From Aurantiochytrium sp. KH105 (taxonomy: Eukaryota > Sar > Bigyra > Thraustochytrida > Thraustochytriidae), in contig BGKB01000060.1 in NCBI GenBank assembly GCA_003116975.1, positions 157,208-221,207 on the forward strand: a stretch of DNA of 64,000 nt, written 5' to 3'. Positions 1-64,000 of this stretch are shown piece by piece (the stretch's first letter is position 1; each line of letters opens with the position of its first letter). Below the pieces are notes generated by a model that had not been told where the DNA came from, ran no database searches, and was given only the letters and a program-made list of their open reading frames with translations. The translations under genes were made by a program, and so were the position numbers.

Positions 1-200
1 GGGGCGGGCGGGCGTCGATCGACCCGTCGAGCGAGCGGAGCGCGAGCTTGCCGATGCTCGCTTGCTGTTGCTGCTTGCTCGAGTGATCGAATTCAAATCC
101 TGGCTGGATTCAAATCGCGCTTTTCAACTTCAACTCGCGCTTTCAAATCCAATTTTCAAATTCAATCTTTCAAATTCAAATTCTTTCTCCGTCATCACAC

Positions 201-240
201 CATTCCATTCCATTCCATTCCATTCCATTCCATTCCATTC
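201..240. repeat. (CATTC)8 pentanucleotide microsatellite
   Basis: Eight perfect copies of CATTC are followed by degenerate CTTCATTC units. It lies far upstream of the acetyl-CoA carboxylase start. Confidence 0.9.
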
Positions 241-1040
241 CTTCATTCCTTCATTCTTCACGCAGACCCGGAGCCGCTCTCGCTCTCGCTCTCGCTCTCG
301 CTCTCGCCGGCAGTCAATCGGCCGTCGTCGATACCTCGCTCCGCGCGCTACCTACCGGCCAGTCGGTCAGCACCGAGCCTGCCCGCCTGCCCGCCCACGC
401 ACGCTCGCTCGCTCGCACGCACGCACGCACGCACGCACGCAGGCGCGCACGCAGCGCTCACGCAGGCGCGTACGCAAGCACGCCGGCCGCCGACGGCGCT
501 GTCTCTGTCAGCAACTAGCACGCACACAGCTGCGCCCAGCCAGCCGAGTCGAAGAAAGAAGGCAGCACGCGAGGCCCGATAGTAACAACAAACGACAAAA
601 CGCAGCTGCAGAGGCGCAAGGGACGCGGCAGCGCTTGCGTCAGAGCGTACGCGCGGGAGCGGTACCGTACGTAGGCGGCCGCGGCGAAGATCTCGGGTGC
701 CGTCGTCGGCGTTGTCGGATTCCAGGCTCCAGGCACCCCGCCAGCCAGGCACCTACCTCGCCCGGACTCGCGGCCGCGAGCGCAGGACGGACGCCGGCCG
801 GAGGGAGGGAGGGAAAGGCGAGCGGAGCGGGAGCGACGGCGCCGCGCTGACGAGACGCGGAGGCTGCCCCTGGCTTGGTTCATCGGTCGGTCATCGATCC
901 CAAGCGCATCCTCGCGTTTCATTTTCATTCTTTCTTTCATATCGATCGATCGATCGATCGTCGATTCATCGTCCACCGGGGGCGACACGGCACCTACGCA
1001 CCCCTCGCGGAGATTGCATCGCAGCGCATCATACATACCG

Positions 1041-1090
1041 CCTCGCCTCGCATCGCATCGCCTCGCATCGCATCGCATCGCATCGCATCG
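1041..1090. repeat. (CATCG)10 pentanucleotide microsatellite
   Basis: Ten consecutive 5-base units, of which eight are CATCG and two are CCTCG. The tract lies in the upstream region of the carboxylase gene. Confidence 0.85.
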
Positions 1091-1428
1091 CGGCGTGGCG
1101 TGGCGCAGGAGGTGACCCGGGGCGCATCAGGCAGGCAGGGCCCACACTAATCTCACTAGGGGCTGACGGAGGAAGAAGGGCGGGGAAGAAAGGCGGGCTG
1201 AGAGCAGCCGCAGACCAAACCCCCAATCGGAACATCCGCTGCCACGGACGCACGCGGACTACGCAGGCAGCCAGGCAGGCAGGAAGGCAGGCAGGCCGAG
1301 CGAGCGAGCGAGCGAACCCCCAAGCGCAGCAAACCTGCAGCCGTCTCCGGCAGCAGCAGCACAGCAACAACAACAACAACAACAACAACAAGAGCGGCAG
1401 CACAAGCCTTGTGCACCGCGTACAGCAC

Positions 1429-1449
1429 AAGCAGCAGCAAGAGCAGCAG

Positions 1450-1485
<36 letters not shown>
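1429..1485. repeat. Interrupted CAG/CAA tract in the carboxylase leader
   Basis: CAG triplets interrupted by CAAGAG end about 15 bases before the start codon. They are most likely in the mRNA leader, where they would be an AG-rich unstructured stretch. They are out of the coding region because the carboxylase homology starts at the following ATG pair. Confidence 0.8.
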
Positions 1486-1499
1486 GAGCGGCAGGAACA

Positions 1500-4400
1500 A
1501 TGATGCAGAACGAGAGCATCCCCGGCGGCGCGCAGGATGCCAAGCTCCGCACGTTCGAGAACATGGAGGAGTACGTCAAGTCGCAGGGCGGCAAGCGCGT
1601 GATCAAAAAGGTCCTCGCCGCCAACAACGGCATGGCCGTCGCCAAGCTTCTCAAATCCATCCGGTCCTTTTGCTACTCGACCTTTGGCCGTGAGAACGAG
1701 ATCGAGGTCATCTGCATGGCCACCCCCGAGGATCTCGGCGCCAACGCCGAGTACATTCGTGCCGCCGATCAGGTCGTGCACGTCCCCGGAGGCTCGAACG
1801 TGAACAACTACAACAACGTCAGCCTCATCGTGGAGATCGCCCAGCAGTACAAGGTCGACGCCGTCTGGGCCGGCTGGGGTCACGCCAGTGAGAACCCGGT
1901 CCTCCCGGCCACCCTCGCCGAGCTCGGCATCGTTTTTGTGGGCCCCCCTGCCGGCCCGATGAATGCCCTCGGTGACAAGATCATGAGCAGCATCGTCGCG
2001 CAGTCGTGCGGCTGCCCCATGATCGCCTGGAACGGCTCCGACATCCGCGTCAACTACAAGGAAGACGGCGGCGTCTCGGACGAGATCTTCGACTCGGCCA
2101 ACGTGCAGACCGTCGAGGACGCCAAGAAGCAGGTCGAGAAGATTGGCGTCCCCGTCATGATCAAGGCCAGTGAGGGTGGTGGCGGCAAGGGTATCCGCCT
2201 CGTCGACGACTACTCCAAGGTCGAGGCCTGCTTCCGTCAGGTCCAGAGCGAGGTGCCCGGCAGCCCCATCTTCATCATGCGTCTCGCCGAGCGCGCCCGC
2301 CATCTCGAGGTCCAGCTCCTCGCCGACGAGTACGGTAACGCCATTGCCCTCAGCGGCCGCGACTGCTCCGTCCAGCGTCGCCACCAAAAGATTCTCGAGG
2401 AGGGCCCGCCCGTGGCCGCCAAGCCCGAGGTCTGGAAGCAGATGGAGCACGCCGCCGTCAAGCTCGCCAAGGAGGTCGGCTACGTCAACGCCGGCACCGT
2501 CGAGTACCTGTACGATGACAACGACAACTTTTTCTTCCTGGAACTCAACCCTCGTCTCCAGGTCGAGCACCCGGTGACCGAGATGATCACCGGCACCAAC
2601 GTGCCGGCTGCCCAGCTCCAGGTTGCCATGGGCATCCCCCTCAACCGCATCCCGGACGTGCGCCGCTTCTACGGCTGCGACGATCTCTTTGCGGACGAGC
2701 CCATCGATTTTGACGGCGAGTACGCCGACGAGCCTACCACCACGAGCATTACTCGCGGCCACACCATTGCTGCCCGCATCACGGCCGAGAACCCCTTCAA
2801 CGGCTTCCAGCCCACCATTGGCCAGATTAGCGAGATCAACTTCCGCAGCTACCGCAACGTGTGGGGCTACTTTAGCGTCGACAGCTACGGCCGCGTCCAC
2901 GAGTTTGCCGACTCGCAGATTGGCCACGTCTTTGCCTGGGGTGAGACCCGCGAGGAGGCCCGCCGCAGCCTTGCCATGGCGCTCCACGACCTCTCGATCC
3001 GTGGTGAGATTCGCACCACCATCGAGTACCTCAAGGATCTCATCGAGTCCGAGGACTATGTCAACAACAAGTTCAACACCGCCTGGCTCGATGCCCGCAT
3101 CAAGAGCAACATTGCCGTCTCCAAGATGGACCCGCTCACCATTGCTCTCGTCGGTGGTGTCTGCACCGCGCACCGCGAGATCGCCGCGCGCGGCGCTGAC
3201 TACATGAGCATGCTCGAGCGTGGCCAGCTCCCGCCCGTGCCCCTGCTCGACCAGGCGCACGCCTTTGAGCTCATCTACGAGGGCGTCAAGTACAAGCTCA
3301 ACGGCTGCCACACTGGCGAGAACACCTACCGCCTCTACTGCAACGGCAGCCACGTCGACGCCGAGCTCCGCTGCCTCGCGGACGGTGGCTTCCTCGTGCT
3401 CATTGGCGGCCGCTCCCACGTCGCCTACGTCAAGGAGGATGTCGGCGCCCAGCGCTACACCATTGACGGCCAGACCTGCCTCTTCGAGGACGAGTACGAC
3501 CCGACCCAGATGCGCGCCCAGATGGGTGGCAAGCTCCTCCGCTACCTCGTCGAGGACGGTGCCTCGCTCGAGAAGGGCGACGGCTTTGCCGAGATTGAGG
3601 TCATGAAGATGAACATGACCCTCTCGGCCCTCGAGGCCGGTACCATCACGCTGCACAAGCCCGAGGGTGCCGTCATGGAGCCCGGTGACATGATTTGCAC
3701 CATGGAGCTCAAGGACCCCAGCAAGGTGCAAAAGGCCAAGCTCTTCGAGGGCACCTTCCCCGCCCTTGGCGAGCCCTGGCCCCAGACTCTCCGCAACATG
3801 CCGCACCACACCCTCGAGCGCGCCCAGCGTCGCCTCGAGGCCGTCATGGCCGGTTTCGCGATCGAGAATGAGGTCACTGTCGAGGCCCTCAAGAGCCTCC
3901 GCGACGCCCTCCACAGCCCGCTCCTCCCCGTGCTCGAGATCGAGGGCATTGTCTCGCGCACCAAGCACGCGCTCCCCAAGGCGCTCCTCAGCAAGGTCGA
4001 GAGCCTCTGCCGCGAGCTCCGCTCCAAGGAGGAGCCCAGCCTCGACGACTCGGCGGCCTTTGCCGCTGCTGTGCTCTCGGCGGCCCAGGAGCACCCTCCT
4101 GCCCAGGTCGGCGAGATCCTCTCGGTGGCCGAGTCGTACAAGGACGGCCTCAGCATCCTCTACGCGCGCATCCTCGGCAAGCTGATCGCCAGCTTTGTTG
4201 AGGTCGAGGCCAAGTTCGCCGAGCTCGAGAACTCGGACGCCGCCGACAAGGATGACGTCCTCCAGGAGCTCCGCACCCAGAACGCTGGCGATCTCCCCAA
4301 GGTCCAGCGCTTTGCGCTCGCGCACCACTCGCGCAAGCCCCGCGACACTCTTGTGCTCGCCATCCTCGAGGAGCTCGACACCCTGCAGCGTGGCACCGAG

Positions 4401-7400
4401 ACCCGCAGCGCCTCGCCCAAGCTTCGCTCCGAGTGTGCCAACATCATGCACGAGGTCGCCGCCCTCCAGGGCATCAAGACCACGGATGTGGCCCTCGAGG
4501 CTCGCCAGTCGCTCATTGAGATGGAGCACTCGTACGAGGACCAGCTTAAGTCTGTGACTGACAAGCTCAAGCGCGTCATGCAGGGCGACGAGTCCGCCCG
4601 CGAGGAGCTCGTGCAGTCCACCGAGCCGGTTCTTGCCTACCTCATGGACATTGTCTCGCGCTTCAACGAGAACCCGGCCGACCTTCGCCAGGCTGCCCTT
4701 CGCGTCTACGTGAGCCGCGTCTACGCTGCCTACAAGGTCGTCGATGCCTCGACGAGCGAGCTGACCAAGAACAACCTTGCCTGCGACTTTACCTTCTTCT
4801 CGGAGGCGACCGACTCTGTCCAGGTCGGCGGTGGCGGCTCGGGTCTCGCGAACGTGTCTTCGTTCGAGGACCTCACCAAGGTGCTCAGCAACAACGGCGA
4901 CTTCGACTTTGGCGCGACCAACGAGTCGAACCGCTCCGATGCCGAGACTAGCAGCGTCGGCATGGACCTCGACATTGGCGGCGCCGCCGAGAGCAGCGCT
5001 CCGGCCTCGGGCCTCTCCGGCGGCAAGTCGATGCTTGCGCGCCAGGGCGGCGACTTCAAGGCCCGCTCCGCCTCGGTGGAGGGCCCGGCCTCGTCCACGG
5101 TTCCGCCGTACGTGAACCGCAAGGGCAAGCTCCTCTTCTTCGCCGACATGGCCGAGCTCGAGGAGAACCTTGCGTCCTCGATCAAGGACTTTGGCGCCGA
5201 CACCTCGTCGCCCACGCCGCTCAACGTCGTGCACGTCATCTTTGGCACGCTCGTCGATTCGGAAACTGATGTTTCGGCCAAGCTGTACGAGGTTGTGCAG
5301 AAGAACAAGGATGTGCTCAGCGAGAACCTCGTGCGCCGCATCACTTTTGCCGTGGTGCGCTCCCAGTACGAGGAGGCTGACCGCCACGTGGCCATTGTTG
5401 CCGGCCATGGCGGCCACTTCTTCACCTTCCGCAACAGCTCCGGCTACGAGGAGGACCGTCTTGTGCGCAACATTGAGACGCCGCTGGCCTTCCAGCTCGA
5501 CCTCGAGCGCATGTCGAACTTCAACATTCGCATGGTGCCCATCGGTCGCAGCATGAGCCGCTCCCAGGCTGTGCACGTGTACGAGGCGACGCCCAAGGCC
5601 AACGCCGCCGGCAAGGTTGTGGGCATGCGCCGCTTCTTTGTGCGCGCTCTCGTCCGCGATGCCGAGCGTGTCAAGCTCGACGTCGGCACCTTCGATGCCT
5701 ACCCTGGCCCGGAGCGTGTCTTCGTGCAGGCCCTGCGCGCCCTCGAGTCCGTCCAGGACGACTCGAAGACCAAGGCCCGCAAGAACCACATCTTCATGAA
5801 CGTGCTCAGCGACTCGGCCACCGTCGACGCTGCCTACGTTGAGGGCATCATCCGCACGCTCCACCGCCGCTACGCCAAGCGCCTGATTTCGCAGAACGTC
5901 GAGGAGTTTGAGATCCGCGTCAACGCTGTTCTCGCCGAGGGTGCGCCGAGCATGCCCATCCGCGTCATTGCCTCGAACCCGACCGGCTTTGCCCTCAACA
6001 TCGACACCTACGTCGAGGCCTCGGACCCTTCGGGCTCGCAGGATGCCATGTACTACTCGATCTCCGAGGGCGACGGCGGCCTCGGCGGCGCCCTTGCCGC
6101 CATGGGCCTCGGTGCCGGTGAGGCCGACGTCAACGCCGGCTCCACGGACAGCACGGGCTCGCTCCACGGCAAGCCCCTGCACACGCCGTACCCGGTCTCG
6201 GACGAGTTTGACGAGCGCCGTGCCCGCGCCCGCGCTGCCAGCACGACCTTTGCGTACGACTTTCCGGATCTCTTCCGCAAGTCGCTCGAGTTCGCCTGGC
6301 GCGAGCACCTCAGCACGACCGGCACCAAGGAGAACATGCCGCCCCGCAAGAGCCTCGTCGAGGCCGAGGAGCTCGTCCTCGACGACGAGTTCGAGGCCGG
6401 CGATGCCGTCGACCCGGTCAACGCCCCCCGCCTCTGCCGCGTGGAGCGCAAGGCCGGCCGCAACCCGATCGGCATGGTCGCGTGGCGCTTCTTCATGCGC
6501 ACCCCGCAGTACCCGCGTGGCCGCGAGGTCGTGGTCATTGCCAACGACATTACCGTCAAGGCTGGCTCCTTTGGTACCCGCGAGGACATGCTCTTTGACC
6601 AGGCCTCCAAGTACGCGCGCCTGAATGGGCTCCCCCGCCTGTACATTGCCGCGAACTCTGGCGCCCGCATCGGCATGGCCGACGAGGTCAAGCGTGCCTT
6701 CCAGGTCAAGTGGATCAACGAGGCCGACCCGACCAAGGGCTACGAGTACATTTACGTGAACGAGGACACCTTCAACCAGCTCGGCCCCGACGGCCGCAAG
6801 AGCCTGCTCGCCGAGAAGGTCGAGGGCACGGACCACTTCCGCATCAACGCCATCGTCGGTGAGTCCCCGGACCTTGGTGTGGAGAACCTCCGCGGCTCGG
6901 GTACCATTGCCGGCGAGACGGCGCGTGCCTACGAGGAGTCCTTTACCCTCTCGTACGTGTCGGGCCGCTCGGTCGGTATTGGCGCCTACCTCGTCCGCCT
7001 TGGCCAGCGCATTGTGCAAAAGGGCAAGAACGCCCCGATCCTGCTCACCGGCTACCAGGCGCTCAACTCGCTCATGGGCCGCGAGGTGTACACCTCGAAC
7101 TTGCAGCTCGGTGGCACCAAGGTCATGTTCGCCAACGGTGTCTCGCACCAGAGCGTCCGCCACGACCTCGAGGGTGTGGCCTCCATGGTCAAGTGGCTCT
7201 CGTACGTGCCGGAGCGCCGCGGCGCCCCGCTCCCGCTCACGGCCCTGGTCTCGGGTGACCGCATCGACCGCGACGTCGAGGTGCACCCGCGCGACCTTGG
7301 CTCGGACTACGACCCGCGCACCCTGCTCACCGGTCTCTCCAAGGAGGACGGCAGCTTCCTCGGCGGCTTCTTTGACAAGGACTCGTTCACCGAGACGCTC

Positions 7401-8558
7401 TCCGGCTGGGCTCGCACCGTCATTGCCGGCCGCGCTCGCTTGGGCAAGCTGCCCATGGGTGTCATCATCTCGGAGATCCGCACCGTCGAGGCGCGCGCGC
7501 CCGCTGACCCTGCGGCGCCCGAATCCCAGGAGCTCATCTGGAACCAGGCCGGTCAGGTGTGGTTCCCGGACTCCTCGTACAAGACGGCGCAGGCCATCAA
7601 CGACTTCAACCGCGAGGGTCTCCCGCTCATGCTCTTTGCCAACTGGCGTGGCTTCTCGGGCGGTACCCGCGACATGTTCGACCAGATTGTCAAGTTTGGT
7701 GCCTACATTGTCGACGCCCTTGTCGCGTACAAGCAGCCTGTCTTCGTGTACATCCCGCCCTTTGGCGAGCTGCGCGGCGGCGCTTGGGTCGTGGTCGACG
7801 AGACCATCAACCCGTCCATGATGGAGATGTACGCCGACACTGACGCGCGCGGTGGTGTCCTCGAGCCGGCCGGTGTCGTCTCGATCAAGTACCGTGCCAA
7901 GGATGTCCTCGCCACGGCGCACCGCGTCGACGAGAAGCTCAAGGGCATGGTCGAGAAGCTCAAGGCCGCCGCCCCGGACTCTGCCGAGGCCGCGGACCTG
8001 AAGAAGGCCATTGCCGAGCGCGAGAAGCTCCTCATGCCCATCTTCAAGCAGATTGCCGTGCACTTTGGCGATCTCCACGATCGCCCGGGCCGCATGCAGG
8101 CCAAGGGCGTCATCCGCAGCGTGGTCCCCTGGAGTAACTCGCGCCGCCACTTTTACAACCGCCTGCGCCGCCGTCTTGCCGAGCTTGACGCCGTCGCCAA
8201 GATCGACGAGGTGGTTGCCCTTTCGGACGACCTCGGAGCCCCGAGCTCGCAGCCGCTCGAGATTCTTGAGAGTGTCTTCAACGCCTCGTGCGACTCGAGC
8301 GTCCCGGACTGGAACAACGACAAGACGGTCCACGAGTGGCTCGTCTCCGAGCAGGGCCAGCAGGCCGTGTCCAAGCACCTCGCCGGCATCAAGGCGGACG
8401 CTATCTCGGACAAGGTCACTTCTCTCGGCATGGAGGACCCCAAGGCCATCCTCAAGGGCCTCATGGGCGTCATCTCCAAGCTCCGCGACGAGGAGCGTGA
8501 GGAGGAGCGCGCCGCTCTCGTCAACCTTCTGCGCAAGGGCTCGCTCCTGCTCAACTAA
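1500..8558 (+). CDS. ACC1: Acetyl-CoA carboxylase, homomeric eukaryotic type
   Basis: This enzyme carboxylates acetyl-CoA to malonyl-CoA, the committed step that feeds fatty-acid and polyketide-type PUFA synthesis. The 2352-residue frame is uninterrupted and has the full eukaryotic order. Biotin carboxylase comes first (about 30-560), with the ATP-grasp glycine loop GGGGKG near residue 228. The biotin carrier domain follows, with E-V-M-K-M and biotinyl lysine at residue 703. A central region runs to about 1570, and the N and C carboxyltransferase halves start near 1580 and 1900. The length matches fungal and animal enzymes. The N-terminus reads MMQNES and shows no obvious signal or plastid leader, so a cytosolic location is inferred. 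The start is two adjacent ATGs directly before the conserved region. There is no intron, and codon use is extremely C/G-ending. Confidence 0.98.
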   Translation: MMQNESIPGGAQDAKLRTFENMEEYVKSQGGKRVIKKVLAANNGMAVAKLLKSIRSFCYSTFGRENEIEVICMATPEDLGANAEYIRAADQVVHVPGGSNVNNYNNVSLIVEIAQQYKVDAVWAGWGHASENPVLPATLAELGIVFVGPPAGPMNALGDKIMSSIVAQSCGCPMIAWNGSDIRVNYKEDGGVSDEIFDSANVQTVEDAKKQVEKIGVPVMIKASEGGGGKGIRLVDDYSKVEACFRQVQSEVPGSPIFIMRLAERARHLEVQLLADEYGNAIALSGRDCSVQRRHQKILEEGPPVAAKPEVWKQMEHAAVKLAKEVGYVNAGTVEYLYDDNDNFFFLELNPRLQVEHPVTEMITGTNVPAAQLQVAMGIPLNRIPDVRRFYGCDDLFADEPIDFDGEYADEPTTTSITRGHTIAARITAENPFNGFQPTIGQISEINFRSYRNVWGYFSVDSYGRVHEFADSQIGHVFAWGETREEARRSLAMALHDLSIRGEIRTTIEYLKDLIESEDYVNNKFNTAWLDARIKSNIAVSKMDPLTIALVGGVCTAHREIAARGADYMSMLERGQLPPVPLLDQAHAFELIYEGVKYKLNGCHTGENTYRLYCNGSHVDAELRCLADGGFLVLIGGRSHVAYVKEDVGAQRYTIDGQTCLFEDEYDPTQMRAQMGGKLLRYLVEDGASLEKGDGFAEIEVMKMNMTLSALEAGTITLHKPEGAVMEPGDMICTMELKDPSKVQKAKLFEGTFPALGEPWPQTLRNMPHHTLERAQRRLEAVMAGFAIENEVTVEALKSLRDALHSPLLPVLEIEGIVSRTKHALPKALLSKVESLCRELRSKEEPSLDDSAAFAAAVLSAAQEHPPAQVGEILSVAESYKDGLSILYARILGKLIASFVEVEAKFAELENSDAADKDDVLQELRTQNAGDLPKVQRFALAHHSRKPRDTLVLAILEELDTLQRGTETRSASPKLRSECANIMHEVAALQGIKTTDVALEARQSLIEMEHSYEDQLKSVTDKLKRVMQGDESAREELVQSTEPVLAYLMDIVSRFNENPADLRQAALRVYVSRVYAAYKVVDASTSELTKNNLACDFTFFSEATDSVQVGGGGSGLANVSSFEDLTKVLSNNGDFDFGATNESNRSDAETSSVGMDLDIGGAAESSAPASGLSGGKSMLARQGGDFKARSASVEGPASSTVPPYVNRKGKLLFFADMAELEENLASSIKDFGADTSSPTPLNVVHVIFGTLVDSETDVSAKLYEVVQKNKDVLSENLVRRITFAVVRSQYEEADRHVAIVAGHGGHFFTFRNSSGYEEDRLVRNIETPLAFQLDLERMSNFNIRMVPIGRSMSRSQAVHVYEATPKANAAGKVVGMRRFFVRALVRDAERVKLDVGTFDAYPGPERVFVQALRALESVQDDSKTKARKNHIFMNVLSDSATVDAAYVEGIIRTLHRRYAKRLISQNVEEFEIRVNAVLAEGAPSMPIRVIASNPTGFALNIDTYVEASDPSGSQDAMYYSISEGDGGLGGALAAMGLGAGEADVNAGSTDSTGSLHGKPLHTPYPVSDEFDERRARARAASTTFAYDFPDLFRKSLEFAWREHLSTTGTKENMPPRKSLVEAEELVLDDEFEAGDAVDPVNAPRLCRVERKAGRNPIGMVAWRFFMRTPQYPRGREVVVIANDITVKAGSFGTREDMLFDQASKYARLNGLPRLYIAANSGARIGMADEVKRAFQVKWINEADPTKGYEYIYVNEDTFNQLGPDGRKSLLAEKVEGTDHFRINAIVGESPDLGVENLRGSGTIAGETARAYEESFTLSYVSGRSVGIGAYLVRLGQRIVQKGKNAPILLTGYQALNSLMGREVYTSNLQLGGTKVMFANGVSHQSVRHDLEGVASMVKWLSYVPERRGAPLPLTALVSGDRIDRDVEVHPRDLGSDYDPRTLLTGLSKEDGSFLGGFFDKDSFTETLSGWARTVIAGRARLGKLPMGVIISEIRTVEARAPADPAAPESQELIWNQAGQVWFPDSSYKTAQAINDFNREGLPLMLFANWRGFSGGTRDMFDQIVKFGAYIVDALVAYKQPVFVYIPPFGELRGGAWVVVDETINPSMMEMYADTDARGGVLEPAGVVSIKYRAKDVLATAHRVDEKLKGMVEKLKAAAPDSAEAADLKKAIAEREKLLMPIFKQIAVHFGDLHDRPGRMQAKGVIRSVVPWSNSRRHFYNRLRRRLAELDAVAKIDEVVALSDDLGAPSSQPLEILESVFNASCDSSVPDWNNDKTVHEWLVSEQGQQAVSKHLAGIKADAISDKVTSLGMEDPKAILKGLMGVISKLRDEEREEERAALVNLLRKGSLLLN

Positions 8559-9470
8559 ACAACCTGTAATCAAATCAACGATTCAATCCAAATATCATAC
8601 ACATACTATGCTCTTCATTTTCTCTCTTGCGCGCGGCAGTCATGGATGGCCACATGGCCAACCTTAATTGTTTGGGTGAGACGAAGAGCGCGCAGCGATC
8701 GATCAATCAATCTTTCCGGCTTCGCAGTCGGTCTGCTTCTATCACCAGCCAGCGTATCATCTTGTTGGCTCGCTTCTAGCTGCACTGATTGTGTGTCGCC
8801 ATGTGACGGCCCCTTGTCCTTGCCCTCTGCCGCTCTCGGCCGCGGGTGAAATGACATCATCATCATTGCGTCCGTAAACACCCCCCGGATCACCGTCTGT
8901 CCACCGTGGACTCTGCCAGTATATACATATATACCTTTCTCCGCCTGGCTAGACAGTTTTATCGAGATGCCTGGTGCCTCTGGCTGTGGCCTGGCCGGCT
9001 GGCCACCAGCCTCTTTGCCGCGCAGCTGCAGCTGCAGCCTGCTCTTCGATAAGGTTGGACCTGGACTTGGATTTTGTTTGTTATACATGCCTGTGCGCAT
9101 GCGTCGCGCCTGACTTCGCTGTGGGTGTGCGAGTTCTCCGGGCGGCATCGACACCTTTCTTTACAGACATTGGCGGCAGTAGCTCGACGCATGATGACCG
9201 CACGTCTACAATATCGCCGTTGGCCGCTGCCGTCTGCAGCTGCTGCTGCGTGCATGTTTTCTTGCCGCAGATCTTGCTGCTGCTACAGATTTTGGGTGGT
9301 TGGACCGGCGCGGAACACCATGCAGTGGCGGGACATTCACAAGGCAAGCGCTTGTGGTCACTCCGAAACACCTTTCCAAGCGCGGCCGCGCGGGTGCAAC
9401 GGCCCGGGCTAGTGTTTCCCCTATCTCACGCCTAGCCCCACGCGCCGCGGCACGCGTGCCCGCTGAAAGG

Positions 9471-9572
9471 TTCCGCAAGCGTTCCGCGGACTTTGATTGG
9501 CTGGACGGGGAGGGCAAGTGCGGAATGCGCGAACGCGCAAGTGCGGAATGCGGCCCGCAAGTGCGGAATCCG
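9471..9572. promoter_or_regulatory. Array of direct and inverted GCGGAA motifs with a CCAAT box
   Basis: Three copies of a 16-base unit, GCAAGTGCGGAATGCG (the last with one mismatch), start at 9514, 9537 and 9557. They are preceded by two inverted cores, TTCCGC, at 9471 and 9482. ATTGG, an inverted CCAAT box, lies at 9496-9500. The spacing of 23 and 20 bases is about two helical turns. The GCGGAA core resembles E2F/DP-type sites, but that assignment is inference. Confidence 0.6.
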
Positions 9573-9647
9573 TATGACTCCCTCTTGCGCAGGCCTTAGA
9601 TGCGCCCAAGATTCCGGCTCCTCATCCTCGCCCCGGAGGCCGCTGAT

Positions 9648-9688
9648 CGTTCGTTCGTTCGTTCGCTCGTTCGCTCGTTCGTTCGTTC
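9648..9688. repeat. (CGTT)n tetranucleotide microsatellite
   Basis: About ten CGTT units, with two CGCT variants, lie between the motif array and the cyclin start. Confidence 0.85.
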
Positions 9689-10093
9689 ATTCTCGCTCTT
9701 CGAATGCTCCGCCGCGCTCGCTTTGGTTTCTTTCTTCCCTCCTGCAGCGCTTTCCGAGTCGCTGGCTGCGTTCCACGCGCCCCAGCCGGGCGGGCGATGA
9801 CCGTGGCCGCGGCAGCGAGAACGCGTTGCCTGCTGCTGCCTGCCTGCCTGCCTGCTTGACCGGTGGCGGCGGGCTCTCTCTCTCTCCCTCTCTCCCCCGG
9901 CTCGGAAGGAGGGAACGACCCGATCGATGCAGGGCGGGCGAACGCGACGGAGGATGGAGATGCCGATGTGGAGGGGCGGCAGAAACCGAAAGCCGGCAAA
10001 GCCGGAGGGAGGGAGAACGAGAGCGGGAGGGACCGCGAGCAGGACCGCGAGGAGGGGGCCGAGGACGCGCGGGGACGCGCGGGAGGGGGGAGG

Positions 10094-10356
10094 ATGACGG
10101 CGAGCGCGACGAAAGCCTGCTCGGCAAGATCTTCGACGCGCATCGGGGCCGAGGTGCACGCGGTGCGCGAAGAGTCCAGTTCAGGGCGGCGGGCGGCGGA
10201 GATGATGAAGAAGAAGGGGCCCGGCGGCGCGGGGAGGCGCGCAGACGCGCAAGAGGCGGCAGCAGCGGGAGCGGGAGCGGGGGGAAAGGCGGAGCGCGCA
10301 GACGCTGCCGTGAGACTGCTCGCCGCAGCCGCCACCACGACCGAGGCGTCCGCAGT

Positions 10357-10388
<32 letters not shown>

Positions 10389-11587
10389 CGTGCGGCGCCG
10401 GAGAGCACGCGGCGAACTCTGACCACCTCCTTCTCGTGGAGGCGCCGCACTCGCCCGAGGTCGTGGCCGTGGACCTCGCGACCTCGCGCAAGATGCGCGC
10501 CACCAGCATCGAGGTCGGCCTTGCCACGCCCCCCCTCGCGCCCAAGACCAACAGACATGCAGACTCCGGCCACGCGATCAACACAAAGACGACCACCACG
10601 ACCAAGTACGCGTTGGGCAACAAGAAAAACAACCTTGGGTGGAACAACGGCGAAGACGACGACGACGACGACGAAGAAGAAGAAGAAGAAGAAGAAGAAG
10701 AAGCAAAGGAGACGGGACGCTTTACGAGCGCGCGCGATCCCGCGCGCCGCTCGCGGAGCCGCGGCTGCTCGAGCTCGACCACCTGCAGCACCAGCAGCAG
10801 TAGCGCCGACTCGGTCAGGAACGACAGCGATGACGTCAAACGCCTTCACGTCTGCACCGAACACATTACTGCGGCAAGCTGTGATGGTGGCAAAAAATCA
10901 AATACCGCAACGTCGACGTCGCCCTTTTCCGCGGCATGTACCCCTGCGGACGCACCCTGCAGTCCTCCTACTTTCGTCCACGGCTCGAAAATATCTCTGC
11001 CACCGAAGAAAAATAGCACCACGCTGTCTACTCCGAGCAAACGCAAGCGTCGCCCAGAACGGGAGGCGCAGGAGATCGACCTCGTCGCGCGTGCTCTTTG
11101 GGCGCTCGCGAGTGTGCGCGGCGCTCAACGCGGCGAAGCCATCATGGCTAGATTGGATTGCTCTCAAGTCCCTGGCATGGAACTTGGCAAGTACTTGAAG
11201 CGCGTGCTCAGGTCTTTGAACAAAAACGACGTCGAGACTGTTTCGCGCGACAATGTGCTGCAGATGCGCTTTACTGTTGGCTTTAGGCTCCTTGGTAGCG
11301 CTCTTGTACTCATTGATCGTCTCATCGCGCGCACTTCTCACCGCGACGCACCCCTTCTCGTCAGCCAGCTCAACGCGCACCGCCTCATGCTCTGTTGCAT
11401 GATGTTAGTCTCCAAATTTTCAGAGGATGAGCCGCTCAACAATGCTTTTTGGGCTTCTGCTGGCGGCATGCCGCTCGCCGAGCTCAACGAGTGCGAGCTC
11501 ATCCTGTTCAAACTCCTTGACTTTGAAACTCGTGTCGCGGAGGAGGATTTTGTGCTTCTCCTTCAGCGCCTCGGCATTGTCATTTGA
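10094..11587 (+). CDS. Pho80/cyclin P-U type cyclin with a long low-complexity N-terminus
   Basis: This is predicted to be a cyclin partner of a CDK of the Pho85/CDK5 group, which links nutrient state to growth. The last 150 or so residues carry the Pho80-like cyclin box: a YLKRVLRSL helix, a VLIDRL segment, the LNAHRLMLCCMMLVSKFSED helix and the NNAFWASAGGMPLAELNECE segment, ending in LLDFET. These match the fungal Pho80/Pcl and plant U-type consensus. The first 330 or so residues are alanine-, acid- and basic-rich, including poly-Ala coded by CAG repeats (about 10349-10382) and a D/E run (about 10658-10702). I chose the ATG at 10094 (purine at -3). The frame stays open upstream only to a GTG at 9863. 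A downstream ATG or an intron in the low-complexity part cannot be excluded. Confidence 0.8.
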
Positions 11588-12145
11588 TCACTTAGGTTAG
11601 TTTGTTAGCGACCTAGCTCCCGTTCTCACTCGCTCACTCGCTCGCTCGCTCACTCACAAATTCGCTCGCTCACTTTGCTGGGGTTCCCCCAACTCGAGTC
11701 GAGTTGAGTTGAGTCGTGTCGTGTCGAGTTGCGTCGAGTCGAGTGACCAATCTTGATGTATATCTCACCTACCCACCCACTCACTCAATTTATGATCATC
11801 ATTTTGTTCGTTTGTTTTGTTTTGTTTTATTTTGTTTTGTTTGTTCACGTTTTATATTGTTTCCTTCTTTCGGGGTGTGCTGAGTTCTTCCCTTGGCATC
11901 ACCATCACCAATACCACATACCGCACACCTTACACCTCATTATCCTTGTCCTCATCCTCATCCTCATCCTCGACCCCATACTCGTCATCGCAACAGAGGC
12001 CAAGATGCCAACTACAAGCTAGGCCTATGGCCTAGTCGGTCGATGTGTTATCAAAATCAAACACTAATACGTTCCGAGATCAAATCGCTCGAACTCCCCG
12101 CCGCCGGTGGGCTGCGCACGCCGCGCTCACGTGGGTTGCGCGGCA
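11588..12145. other. Intergenic region with GAGTC/GAGTT repeats and a CTAGGCCTA motif
   Basis: No gene is seen. The gap contains CTCA/CTCG tetramers (about 11620-11655), a run of GAGTC, GAGTT and GTGTC pentamers (about 11693-11744), T-rich DNA (11800-11870), an ATCCTC hexamer run (about 11945-11975) and the near-palindrome CTAGGCCTATGGCCTAG at 12019-12035. The last of these lies about 110 bases before the next start. Confidence 0.5.
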
Positions 12146-15100
12146 ATGGACCGCAGCGTAGCGAGGCGCCGCCGCCTACGGTCGCGAGCGCACGGGTGCG
12201 CGCCGGCTTGTGCAAGCTCGAGGTCGACAAAAGTGAAACACGTTGGGCTCGCCATCCTCACGCTCGCCGCGAGCGTTGCGGTCGACCAGACCCGTGGTGC
12301 CCTCGTGCAGGACGAAGAGGTGTGCCAACGCCTCGGCGCCCCAACTACAGATGGGCTCGGCATTGTCACCTGCTCGTGGACTCGCAACGTGCTGGAGGAC
12401 CGCTTTGCAAACTACTCGTGTGAACCCTCTGACGAGTGGCTCCTTGCCGGGACGATTCTCCAGGCAGACACCGAGCCAAGCTTTTGCGACGGCCTTGCCG
12501 AAGGCTCGTGTCAATACACGGATACGACGCACTGTCTCATGACCGATTCAGCCCCGCAAACCTGCTTCATGCCGCCTCTTCAGGTGCTCAGCAAGTACAC
12601 GCGAACCCTTGTCAAATCCTTCGCAGCTCTCTACGACATCGTTGAAGCACTACCAGCAAGATGCGCCAGCATCGACAACAACGTGACTTGCGCAGAGCAG
12701 TCCCCGCGCTGCGAGTGGGTCACCACCAGCGACGACCAGTTCGAGGTCGTTCGCATCGACGCCACCAAGGAGCACTCGCAGGAAATCCAAAGCATTGGCG
12801 TTTTCCGGGAAAAGGTCGCGACGTCTCGCCAGATCCAGCGATTCAGCATGAATGCTGCAGACTACGACTCAACCATTGTTACGCTCTCTATCACCGACGT
12901 TGACATTTCCAAGCTCGACATGGGTTCCACCGCGTTTAAGCTCACTTTTGACGGTGTAAGCACGCAATTCATACGGGCAGACGCCGAGCCTGCAGATATT
13001 GAGGCGGCTCTGCGCGAGCTCGACGCCGTTCCGGAAACGGGCTTGTTCTCCGTACGCAACGAAACAGTTGATCAGAACGGTTTTGCATCAAGCTGGGTCT
13101 TTGCGTTCGACAGCGCAAGCGACGCCGACAGTCTCGACCTTGGCGACGTGCGCATTGTAAATACTGCCGACGGTCCTCCGCGCAGGAATCTCGACACCTT
13201 TATCATCACGCGACATCGCCATAACATGCAGCAGCTTGTGCTTTACAGTAATGGTCCCGTCATTGATGGCAACTTCGTCTTACGATACACAATTCCAGAT
13301 CTTGACACGCCTACAGATCCAGAATCGGACGATACAATCCTGCTCAGCCACAACGCCACCGCCGCCGAGGTCCGGGCAGCACTCTTGCAGCTTACCCGAA
13401 GCGGCGAGCAGCTTCTCACCTTTGTTGGCGTCTCAGTGAGCAATGAGGTTCCTGACACGACGGGTCTTCTCAGCAATGAAACAATTGCCTGGCGAACGTG
13501 GAACATTACTTTTGTCGGCGAAATTACAGAGTACGAGCTCGGGGAGTTCGAGCTCGTTCCCGGCTACAACAATATGCAGCCTTGTGAATCTTGCGCAAAT
13601 TTCACCGTTGCGGGCCTCGACCCTGACGAGGCTATCACATTCATGGCCACCGACATTGTTCACGCTGCGCCCAAGGTGCACGGGTTCTTTCATCTTAATC
13701 CTTGCGAGTTCGTTACGGCGCTCCCGGGCCGGGCCGTCCCCACAACGGGATCCTCCGAGGTCCCCTTTGTCTTTCTCGGCGAGCAAGAGTTTCTTTACGA
13801 GAGCGTATCACCCGGATCCCACGTTCGTATTGCCGGAGAAGTATTCACGATCGTCAGCGTCAATGACACCTCGCTCGTCCTCGATACCCCGTTCGAGGGC
13901 ATTCTTCTCCCCTCCACATTGCCAGGCGCTGCTGCGCACGTGTGCAAATACGTCGTCCGAGACGAAGCCTATCTCAGCGCCTCTGCAACGGGCTCAGATT
14001 TCACCGCCGCGCTCACAGCTGCATTCCCCGGAGCAGATATTTCGGTCACGACATCTCAAATTAATGATTTGGGCGAGCGTGAGTGGGACGTCACCTTTGG
14101 CAACCCATATGAATCGTACGATCCCATCGAGTTTGTATCGGCTTCGGGGTACGCGGCTCTCATGAGCGAGGGAGCCCAGGTTGTTGCCATGGCCATTTCC
14201 GAGGGCATCGCCGAGGTGCAGGGAACATTTCGACTCGCATTTTCGGGATACGACGGTACGGAAGCGCGCTATGCAGACCTTCTTCCCGGTTTTGCACTGA
14301 GCAACCCGACACTCAACGAATCAAGCTATCTTGATGATAATGCACACTCTACGCGAGTTTATTTCACGCGGCCGATTCCCCATAACGCCTCCGCCGCGCA
14401 AGTTCAAGCGGCTCTTGAAGATCTCGACAATATTATCAGTGGAGGCGTCTCTGTGACTCGCGAGGAGGTGCTCCTCCAGGCCGAAGAGTTTGCTTCTACA
14501 AATGAAACCGACTCGTCCACATGGACAGGGATTATCTGGAACATTACCTTCCGGACAGACTCCACCGCCATGCTTGAGCTTTTTTCTGCCAACGAGCTCG
14601 AGACTTTGACTGCAGATATTCCGCAGCTCGCTGTGGCTGACGTGAGTCTCCTTCATGGCACAAACGCTCAAGTCTTTGTCCAGACCGTTCGCGACGGCAA
14701 CGGTACCCTGTTTCAGAGCAATCAGACTATTTTCACGGAGAGCGCCATCAATGAGGACGACTCCCCTTGTCAGGCGAGCATAGCGTATCGGAATGAGTCG
14801 CTCCTGGCATTGGGAATCGACGCCGACAAAATTCAGGCCTTGGCCGAGCTTGACGCGAACATTCGCCGCTGCGCTGGCGGCGTCAGTAGCTCTAACAGCT
14901 CCAGCAGCATTAACAGCTCCAATAACACCAACAGCTCTAGCGTCTGGAACACGCGAGACGAGTGCGAGCTGGTCCAATATTCATCTTCTCTAGAGGACAA
15001 CACCTCAGTGGCCGAGGCCGATGAGGACGGCATCGTGAGTCCAGGCTACTTTTGCATTTGGCGTGGAACAAGAGATGAGTTCCCACTTCCAGACAATGTG

Positions 15101-15745
15101 GATCCCGAAAGCGTCGTGACCTTCAACTGGGATAACGTCTCGTACGCGGGCCTTGAGGCGCGGTCCCGCAATGCCGATTGCACCGTACCACATATTTATC
15201 GCTCGCAGCAACTCCTCAAACTTTTTACGCTCTCCGAGACTTATCTCGACTATTACGAGGCTCTTAGCAATACTTCGTGGAAGGAAAGTCAGCCAATTGA
15301 CATCTCGGTGAATATGAACGTTTCCAGCACCCTCAGTGCATTCATTGAGCAATTCAATATTTGTTACGAGGATTTGGAAACCGTTCTTCAGCTCCCGGTG
15401 CCAACCTTTGTGCGTCTTTGGCAGCGGATCATTACAACGACTATATACACGGTCGGTCTCGCGTATGGGCTTGGAGGCTTTATCTTTACCTGGCGCATGC
15501 GTAGCTTCAATCTGCTGAGCGCCAAGTCTATCGGCTCCATGATTCTCATCGTTTTTGGTAGCATGTTTTTCGGAGGCGTCATGGCTTTTGCCATTGGAGC
15601 CATTCCTGCTGCCATCATCTTTAACTTGTACTCTGCCATTCCTCACAACCTTCCAGACGACAGTGCCGTATCTCTCGGCATTGCGCAAGGCCTTCTCATC
15701 CTATACTTTGACGCTGGTCGCGGGCTTCGCATGAACGCGCAATAG
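12146..15745 (+). CDS. Large secretory-pathway protein with beta-type repeats and C-terminal membrane segments
   Basis: I do not recognise a named family. The 1199-residue product begins with a basic stretch and a hydrophobic segment (about residues 34-48) that looks like a signal peptide or anchor. A Cys-rich stretch follows. At least three copies of a roughly 90-residue unit are visible (about 264-340, 372-472 and 690-815). Each has the pattern G-x-F-x-L-x-F, then N-A-S/T-A-x-x-V-x-A-A-L-x-x-L, then V-x-V-x-x-E, then W-x-I/V-T-F. Many N-x-S/T sequons are present, plus a Ser/Asn-rich linker (about 914-932). The last 110 residues hold two to four membrane segments. This suggests a glycosylated cell-surface or endomembrane protein. 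The start is the first ATG; the frame is open upstream only to a GTG. Confidence 0.75.
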   Translation: MDRSVARRRRLRSRAHGCAPACASSRSTKVKHVGLAILTLAASVAVDQTRGALVQDEEVCQRLGAPTTDGLGIVTCSWTRNVLEDRFANYSCEPSDEWLLAGTILQADTEPSFCDGLAEGSCQYTDTTHCLMTDSAPQTCFMPPLQVLSKYTRTLVKSFAALYDIVEALPARCASIDNNVTCAEQSPRCEWVTTSDDQFEVVRIDATKEHSQEIQSIGVFREKVATSRQIQRFSMNAADYDSTIVTLSITDVDISKLDMGSTAFKLTFDGVSTQFIRADAEPADIEAALRELDAVPETGLFSVRNETVDQNGFASSWVFAFDSASDADSLDLGDVRIVNTADGPPRRNLDTFIITRHRHNMQQLVLYSNGPVIDGNFVLRYTIPDLDTPTDPESDDTILLSHNATAAEVRAALLQLTRSGEQLLTFVGVSVSNEVPDTTGLLSNETIAWRTWNITFVGEITEYELGEFELVPGYNNMQPCESCANFTVAGLDPDEAITFMATDIVHAAPKVHGFFHLNPCEFVTALPGRAVPTTGSSEVPFVFLGEQEFLYESVSPGSHVRIAGEVFTIVSVNDTSLVLDTPFEGILLPSTLPGAAAHVCKYVVRDEAYLSASATGSDFTAALTAAFPGADISVTTSQINDLGEREWDVTFGNPYESYDPIEFVSASGYAALMSEGAQVVAMAISEGIAEVQGTFRLAFSGYDGTEARYADLLPGFALSNPTLNESSYLDDNAHSTRVYFTRPIPHNASAAQVQAALEDLDNIISGGVSVTREEVLLQAEEFASTNETDSSTWTGIIWNITFRTDSTAMLELFSANELETLTADIPQLAVADVSLLHGTNAQVFVQTVRDGNGTLFQSNQTIFTESAINEDDSPCQASIAYRNESLLALGIDADKIQALAELDANIRRCAGGVSSSNSSSSINSSNNTNSSSVWNTRDECELVQYSSSLEDNTSVAEADEDGIVSPGYFCIWRGTRDEFPLPDNVDPESVVTFNWDNVSYAGLEARSRNADCTVPHIYRSQQLLKLFTLSETYLDYYEALSNTSWKESQPIDISVNMNVSSTLSAFIEQFNICYEDLETVLQLPVPTFVRLWQRIITTTIYTVGLAYGLGGFIFTWRMRSFNLLSAKSIGSMILIVFGSMFFGGVMAFAIGAIPAAIIFNLYSAIPHNLPDDSAVSLGIAQGLLILYFDAGRGLRMNAQ

Positions 15746-15963
15746 GCGTGCAGCCAAAGTCAAAGACGACAAACACACGAAGTTCCTTCCTCTCACAGTC
15801 TTTTTGGACATCACGTAAACATTAGGCTAACATCACATTGCGTCAGAGCCCCCAAAACATTGTGCACCAACTTCGACGATGGAAGATGATTATTAATTTT
15901 TCTTCTCTTCTCCTGCTTGGCAGTCCTTCAGTGGAATGGTTTAATTTTACTATACTTTCTTAG

Positions 15964-18900
15964 TTACATTTGAACACTTGCGCGGACCAGAGCAAGATAT
16001 TCTCGGACGTCCTGAATCTGCTGCCTCAAGGACGCTTTGCATGCTTCCAATTCATCACGCTGGCGTAAAAGCTTGGCTCGCTTTGCAGCGCGCTTGTGCT
16101 CTTGAATAGCGTCTTCGGTGTCTTGCTGCCCAGCTTCCACAGCCGCCCTATCCACTCCCCGAAGGGGGGCGCTCACTTCTGTAGTCTCCGTGGTTGCTAC
16201 TGTTGAGAATGATCCACTTGATACTGGTTCGAGGTCGTATGCAAATCCGTCAAGCTCAGCGGTGTCCTCCGGCTCGATTCCAAGCTCGGGAATAGCCTCT
16301 CCGCGCAAAGGGTTTTGGAGCGCCAAGCAAATCAGACTGTCCACCACGAAGAGTCGCGTTGCTCCGATGGGGCTTGTCACAACGTATGGCTCGGGGTTTC
16401 CCAGGTGGCCGCGTCGGGTGTCCCTTTCCACCCCGCGATGGAGGTAAACGGGTAGAATCGCCCGCGAAGCAAGAATGCGAAAGACTTCCCCGTACGACAG
16501 ACGAGCCATTTCGGGGGTCACTCCAAGGTGATAAAACTGAGATGCGTGCGCTTCTGAGTTTGTCGCCTTTTGAACCCCATTGCGAGACCCCTTGAGCAGC
16601 GCCGAGAGTAGCTTGAGCAGATGTGGGTTGTAGTTTGTCTGCGCCATGATGGTGTCAAAGAGCTCATCGCAAAGCACCGTGCCAGATGCAATTGCAGACG
16701 AGAGCAACATTTCTTCGTCGTCATTGAGATTGGAAAGCACTTCGGTTGTTGAAAGCCTCCGCTGCATATATTGCACGTTGACGTTGTGCCGGAGCACGCA
16801 GCTCACGCGCACACGTCTATTCTCCTTCAGAACGAGATTGTACAGTAACAAGGTCTCCTCGTCCGCTCCGCGCATCGCTCGGGCGTCCGTGTTAGCCCGT
16901 CGTCGTGGGTCGCCCGGTGCGCAACTCGATGTCGAGGGGGCCGCAGCTAGTATGACGCGCGCAGCACGTCGAATTCCCGCTCGACGCCACGTCGATGTCA
17001 GTTCGGGCGGCCCACGAACCAGGTACACTTGACCAAATTGACTAATTCGGTTCCATGAGCGGTGGCCGATGGGGCCTCGACTGAGAATGATGATGGGCGC
17101 CGCCAATCCGGTCTTGCGTCCGCGAAGCTGAAGGACGAGCTCGCTGCAGTCTGCTCCGTCGCCATAGACAATTACATGTTTTCGCAGGCCAGGAATCTCA
17201 CTGAGTGCCGACTTATACACGAGGACATCCTCTTGGCAAAATTCCCGTGGAGCGAGATGGTATTCATTGGCCGGAAGACCCCCACGGTCGCCAAACAAAC
17301 ACGCTTGTGCTGGCGAGTGCTCACTCGCATCTGATGAGGACGAAGCCTCATACCTATCCTTGGAATCCTCTGTAGTATCCTCGGGTACCGCTTCGGCAGG
17401 GTTTTCAGCGTCTGCGTCACGATCGAGAGCGAGCCGAGGCTGGGTGTTTCGTCCTGCCTTGGGACTGCTCGGCAGAGTGTGGGATGCGCCGTATGCTTTT
17501 GGGGTTCCTACGTTTAGACCAGGAGACAGAATGCCCAAGCCCCCGTCGCTGGATCCGAGTTGTTGAGGGCGTGATGCCTCGATAGCTCGTTTCGCACGCA
17601 AGCGAATGCGAAGCGATATGACAGAAAAGTTCCCCGATTCGAACATGGCACTTTGGGCTCCATTTGCCGCAAGACTGTTCTTGGTGGCGTACTTTTGTCT
17701 GACCATGACTCGCGCCGTTCCAAACATACGCCTTGAAATTCTCGTACTAGTTGGTGCGGGAATCTTGCGCGTACTCAATGCTGAGGTGAAGCGAAGACCG
17801 GACGTCCGAGGCTCGGGTACGTTAGAACGTGCCAATAAGATTGTATGCGGCTTTTTCGAACTTCTGCCAAGGCCGAAGCGAAAGGACTTTGCGGTCGCAG
17901 ATGGCTTTGCTCCCGTCACTTTGCCGGGCTGAGCGTCAACATTTGCGAGACCTGCTTCAGTAAGGTCGGGCGCGATGACCAAGGACTGCAAGCGTATCTT
18001 GCTTGGATCGGTAGGGATGACAAAGTCACTCGGGTTAAGAAGAATACGCGCATCCAGATCGCTCGCCGACATCATGCTCAAGCCGAGCACCAGAATACCC
18101 GCCTCTTCAAACAAGATAATGGACATCTCTGCAAATGTGAGACCGCTGAAGGCACTGCCGGTGGGGACCTGGTAGATTTCGTTTGCGGCTCCATCGACAT
18201 ACTCTTGACACCAAGCAATGTCGCTTGGGTGCTCCTCGAAGACGTCGGGGTTCATGCCCAAGTCTTCGTCGCTTTCTCCACTATGTCGGGAGCGCGGACC
18301 TGCGTCGAGGAGTACGCGTGTCTTGTCAATCAGCTCTGAGCTCGTGGAACGACAGAGATTGCTGATAAAGGCCGAGAATCCTGGACACATGCAGGCTCTT
18401 GCGAGAATTTGCATCTTCATCTCCTCAACGCAAAGAATTTTCACTCGATCCCGAAGGGAAGCACGTTCGTCCCGGAGAATGAGCTCTTCCAGCATCCGCC
18501 TTGATCGCTGACGTAAAATTTTCACAAATAGCGTTGTCTGCAGACCAGAAGCCCGTGAGGATGCATCGCGCGAGAGCTTTCGTCTTGAAGGGAAACTTTG
18601 GTCGACCAGACGAAGCTGCGACTGCTGTGCACTTGTATCTTCATCTTCAAGCATCTCTACATTCCGTATATAAGCCTTGAGGGTGGCAAACGCTGTGCAT
18701 GTGATGAGAACGGTCTGTCGATCGTCGGCATCGGCCGCGCCGGTCTCACTATTGCCAAGTATATAAACTCTCCGAGCAGATGTCATGGATGCCCGATTGA
18801 GCACAGGGGTGCTGTATGCGGCCCCAGACATAAGTCGCAAAAAGTGCGCGCGCTCCAGAGAGGAAGACACCATCCGTAGAGCAAGTTTAGCTTGTAAGTC

Positions 18901-19926
18901 ATCCGAAATGAGCAAAACCTTTGGCTTCAACGAACCCCCATGATCGGGATGAAAGAATTCCTCAAAGAACTGAAAAAGTCCGTTCGTAATTGTGCCGCAA
19001 ATGATCACGTGGTTTGATTGCCGATTTCTGCTCGCCAAGGAGGAGGAAGGGCCCTGGTGAACGTCCGCCCCGTCTCCAGTTGCACTATTGTTGCCTCTTG
19101 CATTAAATTCGTTCTCCTGCAAGGGTGCTGTTTCCTCGTTCTGATTTTCCTCTTCCTCCTGCCGTTGTATCTGTTGCCTTGCTTGCGGATCTTTGTTTCC
19201 ACTGCGCTGATTATTGAAGAGCGAGTGCGACTGCATGGGAATCATTATCATCGTGGTCAGCACGAGACCTATGACAGTGAGGCGTGAGATCGTCCGCAAG
19301 ATACTCACGTCCCCGAAACCAACGGTTGTGATAGACACGACTGAGAAGTAAAGTCCTTCCGGAAACGAAATGTCCTCGAGCGAGGCGATCACGGCAGTGA
19401 ACACCATAACCAGAGACGATAGCTGAACACCGAAAGACATGACGTTGCGTGCACTTTCTCCGCTAATCATCGTACTCACACGCAAGAGCTTAAAGAGACG
19501 CAACACCACGAGGATATGGACAGCATGCATACGACGAGTTCCGCAGCATGCATCGCAGCTGTCGACGACCTCGTTTTTGGTAAGCAAGATTAAGAGTGAA
19601 ATCAACCCAACTGGCAACGAACATGCAAAATCACAGAGAGCGAGTGGGCTGAGCAGAAATGAGACCTGCCAGCCCTTTTTCGTAGCTACAGCAATGTAAT
19701 CTGCCGTTAGGATAACACCAGTTATACCAAAGAACACATAAGCTCCATAGGACCCATATTCTGGCTCGCATCCAGATTCATTGATCGCATACCTAGGCCG
19801 TAACGTCTCGAGCACGTACACAAGCATCGATAGGATTGCAATAACGGCATTGACGATCATGGAGCGCTGTTCTGCACCTGCACAAAACAGTCGAGCGAGC
19901 GATGCTATAGCATTGTTTTGCGACAT
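15964..19926 (-). CDS. Slo/BK-like potassium channel with two RCK domains
   Basis: This is a predicted tetrameric K+ channel gated by voltage and/or cytosolic ligand. The 1320-residue protein has six membrane segments within the first 240 residues: S1 about 21-44, S2 60-83, S3 86-115, S4 131-153 with the basic RLFKLLR stretch, S5 161-184 and S6 217-237. The pore carries the selectivity filter TTVGFGD at 200-206. An acidic, Gln-rich linker follows. The first RCK domain starts near 306 (HVIICGTITNG, the BK-type opening), and the second starts near 914 (KHVIVYGDGADCSE). A long Ser-rich insertion separates them. The C-terminus is a coiled coil. No obvious Asp-rich calcium bowl is seen. The gene converges on the preceding one with a 218-bp gap. 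The start is the first ATG; the frame is open upstream to a TTG. Confidence 0.9.
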   Translation of the reverse strand: MSQNNAIASLARLFCAGAEQRSMIVNAVIAILSMLVYVLETLRPRYAINESGCEPEYGSYGAYVFFGITGVILTADYIAVATKKGWQVSFLLSPLALCDFACSLPVGLISLLILLTKNEVVDSCDACCGTRRMHAVHILVVLRLFKLLRVSTMISGESARNVMSFGVQLSSLVMVFTAVIASLEDISFPEGLYFSVVSITTVGFGDVSILRTISRLTVIGLVLTTMIMIPMQSHSLFNNQRSGNKDPQARQQIQRQEEEENQNEETAPLQENEFNARGNNSATGDGADVHQGPSSSLASRNRQSNHVIICGTITNGLFQFFEEFFHPDHGGSLKPKVLLISDDLQAKLALRMVSSSLERAHFLRLMSGAAYSTPVLNRASMTSARRVYILGNSETGAADADDRQTVLITCTAFATLKAYIRNVEMLEDEDTSAQQSQLRLVDQSFPSRRKLSRDASSRASGLQTTLFVKILRQRSRRMLEELILRDERASLRDRVKILCVEEMKMQILARACMCPGFSAFISNLCRSTSSELIDKTRVLLDAGPRSRHSGESDEDLGMNPDVFEEHPSDIAWCQEYVDGAANEIYQVPTGSAFSGLTFAEMSIILFEEAGILVLGLSMMSASDLDARILLNPSDFVIPTDPSKIRLQSLVIAPDLTEAGLANVDAQPGKVTGAKPSATAKSFRFGLGRSSKKPHTILLARSNVPEPRTSGLRFTSALSTRKIPAPTSTRISRRMFGTARVMVRQKYATKNSLAANGAQSAMFESGNFSVISLRIRLRAKRAIEASRPQQLGSSDGGLGILSPGLNVGTPKAYGASHTLPSSPKAGRNTQPRLALDRDADAENPAEAVPEDTTEDSKDRYEASSSSDASEHSPAQACLFGDRGGLPANEYHLAPREFCQEDVLVYKSALSEIPGLRKHVIVYGDGADCSELVLQLRGRKTGLAAPIIILSRGPIGHRSWNRISQFGQVYLVRGPPELTSTWRRAGIRRAARVILAAAPSTSSCAPGDPRRRANTDARAMRGADEETLLLYNLVLKENRRVRVSCVLRHNVNVQYMQRRLSTTEVLSNLNDDEEMLLSSAIASGTVLCDELFDTIMAQTNYNPHLLKLLSALLKGSRNGVQKATNSEAHASQFYHLGVTPEMARLSYGEVFRILASRAILPVYLHRGVERDTRRGHLGNPEPYVVTSPIGATRLFVVDSLICLALQNPLRGEAIPELGIEPEDTAELDGFAYDLEPVSSGSFSTVATTETTEVSAPLRGVDRAAVEAGQQDTEDAIQEHKRAAKRAKLLRQRDELEACKASLRQQIQDVREYLALVRASVQM

Positions 19927-20647
19927 TTTCCGAGTACACGGAACAAACAGAGGCAAGGCAAGGTAGGGCAGTGCAGGGCAGGAAAGACTGCCCCGACGCT
20001 TTGTTTATCTGCTTGCCTGTCTGTAGGTCCGTCTGACTTTCTGTTTGGTGTTGACTGGTCAGCGTGTGCGTGCGGGGCGCGCGAGACCACGCACGCACCC
20101 ACGCACGCACCCTAGCACGACGCGCTTGTGCGCGTGATTCCTTTTTTATTGCTCTGCACGCCACTGCTTTGCGCGATCTAGATCTGCATCAAGTCTAGGC
20201 TGGTACCACGTCCTTCAACCATAAAAGAGTCTCAGGCTGCGTCTCCAATACTCGCTGTCCGCACACACCTAAAACCCGCCACTTCGATATGTATGTACAG
20301 ATAGAACAACCAACCCCTCAGGATCTGACGCCCTAGCTGGGGGCTGTTTCATCCTCCTGACCCAAGATGCAGCAGCTAGTTAGCTAGCTAGCGAGGCCAG
20401 ACCTTTCTTTGAACTTTTTCGGCTTACTGATAGTCAAAGTCTAGGGACCCCGGGCACACCAGTAGGCCGTCCAACGGCTACAACGGCTACTTCTGCGCAA
20501 CGCATAAAGTCCACGAGCGCTCTCAAACTTTTACTCTTTTATCTTTTGTTTTGTTCCAGGCTTAAAAGTCCTGAAGCGCGCGCACGCGCGCGCGCGAGCC
20601 TTGGGCAGGCAAACGTAGCGTGCGCGGTGGCCAGCGTGGCTGCGGCC
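19927..20647. promoter_or_regulatory. Divergent promoter between the channel and the EF-hand/LRR gene
   Basis: There is no gene in this gap. It contains GGCAA/GGGCA pentamers (about 19951-19982) and an ACGC tract (20088-20112). A pyrimidine-rich stretch ends in TTGTTCCAG (about 20551-20559) and resembles a 3' splice acceptor, so a leader intron is possible. A stretch of alternating GC lies just before the ATG at 20648. Confidence 0.45.
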
Positions 20648-23600
20648 ATGGCCGCGTCGGGCAAGAACCTGTTGCCGGCGGCGCTGACACCTAAGGAGAA
20701 GGAAAAGGTGTCGGGCCCGGGGGAGAGCCTTGCCTTGAAGAAAGGCAAATCAACACGAAGACACCTTGACCTCGAGGTTCCCGGCGCGGGCGAGGGAGAC
20801 GCGCAACCAACGAACAATACTTCAAGGTCCAATGGCTCCTCTGCCTTGGACAAGAAACTCAGCACGTTTGCGAATGCCCAGGGCAAGAGCATGTCCAAGC
20901 TGCGCGTTGGGGTTTCTGCGCGAGAGCTGCGACCGCTCGTGCGAAAGGGGGCGAAGCTGACTTTCACTACTGCCGGGAAAAAATCACGCATTCGGGGTGC
21001 TGCAAAGGACTCTGCAAAAACGGAAAAAACACCGAAATCGTCGAAAAATAAGGTCGAGGATGACGATGATAACTTTGCTCCTGCCGAGCAAATTCTCGAG
21101 ACGAAAACAATCCAGGACGCTGCTGCAGCAAAGGCGGCAAACGATGCAAAAGTCGCGGCCACGGTGCGAGAGCGAATGGAAAAAGGTAAATTCCACGTGC
21201 ATCTTATTCAGCTTGGCAGCTCGTACAGAATTGCCTTTTCGGAATCCCTTTTGAACCTCGTAAGTCAGTTTGACTTTGACGTGAACCTTTATGTCATGCG
21301 CAAGCGACCAGCAGCCCAAATGACAGGCATCGAAGAGGATGCAGAGTTTGGACGAATGAACAAGGCAGATGCCAAGGTAGTCTCGCTTGGCAAACTCCCA
21401 CCATGCACGTTCGACCCCAACAACGTAGAAGATGACGAAGCTTTCGATCATGAAGCCGTGGTGAGCCACGACTTTTTCTTTGGGGACACTTGCTTCGAAT
21501 TTGATTCAGATTTTCCGACAATGGTGAGCAGCCCGCTTGAATGGACAGGCGTGGCGCTGGTGAAATGCGCAGAAACCAAACCGGTAAGCTTGTATCCGGC
21601 CGTCCTCTTTTACGCCAAACTTGCAGTCATACATGAAAAGAAAAAAACTGCGAAAAAAAAGGCAGATGCCGTCAAAGAGGCAGAGAACATTCAGGAGAAA
21701 ATGCGATCCGCAACGACGTGGGAGCCTGGGCTTGGTCTACGTACGATCCGGCGCCTTCTTCGTTCCAAGCTACGATACTTTGATCGGAATGGTTCCAACA
21801 CGATTGACTTTGAAGAGTTCAAGGCCGCAATGGAAAATCTCGGCCTTTTCCTCACCGAGACAAGACTGCAGAAACTCTTTCAGGCTTGCGACCTCGACCG
21901 TAGTGGCACTGTAGAGCTCGATGAGTTGCCCCTGGCTCTTCACATCAATGATCAGTTGCGGGTACGAACGCGGATGACGCCGCGCGACGCTTTTGAGCTC
22001 TTTGACTACGACGGCTCCGGGTCCATCAATGAGCAGGAGTTCTTCGAGGTCGTTAATCTTCTGCCTGTGGCCTCAATGACACGCGAGCGCGCAGGCAAGG
22101 TGTTCGCTCGCCACGACACCGATAATTCTGGTGAGATTGAATACGATGAGTTTCGTGAAATCTGGCTTTCGTCGCTCTGTGACATTACCAGCGAGCTTAC
22201 CGTGCGAATTAAGGACGCTCAGCTCCTTGAAATCGAAAAGATGAGGGCTGGAATTGCTCCCGGTGGTTCTTCAAGCAGTAACATCGAGCAAGCCGAAGTG
22301 AGCGCCGCTGAAGCAGATGTCGATGCTGGTGCTACTGGTGCTGATCAAATTAGCGACGCTGCAAAAGCAAAGGCTGCGAAGGGCGCTGCCGGCGCTGCCG
22401 GCGCTGAAGAGAAAGATATACAGACAGGAGAGCCAAAGGTCGCTGCCGAAAAACCCTCTTGCGAAAAGGTTGCTCCTGAGATTGATGCGCAAAAGCTAGA
22501 AGCGAGAATTACGAAGTTGAAGGCCAAGCACGCACGCCAACTCCAGTGGGAACTGCGGAGGACCCGCAGAAAGAAAATTAAGCGACTTCGAGAGCTAGTC
22601 CTTGACGAAGAGCGCGCCGAAGCAGCTGAGTTTGAAGCTGCGCGTGAAAAGGCGTACAACGACGCGCATGCGTTGCGCATCGAAGTGGACACCAAAAAGA
22701 GGCAACAAAAATTGCAGCGACGACGTGAGGAGATTGCAGCAAAGGTAGCAGTATCAAAGGCCGAGCGCGAGCTTCGCCGACAGAAACAGCTCGAATTGAG
22801 CCAACGTCGACGCGCCGAGTCGCGCGAAAAAGCCCTGCGCGCCCAACTCAACAAGGAGATTCGATACAGAGAAGAGAAAGAGCGCGCAGATCGGCGGGCG
22901 GAGCGTGAGCTTCGCTTGCAACAAGAAAAAGAAGCTCGCGCGCGTCGCGGCGATGACCGACTCGATATGCCAAACCAGGGACTTCGAACCGTACCGCCGA
23001 CCTTGTACAAGGGCCACGAGGCACAAACACGTCTGGGTCATCTTGTAAGCATCGATCTCTCCCACAACAAACTGGAAAGTTTGCCAAAACAAGGTCTCTT
23101 TTTCTGGTGCGGGTATGTGCGCAAGCTTGATGTTTCCAACAACAGACTCACATCGCTTCCCGAAGAAGTCGAGGCGCTGGAAAGCATAGAGATCTTTACA
23201 GCGGTCCACAATCGTCTGCGAGCCTTGCCCCCGCAGCTCGGTGCTTTGCCAAAGCTCATCTCTCTCAATGTGGCCGAGAACGAAATTGAGGAGCTCTCGG
23301 ACAGCTTTTGTGTCTTGCCGTGTGTGCGCAATCTGCAACTTTATAAGAACGTCATCAAACGACTTCCGGCGGGGCTCGGCAACCTGCACACCCTCCGCAG
23401 GCTCGATGTCTCGCTGAATGCGCTTCGCGAGCTTCCCGATGAAATTTGTGAGCTTGAAAACTTGCAGTCACTCGATGTTTCGTGGAATCGTCTTCAGAAG
23501 CTACCGACAGCGATCGGGAAGCTTTCGAGTCTCGAGACGCTCATTCTCTCCGGCAATGAATTGCGGCGACTACCGGACTCATTGCAGACCCTGCACGCCT

Positions 23601-25090
23601 TGCAGGTGCTCCAGCTCGGCCGCAATGACCTTATTGAGGTCCCCGCAACCGTTGAAGGGCTTGTCTCGCTTCTACGACTTGATGTGTCCCGCAATCGCAT
23701 TGTCCGCATTCCCCGCGAACTCGGGAAAGTGCGCACGCTACAACACCTCGACATCTCAGGCAATCTAATTCGTTTGCTGCCTCCGGAGCTTGGTCGTCTC
23801 AGGGGTCTGGTCGTCTTTGAGGCATATTCCAACTTGATTGAGAGAATCCCCGAAGAACTCGCGGCACTTTCAAGTCTTGAGGAGCTAAATCTCTGTCATA
23901 ACAAGCTCGCCGGGCGTCTGCCCATGGCAGTCGGGGCGTTGCGACAACTTCGGATGCTCAATCTGGCAGAGAACGAGATTGAGATTTTGCCTTCTTCATT
24001 GGGAGCTCTTGTTAACCTCGAGGTATTCAATATGAACGGAAACAAGCTGACCGTCCTCCCGGCGACTGTGGCATGTTGGAATGTGAAGACCTTGCTGCTC
24101 TCACGAAATCGAGTCAAGAGCTTACCCGTCACCTTTGGCAATCTATGCGATTCGCTCGATCTCCTGGATCTTAGCAGCAATGCTTTGGAATTTGTCCCTG
24201 CCGAGCTCACATCTTTACGCACATTGCGTCATCTCGACTTGCATCACAATCGCCTGCGTGCCGTGCCGCCCCCGATTGCCAAGATTGTCCCACAATTAGA
24301 AACTTTTCGAGTCACGCATAATCCCTTGAGCGAGCTGCCTCCGAAATTTGCCAACGAGGTCGCCGCGGGCGGGCCGCGATCTGACCTAATATGGTCAGGC
24401 TATTCAGACGGACAAGTCGCCGAGTGGGCAATAGAAGTGCAGGACGTTTTGGACGTTTGTCGCGCCTGCATGGATTTGGATCGTGTTATGGCGCCCAACT
24501 CGGATCCCAATAGGCTTTCCTTTTGGGAATTTTCTTGCGCAGTCAAAGAACGTCTGCAAGAAGAGGACAAATGGCGTGAGCAGCTTATGCCTCACGTGAA
24601 TTCGTACTTTTTCCGAACAAAAGCTCTCGGAGAAGTCCCGCGACTGGATGCTATCGCAGTCACGGAAGTGACGTCGCGTGCAGATGCGATTGCAAAGCGG
24701 GAAACTGAACGAGAGCGCGTTGCCGCCGAGGCCAAAGAGCAGCACGAGGAGCGCGAGCTACGTCTGCGAGAAGTGTATTCGGTCTCGCGACCTGACTTTT
24801 TGCAAGCGGAAACAAAATTGAAGCGAAATGCAGCGCGGATACGGGACGAAAAGGAGGTGCTGCGGAAGAAAGAGATCGAGTCCACACGACCGATCCACGA
24901 GCGCCAGGAAAAGGTTTATATCGATACTAAGCGGCAGCGCGAAGCTGCGCGCAAAGCGCAGCTCGAAGAATGGCTTGGGCATTTTCGCGCGCAGCACGAA
25001 GACTTCATCCAGGAGCTCATTGCCTCTGAAGCGACGCGTGAGAGTCCAAGCAACAACAACAACAACAACAACAACAACCAAACAAGCTAG
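20648..25090 (+). CDS. EF-hand, coiled-coil and leucine-rich-repeat protein
   Basis: This 1480-residue intracellular protein looks like a calcium-responsive scaffold. After a basic N-terminus of unknown fold there are four EF-hands (about residues 369-508). Their loops are DRNGSNTIDFEE, DLDRSGTVELDE, DYDGSGSINEQE and DTDNSGEIEYDE, all with plausible calcium ligands. A Lys/Glu/Arg-rich coiled coil (about 610-770) follows, then some 17-18 leucine-rich repeats of about 23 residues (about 790-1228). These are of the plant/Ras-group type, LxxLPxxIGxLxxLxxLDVSxN. A second helical, charged region carries the C-terminus, which ends in nine or more asparagines coded by AAC repeats. The ATG at 20648 has a strong context (gcggccATGg); the open frame upstream starts only at a TTG. 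No kinase or GTPase domain is visible. Confidence 0.85.
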   Translation: MAASGKNLLPAALTPKEKEKVSGPGESLALKKGKSTRRHLDLEVPGAGEGDAQPTNNTSRSNGSSALDKKLSTFANAQGKSMSKLRVGVSARELRPLVRKGAKLTFTTAGKKSRIRGAAKDSAKTEKTPKSSKNKVEDDDDNFAPAEQILETKTIQDAAAAKAANDAKVAATVRERMEKGKFHVHLIQLGSSYRIAFSESLLNLVSQFDFDVNLYVMRKRPAAQMTGIEEDAEFGRMNKADAKVVSLGKLPPCTFDPNNVEDDEAFDHEAVVSHDFFFGDTCFEFDSDFPTMVSSPLEWTGVALVKCAETKPVSLYPAVLFYAKLAVIHEKKKTAKKKADAVKEAENIQEKMRSATTWEPGLGLRTIRRLLRSKLRYFDRNGSNTIDFEEFKAAMENLGLFLTETRLQKLFQACDLDRSGTVELDELPLALHINDQLRVRTRMTPRDAFELFDYDGSGSINEQEFFEVVNLLPVASMTRERAGKVFARHDTDNSGEIEYDEFREIWLSSLCDITSELTVRIKDAQLLEIEKMRAGIAPGGSSSSNIEQAEVSAAEADVDAGATGADQISDAAKAKAAKGAAGAAGAEEKDIQTGEPKVAAEKPSCEKVAPEIDAQKLEARITKLKAKHARQLQWELRRTRRKKIKRLRELVLDEERAEAAEFEAAREKAYNDAHALRIEVDTKKRQQKLQRRREEIAAKVAVSKAERELRRQKQLELSQRRRAESREKALRAQLNKEIRYREEKERADRRAERELRLQQEKEARARRGDDRLDMPNQGLRTVPPTLYKGHEAQTRLGHLVSIDLSHNKLESLPKQGLFFWCGYVRKLDVSNNRLTSLPEEVEALESIEIFTAVHNRLRALPPQLGALPKLISLNVAENEIEELSDSFCVLPCVRNLQLYKNVIKRLPAGLGNLHTLRRLDVSLNALRELPDEICELENLQSLDVSWNRLQKLPTAIGKLSSLETLILSGNELRRLPDSLQTLHALQVLQLGRNDLIEVPATVEGLVSLLRLDVSRNRIVRIPRELGKVRTLQHLDISGNLIRLLPPELGRLRGLVVFEAYSNLIERIPEELAALSSLEELNLCHNKLAGRLPMAVGALRQLRMLNLAENEIEILPSSLGALVNLEVFNMNGNKLTVLPATVACWNVKTLLLSRNRVKSLPVTFGNLCDSLDLLDLSSNALEFVPAELTSLRTLRHLDLHHNRLRAVPPPIAKIVPQLETFRVTHNPLSELPPKFANEVAAGGPRSDLIWSGYSDGQVAEWAIEVQDVLDVCRACMDLDRVMAPNSDPNRLSFWEFSCAVKERLQEEDKWREQLMPHVNSYFFRTKALGEVPRLDAIAVTEVTSRADAIAKRETERERVAAEAKEQHEERELRLREVYSVSRPDFLQAETKLKRNAARIRDEKEVLRKKEIESTRPIHERQEKVYIDTKRQREAARKAQLEEWLGHFRAQHEDFIQELIASEATRESPSNNNNNNNNNQTS

Positions 25091-25680
25091 AAATTACTAT
25101 TGATTCTAACCACCCCATTCAGCTTGTCATGTAATTTCCTTTATGCCGTGTTCGCATGCCGTGTCATGTCTGTGCAAGCCAACTCAAGTTAAATATCGTG
25201 GCATGATACGTTCGAGACGTGTCAACTTCACGAATGGATGGGAATGTCCAGTTCACGTGACTGCCAAATTTCAAGAGAATTTTGCATGGCCGTCTCGTTC
25301 ATCGAGCAATCGGCTGCCCGATCAAAACTAACTTTCGATTGACATGACATGCGAGGAGCATACATGCAAGGAGCATGCCATTGCATTCTAGGCCTGCTAG
25401 GCCTACTTTTATGCAGTGGTATCACAACCAATTGGCCTAATAGCGAGCGACCTAATAGCAAGTCGAGTGGAGATCGAAACTCGGTGGCGGAGAAGGAGCG
25501 AAAAGGACCCAGGCAGACCCGGAACGAACGAGGCCCTTGCGCGCGCAGAGAGGGGCCTTTGCGCGGGCGAGCAGCGGGAGGGTGAGGAGAGAGACGGAGA
25601 CACGCTCGCCGCAGACCTCGTCGCGCCTTTAGACGCGTCGGAAAAGAGGGGTTCGGAAGGAAAGGGAAAGGGCCTCCGCC
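25091..25680. other. Intergenic region before the RPC5 gene
   Basis: No gene is supported. A TGTAAT motif about 45 bases after the upstream stop may be a polyadenylation element. A doubled CTAGGCCTG/CTAGGCCTA motif lies at 25388-25405, followed by CCTAATAGC repeats (about 25436-25460). The purine-rich leader then leads directly to the ATG at 25681. Confidence 0.5.
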
Positions 25681-27711
25681 ATGGACGAAAGCGAGGACGA
25701 GGGCGTGAACGAGACGTACGACAGCTCGGACCTGGACAATGGCGCAGCGGAAGGTCAAGAAACCGGGTTCGCGGACGACTCCTCGAATGAAGGAGACGCT
25801 CCAGGGTCTTCTGCGCAAGCACCAAAGTCGCAAGCGCAGGCGCAAGACGAGAACATGGATGTTGACGAGGGCGCCTCTGGCCCTGCCACGAGCGCAAGCG
25901 TGAACTCCGGAAAGGCGGAGACGAGCGCCAGCGTTGGCAATGGCAGCGGCAAAGGCAACGGCAGCACTGCAATGAATTCAGATAGCGCAAAAGAGGCCGC
26001 GCCGATCGAGACGAAAGTAAAGAACATTGAGTCTGCCGACGAGGTCAAGGATGAGGTGAAAACCGAGGGTACGGGCGACCATAGTGACACTGCTGTGGAA
26101 GAGGAGGACCTTGACGGCGAGGGCGAAGAGGATCCGGTAGAACACTCTTTTGACCTGTATCTAAGCCGTGAAATGGAAGAACAGCTTTACATGCTGCGAT
26201 ACCCGTTACGGTCCGTGACACGGGAACCTCCTCGTGTCTCGAGTGCTCGTTTCAAGCCGAGAAACCAAGTTTTGGAGACCACGGTTGATGTTTTGAATGC
26301 TTTCCATGGTGATGACCCGGACGGAAACCCATCATTTGAGCTGCCCCCGCATGTGGAGCACATGACCGATCACGAACAACGCGAATACATGGAGAAGGTG
26401 CGCAAGCAGAGCTTTCGCTCTGTGCGGCTTAATACGCACGAGCGCTGCTATGCGGCGGCCGTAGTAGACAAGGCGACAAATAGGGTCACGCTGGTACCTC
26501 TGCAAGGTATTTATGACATGATGCCCATCATACAGACTGGCTTTGAATCACAGGATGGACCGATCGACGACGAGGAGATTCCCGGGGTTGCGACGATGCG
26601 CTCTAGCAGCACAGCGGTGGCCATGGCCCAACCCGTCGGTCTTCAGCGCGAAGCAAATTATGACCCAAACCGACAACGCTTTGCCAAGGTGAAGCAGCAG
26701 CTCGACGAAGAGTCATGGGTGGATCTCGATGTACACGAACGTGATTCCGCTCAAGCCAGTGAAGCATTTGCAGAGCTCCGGTACAAGGCACCGCACGATG
26801 TTTCGTTGGAAGCCTGGGTTGATGAAATGTCCGACGCAGAACAGGCCAATGAGCAGACTGCGCAAAAAGGTGCAGGCCGTTCAAAGGGAGCTGTTGCTGC
26901 ACGCGAAGCGTTCAAGCTCAGCTCAGGGGACTACTTGGATGTGCTGGCGCCCAAGATTCGGCGTGATAGAGAAGGTATTCCTGATCCGGAAGCTATTCCG
27001 AGCGACAAGCCGCAGACCATTGAAGATCATTTGCGCGCGCAGCTTATTAAGCAGGGTGTGATGACGACGGAAATGATGGAGGGGTCCTTGACGCGTGCCT
27101 TTGGCAACCTTGAAACCAAGACGCTACGATCGCTGCCAGAAAAGCTGAGTGCCGTAGCTCACTTGGTTCACGGTGCGTGGTACCTGCGCAGCGACATTTA
27201 TAACGAGCATCGTTTCGGCATTTCACAGAGCGGCGATGATCTGGCAGACTACCAGCGCAACTGGACCCGCAACGTCATTTTGGCCATTTTTGCGGAGTAT
27301 CCAAAGGGCCAAGTCTCGCGCGCGGCCATCGCCAAGGAGGTCAAAGGTGTCGTGGCCTCGTCCATGCTCGAGTCTGTCGCCGTTTACAATGGAGAGAAGA
27401 GGCTATGGCAGCTCCTTCGAATTGACGAAAAATACCAAGGCCGAAATGCGGCCCTGGCTGCCAGACATCGCTCCGAGCTACGCGGCTTGCACTGCGACGC
27501 CTTGCAGCGTCTCTCGGGCTGGTCGCAGGAGCGAGCTTTCAAGGCCGCCTTTCCAGGTGAAAAGTTCACGCCCGGCGCAATCAAGGAAGAAGATCACCAA
27601 TACCACCACCAACAACAACAACACCAAGATGGAGAAGAGCCTATGCCCCCGCGCGCATCGTCATCTTCAGGCGCATCCAGCTCGAGGCCAAAGGTCAAGT
27701 TTGAGGATTAG
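25681..27711 (+). CDS. RNA polymerase III subunit RPC5 (POLR3E/Rpc37 family)
   Basis: RPC5 forms the Rpc37/Rpc53-type subcomplex of RNA polymerase III, which acts in initiation and termination at tRNA and 5S genes. The first 140 residues or so are an acidic disordered region. The RPC5 core then starts with the diagnostic EHSFDLYLSREMEEQLYMLRYPLR segment (about 156-180), a strand-rich dimerisation domain like that of human POLR3E. The conserved VTLVPLQGIYDMMP stretch follows near 270. A C-terminal winged-helix-like part (about 470-600) carries a VHGAWYLRSDIY motif. The tail is His/Gln- and Ser-rich. The length, 676, is close to human POLR3E (about 700). The start is the ATG in the context cgccATGg. 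The last codons overlap the end of the antisense neighbour by 17 bases. Confidence 0.85.
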   Translation: MDESEDEGVNETYDSSDLDNGAAEGQETGFADDSSNEGDAPGSSAQAPKSQAQAQDENMDVDEGASGPATSASVNSGKAETSASVGNGSGKGNGSTAMNSDSAKEAAPIETKVKNIESADEVKDEVKTEGTGDHSDTAVEEEDLDGEGEEDPVEHSFDLYLSREMEEQLYMLRYPLRSVTREPPRVSSARFKPRNQVLETTVDVLNAFHGDDPDGNPSFELPPHVEHMTDHEQREYMEKVRKQSFRSVRLNTHERCYAAAVVDKATNRVTLVPLQGIYDMMPIIQTGFESQDGPIDDEEIPGVATMRSSSTAVAMAQPVGLQREANYDPNRQRFAKVKQQLDEESWVDLDVHERDSAQASEAFAELRYKAPHDVSLEAWVDEMSDAEQANEQTAQKGAGRSKGAVAAREAFKLSSGDYLDVLAPKIRRDREGIPDPEAIPSDKPQTIEDHLRAQLIKQGVMTTEMMEGSLTRAFGNLETKTLRSLPEKLSAVAHLVHGAWYLRSDIYNEHRFGISQSGDDLADYQRNWTRNVILAIFAEYPKGQVSRAAIAKEVKGVVASSMLESVAVYNGEKRLWQLLRIDEKYQGRNAALAARHRSELRGLHCDALQRLSGWSQERAFKAAFPGEKFTPGAIKEEDHQYHHQQQQHQDGEEPMPPRASSSSGASSSRPKVKFED

Positions 27712-30358
27712 TCAGTCTAGGTGTCCGGACGTTGCGCTGCAGCGCCAGAGCGTACTGCATCGCCTCTGGTGAAGACCCTGCTGTTAGATTCATGAATAAG
27801 TCAGCCGCCTGGCCACCGATAATATGCTTGGCGGCCCAACGAAGGACGAGATAGAGACCAATCTCAGGCTTGGCGCTCCAGTCGACGAGCTGATCGACCC
27901 AATATCGCGCATTCGCGGCCTCATTCCAGATGACGCCGTCCTCCAGTATTCTCTTTTGAATGATGTTCCATGTATGGTCTGCCGACGCGCCGTCTTCAAG
28001 GTCCCCAGGGAGAGAGGCTCCGTGAGAGACGCGGAGGAGCTGTATGGGCGCCCCTGTGCCCATCGTCCACGGGGGCGAAAGATCAAACTTGCCAATATGT
28101 TCCTTGAAGGCGCGATAGGCGCGCAGAACCTCGCATTCGCGCGAAAACAAGAGTCGGTCGACAAGCGAGCTCTGCGATCCACGCAGCCGACGCGCCGCAG
28201 CAAAGGGCGAGAGAAGGCCCTGACGCAAGTGCGAAACGAGAACCTCTCCCAGTTGCACGCGTGAGAACTCGCCGCTCGCCCGTTCGAGAGCCAAAAGGTT
28301 CTCTTGGACAGCTTTCTCGCTCACTCGCGAGGCTTGATTCCCTTCGGGAATCCACTCTTCGAGCGCCCGCGGTTCCACGAGATCCCAGCGATCAAAGACG
28401 TGTTTGGGCACGAGAATGGCGCCGTCGCCTCGAACGAGGAACTCTTTGCAAAGGAGGTCCGAGACGGGCTGCAGGCATGGCACAAAATGAGCCCATTCGA
28501 GCTCATCGAGAGCACCACTCAGGGCTTGCGACAGACGTGCACGGTGCGCGTCGCCATGGTCTTCGTCTTCTGCACTCGTACGTACGTAACGTGGAGGTAG
28601 AAAGCAGTCACTATCGATGCTGAACAATGGACACGGTACGGCACGAGCTGCGTGTCGTAACAAGAGCATACTCGGCGGCGCGTATGACTCGGGCACAATC
28701 AGAATGTGAGCATTTACCCCGCGACTAAAGGAAGCGAGTGCAGAGGTCACCTCGTACGCGTCGCAATAAATGCCAATCAAAGGAATGTTCCAGTCCTTTA
28801 GGTGTTTGCGCATAAGGAGAAAGGTTGCCGCGCGGTCACGATGCAAACGCGTCCGTTGACTCGTGTCGTTATGCGCGCATGATGCGTGCATGTCAGATGG
28901 CAGCATTGCAATAGCAACGACGGGCATTGAAAGTTCAATGTGCATCCAGAGCGCCAGGCCAAGGGCCCAATTATCTTCTAAGCGAGCGCACGAGGCTGCT
29001 TCCCCAGGCACTCCGCCCAGCTGAAGCCAAAGAACAATGACTTGCCCTCGGGATTGTTTCTGAGGTGCAGGCATTTTGTACGCAAAGCTTCGACGCTTCA
29101 GCATGGCAGGCCAACGGGCGAGAGCGAAGAGATGATCGCTCCCTTGGCTTTTGTCGGTAATCTCGCCTTTGGGCAATTCCTCGAGCCGAGCATACGTCGG
29201 AGCGCCCAAGTCTACGTCCGTTGGTTCGCATTTTCCACCCTGTAGCCATCGACTAATTTGCTTTTCGTCCCCGTTGCTGTCGATTGCTGCAAATCGGGCC
29301 CGCTTTGCTGCAACGGTTGCTGTAGATGAACACCCCGAGCTAGTGCTCGAGCGCGCGTCGTCGTCCACCTCGTCTTGCTCTCCTCGTCTCTTTCTCTTTT
29401 GGACCGGATCTGTCAGTAAGACCTCTCTCGCCTGTACAGAGTCTGTTTCCGAGGGACTTTTCTTTTGCGCAGACATGGGAGAGGCGGCCAAAGGAGTGAA
29501 TGCTTCGTGCGCCTTCGCGATTGCAGACGCTTGCTGCTCGTCTGAGTGGTGCTCGACGTTAGACCCATCTACTGACTCTGGAGTTCTTGGAACGTTCTCT
29601 GCGGTCTCTTGCGAACGTTCGCAAGGTGGTATTGGTGACCGGCATGTCATCGCTTTGTGCTTGTCAGTGTTGTCTGATTGATTGCAAGACGCCTCTACTG
29701 CCATAGGCGTCGATCGCGAGTCACCCGGTGGTACTGAAGGAGTCTTGTGGAGTTTTGGGGACACAGCTTTGACTTCAGACTGCAGCGCAGAGCCTGTGTC
29801 TATTTCGATCTTGTCGAAAGACGCGTTTTGCGTTTTTGCAGTTGTACGACCACCTTTAGACTCCATGTGCATGGTCATTTCTCGAGAGTTTGCAACGGTA
29901 TCTCTAGACTCTTCTGAGCCTTGAGAGTTTGAGCGCGCTGAAGATGTGGATTCTTGCAATTTCTTTGCAAGATTTTTTGCTTCGCACTCCACTGTTGATT
30001 TCAAGGACTCTTTACTGGAGACACGAGTTTCGTCTTCATCGGACGCCACCTTTGTGTTTGAAGATTGTGTCTTTGCGACAAGAGTGCTATCATCGTCGGG
30101 CTCCGACATTATATTTGAAGACTGTTTGTTTGCGACAAGAATGCCATCATCGTCCAGCTCTGCCTTTCGAATCGAAGGATCTTTGTTTGCGACGAGAGTG
30201 CCATCTTCGTTGAGCTCTGCCTTTCGGATAAGAGGCTGTTTGTTTGCGACGAGAGTGCCATCTTCGTGAGACACCATTACTGTATTTGAAGACCTTTCTC
30301 GAGGGTTCTTTACAATGACAGCATAATCATCTTCAGAGTCTCTTTTTGCAATTGACAT
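27695..30358 (-). CDS. Divergent class II photolyase-like protein with a disordered repeat-bearing N-terminus
   Basis: The C-terminal 450 or so residues (about 438-885) follow the order of class II CPD photolyases. An N-terminal Rossmann-like part contains DNWALGLALW. An antenna-domain end reads FSIDSDCFLPPRYV. The helical FAD domain contains the SSLVDRLLFSRE helix and an HTWNIIQ...ARYWVDQLVDW segment. Tryptophans at 797, 820 and 827 line up with the class II electron-transfer triad. The usual DGRDPNGYVG motif is replaced by GGQAADLFMN, so catalytic activity is doubtful. The N-terminal 430 residues are Ser/Asp/Glu-rich and contain five 19-residue tandem repeats. The start is uncertain: 30358 is the first in-frame ATG (887 residues), but the frame stays open to a GTG at 30673 and an upstream exon is possible. 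Its stop codon lies inside the RPC5 coding region. Confidence 0.7.
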   Translation of the reverse strand: MSIAKRDSEDDYAVIVKNPRERSSNTVMVSHEDGTLVANKQPLIRKAELNEDGTLVANKDPSIRKAELDDDGILVANKQSSNIMSEPDDDSTLVAKTQSSNTKVASDEDETRVSSKESLKSTVECEAKNLAKKLQESTSSARSNSQGSEESRDTVANSREMTMHMESKGGRTTAKTQNASFDKIEIDTGSALQSEVKAVSPKLHKTPSVPPGDSRSTPMAVEASCNQSDNTDKHKAMTCRSPIPPCERSQETAENVPRTPESVDGSNVEHHSDEQQASAIAKAHEAFTPLAASPMSAQKKSPSETDSVQAREVLLTDPVQKRKRRGEQDEVDDDARSSTSSGCSSTATVAAKRARFAAIDSNGDEKQISRWLQGGKCEPTDVDLGAPTYARLEELPKGEITDKSQGSDHLFALARWPAMLKRRSFAYKMPAPQKQSRGQVIVLWLQLGGVPGEAASCARLEDNWALGLALWMHIELSMPVVAIAMLPSDMHASCAHNDTSQRTRLHRDRAATFLLMRKHLKDWNIPLIGIYCDAYEVTSALASFSRGVNAHILIVPESYAPPSMLLLRHAARAVPCPLFSIDSDCFLPPRYVRTSAEDEDHGDAHRARLSQALSGALDELEWAHFVPCLQPVSDLLCKEFLVRGDGAILVPKHVFDRWDLVEPRALEEWIPEGNQASRVSEKAVQENLLALERASGEFSRVQLGEVLVSHLRQGLLSPFAAARRLRGSQSSLVDRLLFSRECEVLRAYRAFKEHIGKFDLSPPWTMGTGAPIQLLRVSHGASLPGDLEDGASADHTWNIIQKRILEDGVIWNEAANARYWVDQLVDWSAKPEIGLYLVLRWAAKHIIGGQAADLFMNLTAGSSPEAMQYALALQRNVRTPRLTNPQT
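29984..30268 (-). repeat. Five 57-bp coding tandem repeats (19 residues each)
   Basis: On the minus strand the unit encodes a pattern of the type D-E/D-D-G-T-L-V-A-N-K-x-x-x-I-R-K-A-E-L. It is present five times and degenerates toward the C-terminal copies. The period of 57 bases is visible in the recurring GCGACGAGAGTGCCATC-like segments. Confidence 0.85.
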
Positions 30359-30615
30359 CGTGGAATGCGCCCCGACAACCTCAATGTCCGAAGCATCATC
30401 GTCAGCATCGTCAAGGCTAACGAGGTCGACATCACGATTCGGTGTGGATGGAGTAGGCAATTGTTGAGTCTGACTTTGGGCGTGCGTCTGACTTGAATGG
30501 CTAACTGGTTGTTTCCCGTCAAGCACCTGCGTCAAAGAGTCCCAAAAGTCGTCTGGCAACGGTTCTGCATGGTCGTCTCTGGGGTTATTGTTATGTGTCG
30601 TGGGCACGCTGATGG

Positions 30616-30942
30616 TTAGTTCGTTGCTGCGCCCTTGAAGTCTGAAGCGACTTCGCCTACGATGTACTTGCACGTATCCGGCCGGTCTTTCTCAAGCACG
30701 TACAGTATCCTTACGCAGCGCGTGAGGTTTGGATTGGCCTGAACCCGAAGCGCGTAGTCGGTGCATGGCGGCGACGGCCCTCGGGTTTGGGCCTCGGTCT
30801 CGATCTCGAGAGATGCTGGGCCACGCGACCGACGAGACTGCGGACGAGGTCTGCGACGGGGCCAGAAGGCGGGCGGCGCTTCGGCAGACGCACTCGCGAA
30901 GGACCGCGCCGCCAAGTCGAGCAAGCGCCTCTCGGCGCTCAT
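30616..30942 (-). CDS. Small 108-residue reading frame, or first exon of the photolyase-like gene
   Basis: An ATG at 30942 opens 108 codons in a different frame from the downstream photolyase-like frame. The product starts MSAERRLLDLAARS, has an Arg/Pro-rich middle, and ends with a hydrophilic, non-repetitive segment that reads like true coding sequence (NLTRCVRILYVLEK...). I do not recognise a family. On the minus strand a CTAAC branch-like motif and a CCCCAG acceptor follow near 30610-30570. A GTACAT donor near 30668 would join this frame, in phase, to the photolyase-like frame. It could therefore be a separate small gene or exon 1. I see no way to decide from DNA alone. Confidence 0.4.
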   Translation of the reverse strand: MSAERRLLDLAARSFASASAEAPPAFWPRRRPRPQSRRSRGPASLEIETEAQTRGPSPPCTDYALRVQANPNLTRCVRILYVLEKDRPDTCKYIVGEVASDFKGAATN

Positions 30943-31123
30943 GGGCTGTGCAGCTGGTTGCAACTTTATGACCTGCGATAAATTGACAAGGAGGAGTAAA
31001 GCGAGCGACCCGGCCGAGAGCGAGTGTACTAGGCCCACTACCAGCGATGGAAAACGGGGGCGAACAGACAACGCAAATCTTTCTTTCTTTGTTTGTTTGT
31101 TTCTTTATCAATTTCTCGTACGT

Positions 31124-32350
31124 CTAGGTCTTGAGCTTGCCCTTGGACTTGCGCTTGGTCTTAATTGCATCGTAATGCGCCTGCACGCGGGCGTTGTAGT
31201 CCTTGTCCTTTTTCAACTGAGTGTTAGTTTTCTTGACAATCTGCAAGACGTCTTCGTCGGTGAGTTCGTGGGCGAGACCAACACGCTGGGGATTGTGTTT
31301 GGTACTGATGCCCCAAACGAGGGCAAAGTGAAAGTCGTCAATGAGCGAGCGATGAACCTGACGGCATGCAGCCTCAACGGACGTGCCGTGACGGAAACTT
31401 GTGAGCACAACAGGCTCCTCAAAGTCGGGGGGGGAACCGCGCTTCTTCGTGTACACGCGAACCAGCCCAAGGTAATCCCAGATGCGCTCGAGCAAATAGT
31501 CGTAGCCCAGCTTCAAGTTGCAGCTAATGACCAGAGAATGCGGCTGCCGCGCAAGTGAATCAACCTCCTCCAAGCTGATCACGTCCGCCTTGTTGTACAC
31601 GTAGAGACAACGCACATACTTGCGGTTGCCCTCGATCAAGTCGATAAACTGCTCGGGAGTGGCGTCTTCACGAAAAAGCACCTCTGCATTGTGCATCTTG
31701 TACTCTTGCAGAATGCCCTTGACTGTCCTCTCAGGGTCATCGCCAAAGGCCTCGAGCTTGAAGCCGCCAGCGTTAAACTTAACGCCTCCGTCCTTCTTCT
31801 TTTTGAAGTAAATATTTGCTGGCGTCTGGTTAAGACGCATGCCCACAATCTCGAGCTCGCGCTCGAGAATGCGGCGATGATTCTTGACACCCTCCTTGGC
31901 GGCGTCGAGCACCATCAGCACGAGATCGGCAGACTTGGCGCAGGCAATGACTTGGCGACCGCGGCCCTTGCCGTGAGCGGCGCCCTCAATGATACCGGGA
32001 AGATCCAGAAGCTGCAACTTGGTGCCCTTGTACATGAGGTTACCGGGGATGGCTGTGAGCGTGGTGAACTCGAAGGCGGCTTGCTCGCTCTCCGTGTCGG
32101 TGAGCTCAGACAGCAAGGTAGACTTGCCGACACTTGGGAATCCAATCAAGGCAATGCGCGCTGATCCGGTTTTGCTCACTTCGAAACCCTCGCCGCCGCT
32201 GCCGGATGATCCCTTGGCGGGGTCGAGAAGTTCGCTGCGCAGCTTGGCGAGTCGAGCCTTGAGCGCGCAAATGTGCTTCATTGTGGCCTTGTTGATCTGC
32301 GTGCGGCCCAGCTCCTTTTCAATATCCTCAATCTTCTCCAGGATACCCAT
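31124..32350 (-). CDS. DRG2: Developmentally regulated GTP-binding protein 2
   Basis: DRG2 is a translation-associated OBG-family GTPase that acts with a DFRP2-type partner on ribosomes. The N-terminus MGILEKIEDIEKELGRTQ is the DRG2 signature. G1 is GFPSVGKST at 70-78, G3 is DLPG at 116-119, and G4 is NKAD near 254. The GRGRQVI motif follows switch II. A TGS domain closes the protein (about 305-385) with the conserved ALVWGISTKHNPQRVGL stretch. At 408 residues it is longer than human DRG2 (364), because a Lys-rich C-terminal tail of about 40 residues follows the TGS domain and there are small insertions. The start is an ATG in the context cccATGg. It is divergent from the next gene. Confidence 0.95.
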   Translation of the reverse strand: MGILEKIEDIEKELGRTQINKATMKHICALKARLAKLRSELLDPAKGSSGSGGEGFEVSKTGSARIALIGFPSVGKSTLLSELTDTESEQAAFEFTTLTAIPGNLMYKGTKLQLLDLPGIIEGAAHGKGRGRQVIACAKSADLVLMVLDAAKEGVKNHRRILERELEIVGMRLNQTPANIYFKKKKDGGVKFNAGGFKLEAFGDDPERTVKGILQEYKMHNAEVLFREDATPEQFIDLIEGNRKYVRCLYVYNKADVISLEEVDSLARQPHSLVISCNLKLGYDYLLERIWDYLGLVRVYTKKRGSPPDFEEPVVLTSFRHGTSVEAACRQVHRSLIDDFHFALVWGISTKHNPQRVGLAHELTDEDVLQIVKKTNTQLKKDKDYNARVQAHYDAIKTKRKSKGKLKT

Positions 32351-32642
32351 GGTTCTTCAGTCTTTGGCGCGCCTGCGCGCGACCACCTTCACCTCCACGC
32401 CTACTCGCCCGCACGCTCGCTGTAGCTCTTAAAAGCGCGCTCGCCCTCGACGGCTCGTGGTCGCGGCGCTCGCCGCCCCCGCCCAAGCTGACCCGCTTTG
32501 GTTTTCGGCCCCGCGCCGAATGGCGACCTCGCTGGTCTCCTCGCTCGCGTCCTGCGACTCTGCGCGAGCTCCGCGGGGCGTGCCACCGTCGCGCCGCCGA
32601 GACGCGCAGCGGGCTTGCTCGTCGAGGTCTGTCTCGATCGAC

Positions 32643-32679
<37 letters not shown>
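32643..32679. repeat. (CTTG)9 tetranucleotide microsatellite
   Basis: Nine consecutive CTTG units lie in the divergent promoter. The same unit recurs at about 51201-51230 and, in reverse complement, at 52133-52162. Confidence 0.9.
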
Positions 32680-32681
<2 letters not shown>

Positions 32682-32773
32682 GATGCGGCTGGGCGCGCAC
32701 TTGCTTGGCCAGCACTTGCAAGGGCCCTATCCCGGATACTTCACTTGCGCCCCAGGCGAAACTCTCTTCTTTC

Positions 32774-32811
32774 CTTGGCTTGGCTTGGCTTGGCTTGGCT
32801 TTGCTTTGCTT
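32774..32811. repeat. (CTTGG)n/(CTTTG)n pentanucleotide microsatellite
   Basis: About five CTTGG units pass into CTTTG units. This is the reverse complement of the type of repeat found before the DUF1279 gene at 41273-41355. Confidence 0.85.
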
Positions 32812-33281
32812 CGCAGCGCATAGTGGCATCGCGACGGGACGCGACGCGACACGAAACGTCGCGACGCAACGCGCCCCGGCAAACCGCGCCCCGAGAGCAG
32901 CGGGCGAAGACCGAAGGAACTCGAAGTGCGGGCAACAGACCTCGTGGGAAAGGGCACGGACTCCGCTGCTGGTCTCAGACGAAAGTCTCGCGTACGCGCA
33001 CGATAACTTGGAGCTTAACGGCGGCGCCAGAAATCTTTGCAAGAGAACGACAGATTGAAGGGAACGGCGCGCAAGTGCTGGCCATGGAACTTTTGTCTGC
33101 ACTGAAAGTAGACGTACAGCGAGGTCCGGGTTCCTCGAGAGTGACCCCGCGCACTGTTTGTTCAACTTCAGTGGCTTGTCAGAAATAAAGGCATCCTCCA
33201 TCGCCTGCTCGTGAAGCTTGGTAGCTCTTTTTGCAGACTTTATTCTGCGGAACCGAAACTTCTCGTCGTGAACTTGTAGGA

Positions 33282-36029
33282 ATGACGCAAGTTAAGGGAT
33301 GGGCTGAAGCGGTGGAAAGAATATGCTCGCAGAAAGATAACTCGCTCGCAGAGACGCAGGCAACGCTTGCGGAGTTCGGGCGCGAAGGACCCGTTCCGCT
33401 TTTTGGACTCCGAAGACTGCTCAGTGCGTTGGGACTTCATCTCTTTTCCTCAGCTGTCGCAGAAGGCCTCGCCCGCGCACTATGCGTGAGCATACCAAGT
33501 GAGAAGCCCTTTGACGACCTAGAAATGGAGGATTGGCTCTTGTGGCGGGAGGATCTCGTTCAGACTGCTCGTCAGAGCCCTCAAGAGGTGATTAAGCCTC
33601 TTGTCTTGGCTCTTTGTCACGCGCCGCAATGGTTTTGGACGCGAGCGCATCTTGCAAATGTTTTGGCACCTCACTGGCCGGCATGGCATCTTGACAACAA
33701 CGCGGTTCATGTCGCTGTGGAGGCTTTGCGACTCGACAAGGGCCATGCTGACGCTGCCGACAAGGTCTTTCTCGCCCTTTTATCCACGACTGCAAAGGAC
33801 GACCCGGCAGTGCTTGCAGAGTCGCTATGGCCCGAAACTCTGGATCTTCTTGTCCACACCAGTGTTACCTTATTGCCAGCGCCTTTATGCGCGCTTGTTG
33901 ATCTCCTTGCGTGCCGGTCACCGCAAGCCAACTCAACAGTGCAGGAGGTTCTCTCTCCCATGCGACCTGCCGTGTATTCGTCCGCGCTCGTGCGCGTGAC
34001 AATTGATAACTATGCCTCAGCGTGTCTCGCGGTGCCGGGAACAGGCCCAAACCTTTGGGCTGCAATATTTTGTGAACATGGTCACGCACAGCGATCGCGC
34101 ATCCTCGACTGCGCACTGCGCGCCTTCGCAAACACACCACAGACCGGGTCCGCGCTATTGGCTGGTCTGAGCCTCGTTGTAGGGACTGAACGAGGCATTC
34201 TTGTCGAGCACTTTGAAGAAATCTGCTCATTTTGGGACTGGGCATCGAGTTTGCCTCCAGATGTCAAAACATGGTGCGCATGGGGCGAACTTCTCGCTGC
34301 TACTTGCGAGGCCAAGACGATCGCCGCAACTGATGCCCGCATGCAAAGTCCCCTTCGAGCAGACACAACGCTGGATGTAGGCCGTGCTGTGTTGGCAAGT
34401 GGCGCTGCGCGATGTAAAGCATCGCCTTCCCGTGCAGCGGAGTGGGTGCGCGTGTGGAGCACACAGGTGATGCAGCGACCAACGCTCGCTTCCGTGCACA
34501 CCATGAATGCACTCGCGGAAATGCTCAATGCAGAAGAAAATATCCGTCTTCATACGCGAGTCATCCTGCCTATGGCGCGCGAGACTGAGCTTGTTGAATC
34601 GCGCGAGCACGGAGCTCTTCACGTGACATTGCACGGGACTAAACCTCAACGTCGCGCCGTGTGGCTGCTCTTTGTAGCCTCAGCGCGACGCACCAATTTG
34701 GCCCCTTCAGCGTACCCAATCAAGTTCCCATACGCGCCATCTCTGGAGAAAAGCTTCGTTCGCACAATTCTTGCCGAACAGAAAGAAATGCTTCTCGACG
34801 CAAGTGAGCTTCATCCCGCTGACGCATTCAAAATGGAGCCGTCTCGATCTTCTGGTCTTTCGTGGATCTCCGCCTTGACGGCGGGGGCCACGGAAGGTAT
34901 GCCACAAGCCACAGAAAATGATGCAGCATGTGAAGATCGCATCGAGCAGAGAGTGGACGTCGAAGTCCTTGCACGGGCGTGGCTGGCGCTCTCCAAAAGC
35001 GCCGAGCATGGATCTCGCGCCCAAGAACGTCTTGCGAAGGTGCTCTGCAACGTTTTATGGAAGTTGTGGCACGCGCAGCAAGACGATCTCAAGTCGCTGG
35101 AGCGAATTCCCCTTGACGCAATCCTAGTGCAGCTCGCCTTCGCCAAAGCTCTGCAATGTGATTGCAAGCCATGTGCCCGAGCGTCTCGTGAAGAGGTCCG
35201 AATTTTAGCGGTGGCGTGCGCGCTTGCAGGGCTCGACCGCCTCGAAGATGCCGTTGGGGCTGGGGTGGACACAAGCACACTGAGCATTCCGAACGTTTTT
35301 GGTCTCTTTTTCGCGCGCACAGAGACAGTCTTTCGCCGCGACCGGGGCTTCGAAACGTGGGTGTTCTTGTCGATCTTGACGCAGCTTGTGAGCTGCGATG
35401 CCGAGCTGCAGGCTGTGACAAAGGTAGCCTGCGCGTGTTTTCAAAAGACGCCTATCATGGGTGTGCTCGAGCGCGACATGGCAGTGGAAGCGTGTCTCCT
35501 GGACCTCGCTGGAGACCTCGACGCGCCACAGCGACGCCTTTGGTCTGTAGCTCTTCGTGTAGGTGGTGAGAGCGCAGAGCCGTCGCTCCAGCCACTTGCG
35601 CGCATTGGCTGCATGCTGGTGTCTGCCCCATATCTGCAGTGTTCTTTGCCTCCCGAGATTGATTGCTCGTCATCGATGGTCTTTGCGAGAATGTGCGCCG
35701 TCACTCGGGGTTTGCGTAAAGCATTTTCGGCACAACTCACTTCAGGCCGCGTAAAAGAGGAAACTTTCGCGCTGGGTGATCTTGCATGCGTAATTGCAAT
35801 CGACACTTTGCGCAGTGCCCAGGTCCAAACCTCTCCGATGCTCGAGGAAATCGTCTCAGAAGTGCTTGAGACCTTTCGTGCTGTTGCTGCGGTCTTGGAT
35901 GGAACACGCACTTTGCTGGCGCTGGCGGCTGAGATCGGAGCTGATGTTCTACGCGGTGCGAGTATCGAGCAGCGTTCAAGTCTTTCGGCGTTGCAGGAAT
36001 CTGGTCTCTTGGTCAAGCTTTCATCGTGA
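33282..36029 (+). CDS. Large alpha-helical protein of unknown function
   Basis: I do not recognise this 915-residue product. It is rich in Ala, Leu, Trp and Cys, with no membrane segment, signal peptide or low-complexity region. Its alternating hydrophobic helices recall HEAT/ARM-type solenoids. No catalytic motif (Walker, methyltransferase SAM loop, kinase) is evident. Codon use is less extreme than in the carboxylase, as in most genes of this window. The ATG at 33282 is the first in frame; the frame extends upstream only to a TTG. It is divergent from DRG2 and convergent with the PP4 gene. Confidence 0.75.
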   Translation: MTQVKGWAEAVERICSQKDNSLAETQATLAEFGREGPVPLFGLRRLLSALGLHLFSSAVAEGLARALCVSIPSEKPFDDLEMEDWLLWREDLVQTARQSPQEVIKPLVLALCHAPQWFWTRAHLANVLAPHWPAWHLDNNAVHVAVEALRLDKGHADAADKVFLALLSTTAKDDPAVLAESLWPETLDLLVHTSVTLLPAPLCALVDLLACRSPQANSTVQEVLSPMRPAVYSSALVRVTIDNYASACLAVPGTGPNLWAAIFCEHGHAQRSRILDCALRAFANTPQTGSALLAGLSLVVGTERGILVEHFEEICSFWDWASSLPPDVKTWCAWGELLAATCEAKTIAATDARMQSPLRADTTLDVGRAVLASGAARCKASPSRAAEWVRVWSTQVMQRPTLASVHTMNALAEMLNAEENIRLHTRVILPMARETELVESREHGALHVTLHGTKPQRRAVWLLFVASARRTNLAPSAYPIKFPYAPSLEKSFVRTILAEQKEMLLDASELHPADAFKMEPSRSSGLSWISALTAGATEGMPQATENDAACEDRIEQRVDVEVLARAWLALSKSAEHGSRAQERLAKVLCNVLWKLWHAQQDDLKSLERIPLDAILVQLAFAKALQCDCKPCARASREEVRILAVACALAGLDRLEDAVGAGVDTSTLSIPNVFGLFFARTETVFRRDRGFETWVFLSILTQLVSCDAELQAVTKVACACFQKTPIMGVLERDMAVEACLLDLAGDLDAPQRRLWSVALRVGGESAEPSLQPLARIGCMLVSAPYLQCSLPPEIDCSSSMVFARMCAVTRGLRKAFSAQLTSGRVKEETFALGDLACVIAIDTLRSAQVQTSPMLEEIVSEVLETFRAVAAVLDGTRTLLALAAEIGADVLRGASIEQRSSLSALQESGLLVKLSS

Positions 36030-36345
36030 GGCGTTTTCCGTATTGTTCTCTGTTCAAGACAACTGAAACGGTGATAGCGTCAAAGCATGCAGTAAGGATA
36101 CGGATACGACTGAGGAGCCCCTTCCACCCAGCCACCCACCCACCTACCCTGGTTCAAGAAGTTCTGCTTATGTCTTGACCGCAGCTACTTTGATCGCAGC
36201 TTGTAATATTTGTATGATTTTCCGTGATTTTCCACTTCTTCTTTTCTTCTTTTTTTTTGGCGGAGAAGAGAAAAGTATCGATCGTACAAAGAGCAAGAAA
36301 AACGAGATAAAAAAAGAAAAAGACGATCTATTCTGGCAGCGACAA
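36030..36345. other. Convergent intergenic region
   Basis: There is no gene here. The gap between two stop codons is AT-richer than its surroundings, with a CCACC-type repeat (about 36123-36145) and poly-T/A tracts (about 36230-36320). These are consistent with two overlapping 3' untranslated regions. Confidence 0.5.
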
Positions 36346-37269
36346 TCAAAGAAAGTAAGCGGGGGAAGTCCGCTTGTTTGGGACGCCCCGTGCGTCCTGA
36401 GGAGCGGCCTCGACAATCTTAAACTGCTTGCCGAGATTCTCGTCGAGCTCAAGAATAGCCGCGACGTTTCCGCAGCGGTAGCAGTAGTTTGGCGCCGACC
36501 ATACAGTAACGAGCGACTCGTCGAACATCCACTTGTAGCCCTCCATGACGAGCTGGTGTGCGCGGCAAATGAGGTCGATCTTGTTGGTGTGGTTGAACTT
36601 ATCGACAACGTCTTTCCCAAAAAGGTAGCCTGCCCCACGCGGACTCAGGCCCCAACCGTCAATGTCCTCTGGGTCACTCCACATGAGGTCGCACATGGCA
36701 CCGTCGTGGGGCACCTCTTGTTTTCTGTCAATGATGCGAATCTGGTCGAGCGTGTTGATTGAGGGGGAGAGTCCGCCATGCACGGCGAAGATCTTGTCCT
36801 CGATGATGGCCGAGAGGCTGAGAAAGTCAAAAATCTCCGTGCAATAGCGCCAAACGTTGACAGAGCCATACTTTCGCAGGCACTCGTCGTAAAAGCCGTA
36901 CACCTGAGTGATCTGCCGCGATTCGTGGTTGCCGCGAATGAGCGTGATTCTGTCTGGATACCTGACCTTGAGAGCCAGCAGCAAGAGAAATGTCTCCACG
37001 CTGTAAAAGCCGCGGTCCACGAAGTCGCCCATGAAAAGATAGTTGGTCGTCGGACACTCGCCGCCCACCCGAAAAATCTCCTTGACGTCGTAGTACTGGC
37101 CGTGCACGTCGCCACAGATGGTCACGGGGGCGTCGACGCGCTGGACATTGCTTTCATCAATGAGGATTTCCCTTGCCCGCGAGCAGAGGACCTTGACCTC
37201 CGACTCGGTTAGATACTCACAGCGCTGCAGCTTTTCGATCTGGCGGTCCAGGTCCGAGTTGGACGCCAT
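36346..37269 (-). CDS. PPP4C: Serine/threonine protein phosphatase 4 catalytic subunit
   Basis: This is a PP2A-family metallophosphatase acting in DNA-damage recovery, centrosome function and splicing control. The 307-residue protein matches animal PP4C almost end to end. The N-terminus has [20 protein letters not shown] near residue 48, GDFVDRG and GNHE bind the two metals. The [21 protein letters not shown] stretch is conserved, and the C-terminus ends in YFL, the methylated tail typical of PP2A/PP4/PP6. The SDLDRQIE start and the [12 protein letters not shown] segment favour PP4 over PP2A or PP6. No insertion or loss of active-site residues is visible. The start is the ATG at 37269; a GC-triplet repeat with an undetermined base lies just upstream. 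Confidence 0.97.
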
Positions 37270-37300
37270 CTTGCTCGCGCTAGCCTATCTGGGCTCTCTN

Positions 37301-37334
<34 letters not shown>

Positions 37335-37922
37335 GCGCGGCGGGCGCGAGGGCGCGCGCTGCTGCGCTCGCGGGCGGCTGCGCGGGCGTGCGGACTGCTG
37401 GCGTCGCGGAGGCCGGCGGCACGTTTCTGCGCCGAAGAGGTTTGGAGCACAGGGGCCTCCTCCCCAACGATTGGCCCCCTCTCGCGCGGACGCAGGGGCA
37501 AAATCGTTCGACTCTCGCTCCGGGCAGAGTGGTTTTATGAAACGCTCTCTGAAGGATTTTTTTTTACCTCCGCAGTGCGGTGCAGCACAAGCGTCCTTGC
37601 GCGCTCTCTTCTCCCGCGCGGAAACTCCGACCGGCGAAAGGAGGTCAACTTGCACCAGCCAGACAGCGAGACCTCGCGTCGCCGCAGAGTCGAATGCGGC
37701 GCGGACACGAACACTCGTGGCGGTCAGCCACCAGCGACCAGGCAGCCAAGCAGGCAATCAGGCAATCAGACAGCTAGCCCCGGGGCACACTCGCAGCAAA
37801 CTCGCAACCCAACGCGACTCAACGTCAGAAAATCTCGGCCATAGACCAAGGAAGGAAGGAAGAGACGGATTGTCAGCGGCCACGGCCGACTGTGACTCGG
37901 ACTGACAGGGAACACAAGCAAG
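37270..37922. promoter_or_regulatory. Divergent promoter with a GCG repeat and an undetermined base
   Basis: An N at 37300 is followed at once by a (GCG)n tract (37301-37334), 30 bases upstream of the PP4C start. A T8 run (37556-37563) and AGGAAGGA repeats (about 37849-37862) follow. No gene is supported. The repeat length may be misassembled because of the ambiguous base. Confidence 0.5.
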
Positions 37923-38471
37923 ATGCCGATGACGACGCGCATTGCGACGCAGTATGCTCGACCCGCCGTCGGCATGGGACTTGCCGGAGCGGCGATTTAC
38001 GGGTACAGCCAGGTCTTCCACGCCGATATGCTGGCGTCTTCGTTGGAGCTCGCGCCAGCGGTCCTCTTTGGCGCAGCGTACTTTGTCAAGGATAAGCCAT
38101 GGGGCATGCCGCTCATGATTGGGGCGGTCGGACTTGGCGCAATCGGCGTCGTGACGCACCAAGCGCTCAACAGTCTGACCCCGCAAGTCCCGCCCCCCGC
38201 CACGAAAGATACCATCCAGGAGGAGAGCGCCAAGGCAACCACCACCCGGGGAATCCCGTACGACAAACTTATCTATCTGGCGCCCATCGCAGTGGCGCCC
38301 ATCGCCCACAATTTGGTCACCATTGCAGGGGCGCAGAGTAATTTTGCCAAGGCGAAACCATTCTTGCTCGGTGCTGTGGCCATCACGTTTGGTGCCGTCG
38401 CGCAACGCGTGTATCTCATGGACGATGCGGGCATCGACAGCGGCCGTGCTGTTTGGGGCCAGAAGCGTTGA
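37923..38471 (+). CDS. Small multi-pass membrane protein of unknown function
   Basis: This 182-residue protein has four or five hydrophobic segments: about 13-32, 42-58, 61-80, 117-138 and 148-165. It has few charges apart from a hydrophilic loop at about 85-112 (TPQVPPPATKDTIQEESAK). I recognise no family. The N-terminus MPMTTRIATQYARP is weakly basic and could act as a mitochondrial or signal-anchor sequence. The start is the first ATG after the divergent promoter. The stop lies only 41 bases from the stop of the convergent gene. Confidence 0.7.
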   Translation: MPMTTRIATQYARPAVGMGLAGAAIYGYSQVFHADMLASSLELAPAVLFGAAYFVKDKPWGMPLMIGAVGLGAIGVVTHQALNSLTPQVPPPATKDTIQEESAKATTTRGIPYDKLIYLAPIAVAPIAHNLVTIAGAQSNFAKAKPFLLGAVAITFGAVAQRVYLMDDAGIDSGRAVWGQKR

Positions 38472-38512
38472 CCCAAAAATCAGATGAAGAGACACACAAA
38501 CTGATCATGTAA

Positions 38513-40789
38513 TTATTTGTCTACACCATTACTTTCTTCCATTCTCACTTTGTCACCAACATCATCGTGATGCTCAACTGCCTGTTCCGAGTCTTTCTCC
38601 TTTTGTTTTTGTTTTTGCTTCTCTTCTTCTTCTCCTTCGTCTTCGGCAAAGGTACTTGTTCTGGACAAAGTCTGTCTTGGTGAGTCCACGTGGCGACGCG
38701 TGGAAGCCCGCTTGAGCGAAAGAAATTGGGCCGTGAGAGCTGCATCGATTTGTTTCACCAGTTGTGCTGTCACGTCTTTTGCCTCGGGCGCTGCATCAGC
38801 AGATCCAGGCTGCTGACCAAGCTGCACCAATTGACGGCGCAGACGCTGCAAAAGCGCAGGGTCAGGAGACGCTTCAGAAAGTGCAGACTCTGCACGAGCA
38901 GTGAGCCGGGCTCGCTCAGCCGCTGCCGACTCGGGTCCGAGTTCAAAGTCGCCGTGAACCTTTGCAGTCCACAGAGAGAAGGCCCGTAACTTGGTAAGAA
39001 TACGGCGTTTTGTAGGATTCATGAGGGCAAGCTCTTGGTCTGCGAGCGTAGCGACTCCTGCCAAATGTGGCATGCAGTTTTCCAACCGTTGGTGTGGGTA
39101 CATGGATCGGTTTCGGTTCGCAGAGATCGAGGCATACAGCACTTCGAGACACTCGTGCAGCGTGTATTGAAAAATGGAGTCCTTTCTCGAGGCTTGCGCA
39201 AGCATGGCCTCGAGACGGCGGCAGTGCAAGTAGAACTCATGCACAGGGTACAGCATGGCCGGGGTAAAACGGTGTTTCACCAGCGTGGCACGAGCTGCAT
39301 GGACTTCAGCCACCCAAGCTTTGGCGGTTTCGTCACGACACAGGTGCAAAGCAATACTTCGTGCCGGCGGAGACCTGTGAGGATCGCGAAAAGTTTTGTC
39401 CGCATACCATGCCGTCAAAGGTGCAATGAAGAGCCCAATTCCCAATGCGCCTGCATTGAGAGCAATCAAGAGTGGCGTTTGCACCGAAACAACCGCTAAC
39501 GCAGAGTGAACTCGCGCCGCCGAGAGTGACGAGAGATATGCATTAAGAAAGAAAGTCCACGCGAAGACGCAGCCTAGATGGTGGGCAAGACGAGAGCGAT
39601 ATGTGCGACGAACCATGGTGACAACGCCTGCGCAACATGCGAGGATGCTCAGACATACGGACAGCTCAGTTTCGTACGCTGTCAGTGTCTCGCAAAAAAT
39701 GACGAGCAAAATTTTCCAAGCTGCCATCCATGTGCGTGTATGGTGCGCACCACTGCGAAAGAGTGTGACTGCACGAATGTGGTCTGTGGCCCACTCTTTG
39801 CCTACGTGAAGAACCCATTCGACCTCCTTTTGAAGGTAATAGCGCTCCTGTCTTTCTTTCTGCGAGCCCAACACGAGCGTCGATGCGTGACGTTGCTGTT
39901 GCAAGAGAATCCACGCGCCAAGACCAAGACCCGGCACGCCCAGATACCAAAAGCCTGCGCGTGCCGCGTCGCAGGTCATGAGTAGCGCCGGCATGACAAG
40001 GAGATCTCCCATGGCATACATTCTGCAGCGCGCCTCGAGTTTGCGTCCTAGTGGTAAGCGTGAGGCAATGAAGGCGAGCCAAGAGCAGATCATCGTTGTG
40101 ACAAGAAGAATCCACTCTGACCAATAGACGATGAACTTTAGACCTGGAATCGCATTGAAGAATTGCAAGGCTGACCAGCCATCGAGACTGAAGATAAGAA
40201 CCGGGCTTGAAATGCGGAGCCAAAAGGACGGCAGCTCCCATCGCTGCTGTTGACGCCACATGAGTGCAAGGATCTGTAAATGATCCACGAAGGCAAGAAA
40301 AATGGGCCAAGACAGCGGTCGCAACGAAGCGCGATGAGGCTTACGTTTGGCCTTCGCTGTGTCGATGCTGCTGGTCTCGGCATGATTGGAGTCATTGTTC
40401 GCGGCGCCAAAAAAAGGTGGTTCGAGCCATCTTTTGGCCCGAGGCTTGTCGTGCGCAACACTCTTCGACTGGCCTTCTTCAAGTCCTGCGATGTCCACGG
40501 TGCCGTGCACGGTGCTTGTGTCCCCGACAAGCGCGGACCGTGGCACGATTTGCGAGGTTTTCGTCGTAAGTCTGCCACCCCCCGCCGACAGCTTCCGACT
40601 CGAGCTCCCGACGGAGCGTCGCCTGCCCAAAGCGGGCCAAGACGGCCTCGGCATTGCTTTTCGCCGAGTGGCGCGCACGCCAACGTCGCGCGCGCGAGCG
40701 AAGCGAGTGAGTGTGACTGCTGTGTATTTGCTTGGACCTGAGACCCGAGATATACGAGAGTATAAGCTGTGATAGATTAACGTTCGCAT
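38513..40789 (-). CDS. Multi-pass membrane protein of unknown function
   Basis: The 758-residue product has a basic N-terminal region of about 155 residues, then about eight hydrophobic segments (about 160-470), then a soluble helical C-terminal part. The tail is an acidic and Gln/Lys-rich stretch coded by repetitive DNA (about 38600-38635). The first membrane block (LQILALMWRQQQRWELP) has the spacing seen in the C-terminal TRP-like membrane domains of many protist proteins, but this resemblance is weak. No pore, transport or catalytic motif is recognised. The start is the ATG at 40789; an alternative ATG at 40654 would remove 45 residues. Confidence 0.65.
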   Translation of the reverse strand: MRTLIYHSLYSRISRVSGPSKYTAVTLTRFARARDVGVRATRRKAMPRPSWPALGRRRSVGSSSRKLSAGGGRLTTKTSQIVPRSALVGDTSTVHGTVDIAGLEEGQSKSVAHDKPRAKRWLEPPFFGAANNDSNHAETSSIDTAKAKRKPHRASLRPLSWPIFLAFVDHLQILALMWRQQQRWELPSFWLRISSPVLIFSLDGWSALQFFNAIPGLKFIVYWSEWILLVTTMICSWLAFIASRLPLGRKLEARCRMYAMGDLLVMPALLMTCDAARAGFWYLGVPGLGLGAWILLQQQRHASTLVLGSQKERQERYYLQKEVEWVLHVGKEWATDHIRAVTLFRSGAHHTRTWMAAWKILLVIFCETLTAYETELSVCLSILACCAGVVTMVRRTYRSRLAHHLGCVFAWTFFLNAYLSSLSAARVHSALAVVSVQTPLLIALNAGALGIGLFIAPLTAWYADKTFRDPHRSPPARSIALHLCRDETAKAWVAEVHAARATLVKHRFTPAMLYPVHEFYLHCRRLEAMLAQASRKDSIFQYTLHECLEVLYASISANRNRSMYPHQRLENCMPHLAGVATLADQELALMNPTKRRILTKLRAFSLWTAKVHGDFELGPESAAAERARLTARAESALSEASPDPALLQRLRRQLVQLGQQPGSADAAPEAKDVTAQLVKQIDAALTAQFLSLKRASTRRHVDSPRQTLSRTSTFAEDEGEEEEKQKQKQKEKDSEQAVEHHDDVGDKVRMEESNGVDK

Positions 40790-41650
40790 CAATGCAGCGC
40801 ACACCTATCCGTTGTGTCCAAGCAGAGAAACCTATGCTAGGCCTAGGCTACTACTAGTATTGTTTGTAGTCATAAGAGCGACTACCTACAGCCACGCGCG
40901 TGTTGCTGTGACCTTGCGGCCGAAGAGAGCGAGCAGAGGCAGAGAGGCAAAGTCTGGGCTCGTGGGCACTCGCCTCTTCGCCTCTTGCCGTCTGGCTGTT
41001 TCCCGGGCTGCCTGTCTATGGTCCTCAGCGTCAGTCAATCAGTGCCCACGATGGCTGCTTGACCAACCAACCACACCAACCTCCCCCCTCCTCCCCCTTC
41101 TCCTCGTCTCGAGCCACGTTGGCGCGCTCCGCGATCGTCCCTTTTCTTCCGCGCTGCGCTTTGCTGCTCTGCTCTGCTCTCCTCTGCTGCAGACTTCCGC
41201 TCTGCTGCAGACGCCCCCGCGCGAGCGATGCGGCCTCGGCAGCGCGGGCCCTTCCGTCGAGTCGAGGCCGCTGCAAAGCAAAGCAAAGCAAAGCAGACCA
41301 ACGCAAAGCAACGCAAAGCGAAGCGAAGCAAAGCAAAGCAAAGCAAAGCAAAGCGAGCGAAAACAGCAGAGGCGCGTCCGACTTTATCGAGCACAGCGGA
41401 GCACATTGCAGACCCCGAGCGGCGCTTTGCACGCACGAAACGAAGAGCGCGAGCAGCGGCAGCGGCTGCACAGCTGCGCTGCACCGCCCAGCGCGGCAGA
41501 CCCGCAAGCGCCCGAGCGCGGCAGCGAGCGCGAGCAGAGCGCGGCGACGGCGCGGCGGCGCGGCGAGGCGAGGCGCGGCGAGGCGCAGCGAGTGGTGGCT
41601 CGGCGAGGTCTAGCGAGCTGGAGGATCGAGCTCGCGCAGCATCGGCGAGG
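40790..41650. promoter_or_regulatory. Divergent promoter and leader with AAAGC repeats
   Basis: No gene is supported. The palindromic CTAGGCCTAG lies at 40837-40846, about 50 bases upstream of the minus-strand start. A pentanucleotide AAAGC tract (41273-41355) and GCGAGGC repeats (41562-41592) lie on the side of the plus-strand gene. The continuous plus-strand frame from 41228 through the repeats is a by-product of the 5-base unit and is not used. Confidence 0.5.
41273..41355. repeat. (AAAGC)n pentanucleotide microsatellite
   Basis: About sixteen AAAGC-like units with a few substitutions lie some 300 bases upstream of the DUF1279 gene start. Confidence 0.9.
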
Positions 41651-42550
41651 ATGAGCGCGCTGCGGGCGCTGCGCGCGACGCGCGCGACGCGGCAAGGCCT
41701 CGCGAGGACGGCCGGCGTGCTCCGCGCGCGCACGCTGACAGCGGCCGCAGCAGCCTCGGGCGAGGGCGTGCGCGGTCTCGAGGGCCGGAGGTCGAACACC
41801 GCGTGGCCTGCGGCGAGGTGGGCTTACAGCAGCAGCAGCAGCAGCAAGTGCGCCGAGGCACCGGCGCTGGGGCTGCTCGCGACGCAGCATCGCGCGGCCG
41901 CGAGCATTACCGGGGCGCGGGCGTTCTCCACGGGCGCAGGGCCTTCCGGAGGAGCCGGCAAGAAATCGAGCGAAGACGAAAAGAACGCCAAGAAGGACGC
42001 GCAAAATGGGACGACGACCATCGCCGGCGTGGTCCAGGACGCGCAGAACATGGCGTCGAACGTGAAAGATGGCGCCCAGAACATGGCATCGAACGTGAAA
42101 GATGGTGCCCAGAATATGGCATCAAACGTCAAGGATGGCGCGCAGGCGGCCATGAATACGGCCTCGGACATGCGCGACGGAGCTCAGGCTGCCATCGATC
42201 AGGTTCCGGTGAGCCGCATCAAGGCGCTGATTCGCGACTTTGGCCCCGTTGCAATCGGTGTCTACGGCGGCATCTACGTGGGCACCCTTGGTCTTCTGTA
42301 TGGTCTGGTAGAGGCCGACATTGTCGGAGCCGGAGATGCGATTTCTGTTTTGAAGTCCACCGGCCTCAACCACTTTGTCGACATGGACAAGATCAACCCG
42401 CGCATGGGAAATTTTGCTGTGGCTTGGATCCTCACAAAGTTTACTGAGCCACCGCGTCTTCTCTTGGCACTTGCCGTCACGCCGCGAGTCGCCCGAGCCA
42501 TCGGCTGGGCTCCTCGAAAGCGGGACAAGGATGGTAATGCCGTACACTAA
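41651..42550 (+). CDS. Mitochondrial DUF1279 (FAM210-like) protein with 11-residue repeats
   Basis: This 299-residue protein starts with a classic mitochondrial presequence rich in Arg, Ala and Leu. RAFS at 90-93 gives a plausible R-3 processing site. The mature part begins with a charged linker and then four 11-residue units (about 130-173: GAQNMASNVKD three times, then a variant), like the amphipathic 11-mers of group 3 LEA proteins. A DUF1279 domain follows (about 188-290), with the conserved YGGIYVGTLGLLYGLVE membrane helix and the segment FAVAWILTKFTEPPRLLLALAVTPRVAR. FAM210A/B proteins of this domain class act in the inner mitochondrial membrane. The exact role here is unknown. The ATG at 41651 is chosen because the presequence starts there. 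Confidence 0.85.
   Translation: MSALRALRATRATRQGLARTAGVLRARTLTAAAAASGEGVRGLEGRRSNTAWPAARWAYSSSSSSKCAEAPALGLLATQHRAAASITGARAFSTGAGPSGGAGKKSSEDEKNAKKDAQNGTTTIAGVVQDAQNMASNVKDGAQNMASNVKDGAQNMASNVKDGAQAAMNTASDMRDGAQAAIDQVPVSRIKALIRDFGPVAIGVYGGIYVGTLGLLYGLVEADIVGAGDAISVLKSTGLNHFVDMDKINPRMGNFAVAWILTKFTEPPRLLLALAVTPRVARAIGWAPRKRDKDGNAVH
42037..42168 (+). repeat. Four 33-bp coding tandem repeats
   Basis: The unit encodes G/D-A-Q-N-M-A-S-N-V-K-D; three copies are near identical and a fourth is divergent. The three similar copies differ mainly at third positions, which suggests selection on the protein. Confidence 0.85.
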
Positions 42551-42860
42551 GTAGAGACCCGAGTCGAGTCGCGTACATAGTAGACCAAGGCAAACGAGAC
42601 ACGAAAAACAAAATCCACCACCCCCCACAACGCTACATTTACACAGCATAAAGCAGAGCGTGGGCGTGCGCGCCGAATGAACGAATGAATGAATGACTGG
42701 ATAAAATAATAATATTTCAAAAAGGAAAGCGAAAAAGCCCATCCGTTACCAACAAATCAGGTCTCCTGGACATTCTTGTTCAACGAATGGACGAATGTGT
42801 GCGACATGCTCACCTCGGTGGTGGTGCATATGGCAGAGGGATAGAAGTGAGGATGAACCG
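42551..42860. other. Convergent intergenic region
   Basis: Two 3' ends meet in 310 bases of AT-richer DNA with GAATGAATGAATG tetramers (about 42677-42695) and an AATAATAATATT stretch (about 42706-42717). No gene is seen. Confidence 0.5.
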
Positions 42861-43562
42861 TCAGACAAGAGACAGAATCGCCGGGTTTTCTGGCGACGAA
42901 ACGTTTTTGGCGGCTTTTGCGCTCGACTGGCCGCCGTCTGCAGAAATGGCTTCGTCGCTGTCTTGGGGGCGGATTCCGCTCCGACTGTTTGCAAAAAAGG
43001 TCTCAACGTCCGACTTGCCGCCATTCTCGGAAATGTTCAAGGACGGATTGCGGCCACGGCGGATTTCCTTAGCAACTGCGCTCTCGTGTTTGCGTTCACG
43101 CATGACCCGGTTCCCACAGACCCCAACGAAGAGGCCGAGCGCAGCCGCCGCAAAACAGAGAGCGGCGGTGAGCAGCAGGCGTACTCGTGGATCAACGTAA
43201 GCGTCCGTGAGGTTCTGGTCGGCCAGATGCTGCTCATCGAGGGCTGCCAGGACAAGCTGGACGCCGACGAAGAGAGCTGCCGCAACGCTGATCGTTTCGA
43301 AGAGTGCAAAGACGAGCATCGCCGCGCGGTCGGGCGTCAGCATGCGCGAGGCCGCCAGGACGAGGATGCCGAGGCTCGCCACGGAGGCCGCCAGCGCGGC
43401 GAGCGCTATGGCCTGTACCGTGGTCGGTCCCCAGCCCGGCCCATCCACGCCGTCGCCGCGCGTGACGACGAGGCCTACGCCGGCCGCCGCGAGGCCCGCC
43501 TGCAGCATGCCCAGCGCCGCCGTCGCGCACGCCGCGTTGCACCTGCGCGCGGCCCTCCGCAT
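42861..43562 (-). CDS. Four-pass membrane protein of unknown function
   Basis: The 233-residue product has four Ala/Leu/Val-rich membrane segments: about 11-34, 48-72, 79-107 and 128-149. Segments 3 and 4 are joined by a polar loop with an N-x-T sequon (QNLTDAYVDP). The C-terminal 80 residues are hydrophilic and probably cytosolic. The topology is tetraspan-like, but the CCG motif and the large Cys-rich loop of true tetraspanins are absent. The start is the ATG at 43562; the longer plus-strand frame opposite is Arg-rich and is rejected. Confidence 0.7.
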   Translation of the reverse strand: MRRAARRCNAACATAALGMLQAGLAAAGVGLVVTRGDGVDGPGWGPTTVQAIALAALAASVASLGILVLAASRMLTPDRAAMLVFALFETISVAAALFVGVQLVLAALDEQHLADQNLTDAYVDPRVRLLLTAALCFAAAALGLFVGVCGNRVMRERKHESAVAKEIRRGRNPSLNISENGGKSDVETFFANSRSGIRPQDSDEAISADGGQSSAKAAKNVSSPENPAILSLV

Positions 43563-44110
43563 CCTCGCGCCTCCCTCGCCGCCGCCCTCGCGCCCTCCCT
43601 CGCTCGCTCCCTCCCTCGCTCGCGCCGCGCGGGCGAGCGGGTTTGCCGCGCAGCCTCTCCTCGCTTCCCTCCTCGCCTGGTCGCATTTGTGATTCTCACT
43701 TCCCCGCCTCGTCGCAGCGAGTCGAAGAGACTTTCTCTCGCCGCGTGTGCTTTGCGATCCAAGTCAGGTCTCCTCCGCGGCCTCCCGCGACGCCTCCGCG
43801 CGAGGCCTCCGCGGCGCGGGAGCGAGAAAAGGCCGCGGGCAGGGGCGCGGACGGGGAGCGCGAGTTGCGATGCCAGGCGAGGCGAGGCCATGCCGCGCGA
43901 CCGACCGATCGATGCTCGTCGCCGCGTCACAGCGGGGCGACGTGGAGAGGACGAGCAGCAAGCAGCCTGCGAGGCCTGCGAACGAGGAGACTCTGCTCGC
44001 GCTGGCGGCGGCGACCGCGGCGGGAGGCGGGGCGGTCGCGCGTCCGAGAAAGTGGGTCGTCGAAGTTCTCGTGGACCACGGCCAGCTGACTCGACGCGGC
44101 GGGGAGGCCT

Positions 44111-44165
<55 letters not shown>

Positions 44166-44282
44166 ACAGCAGCGAGGCGAGGCTGACTCACGGTCGAGTC
44201 GGGCAGGTGGAGAGGGGCAGACGCAGAGAGCCAAAGACGATTCCTTGGCGACGAGGCGAGCGCGAGAGCGAGCGAGAGCGAG
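43563..44282. promoter_or_regulatory. Divergent promoter and leader with (CAG)16
   Basis: There is no gene. Pyrimidine-rich CCCTCGCT repeats (about 43590-43625) lie next to the minus-strand start. A pure CAG tract lies at 44116-44163, some 120 bases before the plus-strand start and probably in its leader. Confidence 0.55.
44116..44163. repeat. (CAG)16 trinucleotide microsatellite
   Basis: Sixteen perfect CAG triplets lie in the leader of the chorismate-lyase-like gene. This is the longest pure triplet tract in the window. Confidence 0.95.
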
Positions 44283-45680
44283 ATGGCGTCCCGCGAGGAG
44301 GGCGATGGGCAGCCCGCGCGGACAGCCGCTGGCCAGGAGAACCCTGCGTCGAGCGAGACCCGTCTCGGCGCAGGGCGAGCCGGCGGAAGCCACTTTGGAG
44401 ATCTCATGGGCGCTGGCCTCCTGCCCTTGGACGGCGGCGACGCTGACGCCAACCTTGACGCGGACGACGCAGACGAGGTCGCCAAGAAGATAGAGCACGC
44501 AGACCTTGATGCGACAGCGGATGCACGCGCGCCGCCGGCCACAGAACCTCGGTACAAGGGTCTGAACCGCGCGTGCGCGTCGCAGAGATTTGGGGCAGGG
44601 TCGCCTTTCTTGCCTGCTCGCGTTGGGAAAGACCTCTCGCCGCTGGAGCGCATCCTCGCAACAGCCAACGGGAATCTGCAGCGCATCGTGAGTAGTTGGT
44701 GCAATCGCAGCGTGCGTGTCCAAGTCGTCCGTAACGAAATCAATGAGGCCGCGTCCACGGACACCAAGGTGGTCTACGACCGGTGCGTGGAGCTCTGGTG
44801 CGAGGACAGCAAGTTTGGCATAGCAGACAGCATTGTCACGATCGAGAGCCCAAAGCTAATGGAAGCCGTGAGCTCAGGTCGCGTTGGCATCGGACAGCTG
44901 TTTCGTCAGTTTGACATGCTTCCTGCCTTTGAGCTCTTGTCTGTCGTTGCGCACGACAACAACGAGATCGATCGCGTCTACCGCTTGTCTGCTGTGGGAA
45001 TTATGTGCGAGATCCACGAGCTCCTCGACGCAAGCATGCTGCCCCCCCCGCCAGTGCCTACGTCAGTCGATGTTGCGGCCGTCAACGCCGCCTCTTCGAA
45101 GGCGGCAAATCCAGGAGCCTCTGACCCGGCTTCGGCAGGGCAACAGGATTCCTCCAATGTACCAAATCACTATGGAGATCTCATGGCTGGCACGGCCACT
45201 TCAGTGAATGTCCACGACGGTCAGTTCCGGCCTTTTGAGCGAGTACTTCTCACAGCAAATGGCAATGTACAGCGGCTTCTCTCGAGCTTTTTGGACGAGC
45301 CCATTCGCGTGCACGTCATTGAGACCGGTGCGCCGGTCGCTGCGCCCGAGGCAGGCTTCATTGCGAGTTTTAATCGTCACGCGCAACTTCGCAGCGGCCG
45401 AGGAGACCTTTTGTGTGATGCAAAAAGTCTTGTGCGGGTTCGCTCTCAGGAGCTCGCAGCCAAGGTCGAATCGGGTTTGCGCGACATTGGTGCTGTCTTC
45501 GGTACGTCGGGGTCTGAAGATGCACAAATGCCGCACTTTGAGCTCGTTGCCACGCAGCGCCTCGATGGCAGCGAGGGCTACTCGTTGAGTCGCACGTACG
45601 AGCTAAGTACGGCCGACGCAAGCGTGATCGTGGTGGAGCAATTCGAGGAAAGCCTTTTCGAGAACGACAAATTCATGTAG
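44283..45680 (+). CDS. Tandem chorismate-lyase-like (UbiC/DUF98 fold) protein
   Basis: The 465-residue protein is an internal duplication. Domain 1 spans about 117-247 and domain 2 about 316-455. Each is preceded by the same short motif, H-F/Y-G-D-L-M-G/A. Both halves follow the pattern of chorismate-lyase-fold proteins. There is an opening P-L/F-E-R-x-L-x-T-A-N-G-N-x-Q-R helix, then an R-x-V-x-L strand pair, then I-G-x-L/V-F, and a closing E-x-x-E strand. The catalytic Arg and Glu of E. coli UbiC (Arg76, Glu155) have plausible counterparts in both halves: R167/E243 and R365/E452. UbiC makes 4-hydroxybenzoate for ubiquinone. Whether this eukaryotic protein does so is inference. No obvious targeting peptide is seen. 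The start is the ATG at 44283. Confidence 0.65.
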   Translation: MASREEGDGQPARTAAGQENPASSETRLGAGRAGGSHFGDLMGAGLLPLDGGDADANLDADDADEVAKKIEHADLDATADARAPPATEPRYKGLNRACASQRFGAGSPFLPARVGKDLSPLERILATANGNLQRIVSSWCNRSVRVQVVRNEINEAASTDTKVVYDRCVELWCEDSKFGIADSIVTIESPKLMEAVSSGRVGIGQLFRQFDMLPAFELLSVVAHDNNEIDRVYRLSAVGIMCEIHELLDASMLPPPPVPTSVDVAAVNAASSKAANPGASDPASAGQQDSSNVPNHYGDLMAGTATSVNVHDGQFRPFERVLLTANGNVQRLLSSFLDEPIRVHVIETGAPVAAPEAGFIASFNRHAQLRSGRGDLLCDAKSLVRVRSQELAAKVESGLRDIGAVFGTSGSEDAQMPHFELVATQRLDGSEGYSLSRTYELSTADASVIVVEQFEESLFENDKFM

Positions 45681-46237
45681 ATGATACTGAGACCCCGTCG
45701 ACCATTTTGATCCCATTGACCAAAAACCAAATATGACTTTCTTGATCTTCTTCCTATAGATTGAGCGAAGAACCGTCGCCCGTTTTGACTTGACATCCGT
45801 GCCGTTGATGATTTTTATTGAGTTTCTTCTTTTCTCCGCGACACGTTTCGTTCTTTTGAGACATGAAATGGAAGCGTCCTCGAGGTGAGAAACGAAGAAT
45901 AAAAAAAAGAGCAACAATGATATTCAAATTGATAAAAGGATGAGAAAAAGAGTTGGGCCGGAAAGTGGTGGTGAAAGAGTAACAATTTCCTTTTTTGCCT
46001 GGACAAGGATCTTGTTTGCTCAGCCCCCAGCTATATTCAACGGCAAAGAAGAACTGTGATTGCCGCAGGTGCGTGAGCATTGCTGCATGTCTGCGAACGT
46101 GAACATGTGTATGTATAATGTGAGTGTGTGTGCGCGCGCGCGTCACCGCACAAGCGGGACAAAGCGGGACAAAGCGAAACAAAGCGGAAAAGGCACACGA
46201 ACTGTGCACGCCGGAAGACGCCAATTTGACAGACCTT
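45681..46237. other. Convergent intergenic region
   Basis: Two 3' ends meet here. The DNA is AT-richer, with a poly-A stretch (about 45900-45910), a TGTGTGTGCGCGCGCG alternating tract (about 46125-46142) and AAAGCGGGAC repeats (about 46155-46190). No gene is supported. Confidence 0.5.
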
Positions 46238-47323
46238 TTATGGAAATCGCGACGAACCGTCTTCCCCAGAAGAACGGCGAAAACTCGAGAAGATACCGCC
46301 GCCATGTCGGGAGCCAGTCCTGGTGCCAGCGCCAGCCCCGGAAGCGCCGCTGGCACCAGTGCCATTGCCACGGTTCCTATTCCTTCGAGAGGGTCCGCGA
46401 CCCACTATTGGCTGCCGCGACAAACTGCGACGTCTGAGAGAGAGACGAGGAAGGGATACTCTGCGTCGACCTGAATCGTCGCCCCTTCGCTGCTGTCGAG
46501 AAGAGCTGGTGCTTGCCGTCGAGTCATCCTCCTCGTCGTCCGCCGTAGGCAGCTCGTGCCGGCAGGTTGGACACGTGTTGTTGGCTTCCAGCCACGGTTT
46601 AATACATGCGTCATGAAAACGGTGTTTGCACGGAAGCTCGACGTATTCAGAACCCATTTCAAAGTCTTCCTGGCAAACAACGCACTCGCCTTCGCCCGTC
46701 TCGAGATCTTCGGGCGTTAACCTTTTGCGCGGCATGGCATCGATTGCAGACTTGGCCGTCGGCGTGGGGCCACCAGCGCCACCAGCGTTGAACAGATTCT
46801 GCAAAAGTGCCTCAAACTGACGTTCGCCGTTGGCGTAGTCACCTGCGTTTCCCATGCCTCCGAAAAGTTGCGCGAAAAGGGGAGGAGGAGCGCGTTGTTG
46901 GCGGGCCAGCATGCCACGACGAACCGGTGGCGTCGCGGATTCGCGCTCCTCCGCAATGCTTTCAAACAAGCTCCTAAAGACACCCTGCAAAATAACATCT
47001 GCAGGCGATGCTTCGAGTTCTCGTGGCTGGCCAAGGCGGCGATGGCGACGATTCACGTGGTCCTCCATCTCAACATCGCCGTCCTCATCCTCGTCCATGT
47101 CATCGCCAAAGTCATCCGAGGCATTATCCTCTCCGTCCAGCTCGTCGCCAAAAATTCTGCGCAGACCCTGCGCGCGAGGGCCCAGCTCCTCCACGAAGGC
47201 GCCATTGCAGTTCTGGCAAGCGACCTCGCCCGAGCTCTCGTCGAGCGATACATCGACGACCTGCACGCACTGGTGGCAGAAATACGAGGGCGTCCTCTGC
47301 ACGAAGCCAAATCGGTGGCTCAT
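46238..47323 (-). CDS. RING-H2 E3 ubiquitin ligase of the RNF126/RNF115 type
   Basis: This is a predicted cytosolic ubiquitin ligase. The 361-residue protein has an N-terminal zinc ribbon with Cys16, Cys19, Cys36 and Cys39 (YFCHQC...VACQNC), the ubiquitin-binding module of RNF126/BCA2. An acidic, disordered middle follows. The RING-H2 finger (about 211-252) reads CVVCQEDF...CKHRFHDACIKPWL...CPTCR with all eight ligands. The C-terminal 100 residues are Ser/Arg- and Gly-rich. RNF126-type ligases ubiquitinate mislocalised membrane proteins delivered by BAG6, so a quality-control role is plausible. The start is the ATG at 47323 (MSHRFGF); the frame continues upstream only to a GTG. Confidence 0.9.
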   Translation of the reverse strand: MSHRFGFVQRTPSYFCHQCVQVVDVSLDESSGEVACQNCNGAFVEELGPRAQGLRRIFGDELDGEDNASDDFGDDMDEDEDGDVEMEDHVNRRHRRLGQPRELEASPADVILQGVFRSLFESIAEERESATPPVRRGMLARQQRAPPPLFAQLFGGMGNAGDYANGERQFEALLQNLFNAGGAGGPTPTAKSAIDAMPRKRLTPEDLETGEGECVVCQEDFEMGSEYVELPCKHRFHDACIKPWLEANNTCPTCRHELPTADDEEDDSTASTSSSRQQRRGDDSGRRRVSLPRLSLRRRSLSRQPIVGRGPSRRNRNRGNGTGASGASGAGAGTRTGSRHGGGIFSSFRRSSGEDGSSRFP

Positions 47324-48264
47324 CGTCGTCGTGCGCGTCGTCGCGACGCCGAGCCTCGCTTCGTCCTGACTCCCTCTTGGCTGCACGCCTTTCCCGCGTC
47401 GCGCGAAAGAGGTATTGGAGTCCGAACCTATGCCACTCTCGCTCGGTCCTGGACTATCTATACAACTAGTAGCCTACAACGAGACGATTGAAGGGGGTCT
47501 TGGAGAAAAAGAGGAAGAAGGAAAAGAAAGAAAGGGCTTGCGTCCCAGCGAGGGCGCGTCCTCCCCCGCCTCAGACGCGCGGAATCTGCGTCCCCCGCGT
47601 CCCCCCTCCCGCTGGCCCGCCCTCCCCCCCCCCCCGGACACACGCGCCCGCGCGCAGCGTGTGCGCGTCCGGCCCGGCGTCTGTCTGTACGCGCAGATGG
47701 TCGATGTCTTTGGCCTTTTCGCTTTTGCTCCGCTGCTGCTTGCGCCCCTAAAAGCGTTCTCTTCGTTCCCTTTTCTTCTCGCCCGTTCTCCGCGCCGCGG
47801 TGCACTCGCGCTGGCACGCGCTGGGCTCGGGCAAGCCCCCTTCGCCGCCTTCGCCGCCGAGGGCCGCGGCGTGACGTTTGGAGTTTGGCCTTTCGAGTTG
47901 GGCAGCAGTACTGGTTCGACGTGGAGGACTTGATTGTCTGCGACGAGGTGGCATGGAGAGCGGTGCGATGGAGAACTCGCTGGATTTCTGGACAATATTC
48001 TCCACTTCATCACTCAGCCTGAGGCCCTATAATAGTATAACACGCGCGCTGGTCGCTGGTGATCGGGGGAAGAACTTTGAAAGTGAAAATGATGCATGTC
48101 ACGTTTTTGTCTCAAGGCTTACGTGGCGCGCCACTGCATGTCTTTCAGTCTGTCATGAATGATGGGGAACGTGGAGAAGATTGATCGGCCACCAGAGTCC
48201 CTCCGTCATGATGGTTGATGCCGTATTATCTATACGCTGTCAAAAAAGTAGGTCCTTCCCCGGA

Positions 48265-48300
<36 letters not shown>

Positions 48301-48655
48301 AAGTCTGTGAAAGCAGCCCGAGACTTTCAGTGGCCAAAAGATACTTGCCTGGCTCACATGCAAAATTCGATGTTCGTCAAAAAAGAAAAATTCACTGTTT
48401 GTTTTTTTCTTTTGCATTGTTTTTTGGCATGAACATCTAGCGAGCTGTGACAGGTCGGCGGCAAGATCGATTGCGCAGTGCTGCAACGTGACACGAGCAG
48501 GTGCCAGAGGGGCGACGTGTGCCGGCGTGCGAGGGACCAAGATCGCGCCAGGACTTGTCTCAATACGCGATTTGACTTTGAGCGAGCGAGCTGGCGAGAG
48601 ATCAATCAAACCTGAGCCCCAGAGCACGAACAAGTGAGAAAGTCGCACACACAAA
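47324..48655. promoter_or_regulatory. Long divergent intergenic region
   Basis: Within these 1.3 kb I find no supportable gene; the frames are short or Arg/Pro-rich. There is a run of 14 C (about 47622-47635), a CCGCCTTCGCCG stretch, a perfect (CT)14 tract at 48270-48297 and T/A-rich DNA around 48378-48425. A short unrecognised gene or a non-coding RNA cannot be excluded. Confidence 0.45.
48270..48297. repeat. (CT)14 dinucleotide microsatellite
   Basis: Fourteen perfect CT dinucleotides lie about 360 bases upstream of the 171-residue membrane-protein gene. This is a GAGA-type sequence on the opposite strand. Confidence 0.95.
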
Positions 48656-49171
48656 ATGCGGGCAGCTTTTTGGGTGTCATTGGTAGCCGTCTTGGCTATT
48701 ACGGCAGAGCTGCTCACGCATAATCACCGTCAAGGTATCTCCGAAAAGATTCTAGATGGACGCTTCATGTGGAGTCCAGAAGAAGGCATCCAAGCCATCA
48801 AGAGCTTTACGGCTCAGGAGCGCCAAGCCTATCAAGACTGCTTCACAGGCATGTATCTGGGCGGAGACTTGACGCTTCCTTTTGCGTATGCGCTGAGCAT
48901 GGCTCTCTTTCTGAAAGAGAAACGATCGAATCTTTGGCTTGTCCCTATCCTTGCAGGCATGGCAGATCTTGTCGAGAACTTTAGCATCATGTACATTTTG
49001 CGCAACGTGCATGGAGGTCTGAGCACCAGTGACCCCTTTCTTCGCGTTGCTGGCACCGTAGCAACGCCTCTTAAGTGGACCGGCGTTGTCAGTGGCTTGC
49101 TTCTGTGCGTCGCCGCGGGCTTTGGATACGGAACAGCTCCCGCGAAATCGAGAAAGACTAAATCGATTTGA
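48656..49171 (+). CDS. Small four-pass membrane protein of unknown function
   Basis: The 171-residue product begins with a hydrophobic segment (about 3-22) that may be a signal anchor. Three more follow: about 71-87, 93-115 and 137-157. Between the first and second lies a polar loop of about 45 residues (GRFMWSPEEGIQAIKSF). The third segment contains MADLVENFS, an acidic pair buried in a membrane helix, a pattern I have seen in small uncharacterised protist and bacterial membrane proteins. I cannot name a function. The C-terminus is basic. The start is the first ATG. Confidence 0.7.
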   Translation: MRAAFWVSLVAVLAITAELLTHNHRQGISEKILDGRFMWSPEEGIQAIKSFTAQERQAYQDCFTGMYLGGDLTLPFAYALSMALFLKEKRSNLWLVPILAGMADLVENFSIMYILRNVHGGLSTSDPFLRVAGTVATPLKWTGVVSGLLLCVAAGFGYGTAPAKSRKTKSI

Positions 49172-49313
49172 TACCATACCTACTTTGGCCACTTCGTTTT
49201 CCCTCTTCCTTTGACTCATTCCAGTCCAAATTGGAAAGAGGTTGATCAATTTATTTTGGTAAAATGCAACGTGATCGAGAGATTAATGATATAGGCCTAC
49301 TTTTAAAAGCTTT

Positions 49314-51167
49314 CTAATCAGCATAGATGTCGTCAATGTCATCAAGATCCTCATCCTCACCATTGTCTTCGTTGTTATTGCTCGCGCTGTTTCCGCTTGA
49401 CGCGTTGCCTGCGCCCGAGGTGCCGGATGATTGGGCAGCTGAAGACGTGGTGGACGGCGGCGGAGCAGCAGCAGCATTGCCAGGAGCACTGTTGAAAAGA
49501 AAAGGCTGCTGTCGTGCCTGACCAACGGCGCCCGAAAGCGAGGACATGACAGAGGGATCAGACATCATGCTCATCATTGTCTCCATGAGCCTCGGGTTTG
49601 ACGCCATGGCCATCATCGGGTCTTGTCCCGAGGACATGGCTTGCGTAATGGAAGTCATGAGCTCCGGATCCTGCATGAGACGCTGCATCATGTTCATGGA
49701 AAGACTCTGCATCTGAGGGTTATTCTGGAATTGCTGAAGCATCTCAGGACTCATTCCGGGAAGCCCGCCCGCTCCGAAACCTCCTCCTGGCATGTTCATT
49801 CCGCCAAACATGGACGCAAAGTTGTTACCCGGAGCGGCAAAGCCTGCAAAGGGGTTGCCAGCACCAGATCCGGCAAAGCCGAACGGATCCGCACCAGAGG
49901 GTCCTGCGCCTGCAGCAGAGGGGGCCGCAGAGGGCATGCCGCCCATGCCTGAAGAAGAAGGAAACGACGAGGCCGGCGCAAGCCTGTCAATGGTCCCGCG
50001 CAGCTCTTCCTCGCGCGCTTTCATCACTTCCACGGACTCCTCGCTCCGCAACACAAGATAAGGCTCTCCATTCCTCTCGGCGTGGTCAAAGCCCAATGCC
50101 TTCATGCAGTCGAGTCCGCCAGCACAAGCTGCGATCTTACTCGAGAACTTTGAATTGCCCTGCCGGATTGAGCGAAACTTTACATCTTCTGGGTGCTTGA
50201 TCACGTTTCTAACATACAGCAGCATCACCTGGACAGCATCTTTGGCGTTGGTACGGCCGTTCTTGCGTTCGAGATCCTGCAAAGCGGATCGAAGCGCGGC
50301 GACGCCGGGCGCTGCAGGGCTGTCGCTCGTGCGATTTGCTGCCGAAGGCGCTGGCGAGGGCGCGGCCGAAGGCTTGTTCGCAGATGATGCCTTGCCCGAC
50401 ACCGCTACATGTACAGTGAGGCCGTCCTCGGTAATTCCATACGAGGCAAGGGTGTGCTTGTCAAGAATGATCTTGCCGCGGAAAATAATGCGCAGTGTCT
50501 CTGGTGCCGCCTCGAGCTCACGAGCAACTTTGCGACGCAAGTGCTGCGCGGAAGCCTTGGCGCTGACGCTCAGCTCGATGACCGCGCCGGTCGTACGTTT
50601 TGCGCGCAGAGAAATGCTCGAATCACCCTCGGGTTCGGGGTCTTCGGCGTCCGCCTTGTCAAGCGCCGCCATCAGCTCGGCCTTGTCGACTTCGGCAGAG
50701 TTGCCGCCGCCTGTGGACTGACCGCCAGAAGAGTTGTTGTTGCTGTTGTTCGCGCCTGTGCCGTCGACGGACATTGACATGCGCAGCGCATCGGCCAGCT
50801 GCGCGTCTTCCGCAGCCGCCATAAGGCGCGTTACGACCCCTTCGAGCTTGTTCGGGTCGGCACCGGAGAAGCGCTCCTTTTCGACATTTTGCAAGTGAAA
50901 GGAAAACGTGGGAAAGGCACGGATCTGGTACCTCATGGCTAGCATGGCAGACTTGTTCAAAGGCGCCTCTGTATCGACCGAGACGAAAACGACCGCAGTG
51001 TATCGCGCGGCAAGTTCCTCGTAGAAAGGGGCAATCCGTCGGCATGGTCCGCACCACGGCGCGAACCAGTCTACGACAACGAGACGCGATTGGGCATTTT
51101 GCAAGACCTGCTCAAGCTGGGCGCCCTGAACGTGCGAGACTTTTCCGGGGGTCCACAGGCCGTCCAT
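49314..51167 (-). CDS. Thioredoxin-UBL-PUB-STI1 fusion protein
   Basis: This 617-residue protein combines four modules. A thioredoxin domain (about 10-115) has the redox motif WCGPC at 38-42. A ubiquitin-like domain (about 183-257) has the LRIIFRGKIILDKHTLASYGI core. A PUB domain (about 290-395) contains VQVMLLYVRNVIKHPEDVKFRSI, the family that binds the p97/Cdc48 C-terminus. A Met/Gly-rich STI1-type region (about 470-560) resembles the chaperone-like repeats of ubiquilins. The C-terminus is acidic (EDEDLDDIDDIYAD). It would plausibly couple disulfide or thiol chemistry to Cdc48 and the proteasome in protein quality control. That function is inferred from domains. The start is the ATG at 51167. 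Confidence 0.9.
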   Translation of the reverse strand: MDGLWTPGKVSHVQGAQLEQVLQNAQSRLVVVDWFAPWCGPCRRIAPFYEELAARYTAVVFVSVDTEAPLNKSAMLAMRYQIRAFPTFSFHLQNVEKERFSGADPNKLEGVVTRLMAAAEDAQLADALRMSMSVDGTGANNSNNNSSGGQSTGGGNSAEVDKAELMAALDKADAEDPEPEGDSSISLRAKRTTGAVIELSVSAKASAQHLRRKVARELEAAPETLRIIFRGKIILDKHTLASYGITEDGLTVHVAVSGKASSANKPSAAPSPAPSAANRTSDSPAAPGVAALRSALQDLERKNGRTNAKDAVQVMLLYVRNVIKHPEDVKFRSIRQGNSKFSSKIAACAGGLDCMKALGFDHAERNGEPYLVLRSEESVEVMKAREEELRGTIDRLAPASSFPSSSGMGGMPSAAPSAAGAGPSGADPFGFAGSGAGNPFAGFAAPGNNFASMFGGMNMPGGGFGAGGLPGMSPEMLQQFQNNPQMQSLSMNMMQRLMQDPELMTSITQAMSSGQDPMMAMASNPRLMETMMSMMSDPSVMSSLSGAVGQARQQPFLFNSAPGNAAAAPPPSTTSSAAQSSGTSGAGNASSGNSASNNNEDNGEDEDLDDIDDIYAD

Positions 51168-51199
51168 CTTGCTCGTGCGTCACGAGCTCAGAGCGAAGC

Positions 51200-51200
<1 letters not shown>

Positions 51201-51230
<30 letters not shown>
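51201..51230. repeat. (CTTG)n tetranucleotide microsatellite
   Basis: About seven CTTG units lie within 65 bases of the thioredoxin-fusion start codon. Confidence 0.9.
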
Positions 51231-52132
51231 GGGGCCGTGCGTCCCGAGGCGATATGTTCTGGACTGCGCCGATCCGATCCCGAGCCGAGCCGAGAGATAG
51301 ATTATTTGACTGATTGACGTTGCGGCTCAGCCGGTTCGCGAGCACGCGCGCAAGAACGTGAGAGCGCACGGGCGAGAGAGGATCTACTCTGTCGCACGAG
51401 GCCAAACAAGGACAGGCGAGAGATGCCTCCCGGCCGGTCTTCTCCGCGATTCCTTTTTCCTGACGCGCGCTTGGCGTGTCTCCGTCTCTCTCCCTATCTC
51501 TCTTGCCAAGTCAAGAAGAAGATTTTGTTCACTTGTGAGAGAGTGAAGAAGAATGGGAATAGCCGGTGGCCAGACTGGAGCCCACCGTCGCGTCGAAATC
51601 GTCAGGTCATCCCACTCCCGACTATGTGCCTACGGCACGTGCGCTTCGCGTTGAGCGCGCAGAGCTCGTCATGAAAATAGCATCATCATGATACTGATGC
51701 TATGAAGAAGTTGCTTTACAACCGTGAGTGCAAGAGAATGATTGTTTTTGGGAGGTTGACGGACGTCTTCTATCCAACATGCAAGGGATAATAATAGGCC
51801 AGCATCATTTTTCCTCAAAGAGAGACGGTCCGGCAGCTCACGAGTGGGAGGGAACCCTCATATCGGAGGTCGTTGATGCAGTGAGTTAGTTGGCTGCTGA
51901 CTGGCTCAGTCTCTGATAGTAGGTCTATATGGGAAAGTTGTTGCCACAACGGATCTCCTCCAAGAATCCATTTTCAAGCTTCACCCTTAAAGAAGAAAGG
52001 TGGGGAGAACTGAAGCAAAGGAAGCGGGTCTTTGGACCCTGTGATTAAATGGACACACGATCGAAAAGCCAGACATCAGAATTCTTCACTGATCCATTAA
52101 TTGATTGATATGATAGTTGGCTGGCTAGCTAG

Positions 52133-52162
52133 TAAGCAAGCAAGCAAGCAAGCAAAGCAAGC
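52133..52162. repeat. (AAGC)n tetranucleotide microsatellite
   Basis: About seven AAGC units with one extra A lie about 140 bases before the PH-domain gene start. Confidence 0.9.
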
Positions 52163-52298
52163 AACCTGCATCAACAACCTTCCAGACAAACGAGGAACCC
52201 TCGATCAAGCGCGCGTGACCAACAATTTGGCTTCGAAAGAGACCGTACCAGACGCAGACAGAGACTAGTCCGTCAACGTCTTCTTTGCTCATCTGGCA

Positions 52299-53777
52299 AT
52301 GATGCAGACAACGGAGCTCGCACGACATGACAATGCCACCGCCAAGGAAAAGTCTATTCACAGAGAGGGTTACCTGGTCAAGGCACCCATGTCAAAAGGA
52401 CGGTCGAGCCTGCGCTCCAACGCCGGCCTTCAAGGCGTCCTCCTTGGCGGCTTGGCACAACACAAAAAATCGCACAAGCGATACTTTGTCCTTGAAGGCT
52501 CGATGTTGACCTACTATGAGCGTCAAGGAGAGACGAAAGCAAAGGGTGCTCTTCAGCTCGGACCGAACGCAATCATCGAGACCATTGCTGACGAGCAAGG
52601 TCTCGTCATTGTGCCTTTCCCTGGCAGCAAAAAGGAACTCTTTCTCACATCTGATGATACCGAGGAACTTCTTGCTTGGCAAACGAGCATTCGCGAGGCA
52701 TGCACAAAAGCAAGCGACTCCATCATTGACGAGCACGAGCACGACATTGAGCAAAAGGAAGACGAGGACGATGAGGACGACTTGGATGCCGACGATGACG
52801 GACACGACGGAGTGCACATCAAAGAGGAGGGTGAGGAGGGGGATATCTCGGAGAGTAAAAGGGGCCGCTCTGCGTCCGAGCAAAAAACAGTCGCCGCGTG
52901 GAAAGAAGAGTGGGCGCGGCGCGTGACGCCCCGCACACGGCTTCCTTCGGTCAAGTACAACATTGTCAAGGAAGGTGAACTTGAAATCAAGTCTCGAAGT
53001 ACATTTGGGGGCTGGGTTCGGCGATATTTCGTCTTGACCAAGAACCTGTTCTACTACGAGTCTATCAAGGCTTTCGAGGCTGGCAAGAGCGCCTGTACAC
53101 AAATATCGCTCGAGGCAAGGGTCTGTCGTGCCGAGGAGCAAGGGACGCGTGAGTTCACGCTTTACGTCATCGGCGCAACTTACACATTCCGGTGCGATAC
53201 TGATGAGGATACCCTCGATTGGGTGACCAAGCTTGCTCACCTCGATAAGTATCTTCGAAGGTATGTTGTCAAACCTCGACGTGCAAGTGTGGTCGATCGT
53301 GCACACAAAAAGGTGCCTGAGTTTCTCGCGGAAGTACGCTATGGCCGACGCGCGGATAGTCTTCCGTGTCCTTCAGAAGGAGAGCTTTCAAGCATGCAAG
53401 TGGGTCAAGAAACGACAAAAGAAGAAGATGATACACCTCCACCGCTTGAAATGTGCGATGCGCCTGTGCCTCGCCGCCCGCCACCTGTTCCAAAACGTAA
53501 AGAATCGAATGAAGCAGCCTCACCAGCCCCGAAAGTCCGCATGCCTCCGCCTGTGCCTCGGCGACCGCGCAGTAATTCCAACGCATCGAGCAGGAGATCC
53601 AGCATTTTGAGCAGGAGCCCCAGCACTCTGAGTACAGAGACAACGTCCGACGACCAGCATGTCTCCAGGACAGAAAAAGTTTCCACCCCACAAGCAAGTT
53701 CTCCTACGGAGGACCGATTTGCAAAGCTTCGGGCTCTTCGCGTTAAGCGCGAGCAGGCCCAGCAGGGAGTCGAATAG
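52299..53777 (+). CDS. Double PH-domain protein with a proline-rich tail
   Basis: This 492-residue protein is predicted to bind phosphoinositides and act as a membrane adaptor. PH domain 1 (about 22-135) has EGYLVKAP, then KKSHKRYFVLEGSMLTYYE, and ends with the TEELLAWQTSI helix. An acidic linker follows (about 146-185, mostly D/E). PH domain 2 (about 224-322) has KEGELEIKSRS, WVRRYFVLTKNLFYYE and the DWVTKLAHL helix. Both have the basic beta1-beta2 residues expected for ligand binding. The C-terminal part has two near-identical PVPRRPPPVPKR-type proline motifs, which suggests SH3 or EVH1 partners, then a Ser-rich stretch. The start is the first of the ATGs at 52299. Confidence 0.9.
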   Translation: MMQTTELARHDNATAKEKSIHREGYLVKAPMSKGRSSLRSNAGLQGVLLGGLAQHKKSHKRYFVLEGSMLTYYERQGETKAKGALQLGPNAIIETIADEQGLVIVPFPGSKKELFLTSDDTEELLAWQTSIREACTKASDSIIDEHEHDIEQKEDEDDEDDLDADDDGHDGVHIKEEGEEGDISESKRGRSASEQKTVAAWKEEWARRVTPRTRLPSVKYNIVKEGELEIKSRSTFGGWVRRYFVLTKNLFYYESIKAFEAGKSACTQISLEARVCRAEEQGTREFTLYVIGATYTFRCDTDEDTLDWVTKLAHLDKYLRRYVVKPRRASVVDRAHKKVPEFLAEVRYGRRADSLPCPSEGELSSMQVGQETTKEEDDTPPPLEMCDAPVPRRPPPVPKRKESNEAASPAPKVRMPPPVPRRPRSNSNASSRRSSILSRSPSTLSTETTSDDQHVSRTEKVSTPQASSPTEDRFAKLRALRVKREQAQQGVE

Positions 53778-54042
53778 AACTTGAGTCAAAGATGATGACT
53801 CTGCTCATGTTTGCGCACGATCACAAGTACGGGACACAAACCAGATTGAATGAAATTATTTTGGAAACAAGACGACACAAACGCAAAAATCTGGTCGTGC
53901 AAAGCGCTGTTCGGATATAGAGCCCAACCAAACAGTCAGCTAGCCAGGCAGGCAGCCGGCCGACCAGCGAGCGAAATGAAGAGGCGTGTGGCAATTAGGG
54001 GGAAAATAGTTACTAGCCATCTAGCCGCTGTATCCCGCAAGT
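53778..54042. other. Convergent intergenic region
   Basis: There is no gene in these 265 bases. They hold CTAGCCAGGCAGGCAGCC repeats (about 53940-53960) and should contain both 3' ends. Confidence 0.45.
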
Positions 54043-54369
54043 TTATTTGTTCTTGTAGCGGTCCTTCTTTCGGCGCTTACGAAGCTTGTGCTTGGTCATC
54101 TTCTTGCGGCGCTTCTTGAGGACGCTGGACATTTGAAAGTCGCCAACCCACTCTGGCGCAGCAGTCATCTCTGCCTCTGACGCAATAAGCGGCGCCTCGA
54201 CGGCGCCGAGAAGCGGCTGCATCACGCGGAGCACGGCCGCGAGCTCGCTCGCCTCGAGGGCAGCTCCCCGCTGGCCCGGTGCCGCCGCGAGGCCCTCGCG
54301 CGTCGCCGCCGTCCAGCGCGCAGCAGGGCGCTCGGCCTGCGCCAGAGACGCCATGCCACGCGCCGCCAT
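54043..54369 (-). CDS. Mitochondrial small ribosomal subunit protein mS38 (AURKAIP1/COX24 family)
   Basis: The last 30 residues (SVLKKRRKKMTKHKLRKRRK and on) form the highly basic C-terminal signature of the mS38/COX24/AURKAIP1 family, a small mitoribosomal protein that contacts rRNA near the decoding centre. The chosen product is 108 residues, starting with MAARGMASLAQ and Arg/Ala-rich sequence that could serve as a mitochondrial presequence. The frame remains open upstream through an undetermined base at 54413, so a longer N-terminus is possible. It is divergent from eIF3m with a 447-bp shared promoter. Confidence 0.8.
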   Translation of the reverse strand: MAARGMASLAQAERPAARWTAATREGLAAAPGQRGAALEASELAAVLRVMQPLLGAVEAPLIASEAEMTAAPEWVGDFQMSSVLKKRRKKMTKHKLRKRRKKDRYKNK

Positions 54370-54816
54370 GGGCGCCGCCGCTATCCTCGAGGGGCCTGCG
54401 CAGACCGCCGCCNGCGCAGCGCGCGCGGCGGCGGCGGCGGCGGCATGCGCAGAGCGCGCAGGACCGGGCGCGGCGCGCGGCGCATCCGGGCGCGTGCGCA
54501 CGAGGACGCAGCGCAGACAGGGCGGCGCGCGAAGATACATAGGGCCAAGCAGGGGGGCGGCTCGCGAGACGAGGCGCCCCAACCACCAAACACATCGGGG
54601 CAGATAAAGGGCGCAGACGGAGCAGAGCAGAGGAGGGCAGAGCAGAGCAGAGCAGAGCAGAGCAGACTGCGGAGGGTGGCTGTTGTCCGCGGCGCGCGCA
54701 CGCAGGCTCGCAGACAGACAAGCTCGCAGGGCAGGCAGACCAGCTCGGCGAGAGAGAGAGCTAGCAGGGGCGGCGCTGTTTCTCGAAGGGGCTCGCGACC
54801 CGCGGCGGCCAGCAAG
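54370..54816. promoter_or_regulatory. Shared divergent promoter of mS38 and eIF3m
   Basis: An N at 54413 lies beside a GCGGCGGCGGCGGC tract (about 54425-54444). AGAGC pentamers fill about 54620-54665, and a GAGAGAGAGAG stretch precedes the eIF3m start. The upstream continuation of the eIF3m frame through the pentamers is Arg/Gln-rich and is not used. Confidence 0.55.
54620..54665. repeat. (AGAGC)n pentanucleotide microsatellite
   Basis: About eight AGAGC units with an AGGAGGGC interruption lie in the leader side of eIF3m. Confidence 0.85.
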
Positions 54817-56253
54817 ATGGCGACCTCCAAGGCGTCCTCCGTGCACCTTGAGTCGGTGATGGTGGAGCTCGTCCCGCTCGAGCACATTGCGGCGGAGCTC
54901 GTGGAACACATCTCGGCGGACCTGCAAGAGGGCTCGCGCGAGGGCTTCTCCAGCAAGTGCGATACCTACATCAAGGATGGCGCCCTCAAGGAGCTGGTCA
55001 TTACCTTTTTGGAAACGATCTCCACCGTGGGCGCCCAGGCCAAGGTGGCCGACCAGCGCTCGCGCTTCGTCATTCTCTTTTCGCTGGCGCGGCACCTTCC
55101 CGTCGATGTTCTGGCCGAGGTCTCGCCCGTTATTGTGAACGCTGTGATGCAGCTGCCGCAAAAGCCAGAGGACATGGCCGCCGACCAGCACATGCGCATG
55201 ACGGTGCTGCGCGACCTGTACACGGTAATTGACCCGCAGTCACCCTCTCGCTATGGCATGCTCACGAGCATGATCAAGTACGCAGAGACCACTGAGCAGT
55301 TTCAAATTCTTGATGGCTCCTCTGCTGGCGATGTTGCCGAGCTCTGCAAGGTCTGGAACAGCGGCGTCGCCGGCGCCACCGTGACGCCCGCCATGCAGCG
55401 CGATCTGCTCCGGTCCTTTTGCGACCTCATTGTCACCAAGCGCACCAAGCAGCCCCCTGCCGACGAGGACAGCATGCGCACCGCGGAGCTCAAGGAGCTG
55501 CGCTTTCTCTTCAAACTGCTCGAGCAACTCGAGGACGCCTCGGTCCCCTCTGACGAGCGCGCCAAGTCGGCCAAGTACGCCGCGCGCGCCGCCGAGATCT
55601 CGATCAAGTACCCGCTGCCGCACGACGTTGCGCAGGCAAACACCCTCGACGATATTGCCCCCGAGACCCTGAGCCGCGCGGCCACGGCCCTTCTCGCCGT
55701 GAGCGAGACGGAGCGCCTTGACTCGGCGAGCGTCATCGCCACCACCTCGCTCACAGCTCTCTTTGGCTCGGTCAAGGATCTCGAGGGCAACCCGGAGTAC
55801 GCCACTCTGTACAAGCTCTTGCACGTCTTTGCGGCCGAAGACCTCGAGGCCTTTGCGCAGTTCAAGTCTTCCAACCCGGGATTTATTGAGGGCCTCGGGC
55901 TCAGTGAGGACACCTGCCTGCACAACATGCACCTGCTCACCCTGGCTTCGCTCGCTGCCAAGAACGAGTCTGTCACGTATGACCAGATTGCCACCGATTT
56001 GAAGATCTCAAGGGATGATGTCGAGGAGTGGGTCATCGACGCCATCACGAGCAAGCTCATTGACGCCAAGATGGACCAGCTGAACCAGTCTATCGTCATT
56101 AACCGTGGCTCGCAGCGTCTTCTCAGCGATGACCAGTGGGTCGATGCTCAGCAGAAGCTCCACCAGTGGACCTCTGATGTGCGGGAGCTTCTCAACACCG
56201 TGCGCAGCGTGCGGCAAGAGCAGGAGATGCTCGCGCAGCAGCCTCCTCAGTAG
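54817..56253 (+). CDS. EIF3M: Eukaryotic translation initiation factor 3 subunit M
   Basis: eIF3m is a PCI-domain subunit of the eIF3 octameric core that binds the 40S subunit. The 478-residue protein is helical through residue 370. It ends with the PCI winged helix (about 382-430), which contains YDQIATDLKI, VEEWVIDAITSKLIDAKMDQ and VIN strands, the most diagnostic eIF3m segment. The TLASLAAKNESVTYDQI stretch matches the human TLVGMAVE...YDTMQQELQI region in spacing. The length is slightly above the human 374 because of an N-terminal extension and insertions. COP9 CSN7 is a related PCI protein but is shorter. The start is the ATG at 54817, after a purine-rich leader. Confidence 0.9.
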   Translation: MATSKASSVHLESVMVELVPLEHIAAELVEHISADLQEGSREGFSSKCDTYIKDGALKELVITFLETISTVGAQAKVADQRSRFVILFSLARHLPVDVLAEVSPVIVNAVMQLPQKPEDMAADQHMRMTVLRDLYTVIDPQSPSRYGMLTSMIKYAETTEQFQILDGSSAGDVAELCKVWNSGVAGATVTPAMQRDLLRSFCDLIVTKRTKQPPADEDSMRTAELKELRFLFKLLEQLEDASVPSDERAKSAKYAARAAEISIKYPLPHDVAQANTLDDIAPETLSRAATALLAVSETERLDSASVIATTSLTALFGSVKDLEGNPEYATLYKLLHVFAAEDLEAFAQFKSSNPGFIEGLGLSEDTCLHNMHLLTLASLAAKNESVTYDQIATDLKISRDDVEEWVIDAITSKLIDAKMDQLNQSIVINRGSQRLLSDDQWVDAQQKLHQWTSDVRELLNTVRSVRQEQEMLAQQPPQ

Positions 56254-56875
56254 TTTCCTCTCTGCGTGTGTAACTTGCTCATCCATTCCTTGCCTCTACC
56301 TTTTTTCTTCCTTCTTCCTTTCTTTTCCTTTTTCTTTTCCTTTCCTTTTCTTTTCGCAGATTTATTGTGTCCTGCCGTCTGCACACCTCGCTGCAATTTG
56401 CGGCTATTGTTGGACTCGACAGCGAGCGAGTAGCATTTTTTTCACGAAAGGAAAGGGAAATGAGCGACTTTTGATGCTGCAGACGTGAAGTGTCTTGTTT
56501 GTTCGCTATTTTTATTATTAACCAGCAGTTGCAAATGAGCGACATGATCGAGTTGATTTCGCGCGTTCGCAAACAGCCATGACCTTTACTGTCCTTATTC
56601 TCAATAGGATTGTGCGCTGGTCAGATCAGCCATGGTTAACTCAGCAATTTTCATCAAGACGAAGAAGACGAAGAAGACGAAGAAGGAGAAGAAGAAGAAG
56701 AAATCAAAATGATTGTTGATTGGAAAGAACAGAATATGTCTCAGAAAAGAGAAACGAGAGATCAAGCAATGGGTCTTTTGGGAATGGCCAAACAACAAGC
56801 AACGAAAATGCGTTCTGTGCAGATTCAGTGATCAAAGGATGCCGCGACATTCCCAAAGAAAAGAAGGAAAGAAAA
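56254..56875. other. Convergent intergenic region
   Basis: No gene is supported. A long pyrimidine-rich TTTTC/CTTTTCC tract (about 56300-56355) lies on the eIF3m side, and GACGAAGAA repeats (about 56658-56701) on the cofilin side. The region is AT-richer than coding DNA and probably holds two 3' untranslated regions. Confidence 0.5.
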
Positions 56876-57355
56876 TTACGCATCAATCCAGTCATCATTG
56901 TCGTCATCAACCTCGTCCTGATCGCTTTCCACTTGCGCATCGTCTCCAAGCACGCCCGTGCGCACGTCGTTCGTCGTGGTGGCACTCACATCGAAGCAAC
57001 CCTCGCAAATCTCACGAATCGCCGTTCGACCCGTGAGGTAGTCCATTTGCGTTGCCGTCGGCGCGGAACGTGGGTTCCAGTTGATGAAAAAGAGCTTGTC
57101 AGACTTGCGTCCGTCCGAGGTCGTGTACTCGTACTCGTACACCACGTAGCGGCAGTCGTGCTCGGGGAGAGCAGCCACGAGGTCGTCGACGCCCTTACTA
57201 CGGTCTGCCTCAACGTGCTTGACTCTGTGCACACGGCCCTCGCCGTCCTCGTCGACGCCGAACATCACCCACCGGTACTTGCGGCCTAGCTTGAACTTTT
57301 TGTACTCGGCCAAGACGTCCTCATCGACGCGGTACAGCGCCTTCTCCTCCGTCAT
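56876..57355 (-). CDS. ADF/cofilin-family actin-depolymerising protein
   Basis: Cofilins sever and depolymerise actin filaments. The 159-residue protein has one ADF-H domain (about 6-140). It contains YKKFKLGRKYRWVMFGVDED, the ALPEHDCRYVVYEYEYTT strand, the KLFFINWNPRSAP actin-binding segment and the M-x-Y-x-x-x-R-x-A long helix. These match the plant and protist ADF consensus in order and spacing. The N-terminus lacks the Ser3 that is phosphorylated in animals and plants. The C-terminus carries an unusual acidic tail, DDDNDDWIDA. No intron is needed to give a full domain. The start is the ATG at 57355. Confidence 0.9.
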   Translation of the reverse strand: MTEEKALYRVDEDVLAEYKKFKLGRKYRWVMFGVDEDGEGRVHRVKHVEADRSKGVDDLVAALPEHDCRYVVYEYEYTTSDGRKSDKLFFINWNPRSAPTATQMDYLTGRTAIREICEGCFDVSATTTNDVRTGVLGDDAQVESDQDEVDDDNDDWIDA

Positions 57356-58057
57356 CGTCTCGACGCTGGACTTGTATCCAAGGTCCGCCTTCTCACTTCA
57401 AGCCTCTTTCCTGCGTGCGTGCCTGCGTGCGTGCGTGCGTGCGTGCGTGCGAGCGAGCGAGTAAGCGAGCCCAAGTGCAGGCAAACGAGCGCGCGGGCGA
57501 GGGTGCGCGCGGGCGAGCGTGCGCGCGTGCGGAGTTTGCTTGCCGCTTTCTGTACGAGTGCCTCGACTGGAACCGACTGCGTTCTGATTTGACAAGAAAA
57601 CCGGTATCATTTGATACAAGTCAGTTTCACAAGCAGTCGATCAGATAATCATGTCAGGTAGGCTAGAAGTCTGCTCGCTGTTACACTGCAAATTCATCGC
57701 CCGAAGCTTCCGCAGGAGCTTCTCGAATCCTCGCCACCGCCTTGTCCTAAAGATGTAGAACGAGACTTTATCAATTTCACATGGCATCGAGCCTTTTTTG
57801 TTCTTTTATCTTGGTTGGCCTTAATCTTACCTTCCTTGATCTCGGTTCTAGCTCAGGCCCAAAGTCAAGCGACGTAGACTTCTTCTCTTCATCGTTATCG
57901 TTGGGCTGGCTGGATCGGCCACAGTTTCTTTCAAGACTATCGTGCGAAGGAGCAACTGTTGCAAAAGAGGTCGCAAAAAAGGCAAAACAAGCATGGAAAA
58001 CAAGGAGACAAAAACACCACGAAAGACAAAAAGGCAACGCAAGTTGAGAGCGAAACC
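57356..58057. promoter_or_regulatory. Divergent promoter of cofilin and SLBP
   Basis: A (GTGC)n tract (57411-57450) passes into GAGC tetramers. A GTAGGCTAG motif lies near 57658. The right half is AT-richer. No separate gene is supported; plus-strand coding from 57781 and 57959 lacks an in-frame ATG or homology until 58058. Confidence 0.5.
57411..57462. repeat. (GTGC)n/(GAGC)n tetranucleotide microsatellite
   Basis: About nine GTGC units are followed by GAGC units, within 60-110 bases of the cofilin start. Confidence 0.9.
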
Positions 58058-58984
58058 ATGAAACGCGCGCGAGAAGAGCACGAGCGAGGTCCTGCGCATC
58101 GCTCAGAACCGTGGAAACGCGCGCGGGGACACAAGGGATGCGTGGGTGGTGGTAGCCACGAGCGGAGCAAGGTTGCGATAGACGAGAGACGCAGAAACCA
58201 AGGCCCGCGGCGCCACCAGCGAGATGCTGTGCAAGAACCGCAGGCGCCTCCACCACCGCCGCAAGGATCCCAGGCGGACGCGTTGAAGGGGCAATTGGGG
58301 CAGGAATCCTCGAACGGGCCCAAAAAGGCATTCGAGTACCAAGGTAAGTTGCGGCTCATATAGCGAGCGGCGACTGGGAGCTGAGCAAATCTAACGACCA
58401 AGACCACCTTGTTGATCAACACGAATGCCTTCTTGTTGGCGTGCGCACATCGACTCCGTTCGACGTTTACTCTTCACACGCACGTAGTCAAGACGAAATC
58501 TGATGCCAAGGTGGAACGCGAGACATGCCCCCGAAGATTAGAGCAGCGGCAAAAGCAAGTTGATCTTGGCAAGAACACCCTTGGGTACCAGCAATATCTG
58601 GAGCAAGTGCCGCGCAAGGCACGCAAATCGAGCAGGGAGCATCCCAGGACGCCCGACATTGAGCAAAAGGTAAGCAAGCGCGCGTTCGATGGTCAAATCA
58701 GGGCTTGGCGAAGGGGATTGCACAAGTGGGATCCCCAAATCCAGCCTGACCAGCAGGTCATTCATGAGCCGCTTGAGCCCGCCGCACCTCCACCAGCTTC
58801 TACTTCTACTTCTCCTTCTCCTCTTCCTACTCATCTCTCTGTGACCCCGCGCTCGAGCACAGAAAGCAATCTCAGCGAGCCACAGCCAAATGCTGCAGCA
58901 CCTCCAGCTCCTAGTACTGCTCCAGCTGCTGCAGACCCTGAAAAGTCCATCTTCGAGGAGCTCGAGGACGACGAGCTCCTCTAA
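58058..58984 (+). CDS. SLBP: Histone RNA hairpin-binding protein (stem-loop-binding protein), two exons
   Basis: SLBP binds the 3' stem-loop of replication-dependent histone mRNAs. Exon 1 is 58058-58343 and exon 2 is 58488-58984, giving 260 residues. The RNA-binding domain (about 107-178) is unmistakable: RRLEQRQKQVDLGKNTLGYQ, then YLEQVPRKARK, then HPRTPD, then DGQIRAWRRGLHKWDP. The usual TPNK motif reads TPDI here. Flanks are disordered: a basic N-terminus and a Pro/Ser-rich C-terminus ending in acidic residues. The donor is CAAG|GTAAGT, the acceptor CACGTAG|TCAAG, and a CTAAC branch-like motif lies between. The phase (1) is exactly restored across the junction, giving Q-V-K. The start is the first ATG in exon 1. 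Confidence 0.92.
58344..58487 (+). other. Spliceosomal intron in SLBP
   Basis: The 144-base intron begins GTAAGT and ends ACGTAG. A TCTAACGA branch-like sequence lies near 58390. The upstream exon frame would run into a stop 18 bases after the donor (TAG at 58361), and the downstream frame has no ATG with homology, so splicing is required. This is the only intron I could verify by phase and homology. Confidence 0.85.
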
Positions 58985-59219
58985 CTTATAGTAATCGTGC
59001 CAAACTCCATCAGGCTATCCTCGCGCACGCACGCACGTAGGCACGCACGTAGCGCTTACGCCTGCGTCTGCGGCAGCGCGTGCGCACACGCGGCTCGTGG
59101 GGTGTGTAGTATACGTTCGTCCTTTGTTCTTTGTTTGTTTTGTTTGCTTGCTTGCTTTGCTTGCGTCGACATCAATCACTCAATCAGGCGTGTCGCTCGC
59201 ACGCTGCGTGGAGAGGACG

Positions 59220-60308
59220 ATGGAGACAGCGGGACGCGCAGGCGCCGTGGCGGACAAGACGCAGCTCGAGGGGACGATGCCGTCTTCTGGAGCAGCAGCA
59301 GCAGCAGCAGCCATTTTGGGCGGCGACGGCAATACGGACGGCGCAGGGTCGGGCTACTCGGCGCAAATGCTCGTGGGGTCTTTCGCCATGTTCGCGTGCT
59401 TTTTTGCAGTGCTGCTCTCGGTCCTCATCCCGAACAGCAGGATGTTTATGAAACGGCACGCACGAAGGCACCGTATCGCTGCACTCATGTATTTGGTGTG
59501 GCTCCTTTTCGGGTTCACAGACCTGTATCTGGACGTGGGAATCAACCAATTTGTTTTCCATGTCGTACTCGGCTGTCTTGGTGTGGCGGTGACCTTGTCA
59601 GCCGCCTTTGACTTTCGCTTTCACGAGAGAGTCCGTAATAGGGCTTCTGGGACCCTTGAAAAGGAAACAACCGTGACATTTTCCGAGATGATCGAGCACT
59701 CGTTCTACCAAGCGCTCAATCTTGTGCAGATCTCGTACCTTCATCTTGTATCGTTGTCGCCGCGACCGGCCTGGCAAAATATGGGTCTCCTCATGTGCGC
59801 TACAGCGCCATGGCTATTGCGAAGCCATTTTCCTGTCAACAGCTTTTCCAAAAACTATGCTTCTGTCCCACTTTCCAGCTACAGTCCAGAGCTCATTTTG
59901 TATCGCATCAAAAAGTGGCAATACGTTTTTTACAAGCACGCGCTGCTGCATGGTGTCAACATCTCGGCAGCCCTGCGAGCTGGCTCGAGTGGGCTTTCTC
60001 TCGTGGATGAGCCTTTGTTCAGGCTCTACTGGCTTTCGCTCAACTGCAGCTACGTCATGGAGTTTTTCTTGCAAACGCTCGTCAAGAAGCGCTACATGTC
60101 GCAGAGCGTCTTACTCACCCTGCAGCGCCTCCTCATGGCTGTCTCAAGCGTTAGTGCGCTCTTTGTCCTGCTCTATGTGCGTCTCGACGTCTGTCTCATC
60201 TCGTTCGGGCTCAACATGGTGAACCGCGGCCATGACTTTGTCAACACTGCTATTGTTCTTGTCCTAGCGCTTGCGCTCGATCCTGTCTGGTCTGCTGTTT
60301 TCCCCTAG
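59220..60308 (+). CDS. Multi-pass membrane protein of unknown function
   Basis: The 362-residue product starts with a short Ala-rich tail (poly-Ala from CAG repeats at about 59293-59316). It then has around eight membrane segments: about 51-71, 85-106, 107-127, 170-190, 193-213, 275-298, 310-330 and 338-358. A central hydrophilic loop contains KNYASVPLSSYSPELILYRIKKW. I recognise no transporter or channel motif. The gene follows SLBP on the same strand after 235 bases. The start is the ATG at 59220; the open frame upstream starts at a GTG. Confidence 0.7.
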   Translation: METAGRAGAVADKTQLEGTMPSSGAAAAAAAILGGDGNTDGAGSGYSAQMLVGSFAMFACFFAVLLSVLIPNSRMFMKRHARRHRIAALMYLVWLLFGFTDLYLDVGINQFVFHVVLGCLGVAVTLSAAFDFRFHERVRNRASGTLEKETTVTFSEMIEHSFYQALNLVQISYLHLVSLSPRPAWQNMGLLMCATAPWLLRSHFPVNSFSKNYASVPLSSYSPELILYRIKKWQYVFYKHALLHGVNISAALRAGSSGLSLVDEPLFRLYWLSLNCSYVMEFFLQTLVKKRYMSQSVLLTLQRLLMAVSSVSALFVLLYVRLDVCLISFGLNMVNRGHDFVNTAIVLVLALALDPVWSAVFP

Positions 60309-60420
60309 CGTAGTAGAGCTTCCTTTACTTCCCATTCCGATAAAGCCCTGGCTGATGTGTTTGTTGTTGTCCTCCCAACGCGGCGGAGGTCCGCATCATC
60401 TCTCTCGAGACTTCTTTTTT

Positions 60421-60467
60421 CTTCCTTCCTTCCTTCCTTCCTTCCTTCCTTCCTTCCTTCCTTCCTT
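60421..60467. repeat. (CTTC)11 tetranucleotide microsatellite
   Basis: Eleven perfect CTTC units lie between the membrane-protein stop and the DUF667 gene. Confidence 0.95.
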
Positions 60468-60763
60468 TCGCTCGCTCGCATCCATCATCGTCAATCCATC
60501 GACCCCCACATTGATTGCTTGTCTTCTCTCCTCTTTTCCTGCTCCCTTGCCAAGACGCGACGATGAAAAACGAAAGAGTCGGAGAGAAGAAACGAGCATG
60601 GCCGTTTGGCCACATTGTGCCGCCACAGCGGCTTTGCAGTAGCGGTCGCTCGGTTTCTCTGACAGACCACTGTAGCGAGATCGACGCGAGAGCCCTCGCC
60701 GAAGGGGAGAGGGGGCGCGCGTGGAAGGCCCACGAGGCCAGGACGAGCGCGAGGGAGGGCACG

Positions 60764-60802
60764 GCAAGGCAAGGCAAGGCAAGACACGGCAAGGCAAGGC
60801 AA
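60764..60802. repeat. (GGCAA)n pentanucleotide microsatellite
   Basis: About seven GGCAA units, interrupted by GACAC, lie just before the DUF667 start. Confidence 0.85.
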
Positions 60803-60835
60803 CTCAAGACCACGCTCGACAAAGCGGTTTCCAGC

Positions 60836-62977
60836 ATGAGCACCGCAGCGGGAACACGGTTTCAGGGCGGGCCCTCGTGCGAGATCTTCTCGCCGCAAGG
60901 CACCGACCCGCTACGGAAACAGGGCGTAGGCGTGCACGGCAGGGTTGGTCTCGAGTTTGAAAAGAGCATCAAGAGCTACGCTCTGGTCTGCAACGGCGGA
61001 ACCACCTGCAAGGTAGACTTCCCGGGCGCCAAAGCCAAGCGCAAGAACCTGGCGCTCACGCAACGTTACCTCGCCATACAGCTTTCGCTTCCTGCTGCGG
61101 CAGATCCCTTTGGCCTCGAGCTTACTGTTGCCGATGCTCAGCGGACACGTCGGAGACTCGTCATCTCCTCCGCTTTTCGCAATATCGTAGCACATCCTCT
61201 CCACGTGCAGCTGCCTCTTGGCGCTTCGTACGAACCGCATTTCGGAGATCGAGAAATCGATGCTGAGCGCGCAGATGACGACACCGTTGTCCCGCGAGGC
61301 ATCTGGCTGACGCTCTGTCTGGACATGCAAGAGCTGGTGGCTTCGAATTTTTCGGGCATTAATTTCCGCGCTCTCGAGGCGCTCTCCATCTCGGGCACGT
61401 CCAAGGTGCGCCGTGTCTTCACGCTGAAAGATCCGCCACCGGCAATGAACATGCCTGTCAAACCCGGGCAGAAACTAGCCCCAATTCCTCGCCAGCTCCA
61501 ATTTCTGGGCACCATGGAGACGAGCCCGCCCACCATTTTCTTCACAATGGCCGCGGTTCATGCCTGGGAGGAGGTTCACGGAGCAGAACACCGTCACTCC
61601 CCGCGTAGTCAGTCCCAAAAGCTTGCGCGAACCAGGAGACCTGGTGATAGACCTCCAGTATCCGCGCGGAGTACATCCACACTCGGTGCGGGAAGCACAA
61701 CCAGCGCAACGCCACGCACAAGGCGACTTCTTCAAACGCGGCGAGCACCAGAGGCCACTCCACCTGAAACTCACGACGAGGAAGACACTCCTGCAAGCCA
61801 TGGAATAGACGCTGCCGCCAACAACGACGAGGGAGAAGATGACGGCTCTACAATTCTCGCTGGCAAGCTCTCATCTGGCGAGACCAGAGGGAAAACCGAA
61901 AGAATTCTTCCTGCACTTGCACGGGCAAAACAAGGTGTTGCGCAGCCCACTCGCCCAAAGTTCACTTTGGACCTACCAATTCGCGAAGAACGCCCTTCGT
62001 CTCGACAGGACAAGTCAGCACGCTCGTCGCGAGCCAGGCTTTCTGCGAGAGAACGCCGCAAGACAGCTACTGCAGTGCCATCCACAAACCAGGAACAAGA
62101 AGAAGAGGAAGACATTGCACTCAACGAGTACGCCGCAAACTCGCCATCTTCCCCGGTAGCCGCAATCTCGCGCGCTCAGGTCACGCAAGGCGACGCTGCG
62201 GTCGACTCGGACGGCGACGGAGAATTTGACGAGGAAGATCGACCTCGAGGACAATCCGTTGAAACTTATGCCACGAGTTTGGACAATGATGATCTGGCCG
62301 ACGACGATGGGTATCAAACACGCACTGACGATGAGGAGGAGAATAACCTGACTCACAATCCCCGCGCGCCAACAGATGCGGACGCAGACTCGAGTCACGG
62401 GGGTGATGCTCTGAGCGACAATGATGAGATCTTTCTCGATGGCGGGAATGATGAAATCGGTGCCGATGATCTGGATGCCAGCAGGGAGGAGGACGACGAC
62501 CTCGAGCTGTCGGCCGCGCTCGAACCCACTTCTACTGCGAGTGAGAACCGCCTTCGGGATAGGCTTGTACAAGAGCGCGAGGAGCTCGCGCAAATGGAAG
62601 CACGCATTGCAGCGGAGGAGGACAAGCTTTTGGACGCGCGAAGGCGCGAGCGCGAGGCAGATATTGATGCTGTTACGGACCTAAGCGAGCACGAACGGAT
62701 TGATGGTGAGGAGAGCACCGCGGAGCGCGATGATCTTGCCGCACTGAGCGAGCAGGTTTTGCAAACGACCATTTCGGACGCTCTTCAGAACCTCGCTTCC
62801 ACGTCCGAGGACAGTACGAATGGTCAACGAACAGTGAGCATTGATTATGCATCAAAGAAGAATGCCGGAAAGGAGAAGGAAGAGGAAGAGGAAGAGGGCG
62901 ACTTGGACCTGGTGTTTGATCCAATTCTCGAATGCTACTTTTGCCCCAAGACCAACAAGTACTATAAGATGAAATGA
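60836..62977 (+). CDS. CFAP20DC-like protein with an N-terminal DUF667 domain
   Basis: The first 220 or so residues match the DUF667/CFAP20 domain. The opening FQGGPSCEIFSPQGTDP is the start seen in CFAP20DC (C3orf67) proteins. VGLEFEKSIKSYALVCNGG follows, and later LTQRYLAIQLSLP, then GIWLTLCLDMQELV and the closing KVRRVFTLKDPP. CFAP20 itself is an axonemal inner-junction protein, and DUF667 proteins are tied to cilia and centrioles. The remaining 490 residues are disordered and acidic, with a coiled coil (about 566-610). The last 25 residues form a conserved-looking Tyr/Pro-rich tip (DPILECYFCPKTNKYYKMK), reminiscent of an OCRE-type motif. The start is the ATG at 60836, directly before the domain; a longer start at 60563 is possible. 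Confidence 0.85.
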   Translation: MSTAAGTRFQGGPSCEIFSPQGTDPLRKQGVGVHGRVGLEFEKSIKSYALVCNGGTTCKVDFPGAKAKRKNLALTQRYLAIQLSLPAAADPFGLELTVADAQRTRRRLVISSAFRNIVAHPLHVQLPLGASYEPHFGDREIDAERADDDTVVPRGIWLTLCLDMQELVASNFSGINFRALEALSISGTSKVRRVFTLKDPPPAMNMPVKPGQKLAPIPRQLQFLGTMETSPPTIFFTMAAVHAWEEVHGAEHRHSPRSQSQKLARTRRPGDRPPVSARSTSTLGAGSTTSATPRTRRLLQTRRAPEATPPETHDEEDTPASHGIDAAANNDEGEDDGSTILAGKLSSGETRGKTERILPALARAKQGVAQPTRPKFTLDLPIREERPSSRQDKSARSSRARLSARERRKTATAVPSTNQEQEEEEDIALNEYAANSPSSPVAAISRAQVTQGDAAVDSDGDGEFDEEDRPRGQSVETYATSLDNDDLADDDGYQTRTDDEEENNLTHNPRAPTDADADSSHGGDALSDNDEIFLDGGNDEIGADDLDASREEDDDLELSAALEPTSTASENRLRDRLVQEREELAQMEARIAAEEDKLLDARRREREADIDAVTDLSEHERIDGEESTAERDDLAALSEQVLQTTISDALQNLASTSEDSTNGQRTVSIDYASKKNAGKEKEEEEEEGDLDLVFDPILECYFCPKTNKYYKMK

Positions 62978-63089
62978 AGCGGTTCGAAAGCAAGAAAAGA
63001 GGATCATCATACCTCCAAAAGGATATATAAATTGAGGGGTTGGGCTTTAGATTGAGAAAAAAATGTATGTGTTTTGTGCGATTCGTAGA

Positions 63090-64000
63090 TCATGCCTCGG
63101 GGAGCTCAATGTTTTTCTGAATCCACGGGTGCCGCAGAACCTCAAAGAGACTCAGACGGCGCTCGGCATGCTTGTGAAGAAGTCGGCGAATAAGATCCTT
63201 GGCCTCGCGACTGACATGGCTCGGAAATCGGTAGTCGAGCGTGCTGATCTTGCGAAAGGTGGCCTCATTGTCGGAGACGCAGCTTTGCGGCGTGGCGAGA
63301 AGACCGCTAAAGTGAGAACTGCCGGCAGGAGTGGTCATGTGACTGAATGGCGTGCCTGGCGCGCGCAGGGCGCCGGCGCTAGCCATCTCATCGCCTGGTG
63401 AAGGCTCGAATGGCGGGACGCCCACGAGAAGCTCGTACGCGAGAACGCCGACGGTCCAGTTGTCGACGGTCTCGTCGTAGGCCTTGCCTTTGACCATTTC
63501 GGGCGCAAGGTAGTCCAAGGTGCCGCACATTGTGGTTCTGCGGTTGCCGTGGTTGATGCTTGCAAGTCGATCATTCTCCTCAGAACTCGCGCTTATGCCG
63601 CCGCGCACGTGCAAACGCGCTGTGCTCATGTAGCCATTGTATCCACGTCGGTCATGGGCAGCCCAGCCGAAATCCGCGAGCTTGAGCAAGCCATCTTGAG
63701 AGAGCAGCAAGTTTTCTGGCTTCACGTCTCGGTGAATCACATTAAAGCTGTGGCAATAACTGAGGGCGCTCGCGAGCTGGGCAATGTAGGAAGCTGCCGT
63801 TTTTTCGTCGAATTTTCCCTCGGGCTGCTTCTTCATGACCTTGTACAGCTCGCCGCCAGCAGCGTATTCGAGAATAAGGTAGACGCGTTTTGGGTCGTAA
63901 AAGTAGCCAAAGAGCTGCAGGATGTTTGGGTGCTTGAGCCGCGAGTGAATTTCCACCTCTTGGCCGAGCTGAGAATACATGTCGTCGCGTTGAAGTTGCT
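63090..64000 (-). CDS. Aurora-type protein kinase, C-terminal part (5' end outside the window)
   Basis: This is a mitotic Ser/Thr kinase. The visible 303 residues begin within the N-lobe at the alpha-C region (Q-E-V-E-I-H-S-R-L-K-H-P-N-I-L) and run to the C-terminus. Features typical of Aurora kinases are YIAQLASALSYCHS, the catalytic loop HRDVKPENLL, DFGWAAH after the DFG, RRTTMCGTLDYLAPEMV for the T-loop, and HPWI at the end. Two insertions are unusual. About 35 residues lie between DFGWAAH and RRTTMCGT. About 45 Gly/Ala/Pro/Ser-rich residues lie after GVPPFE, between the alpha-F and alpha-G helices. The beta1-beta3 strands, glycine loop and catalytic lysine lie beyond 64000. It converges on the CFAP20DC-like gene with a 112-bp gap. 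Confidence 0.9.
   Translation of the reverse strand, partial: QLQRDDMYSQLGQEVEIHSRLKHPNILQLFGYFYDPKRVYLILEYAAGGELYKVMKKQPEGKFDEKTAASYIAQLASALSYCHSFNVIHRDVKPENLLLSQDGLLKLADFGWAAHDRRGYNGYMSTARLHVRGGISASSEENDRLASINHGNRRTTMCGTLDYLAPEMVKGKAYDETVDNWTVGVLAYELLVGVPPFEPSPGDEMASAGALRAPGTPFSHMTTPAGSSHFSGLLATPQSCVSDNEATFRKISTLDYRFPSHVSREAKDLIRRLLHKHAERRLSLFEVLRHPWIQKNIELPEA

Follow-up and report, generated by a model that had tools for sequence, protein, structure and literature searches.

Locus organization and gene model

The window, a 64,000-nucleotide stretch of contig C60 from an assembly of 76 Mb in 367 contigs, holds on its minus strand an open frame encoding a photolyase-like domain at the C terminus of a long protein (Table 1). 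The neighbouring genes encode the RNA polymerase III subunit RPC5, a DRG-type GTPase and an LRR/EF-hand protein, and give no functional hint; an ORF of 1514 aa at 20546-25090 (plus strand) combines EF-hands with an extended array of leucine-rich repeats. The photolyase-family and PUFA-synthase genes examined are all paired, with each copy on a different contig (PfaD-type PUFA-synthase gives four full-length matches of 711, 711, 682 and 682 bits), and the assembly therefore seems to hold two haplotypes. The counterpart of the frame on contig C1 is open over 991 codons and shows 96% DNA identity over the 2701 bases compared, and the 9.5-kb stretch around the frame is likewise 96% identical throughout between C60 and C1.

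The GTG at 30673 is the mechanical start of the open frame and is not claimed as the real one. An earlier note on this DNA had placed the gene at 27695..30358; its end holds, but its start falls on the internal Met106 (30358), which is Thr in the second haplotype. This replacement, together with the near invariance of residues 23-102, in which only two haplotype differences are found (D41E and V57A), places the start of the gene further upstream. Our guess at the actual structure, drawn from the sequence, is a spliced model with an ATG at 30766 and an intron at 30714-30634, which is open in the window and would encode 996 aa.

Table 1. Sequence features of the photolyase-like gene and of its convergent neighbour (window positions; residue numbers of the 992-aa frame)
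Feature	Position	Strand	Basis or remark
RPC5 (RNA polymerase III subunit), convergent neighbour	25681..27711	plus	PF04801, E 5.6e-36
Photolyase-like ORF, 992 aa	27695..30673	minus	Open frame from GTG; also open on contig C1 (991 aa)
Possible first exon, ATG at 30766	30715..30766	minus	ATG and donor conserved in second haplotype
Possible 81-nt intron GTAAGG...TTCAAG	30634-30714	minus	Donor and acceptor conserved in second haplotype
Acidic block, aa 81-100, with two SUMO-interaction-like motifs (VDLV, IEVV)	30374..30433	minus	Motif scan
Imperfect 57-nt tandem repeat, 3.7 copies	30057..30267	minus	Codes for a ~19-aa acidic repeat (..DGTLVANKQ..)
NLS-like KRKRR, aa 426-430	29384..29398	minus	Motif match alone
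Second NLS-like motif KRAR, aa 457-460		minus	Motif match; Pro replaces A459 in the second haplotype
Photolyase alpha/beta (antenna-type) domain, aa ~546-720	28514..29038	minus	PF00875 at aa 564-702
Class II EDNWAL motif	28961-28978	minus	Within the alpha/beta domain
Photolyase helical (FAD-type) domain, aa ~721-992	27698..28513	minus	
Glu301 to Arg840 and 305 position to Ser844 (aa 840-844)	28142..28156	minus	4 of 4 MAFFT modes
W902, equivalent of M. mazei W360 (middle Trp)	27968..27970	minus	4 of 4 MAFFT modes
W925, equivalent of M. mazei W381 (flavin-proximal Trp)	27899..27901	minus	4 of 4 MAFFT modes
W932, equivalent of M. mazei W388 (distal Trp)	27878..27880	minus	4 of 4 MAFFT modes
Equivalent of NDRYELDGRDPNGY, reading AAKHIIGGQAADLF, aa 947-960	27794..27835	minus	Asn403 to Ala, Asp409 to Gly

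At its coding end, RPC5 shares 17 bp with the photolyase-like frame, so that a missing 3′ exon bearing the FAD motif would have little space. Such a lost exon is rejected in view of this overlap and of the tail of the protein (residues 941-992), which shows no replacement between haplotypes. A possible in-frame mini-intron near 27814, seen by eye, was also considered, and its excision would not restore the FAD motif.

Remote homology to class II photolyases

The genome encodes a canonical class II photolyase, C26 (L007:1471-3051), which scores 512 bits to the class II family TIGR00591, slightly under the 550-bit cut-off, and a divergent class II paralog of 578 aa, C23 (L009:1366-3102; its haplotype partner C175 is at L010), which scores 209 bits. 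C26 reads DGGDPNS where DGRDPNG is expected, and its second copy (C227:47570-49052) was matched in two frames. Two further pairs, C19/C3 and C21/C68, carry PF00875 and PF03441 domains and are called CRY-type here, a working label resting on these Pfam domains. Given these other class II and photolyase-family genes, photorepair is probably covered without the gene in the window.

A Pfam scan of the frame (E up to 10) reports one family, DNA_photolyase (PF00875, E 2.9e-4, aa 564-702), in a match below the curated cut-off, and an NCBIfam scan likewise reports one, TIGR00591 phr2 of class II (E 1.6e-4, aa 890-956), scoring 21 bits where the cut-off is 550. A PDB sequence search (E up to 1) yields six matches, five of them to M. 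mazei class II enzymes (E 0.009-0.22) and the sixth to a ribosomal protein aligned in the N-terminal part. Pairwise BLASTP gives E values of 0.006 with C26 and 0.015 with C23. A profile of 34 bacterial and archaeal class II proteins and C26 (34 of 38 loci were used, the partial matches L062, L071, L072 and L073 being left out) finds residues 563-945 with an E value of 3.7e-5 and 25 bits; with C23 added, the E value is 7.8e-10, and none of 20 shuffled window domains was reported by that profile at E up to 100. Aligned with hhalign, the two haplotypes match the 36-row class II alignment at 98% over 365 columns (E 2.4e-13), and show no match to a two-row alignment of the CRY-type proteins of this genome. 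The class II profile without C23 ranks the CRY-type proteins C19 (36 bits) and C21 (55 bits) above the window protein, and a single-protein search of the genome with the window domain returns itself and its haplotype copy and nothing else. No match to the protein was found in PHROGs (E up to 10), nor to its patterns in the viral contigs; class II patterns matched seven viral stretches, none of which was confirmed.

At the level of sequence comparison, these results confirm that the domain is homologous to class II photolyases over both of its parts, beyond chance, the similarity being remote. The earlier note's view that the C-terminal half follows class II CPD photolyases is thus borne out by the TIGR00591, profile and hhalign matches, and no unrelated family gave a better match in the searches made. 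Class II is preferred over other photolyase classes because of TIGR00591, the PDB ranking, hhalign and the triad pattern described below; it is the best supported, if not certain, assignment of a protein that is far from every class. In a tree of 23 rows, including 17 of the 34 bacterial and archaeal ones, the branches of the window protein (7.9 changes per column) and C23 (5.7) are saturated, so that the tree does not settle their kinship.

Like the M. mazei enzyme MmCPDII (PDB 2xry/5zcw) and a plant enzyme (3umv), the window protein has colinear alpha/beta and helical domains, and it shares with class II CPD photolyases the EDNWAL motif, R164, E307 and the triad W360/W381/W388. Unlike them, it has about 545 residues preceding the domain. 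The predicted structure of the domain (pLDDT 67, pTM 0.67) has the photolyase fold and not an unrelated one, in a model built with 34 class II rows, an input favouring that fold. The alpha/beta domain is predicted best (10-residue mean pLDDT of 76-93 over model residues 31-160), and the C terminus lies partly under pLDDT 50.

Loss of cofactor, lesion and bubble residues

Residue equivalences were tabulated at 32 positions from four MAFFT modes, with the M. mazei enzyme as reference. The window protein agrees with M. mazei at nine positions in all four modes (R164, L267, L271, E307, W360, Y380, W381, W388 and G410), at R441 in three and at N257 in one, and C23 at 21 (letters from one mode). Lost in the window protein are E301, the residue at 305, D310, N311, Y345, R378, M379, N403, D404, D409, N414 and W421, and also, with alignment-dependent letters, Y252, R256, D428, R429 and W431; the four modes disagree on its letters at 252, 256, 257, 428, 429, 431 and 441. 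Position 305 is Trp in M. mazei and C23, and Arg in C26 and in all 34 bacterial and archaeal rows, which shows that it is not family-defining. In contrast to the window protein, C23 keeps N403, D404, D409, E301, W305, R256, W421 and D428, as well as R441, and it ends in a PIP-box-like QARIESFF; by these features C23 resembles a functional photolyase that is perhaps linked to PCNA.

Among the residues that we take to have roles in the FAD pocket (S268, N311, R378, N403, D404 and D409), S268, N311, R378, N403 and D409 are replaced by V, A, A, A and G in all four modes, so that this set of class II pocket residues is not preserved here. The conserved DGRDPNGYVG segment is indeed absent, as noticed at the outset, the equivalent of DGRDPNGY reading GGQAADLF. 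Local alignments end close to this point (aa 944-945 with our profile, 945 with hhalign, 947 with PDB sequences and 956 with TIGR00591), that is near N403; equivalences at the C terminus thus rest on the global alignment and are the least sure. Of the CPD contacts named in PMC6126647 (W421, W305, M379, N257, E301, R164 and R256), R164 alone is kept in all four modes and N257 in one, so that the contact set as a whole is not preserved. The paper also assigns R429, W431, R441 and D428 to the bubble-plugging region, which is not preserved either: D428 and W431 are lost, and R441 is found in three of the four modes.

The loss is unevenly distributed. Of the 69 columns invariant in the family (36 rows, 95% or more), 24 are kept by the window protein (26 in one of three modes) and 46 by C23. 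Region by region, the numbers for the window protein and C23 are 10 and 13 of 19 in the alpha/beta domain, 5-6 and 13 of 18 in the first helical part, 7 and 9 of 12 in the triad region, and 2-3 and 11 of 20 in the C-terminal FAD and bubble region, which indicates that loss is concentrated at the flavin- and DNA-binding parts. Compared with a class II enzyme, FAD-pocket, CPD-contact and bubble residues are mostly gone, and a two-residue insertion is found in the triad loop. The counts of basic (KR) and acidic (DE) residues are 44/52 in the window domain, 71/71 in that of C26 and 58/50 in that of C23; the counts for the window domain argue against a DNA-binding groove.

Retention of the tryptophan triad

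The three tryptophans numbered 797, 820 and 827 in the earlier gene model are W902, W925 and W932 of the full frame, and their reported spacing of 23 and 7 is verified. Their M. mazei equivalents are spaced by 21 and 7, the window protein carrying an insertion of two residues between the first and second Trp; W381 is presented as the first and W388 as the last of the triad in PMC5885780. The protein keeps five of the seven family-invariant tryptophans (24, 328, 360, 381 and 388), two of which lie outside the triad, and has lost 421 and 431, which are DNA-side lesion and bubble contacts. Since tryptophans are kept outside the triad as well, packing is a likelier reason for their retention than electron transfer, though it does not explain the distal W388 well.

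Selection between haplotypes

The window domain has a dN/dS of 0.148 (Nei-Gojobori; 13 replacement and 27 silent differences), a value that, coming from one haplotype pair, measures short-term constraint only. Within the frame, dN/dS is 0.183 for the alpha/beta domain, 0.127 for the helical domain, 0.55 for residues 19-470 and 0.095 for residues 471-545, and residues 860-992, which hold the triad, show no replacement at all. Values for other genes of the genome are 0.144 for the C23 domain, 0.066 and 0.090 for the CRY-type C19 and C21, 0.035 for the DRG-type GTPase and 0.119 for part of RPC5; the C26/C227 pair was set aside, its value of 0.475 mixing misaligned codons owing to the two-frame match of C227. 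The window domain is constrained about as strongly as the C23 paralog, in which the active-site residues are retained, and less than the CRY-type genes. An unannotated neighbour (33231-36029, plus strand) has a dN/dS of 0.452, and strong constraint is thus not general to all ORFs here.

The N-terminal arm

The earlier description of a disordered N terminus of 430 residues is right as to a long part preceding the domain, but this part measures about 545 residues and is not uniformly unconstrained; residues 23-102 are conserved. The acidic block with VDLV and IEVV lies inside this conserved segment, and both may act as SUMO-interaction motifs. The 57-nt repeat is held in a fast-evolving spacer. 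Motifs of the NLS and SIM kinds are short and common by chance.

A putative flavin-free scaffold and alternative explanations

The C-terminal ~450 residues, open in two haplotypes, are homologous to class II photolyases, with recognisable alpha/beta and triad-helix parts. They lack most FAD, CPD-lesion and bubble residues, and purifying selection acts on them much as it does on a paralog that seems complete. The reading that we favour, with a probability of about 0.62, is that a class II CPD photolyase has given rise here to a pseudoenzyme, flavin-free, devoid of photorepair and acting as a light-independent scaffold. It would fold as a photolyase without bound flavin, leaving photorepair to the canonical class II enzyme of the genome, and would serve light-independent protein interactions, probably in the nucleus as its KRKRR and KRAR motifs suggest. 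Within the long, acidic N-terminal arm, which bears the NLS-like motifs, the conserved block with its two SIM-like motifs and the repeat-bearing, fast-evolving tether would bring in partners, among them possibly chromatin or repair proteins modified by SUMO, and the photolyase fold would provide a second binding surface. The triad tryptophans would be kept for helix packing rather than as an electron wire. Among the roles proposed at first sight, a photolyase turned structural or scaffolding protein remains the best reading, as the predicted fold and purifying selection are kept and cofactor and substrate residues are mostly gone. The idea of a strongly diverged repair enzyme is disfavoured by changes at all of Glu301, Arg256, Met379, Trp421, Asn403 and Asp409 (Arg164 is kept), and the same kind of losses speaks against a sensory role as flavin photoreceptor.

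It is unlikely, if conceivable, that the protein is a lesion- or DNA-binding accessory factor that performs no repair but still attaches to branched or UV-damaged DNA, passing it to other repair proteins. Photolyase ancestry, the nuclear-type motifs and the kept R164 (all four alignments) and R441 (three of four), which are DNA or CPD contacts in PMC6126647, are consistent with such a factor; however, E301, M379, the side contact at 305, W421, W431 and D428 are lost, and the domain is more acidic than basic. A diverged flavoprotein that still works as a photoreceptor or an enzyme, with FAD held by replaced residues and a live triad, is improbable. Its case is made by the three triad tryptophans, by the kept Tyr380 and by the absence of haplotype replacements in the triad-holding segment, but all six FAD-pocket residues are replaced, two of the five invariant tryptophans kept are outside the triad, and the C terminus falls short by about a dozen residues (60 lie beyond the final triad Trp, compared with 73 in the M. 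mazei row used) and is in part predicted with low confidence. Little credence can be given to an RNP-assembly factor, in which the fold would be a building block of a large RNA-protein complex by analogy with the photolyase-like protein in the mitoribosomal small-subunit assembly intermediate of Trypanosoma brucei. A flavin-free light or redox sensor, in which FAD has been swapped for another cofactor or an antenna-type chromophore sits alone in the better-kept alpha/beta domain and the triad still moves electrons, is most improbable. A pseudogene or an assembly or gene-model artefact, as the lost family-defining motif and the sub-threshold PF00875 match might suggest, is highly unlikely in view of two open haplotype copies of 96% DNA identity, the single 992-codon frame, the dN/dS of the domain, which contradicts it, and the little space that convergent RPC5 leaves for a lost exon.

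Relation to known systems

Photolyases and cryptochromes are described as flavoproteins, and loss of enzyme function among photolyase relatives is well known from cryptochromes. Vertebrate-type cryptochromes are light-independent binding proteins built on a photolyase core; they belong to a branch of the superfamily different from class II, and the CRY-type profile of this genome does not match the window protein. What is unusual here is a class II descendant without the flavin pocket in which selection holds both fold and triad. Among the literature matches listed, no such flavin-pocket-less class II protein is described; orthologues may exist, annotated elsewhere.

Two precedents bear on the scaffold reading. 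The T. brucei mitoribosome assembly protein 7pua chain Ff is a long component of an assembly complex and contains a photolyase fold, and is thus a precedent for this fold in such a setting; photolyase is not named in the literature on this protein among the matches listed. The CPD photolyase of Potorous binds CLOCK and restores the liver oscillator in cryptochrome-deficient mice, according to PMC3156801, which provides a precedent for a class II photolyase as a binding protein. Plant PHR2 is recorded as a separate, plant-specific subfamily of the superfamily in PMC4564169. If the scaffold reading is true, the protein would separate the architecture of the photolyase fold from its photochemistry, and nature would have provided in it a way to tell whether the triad tryptophans are kept as electron carriers or as packing residues. 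Class II would then join the photolyase folds reused without photochemistry, beside a canonical class II gene in the same genome.

Further observations in the window

Between 30700 and 31000 on the minus strand, an ATG near 30942 opens a stretch reading MSAERRLLDLAARSFASASAEAPPAFWPRRR.., in which the first haplotype differences look silent; a Pfam scan of both strands of this region (E up to 1) gave no match, and the stretch may be a small gene or a 5′ exon. A 2352-aa ORF at 1500-8558 (plus strand) encodes a multidomain acetyl-CoA carboxylase, opposite which a frame of 2514 aa is open at 1029-8573 (minus strand). A BK/slowpoke-like calcium-activated potassium channel is encoded at 15964-19956 (minus strand), and one ORF at 49314-51167 (minus strand) combines thioredoxin, ubiquitin-like and PUB domains.
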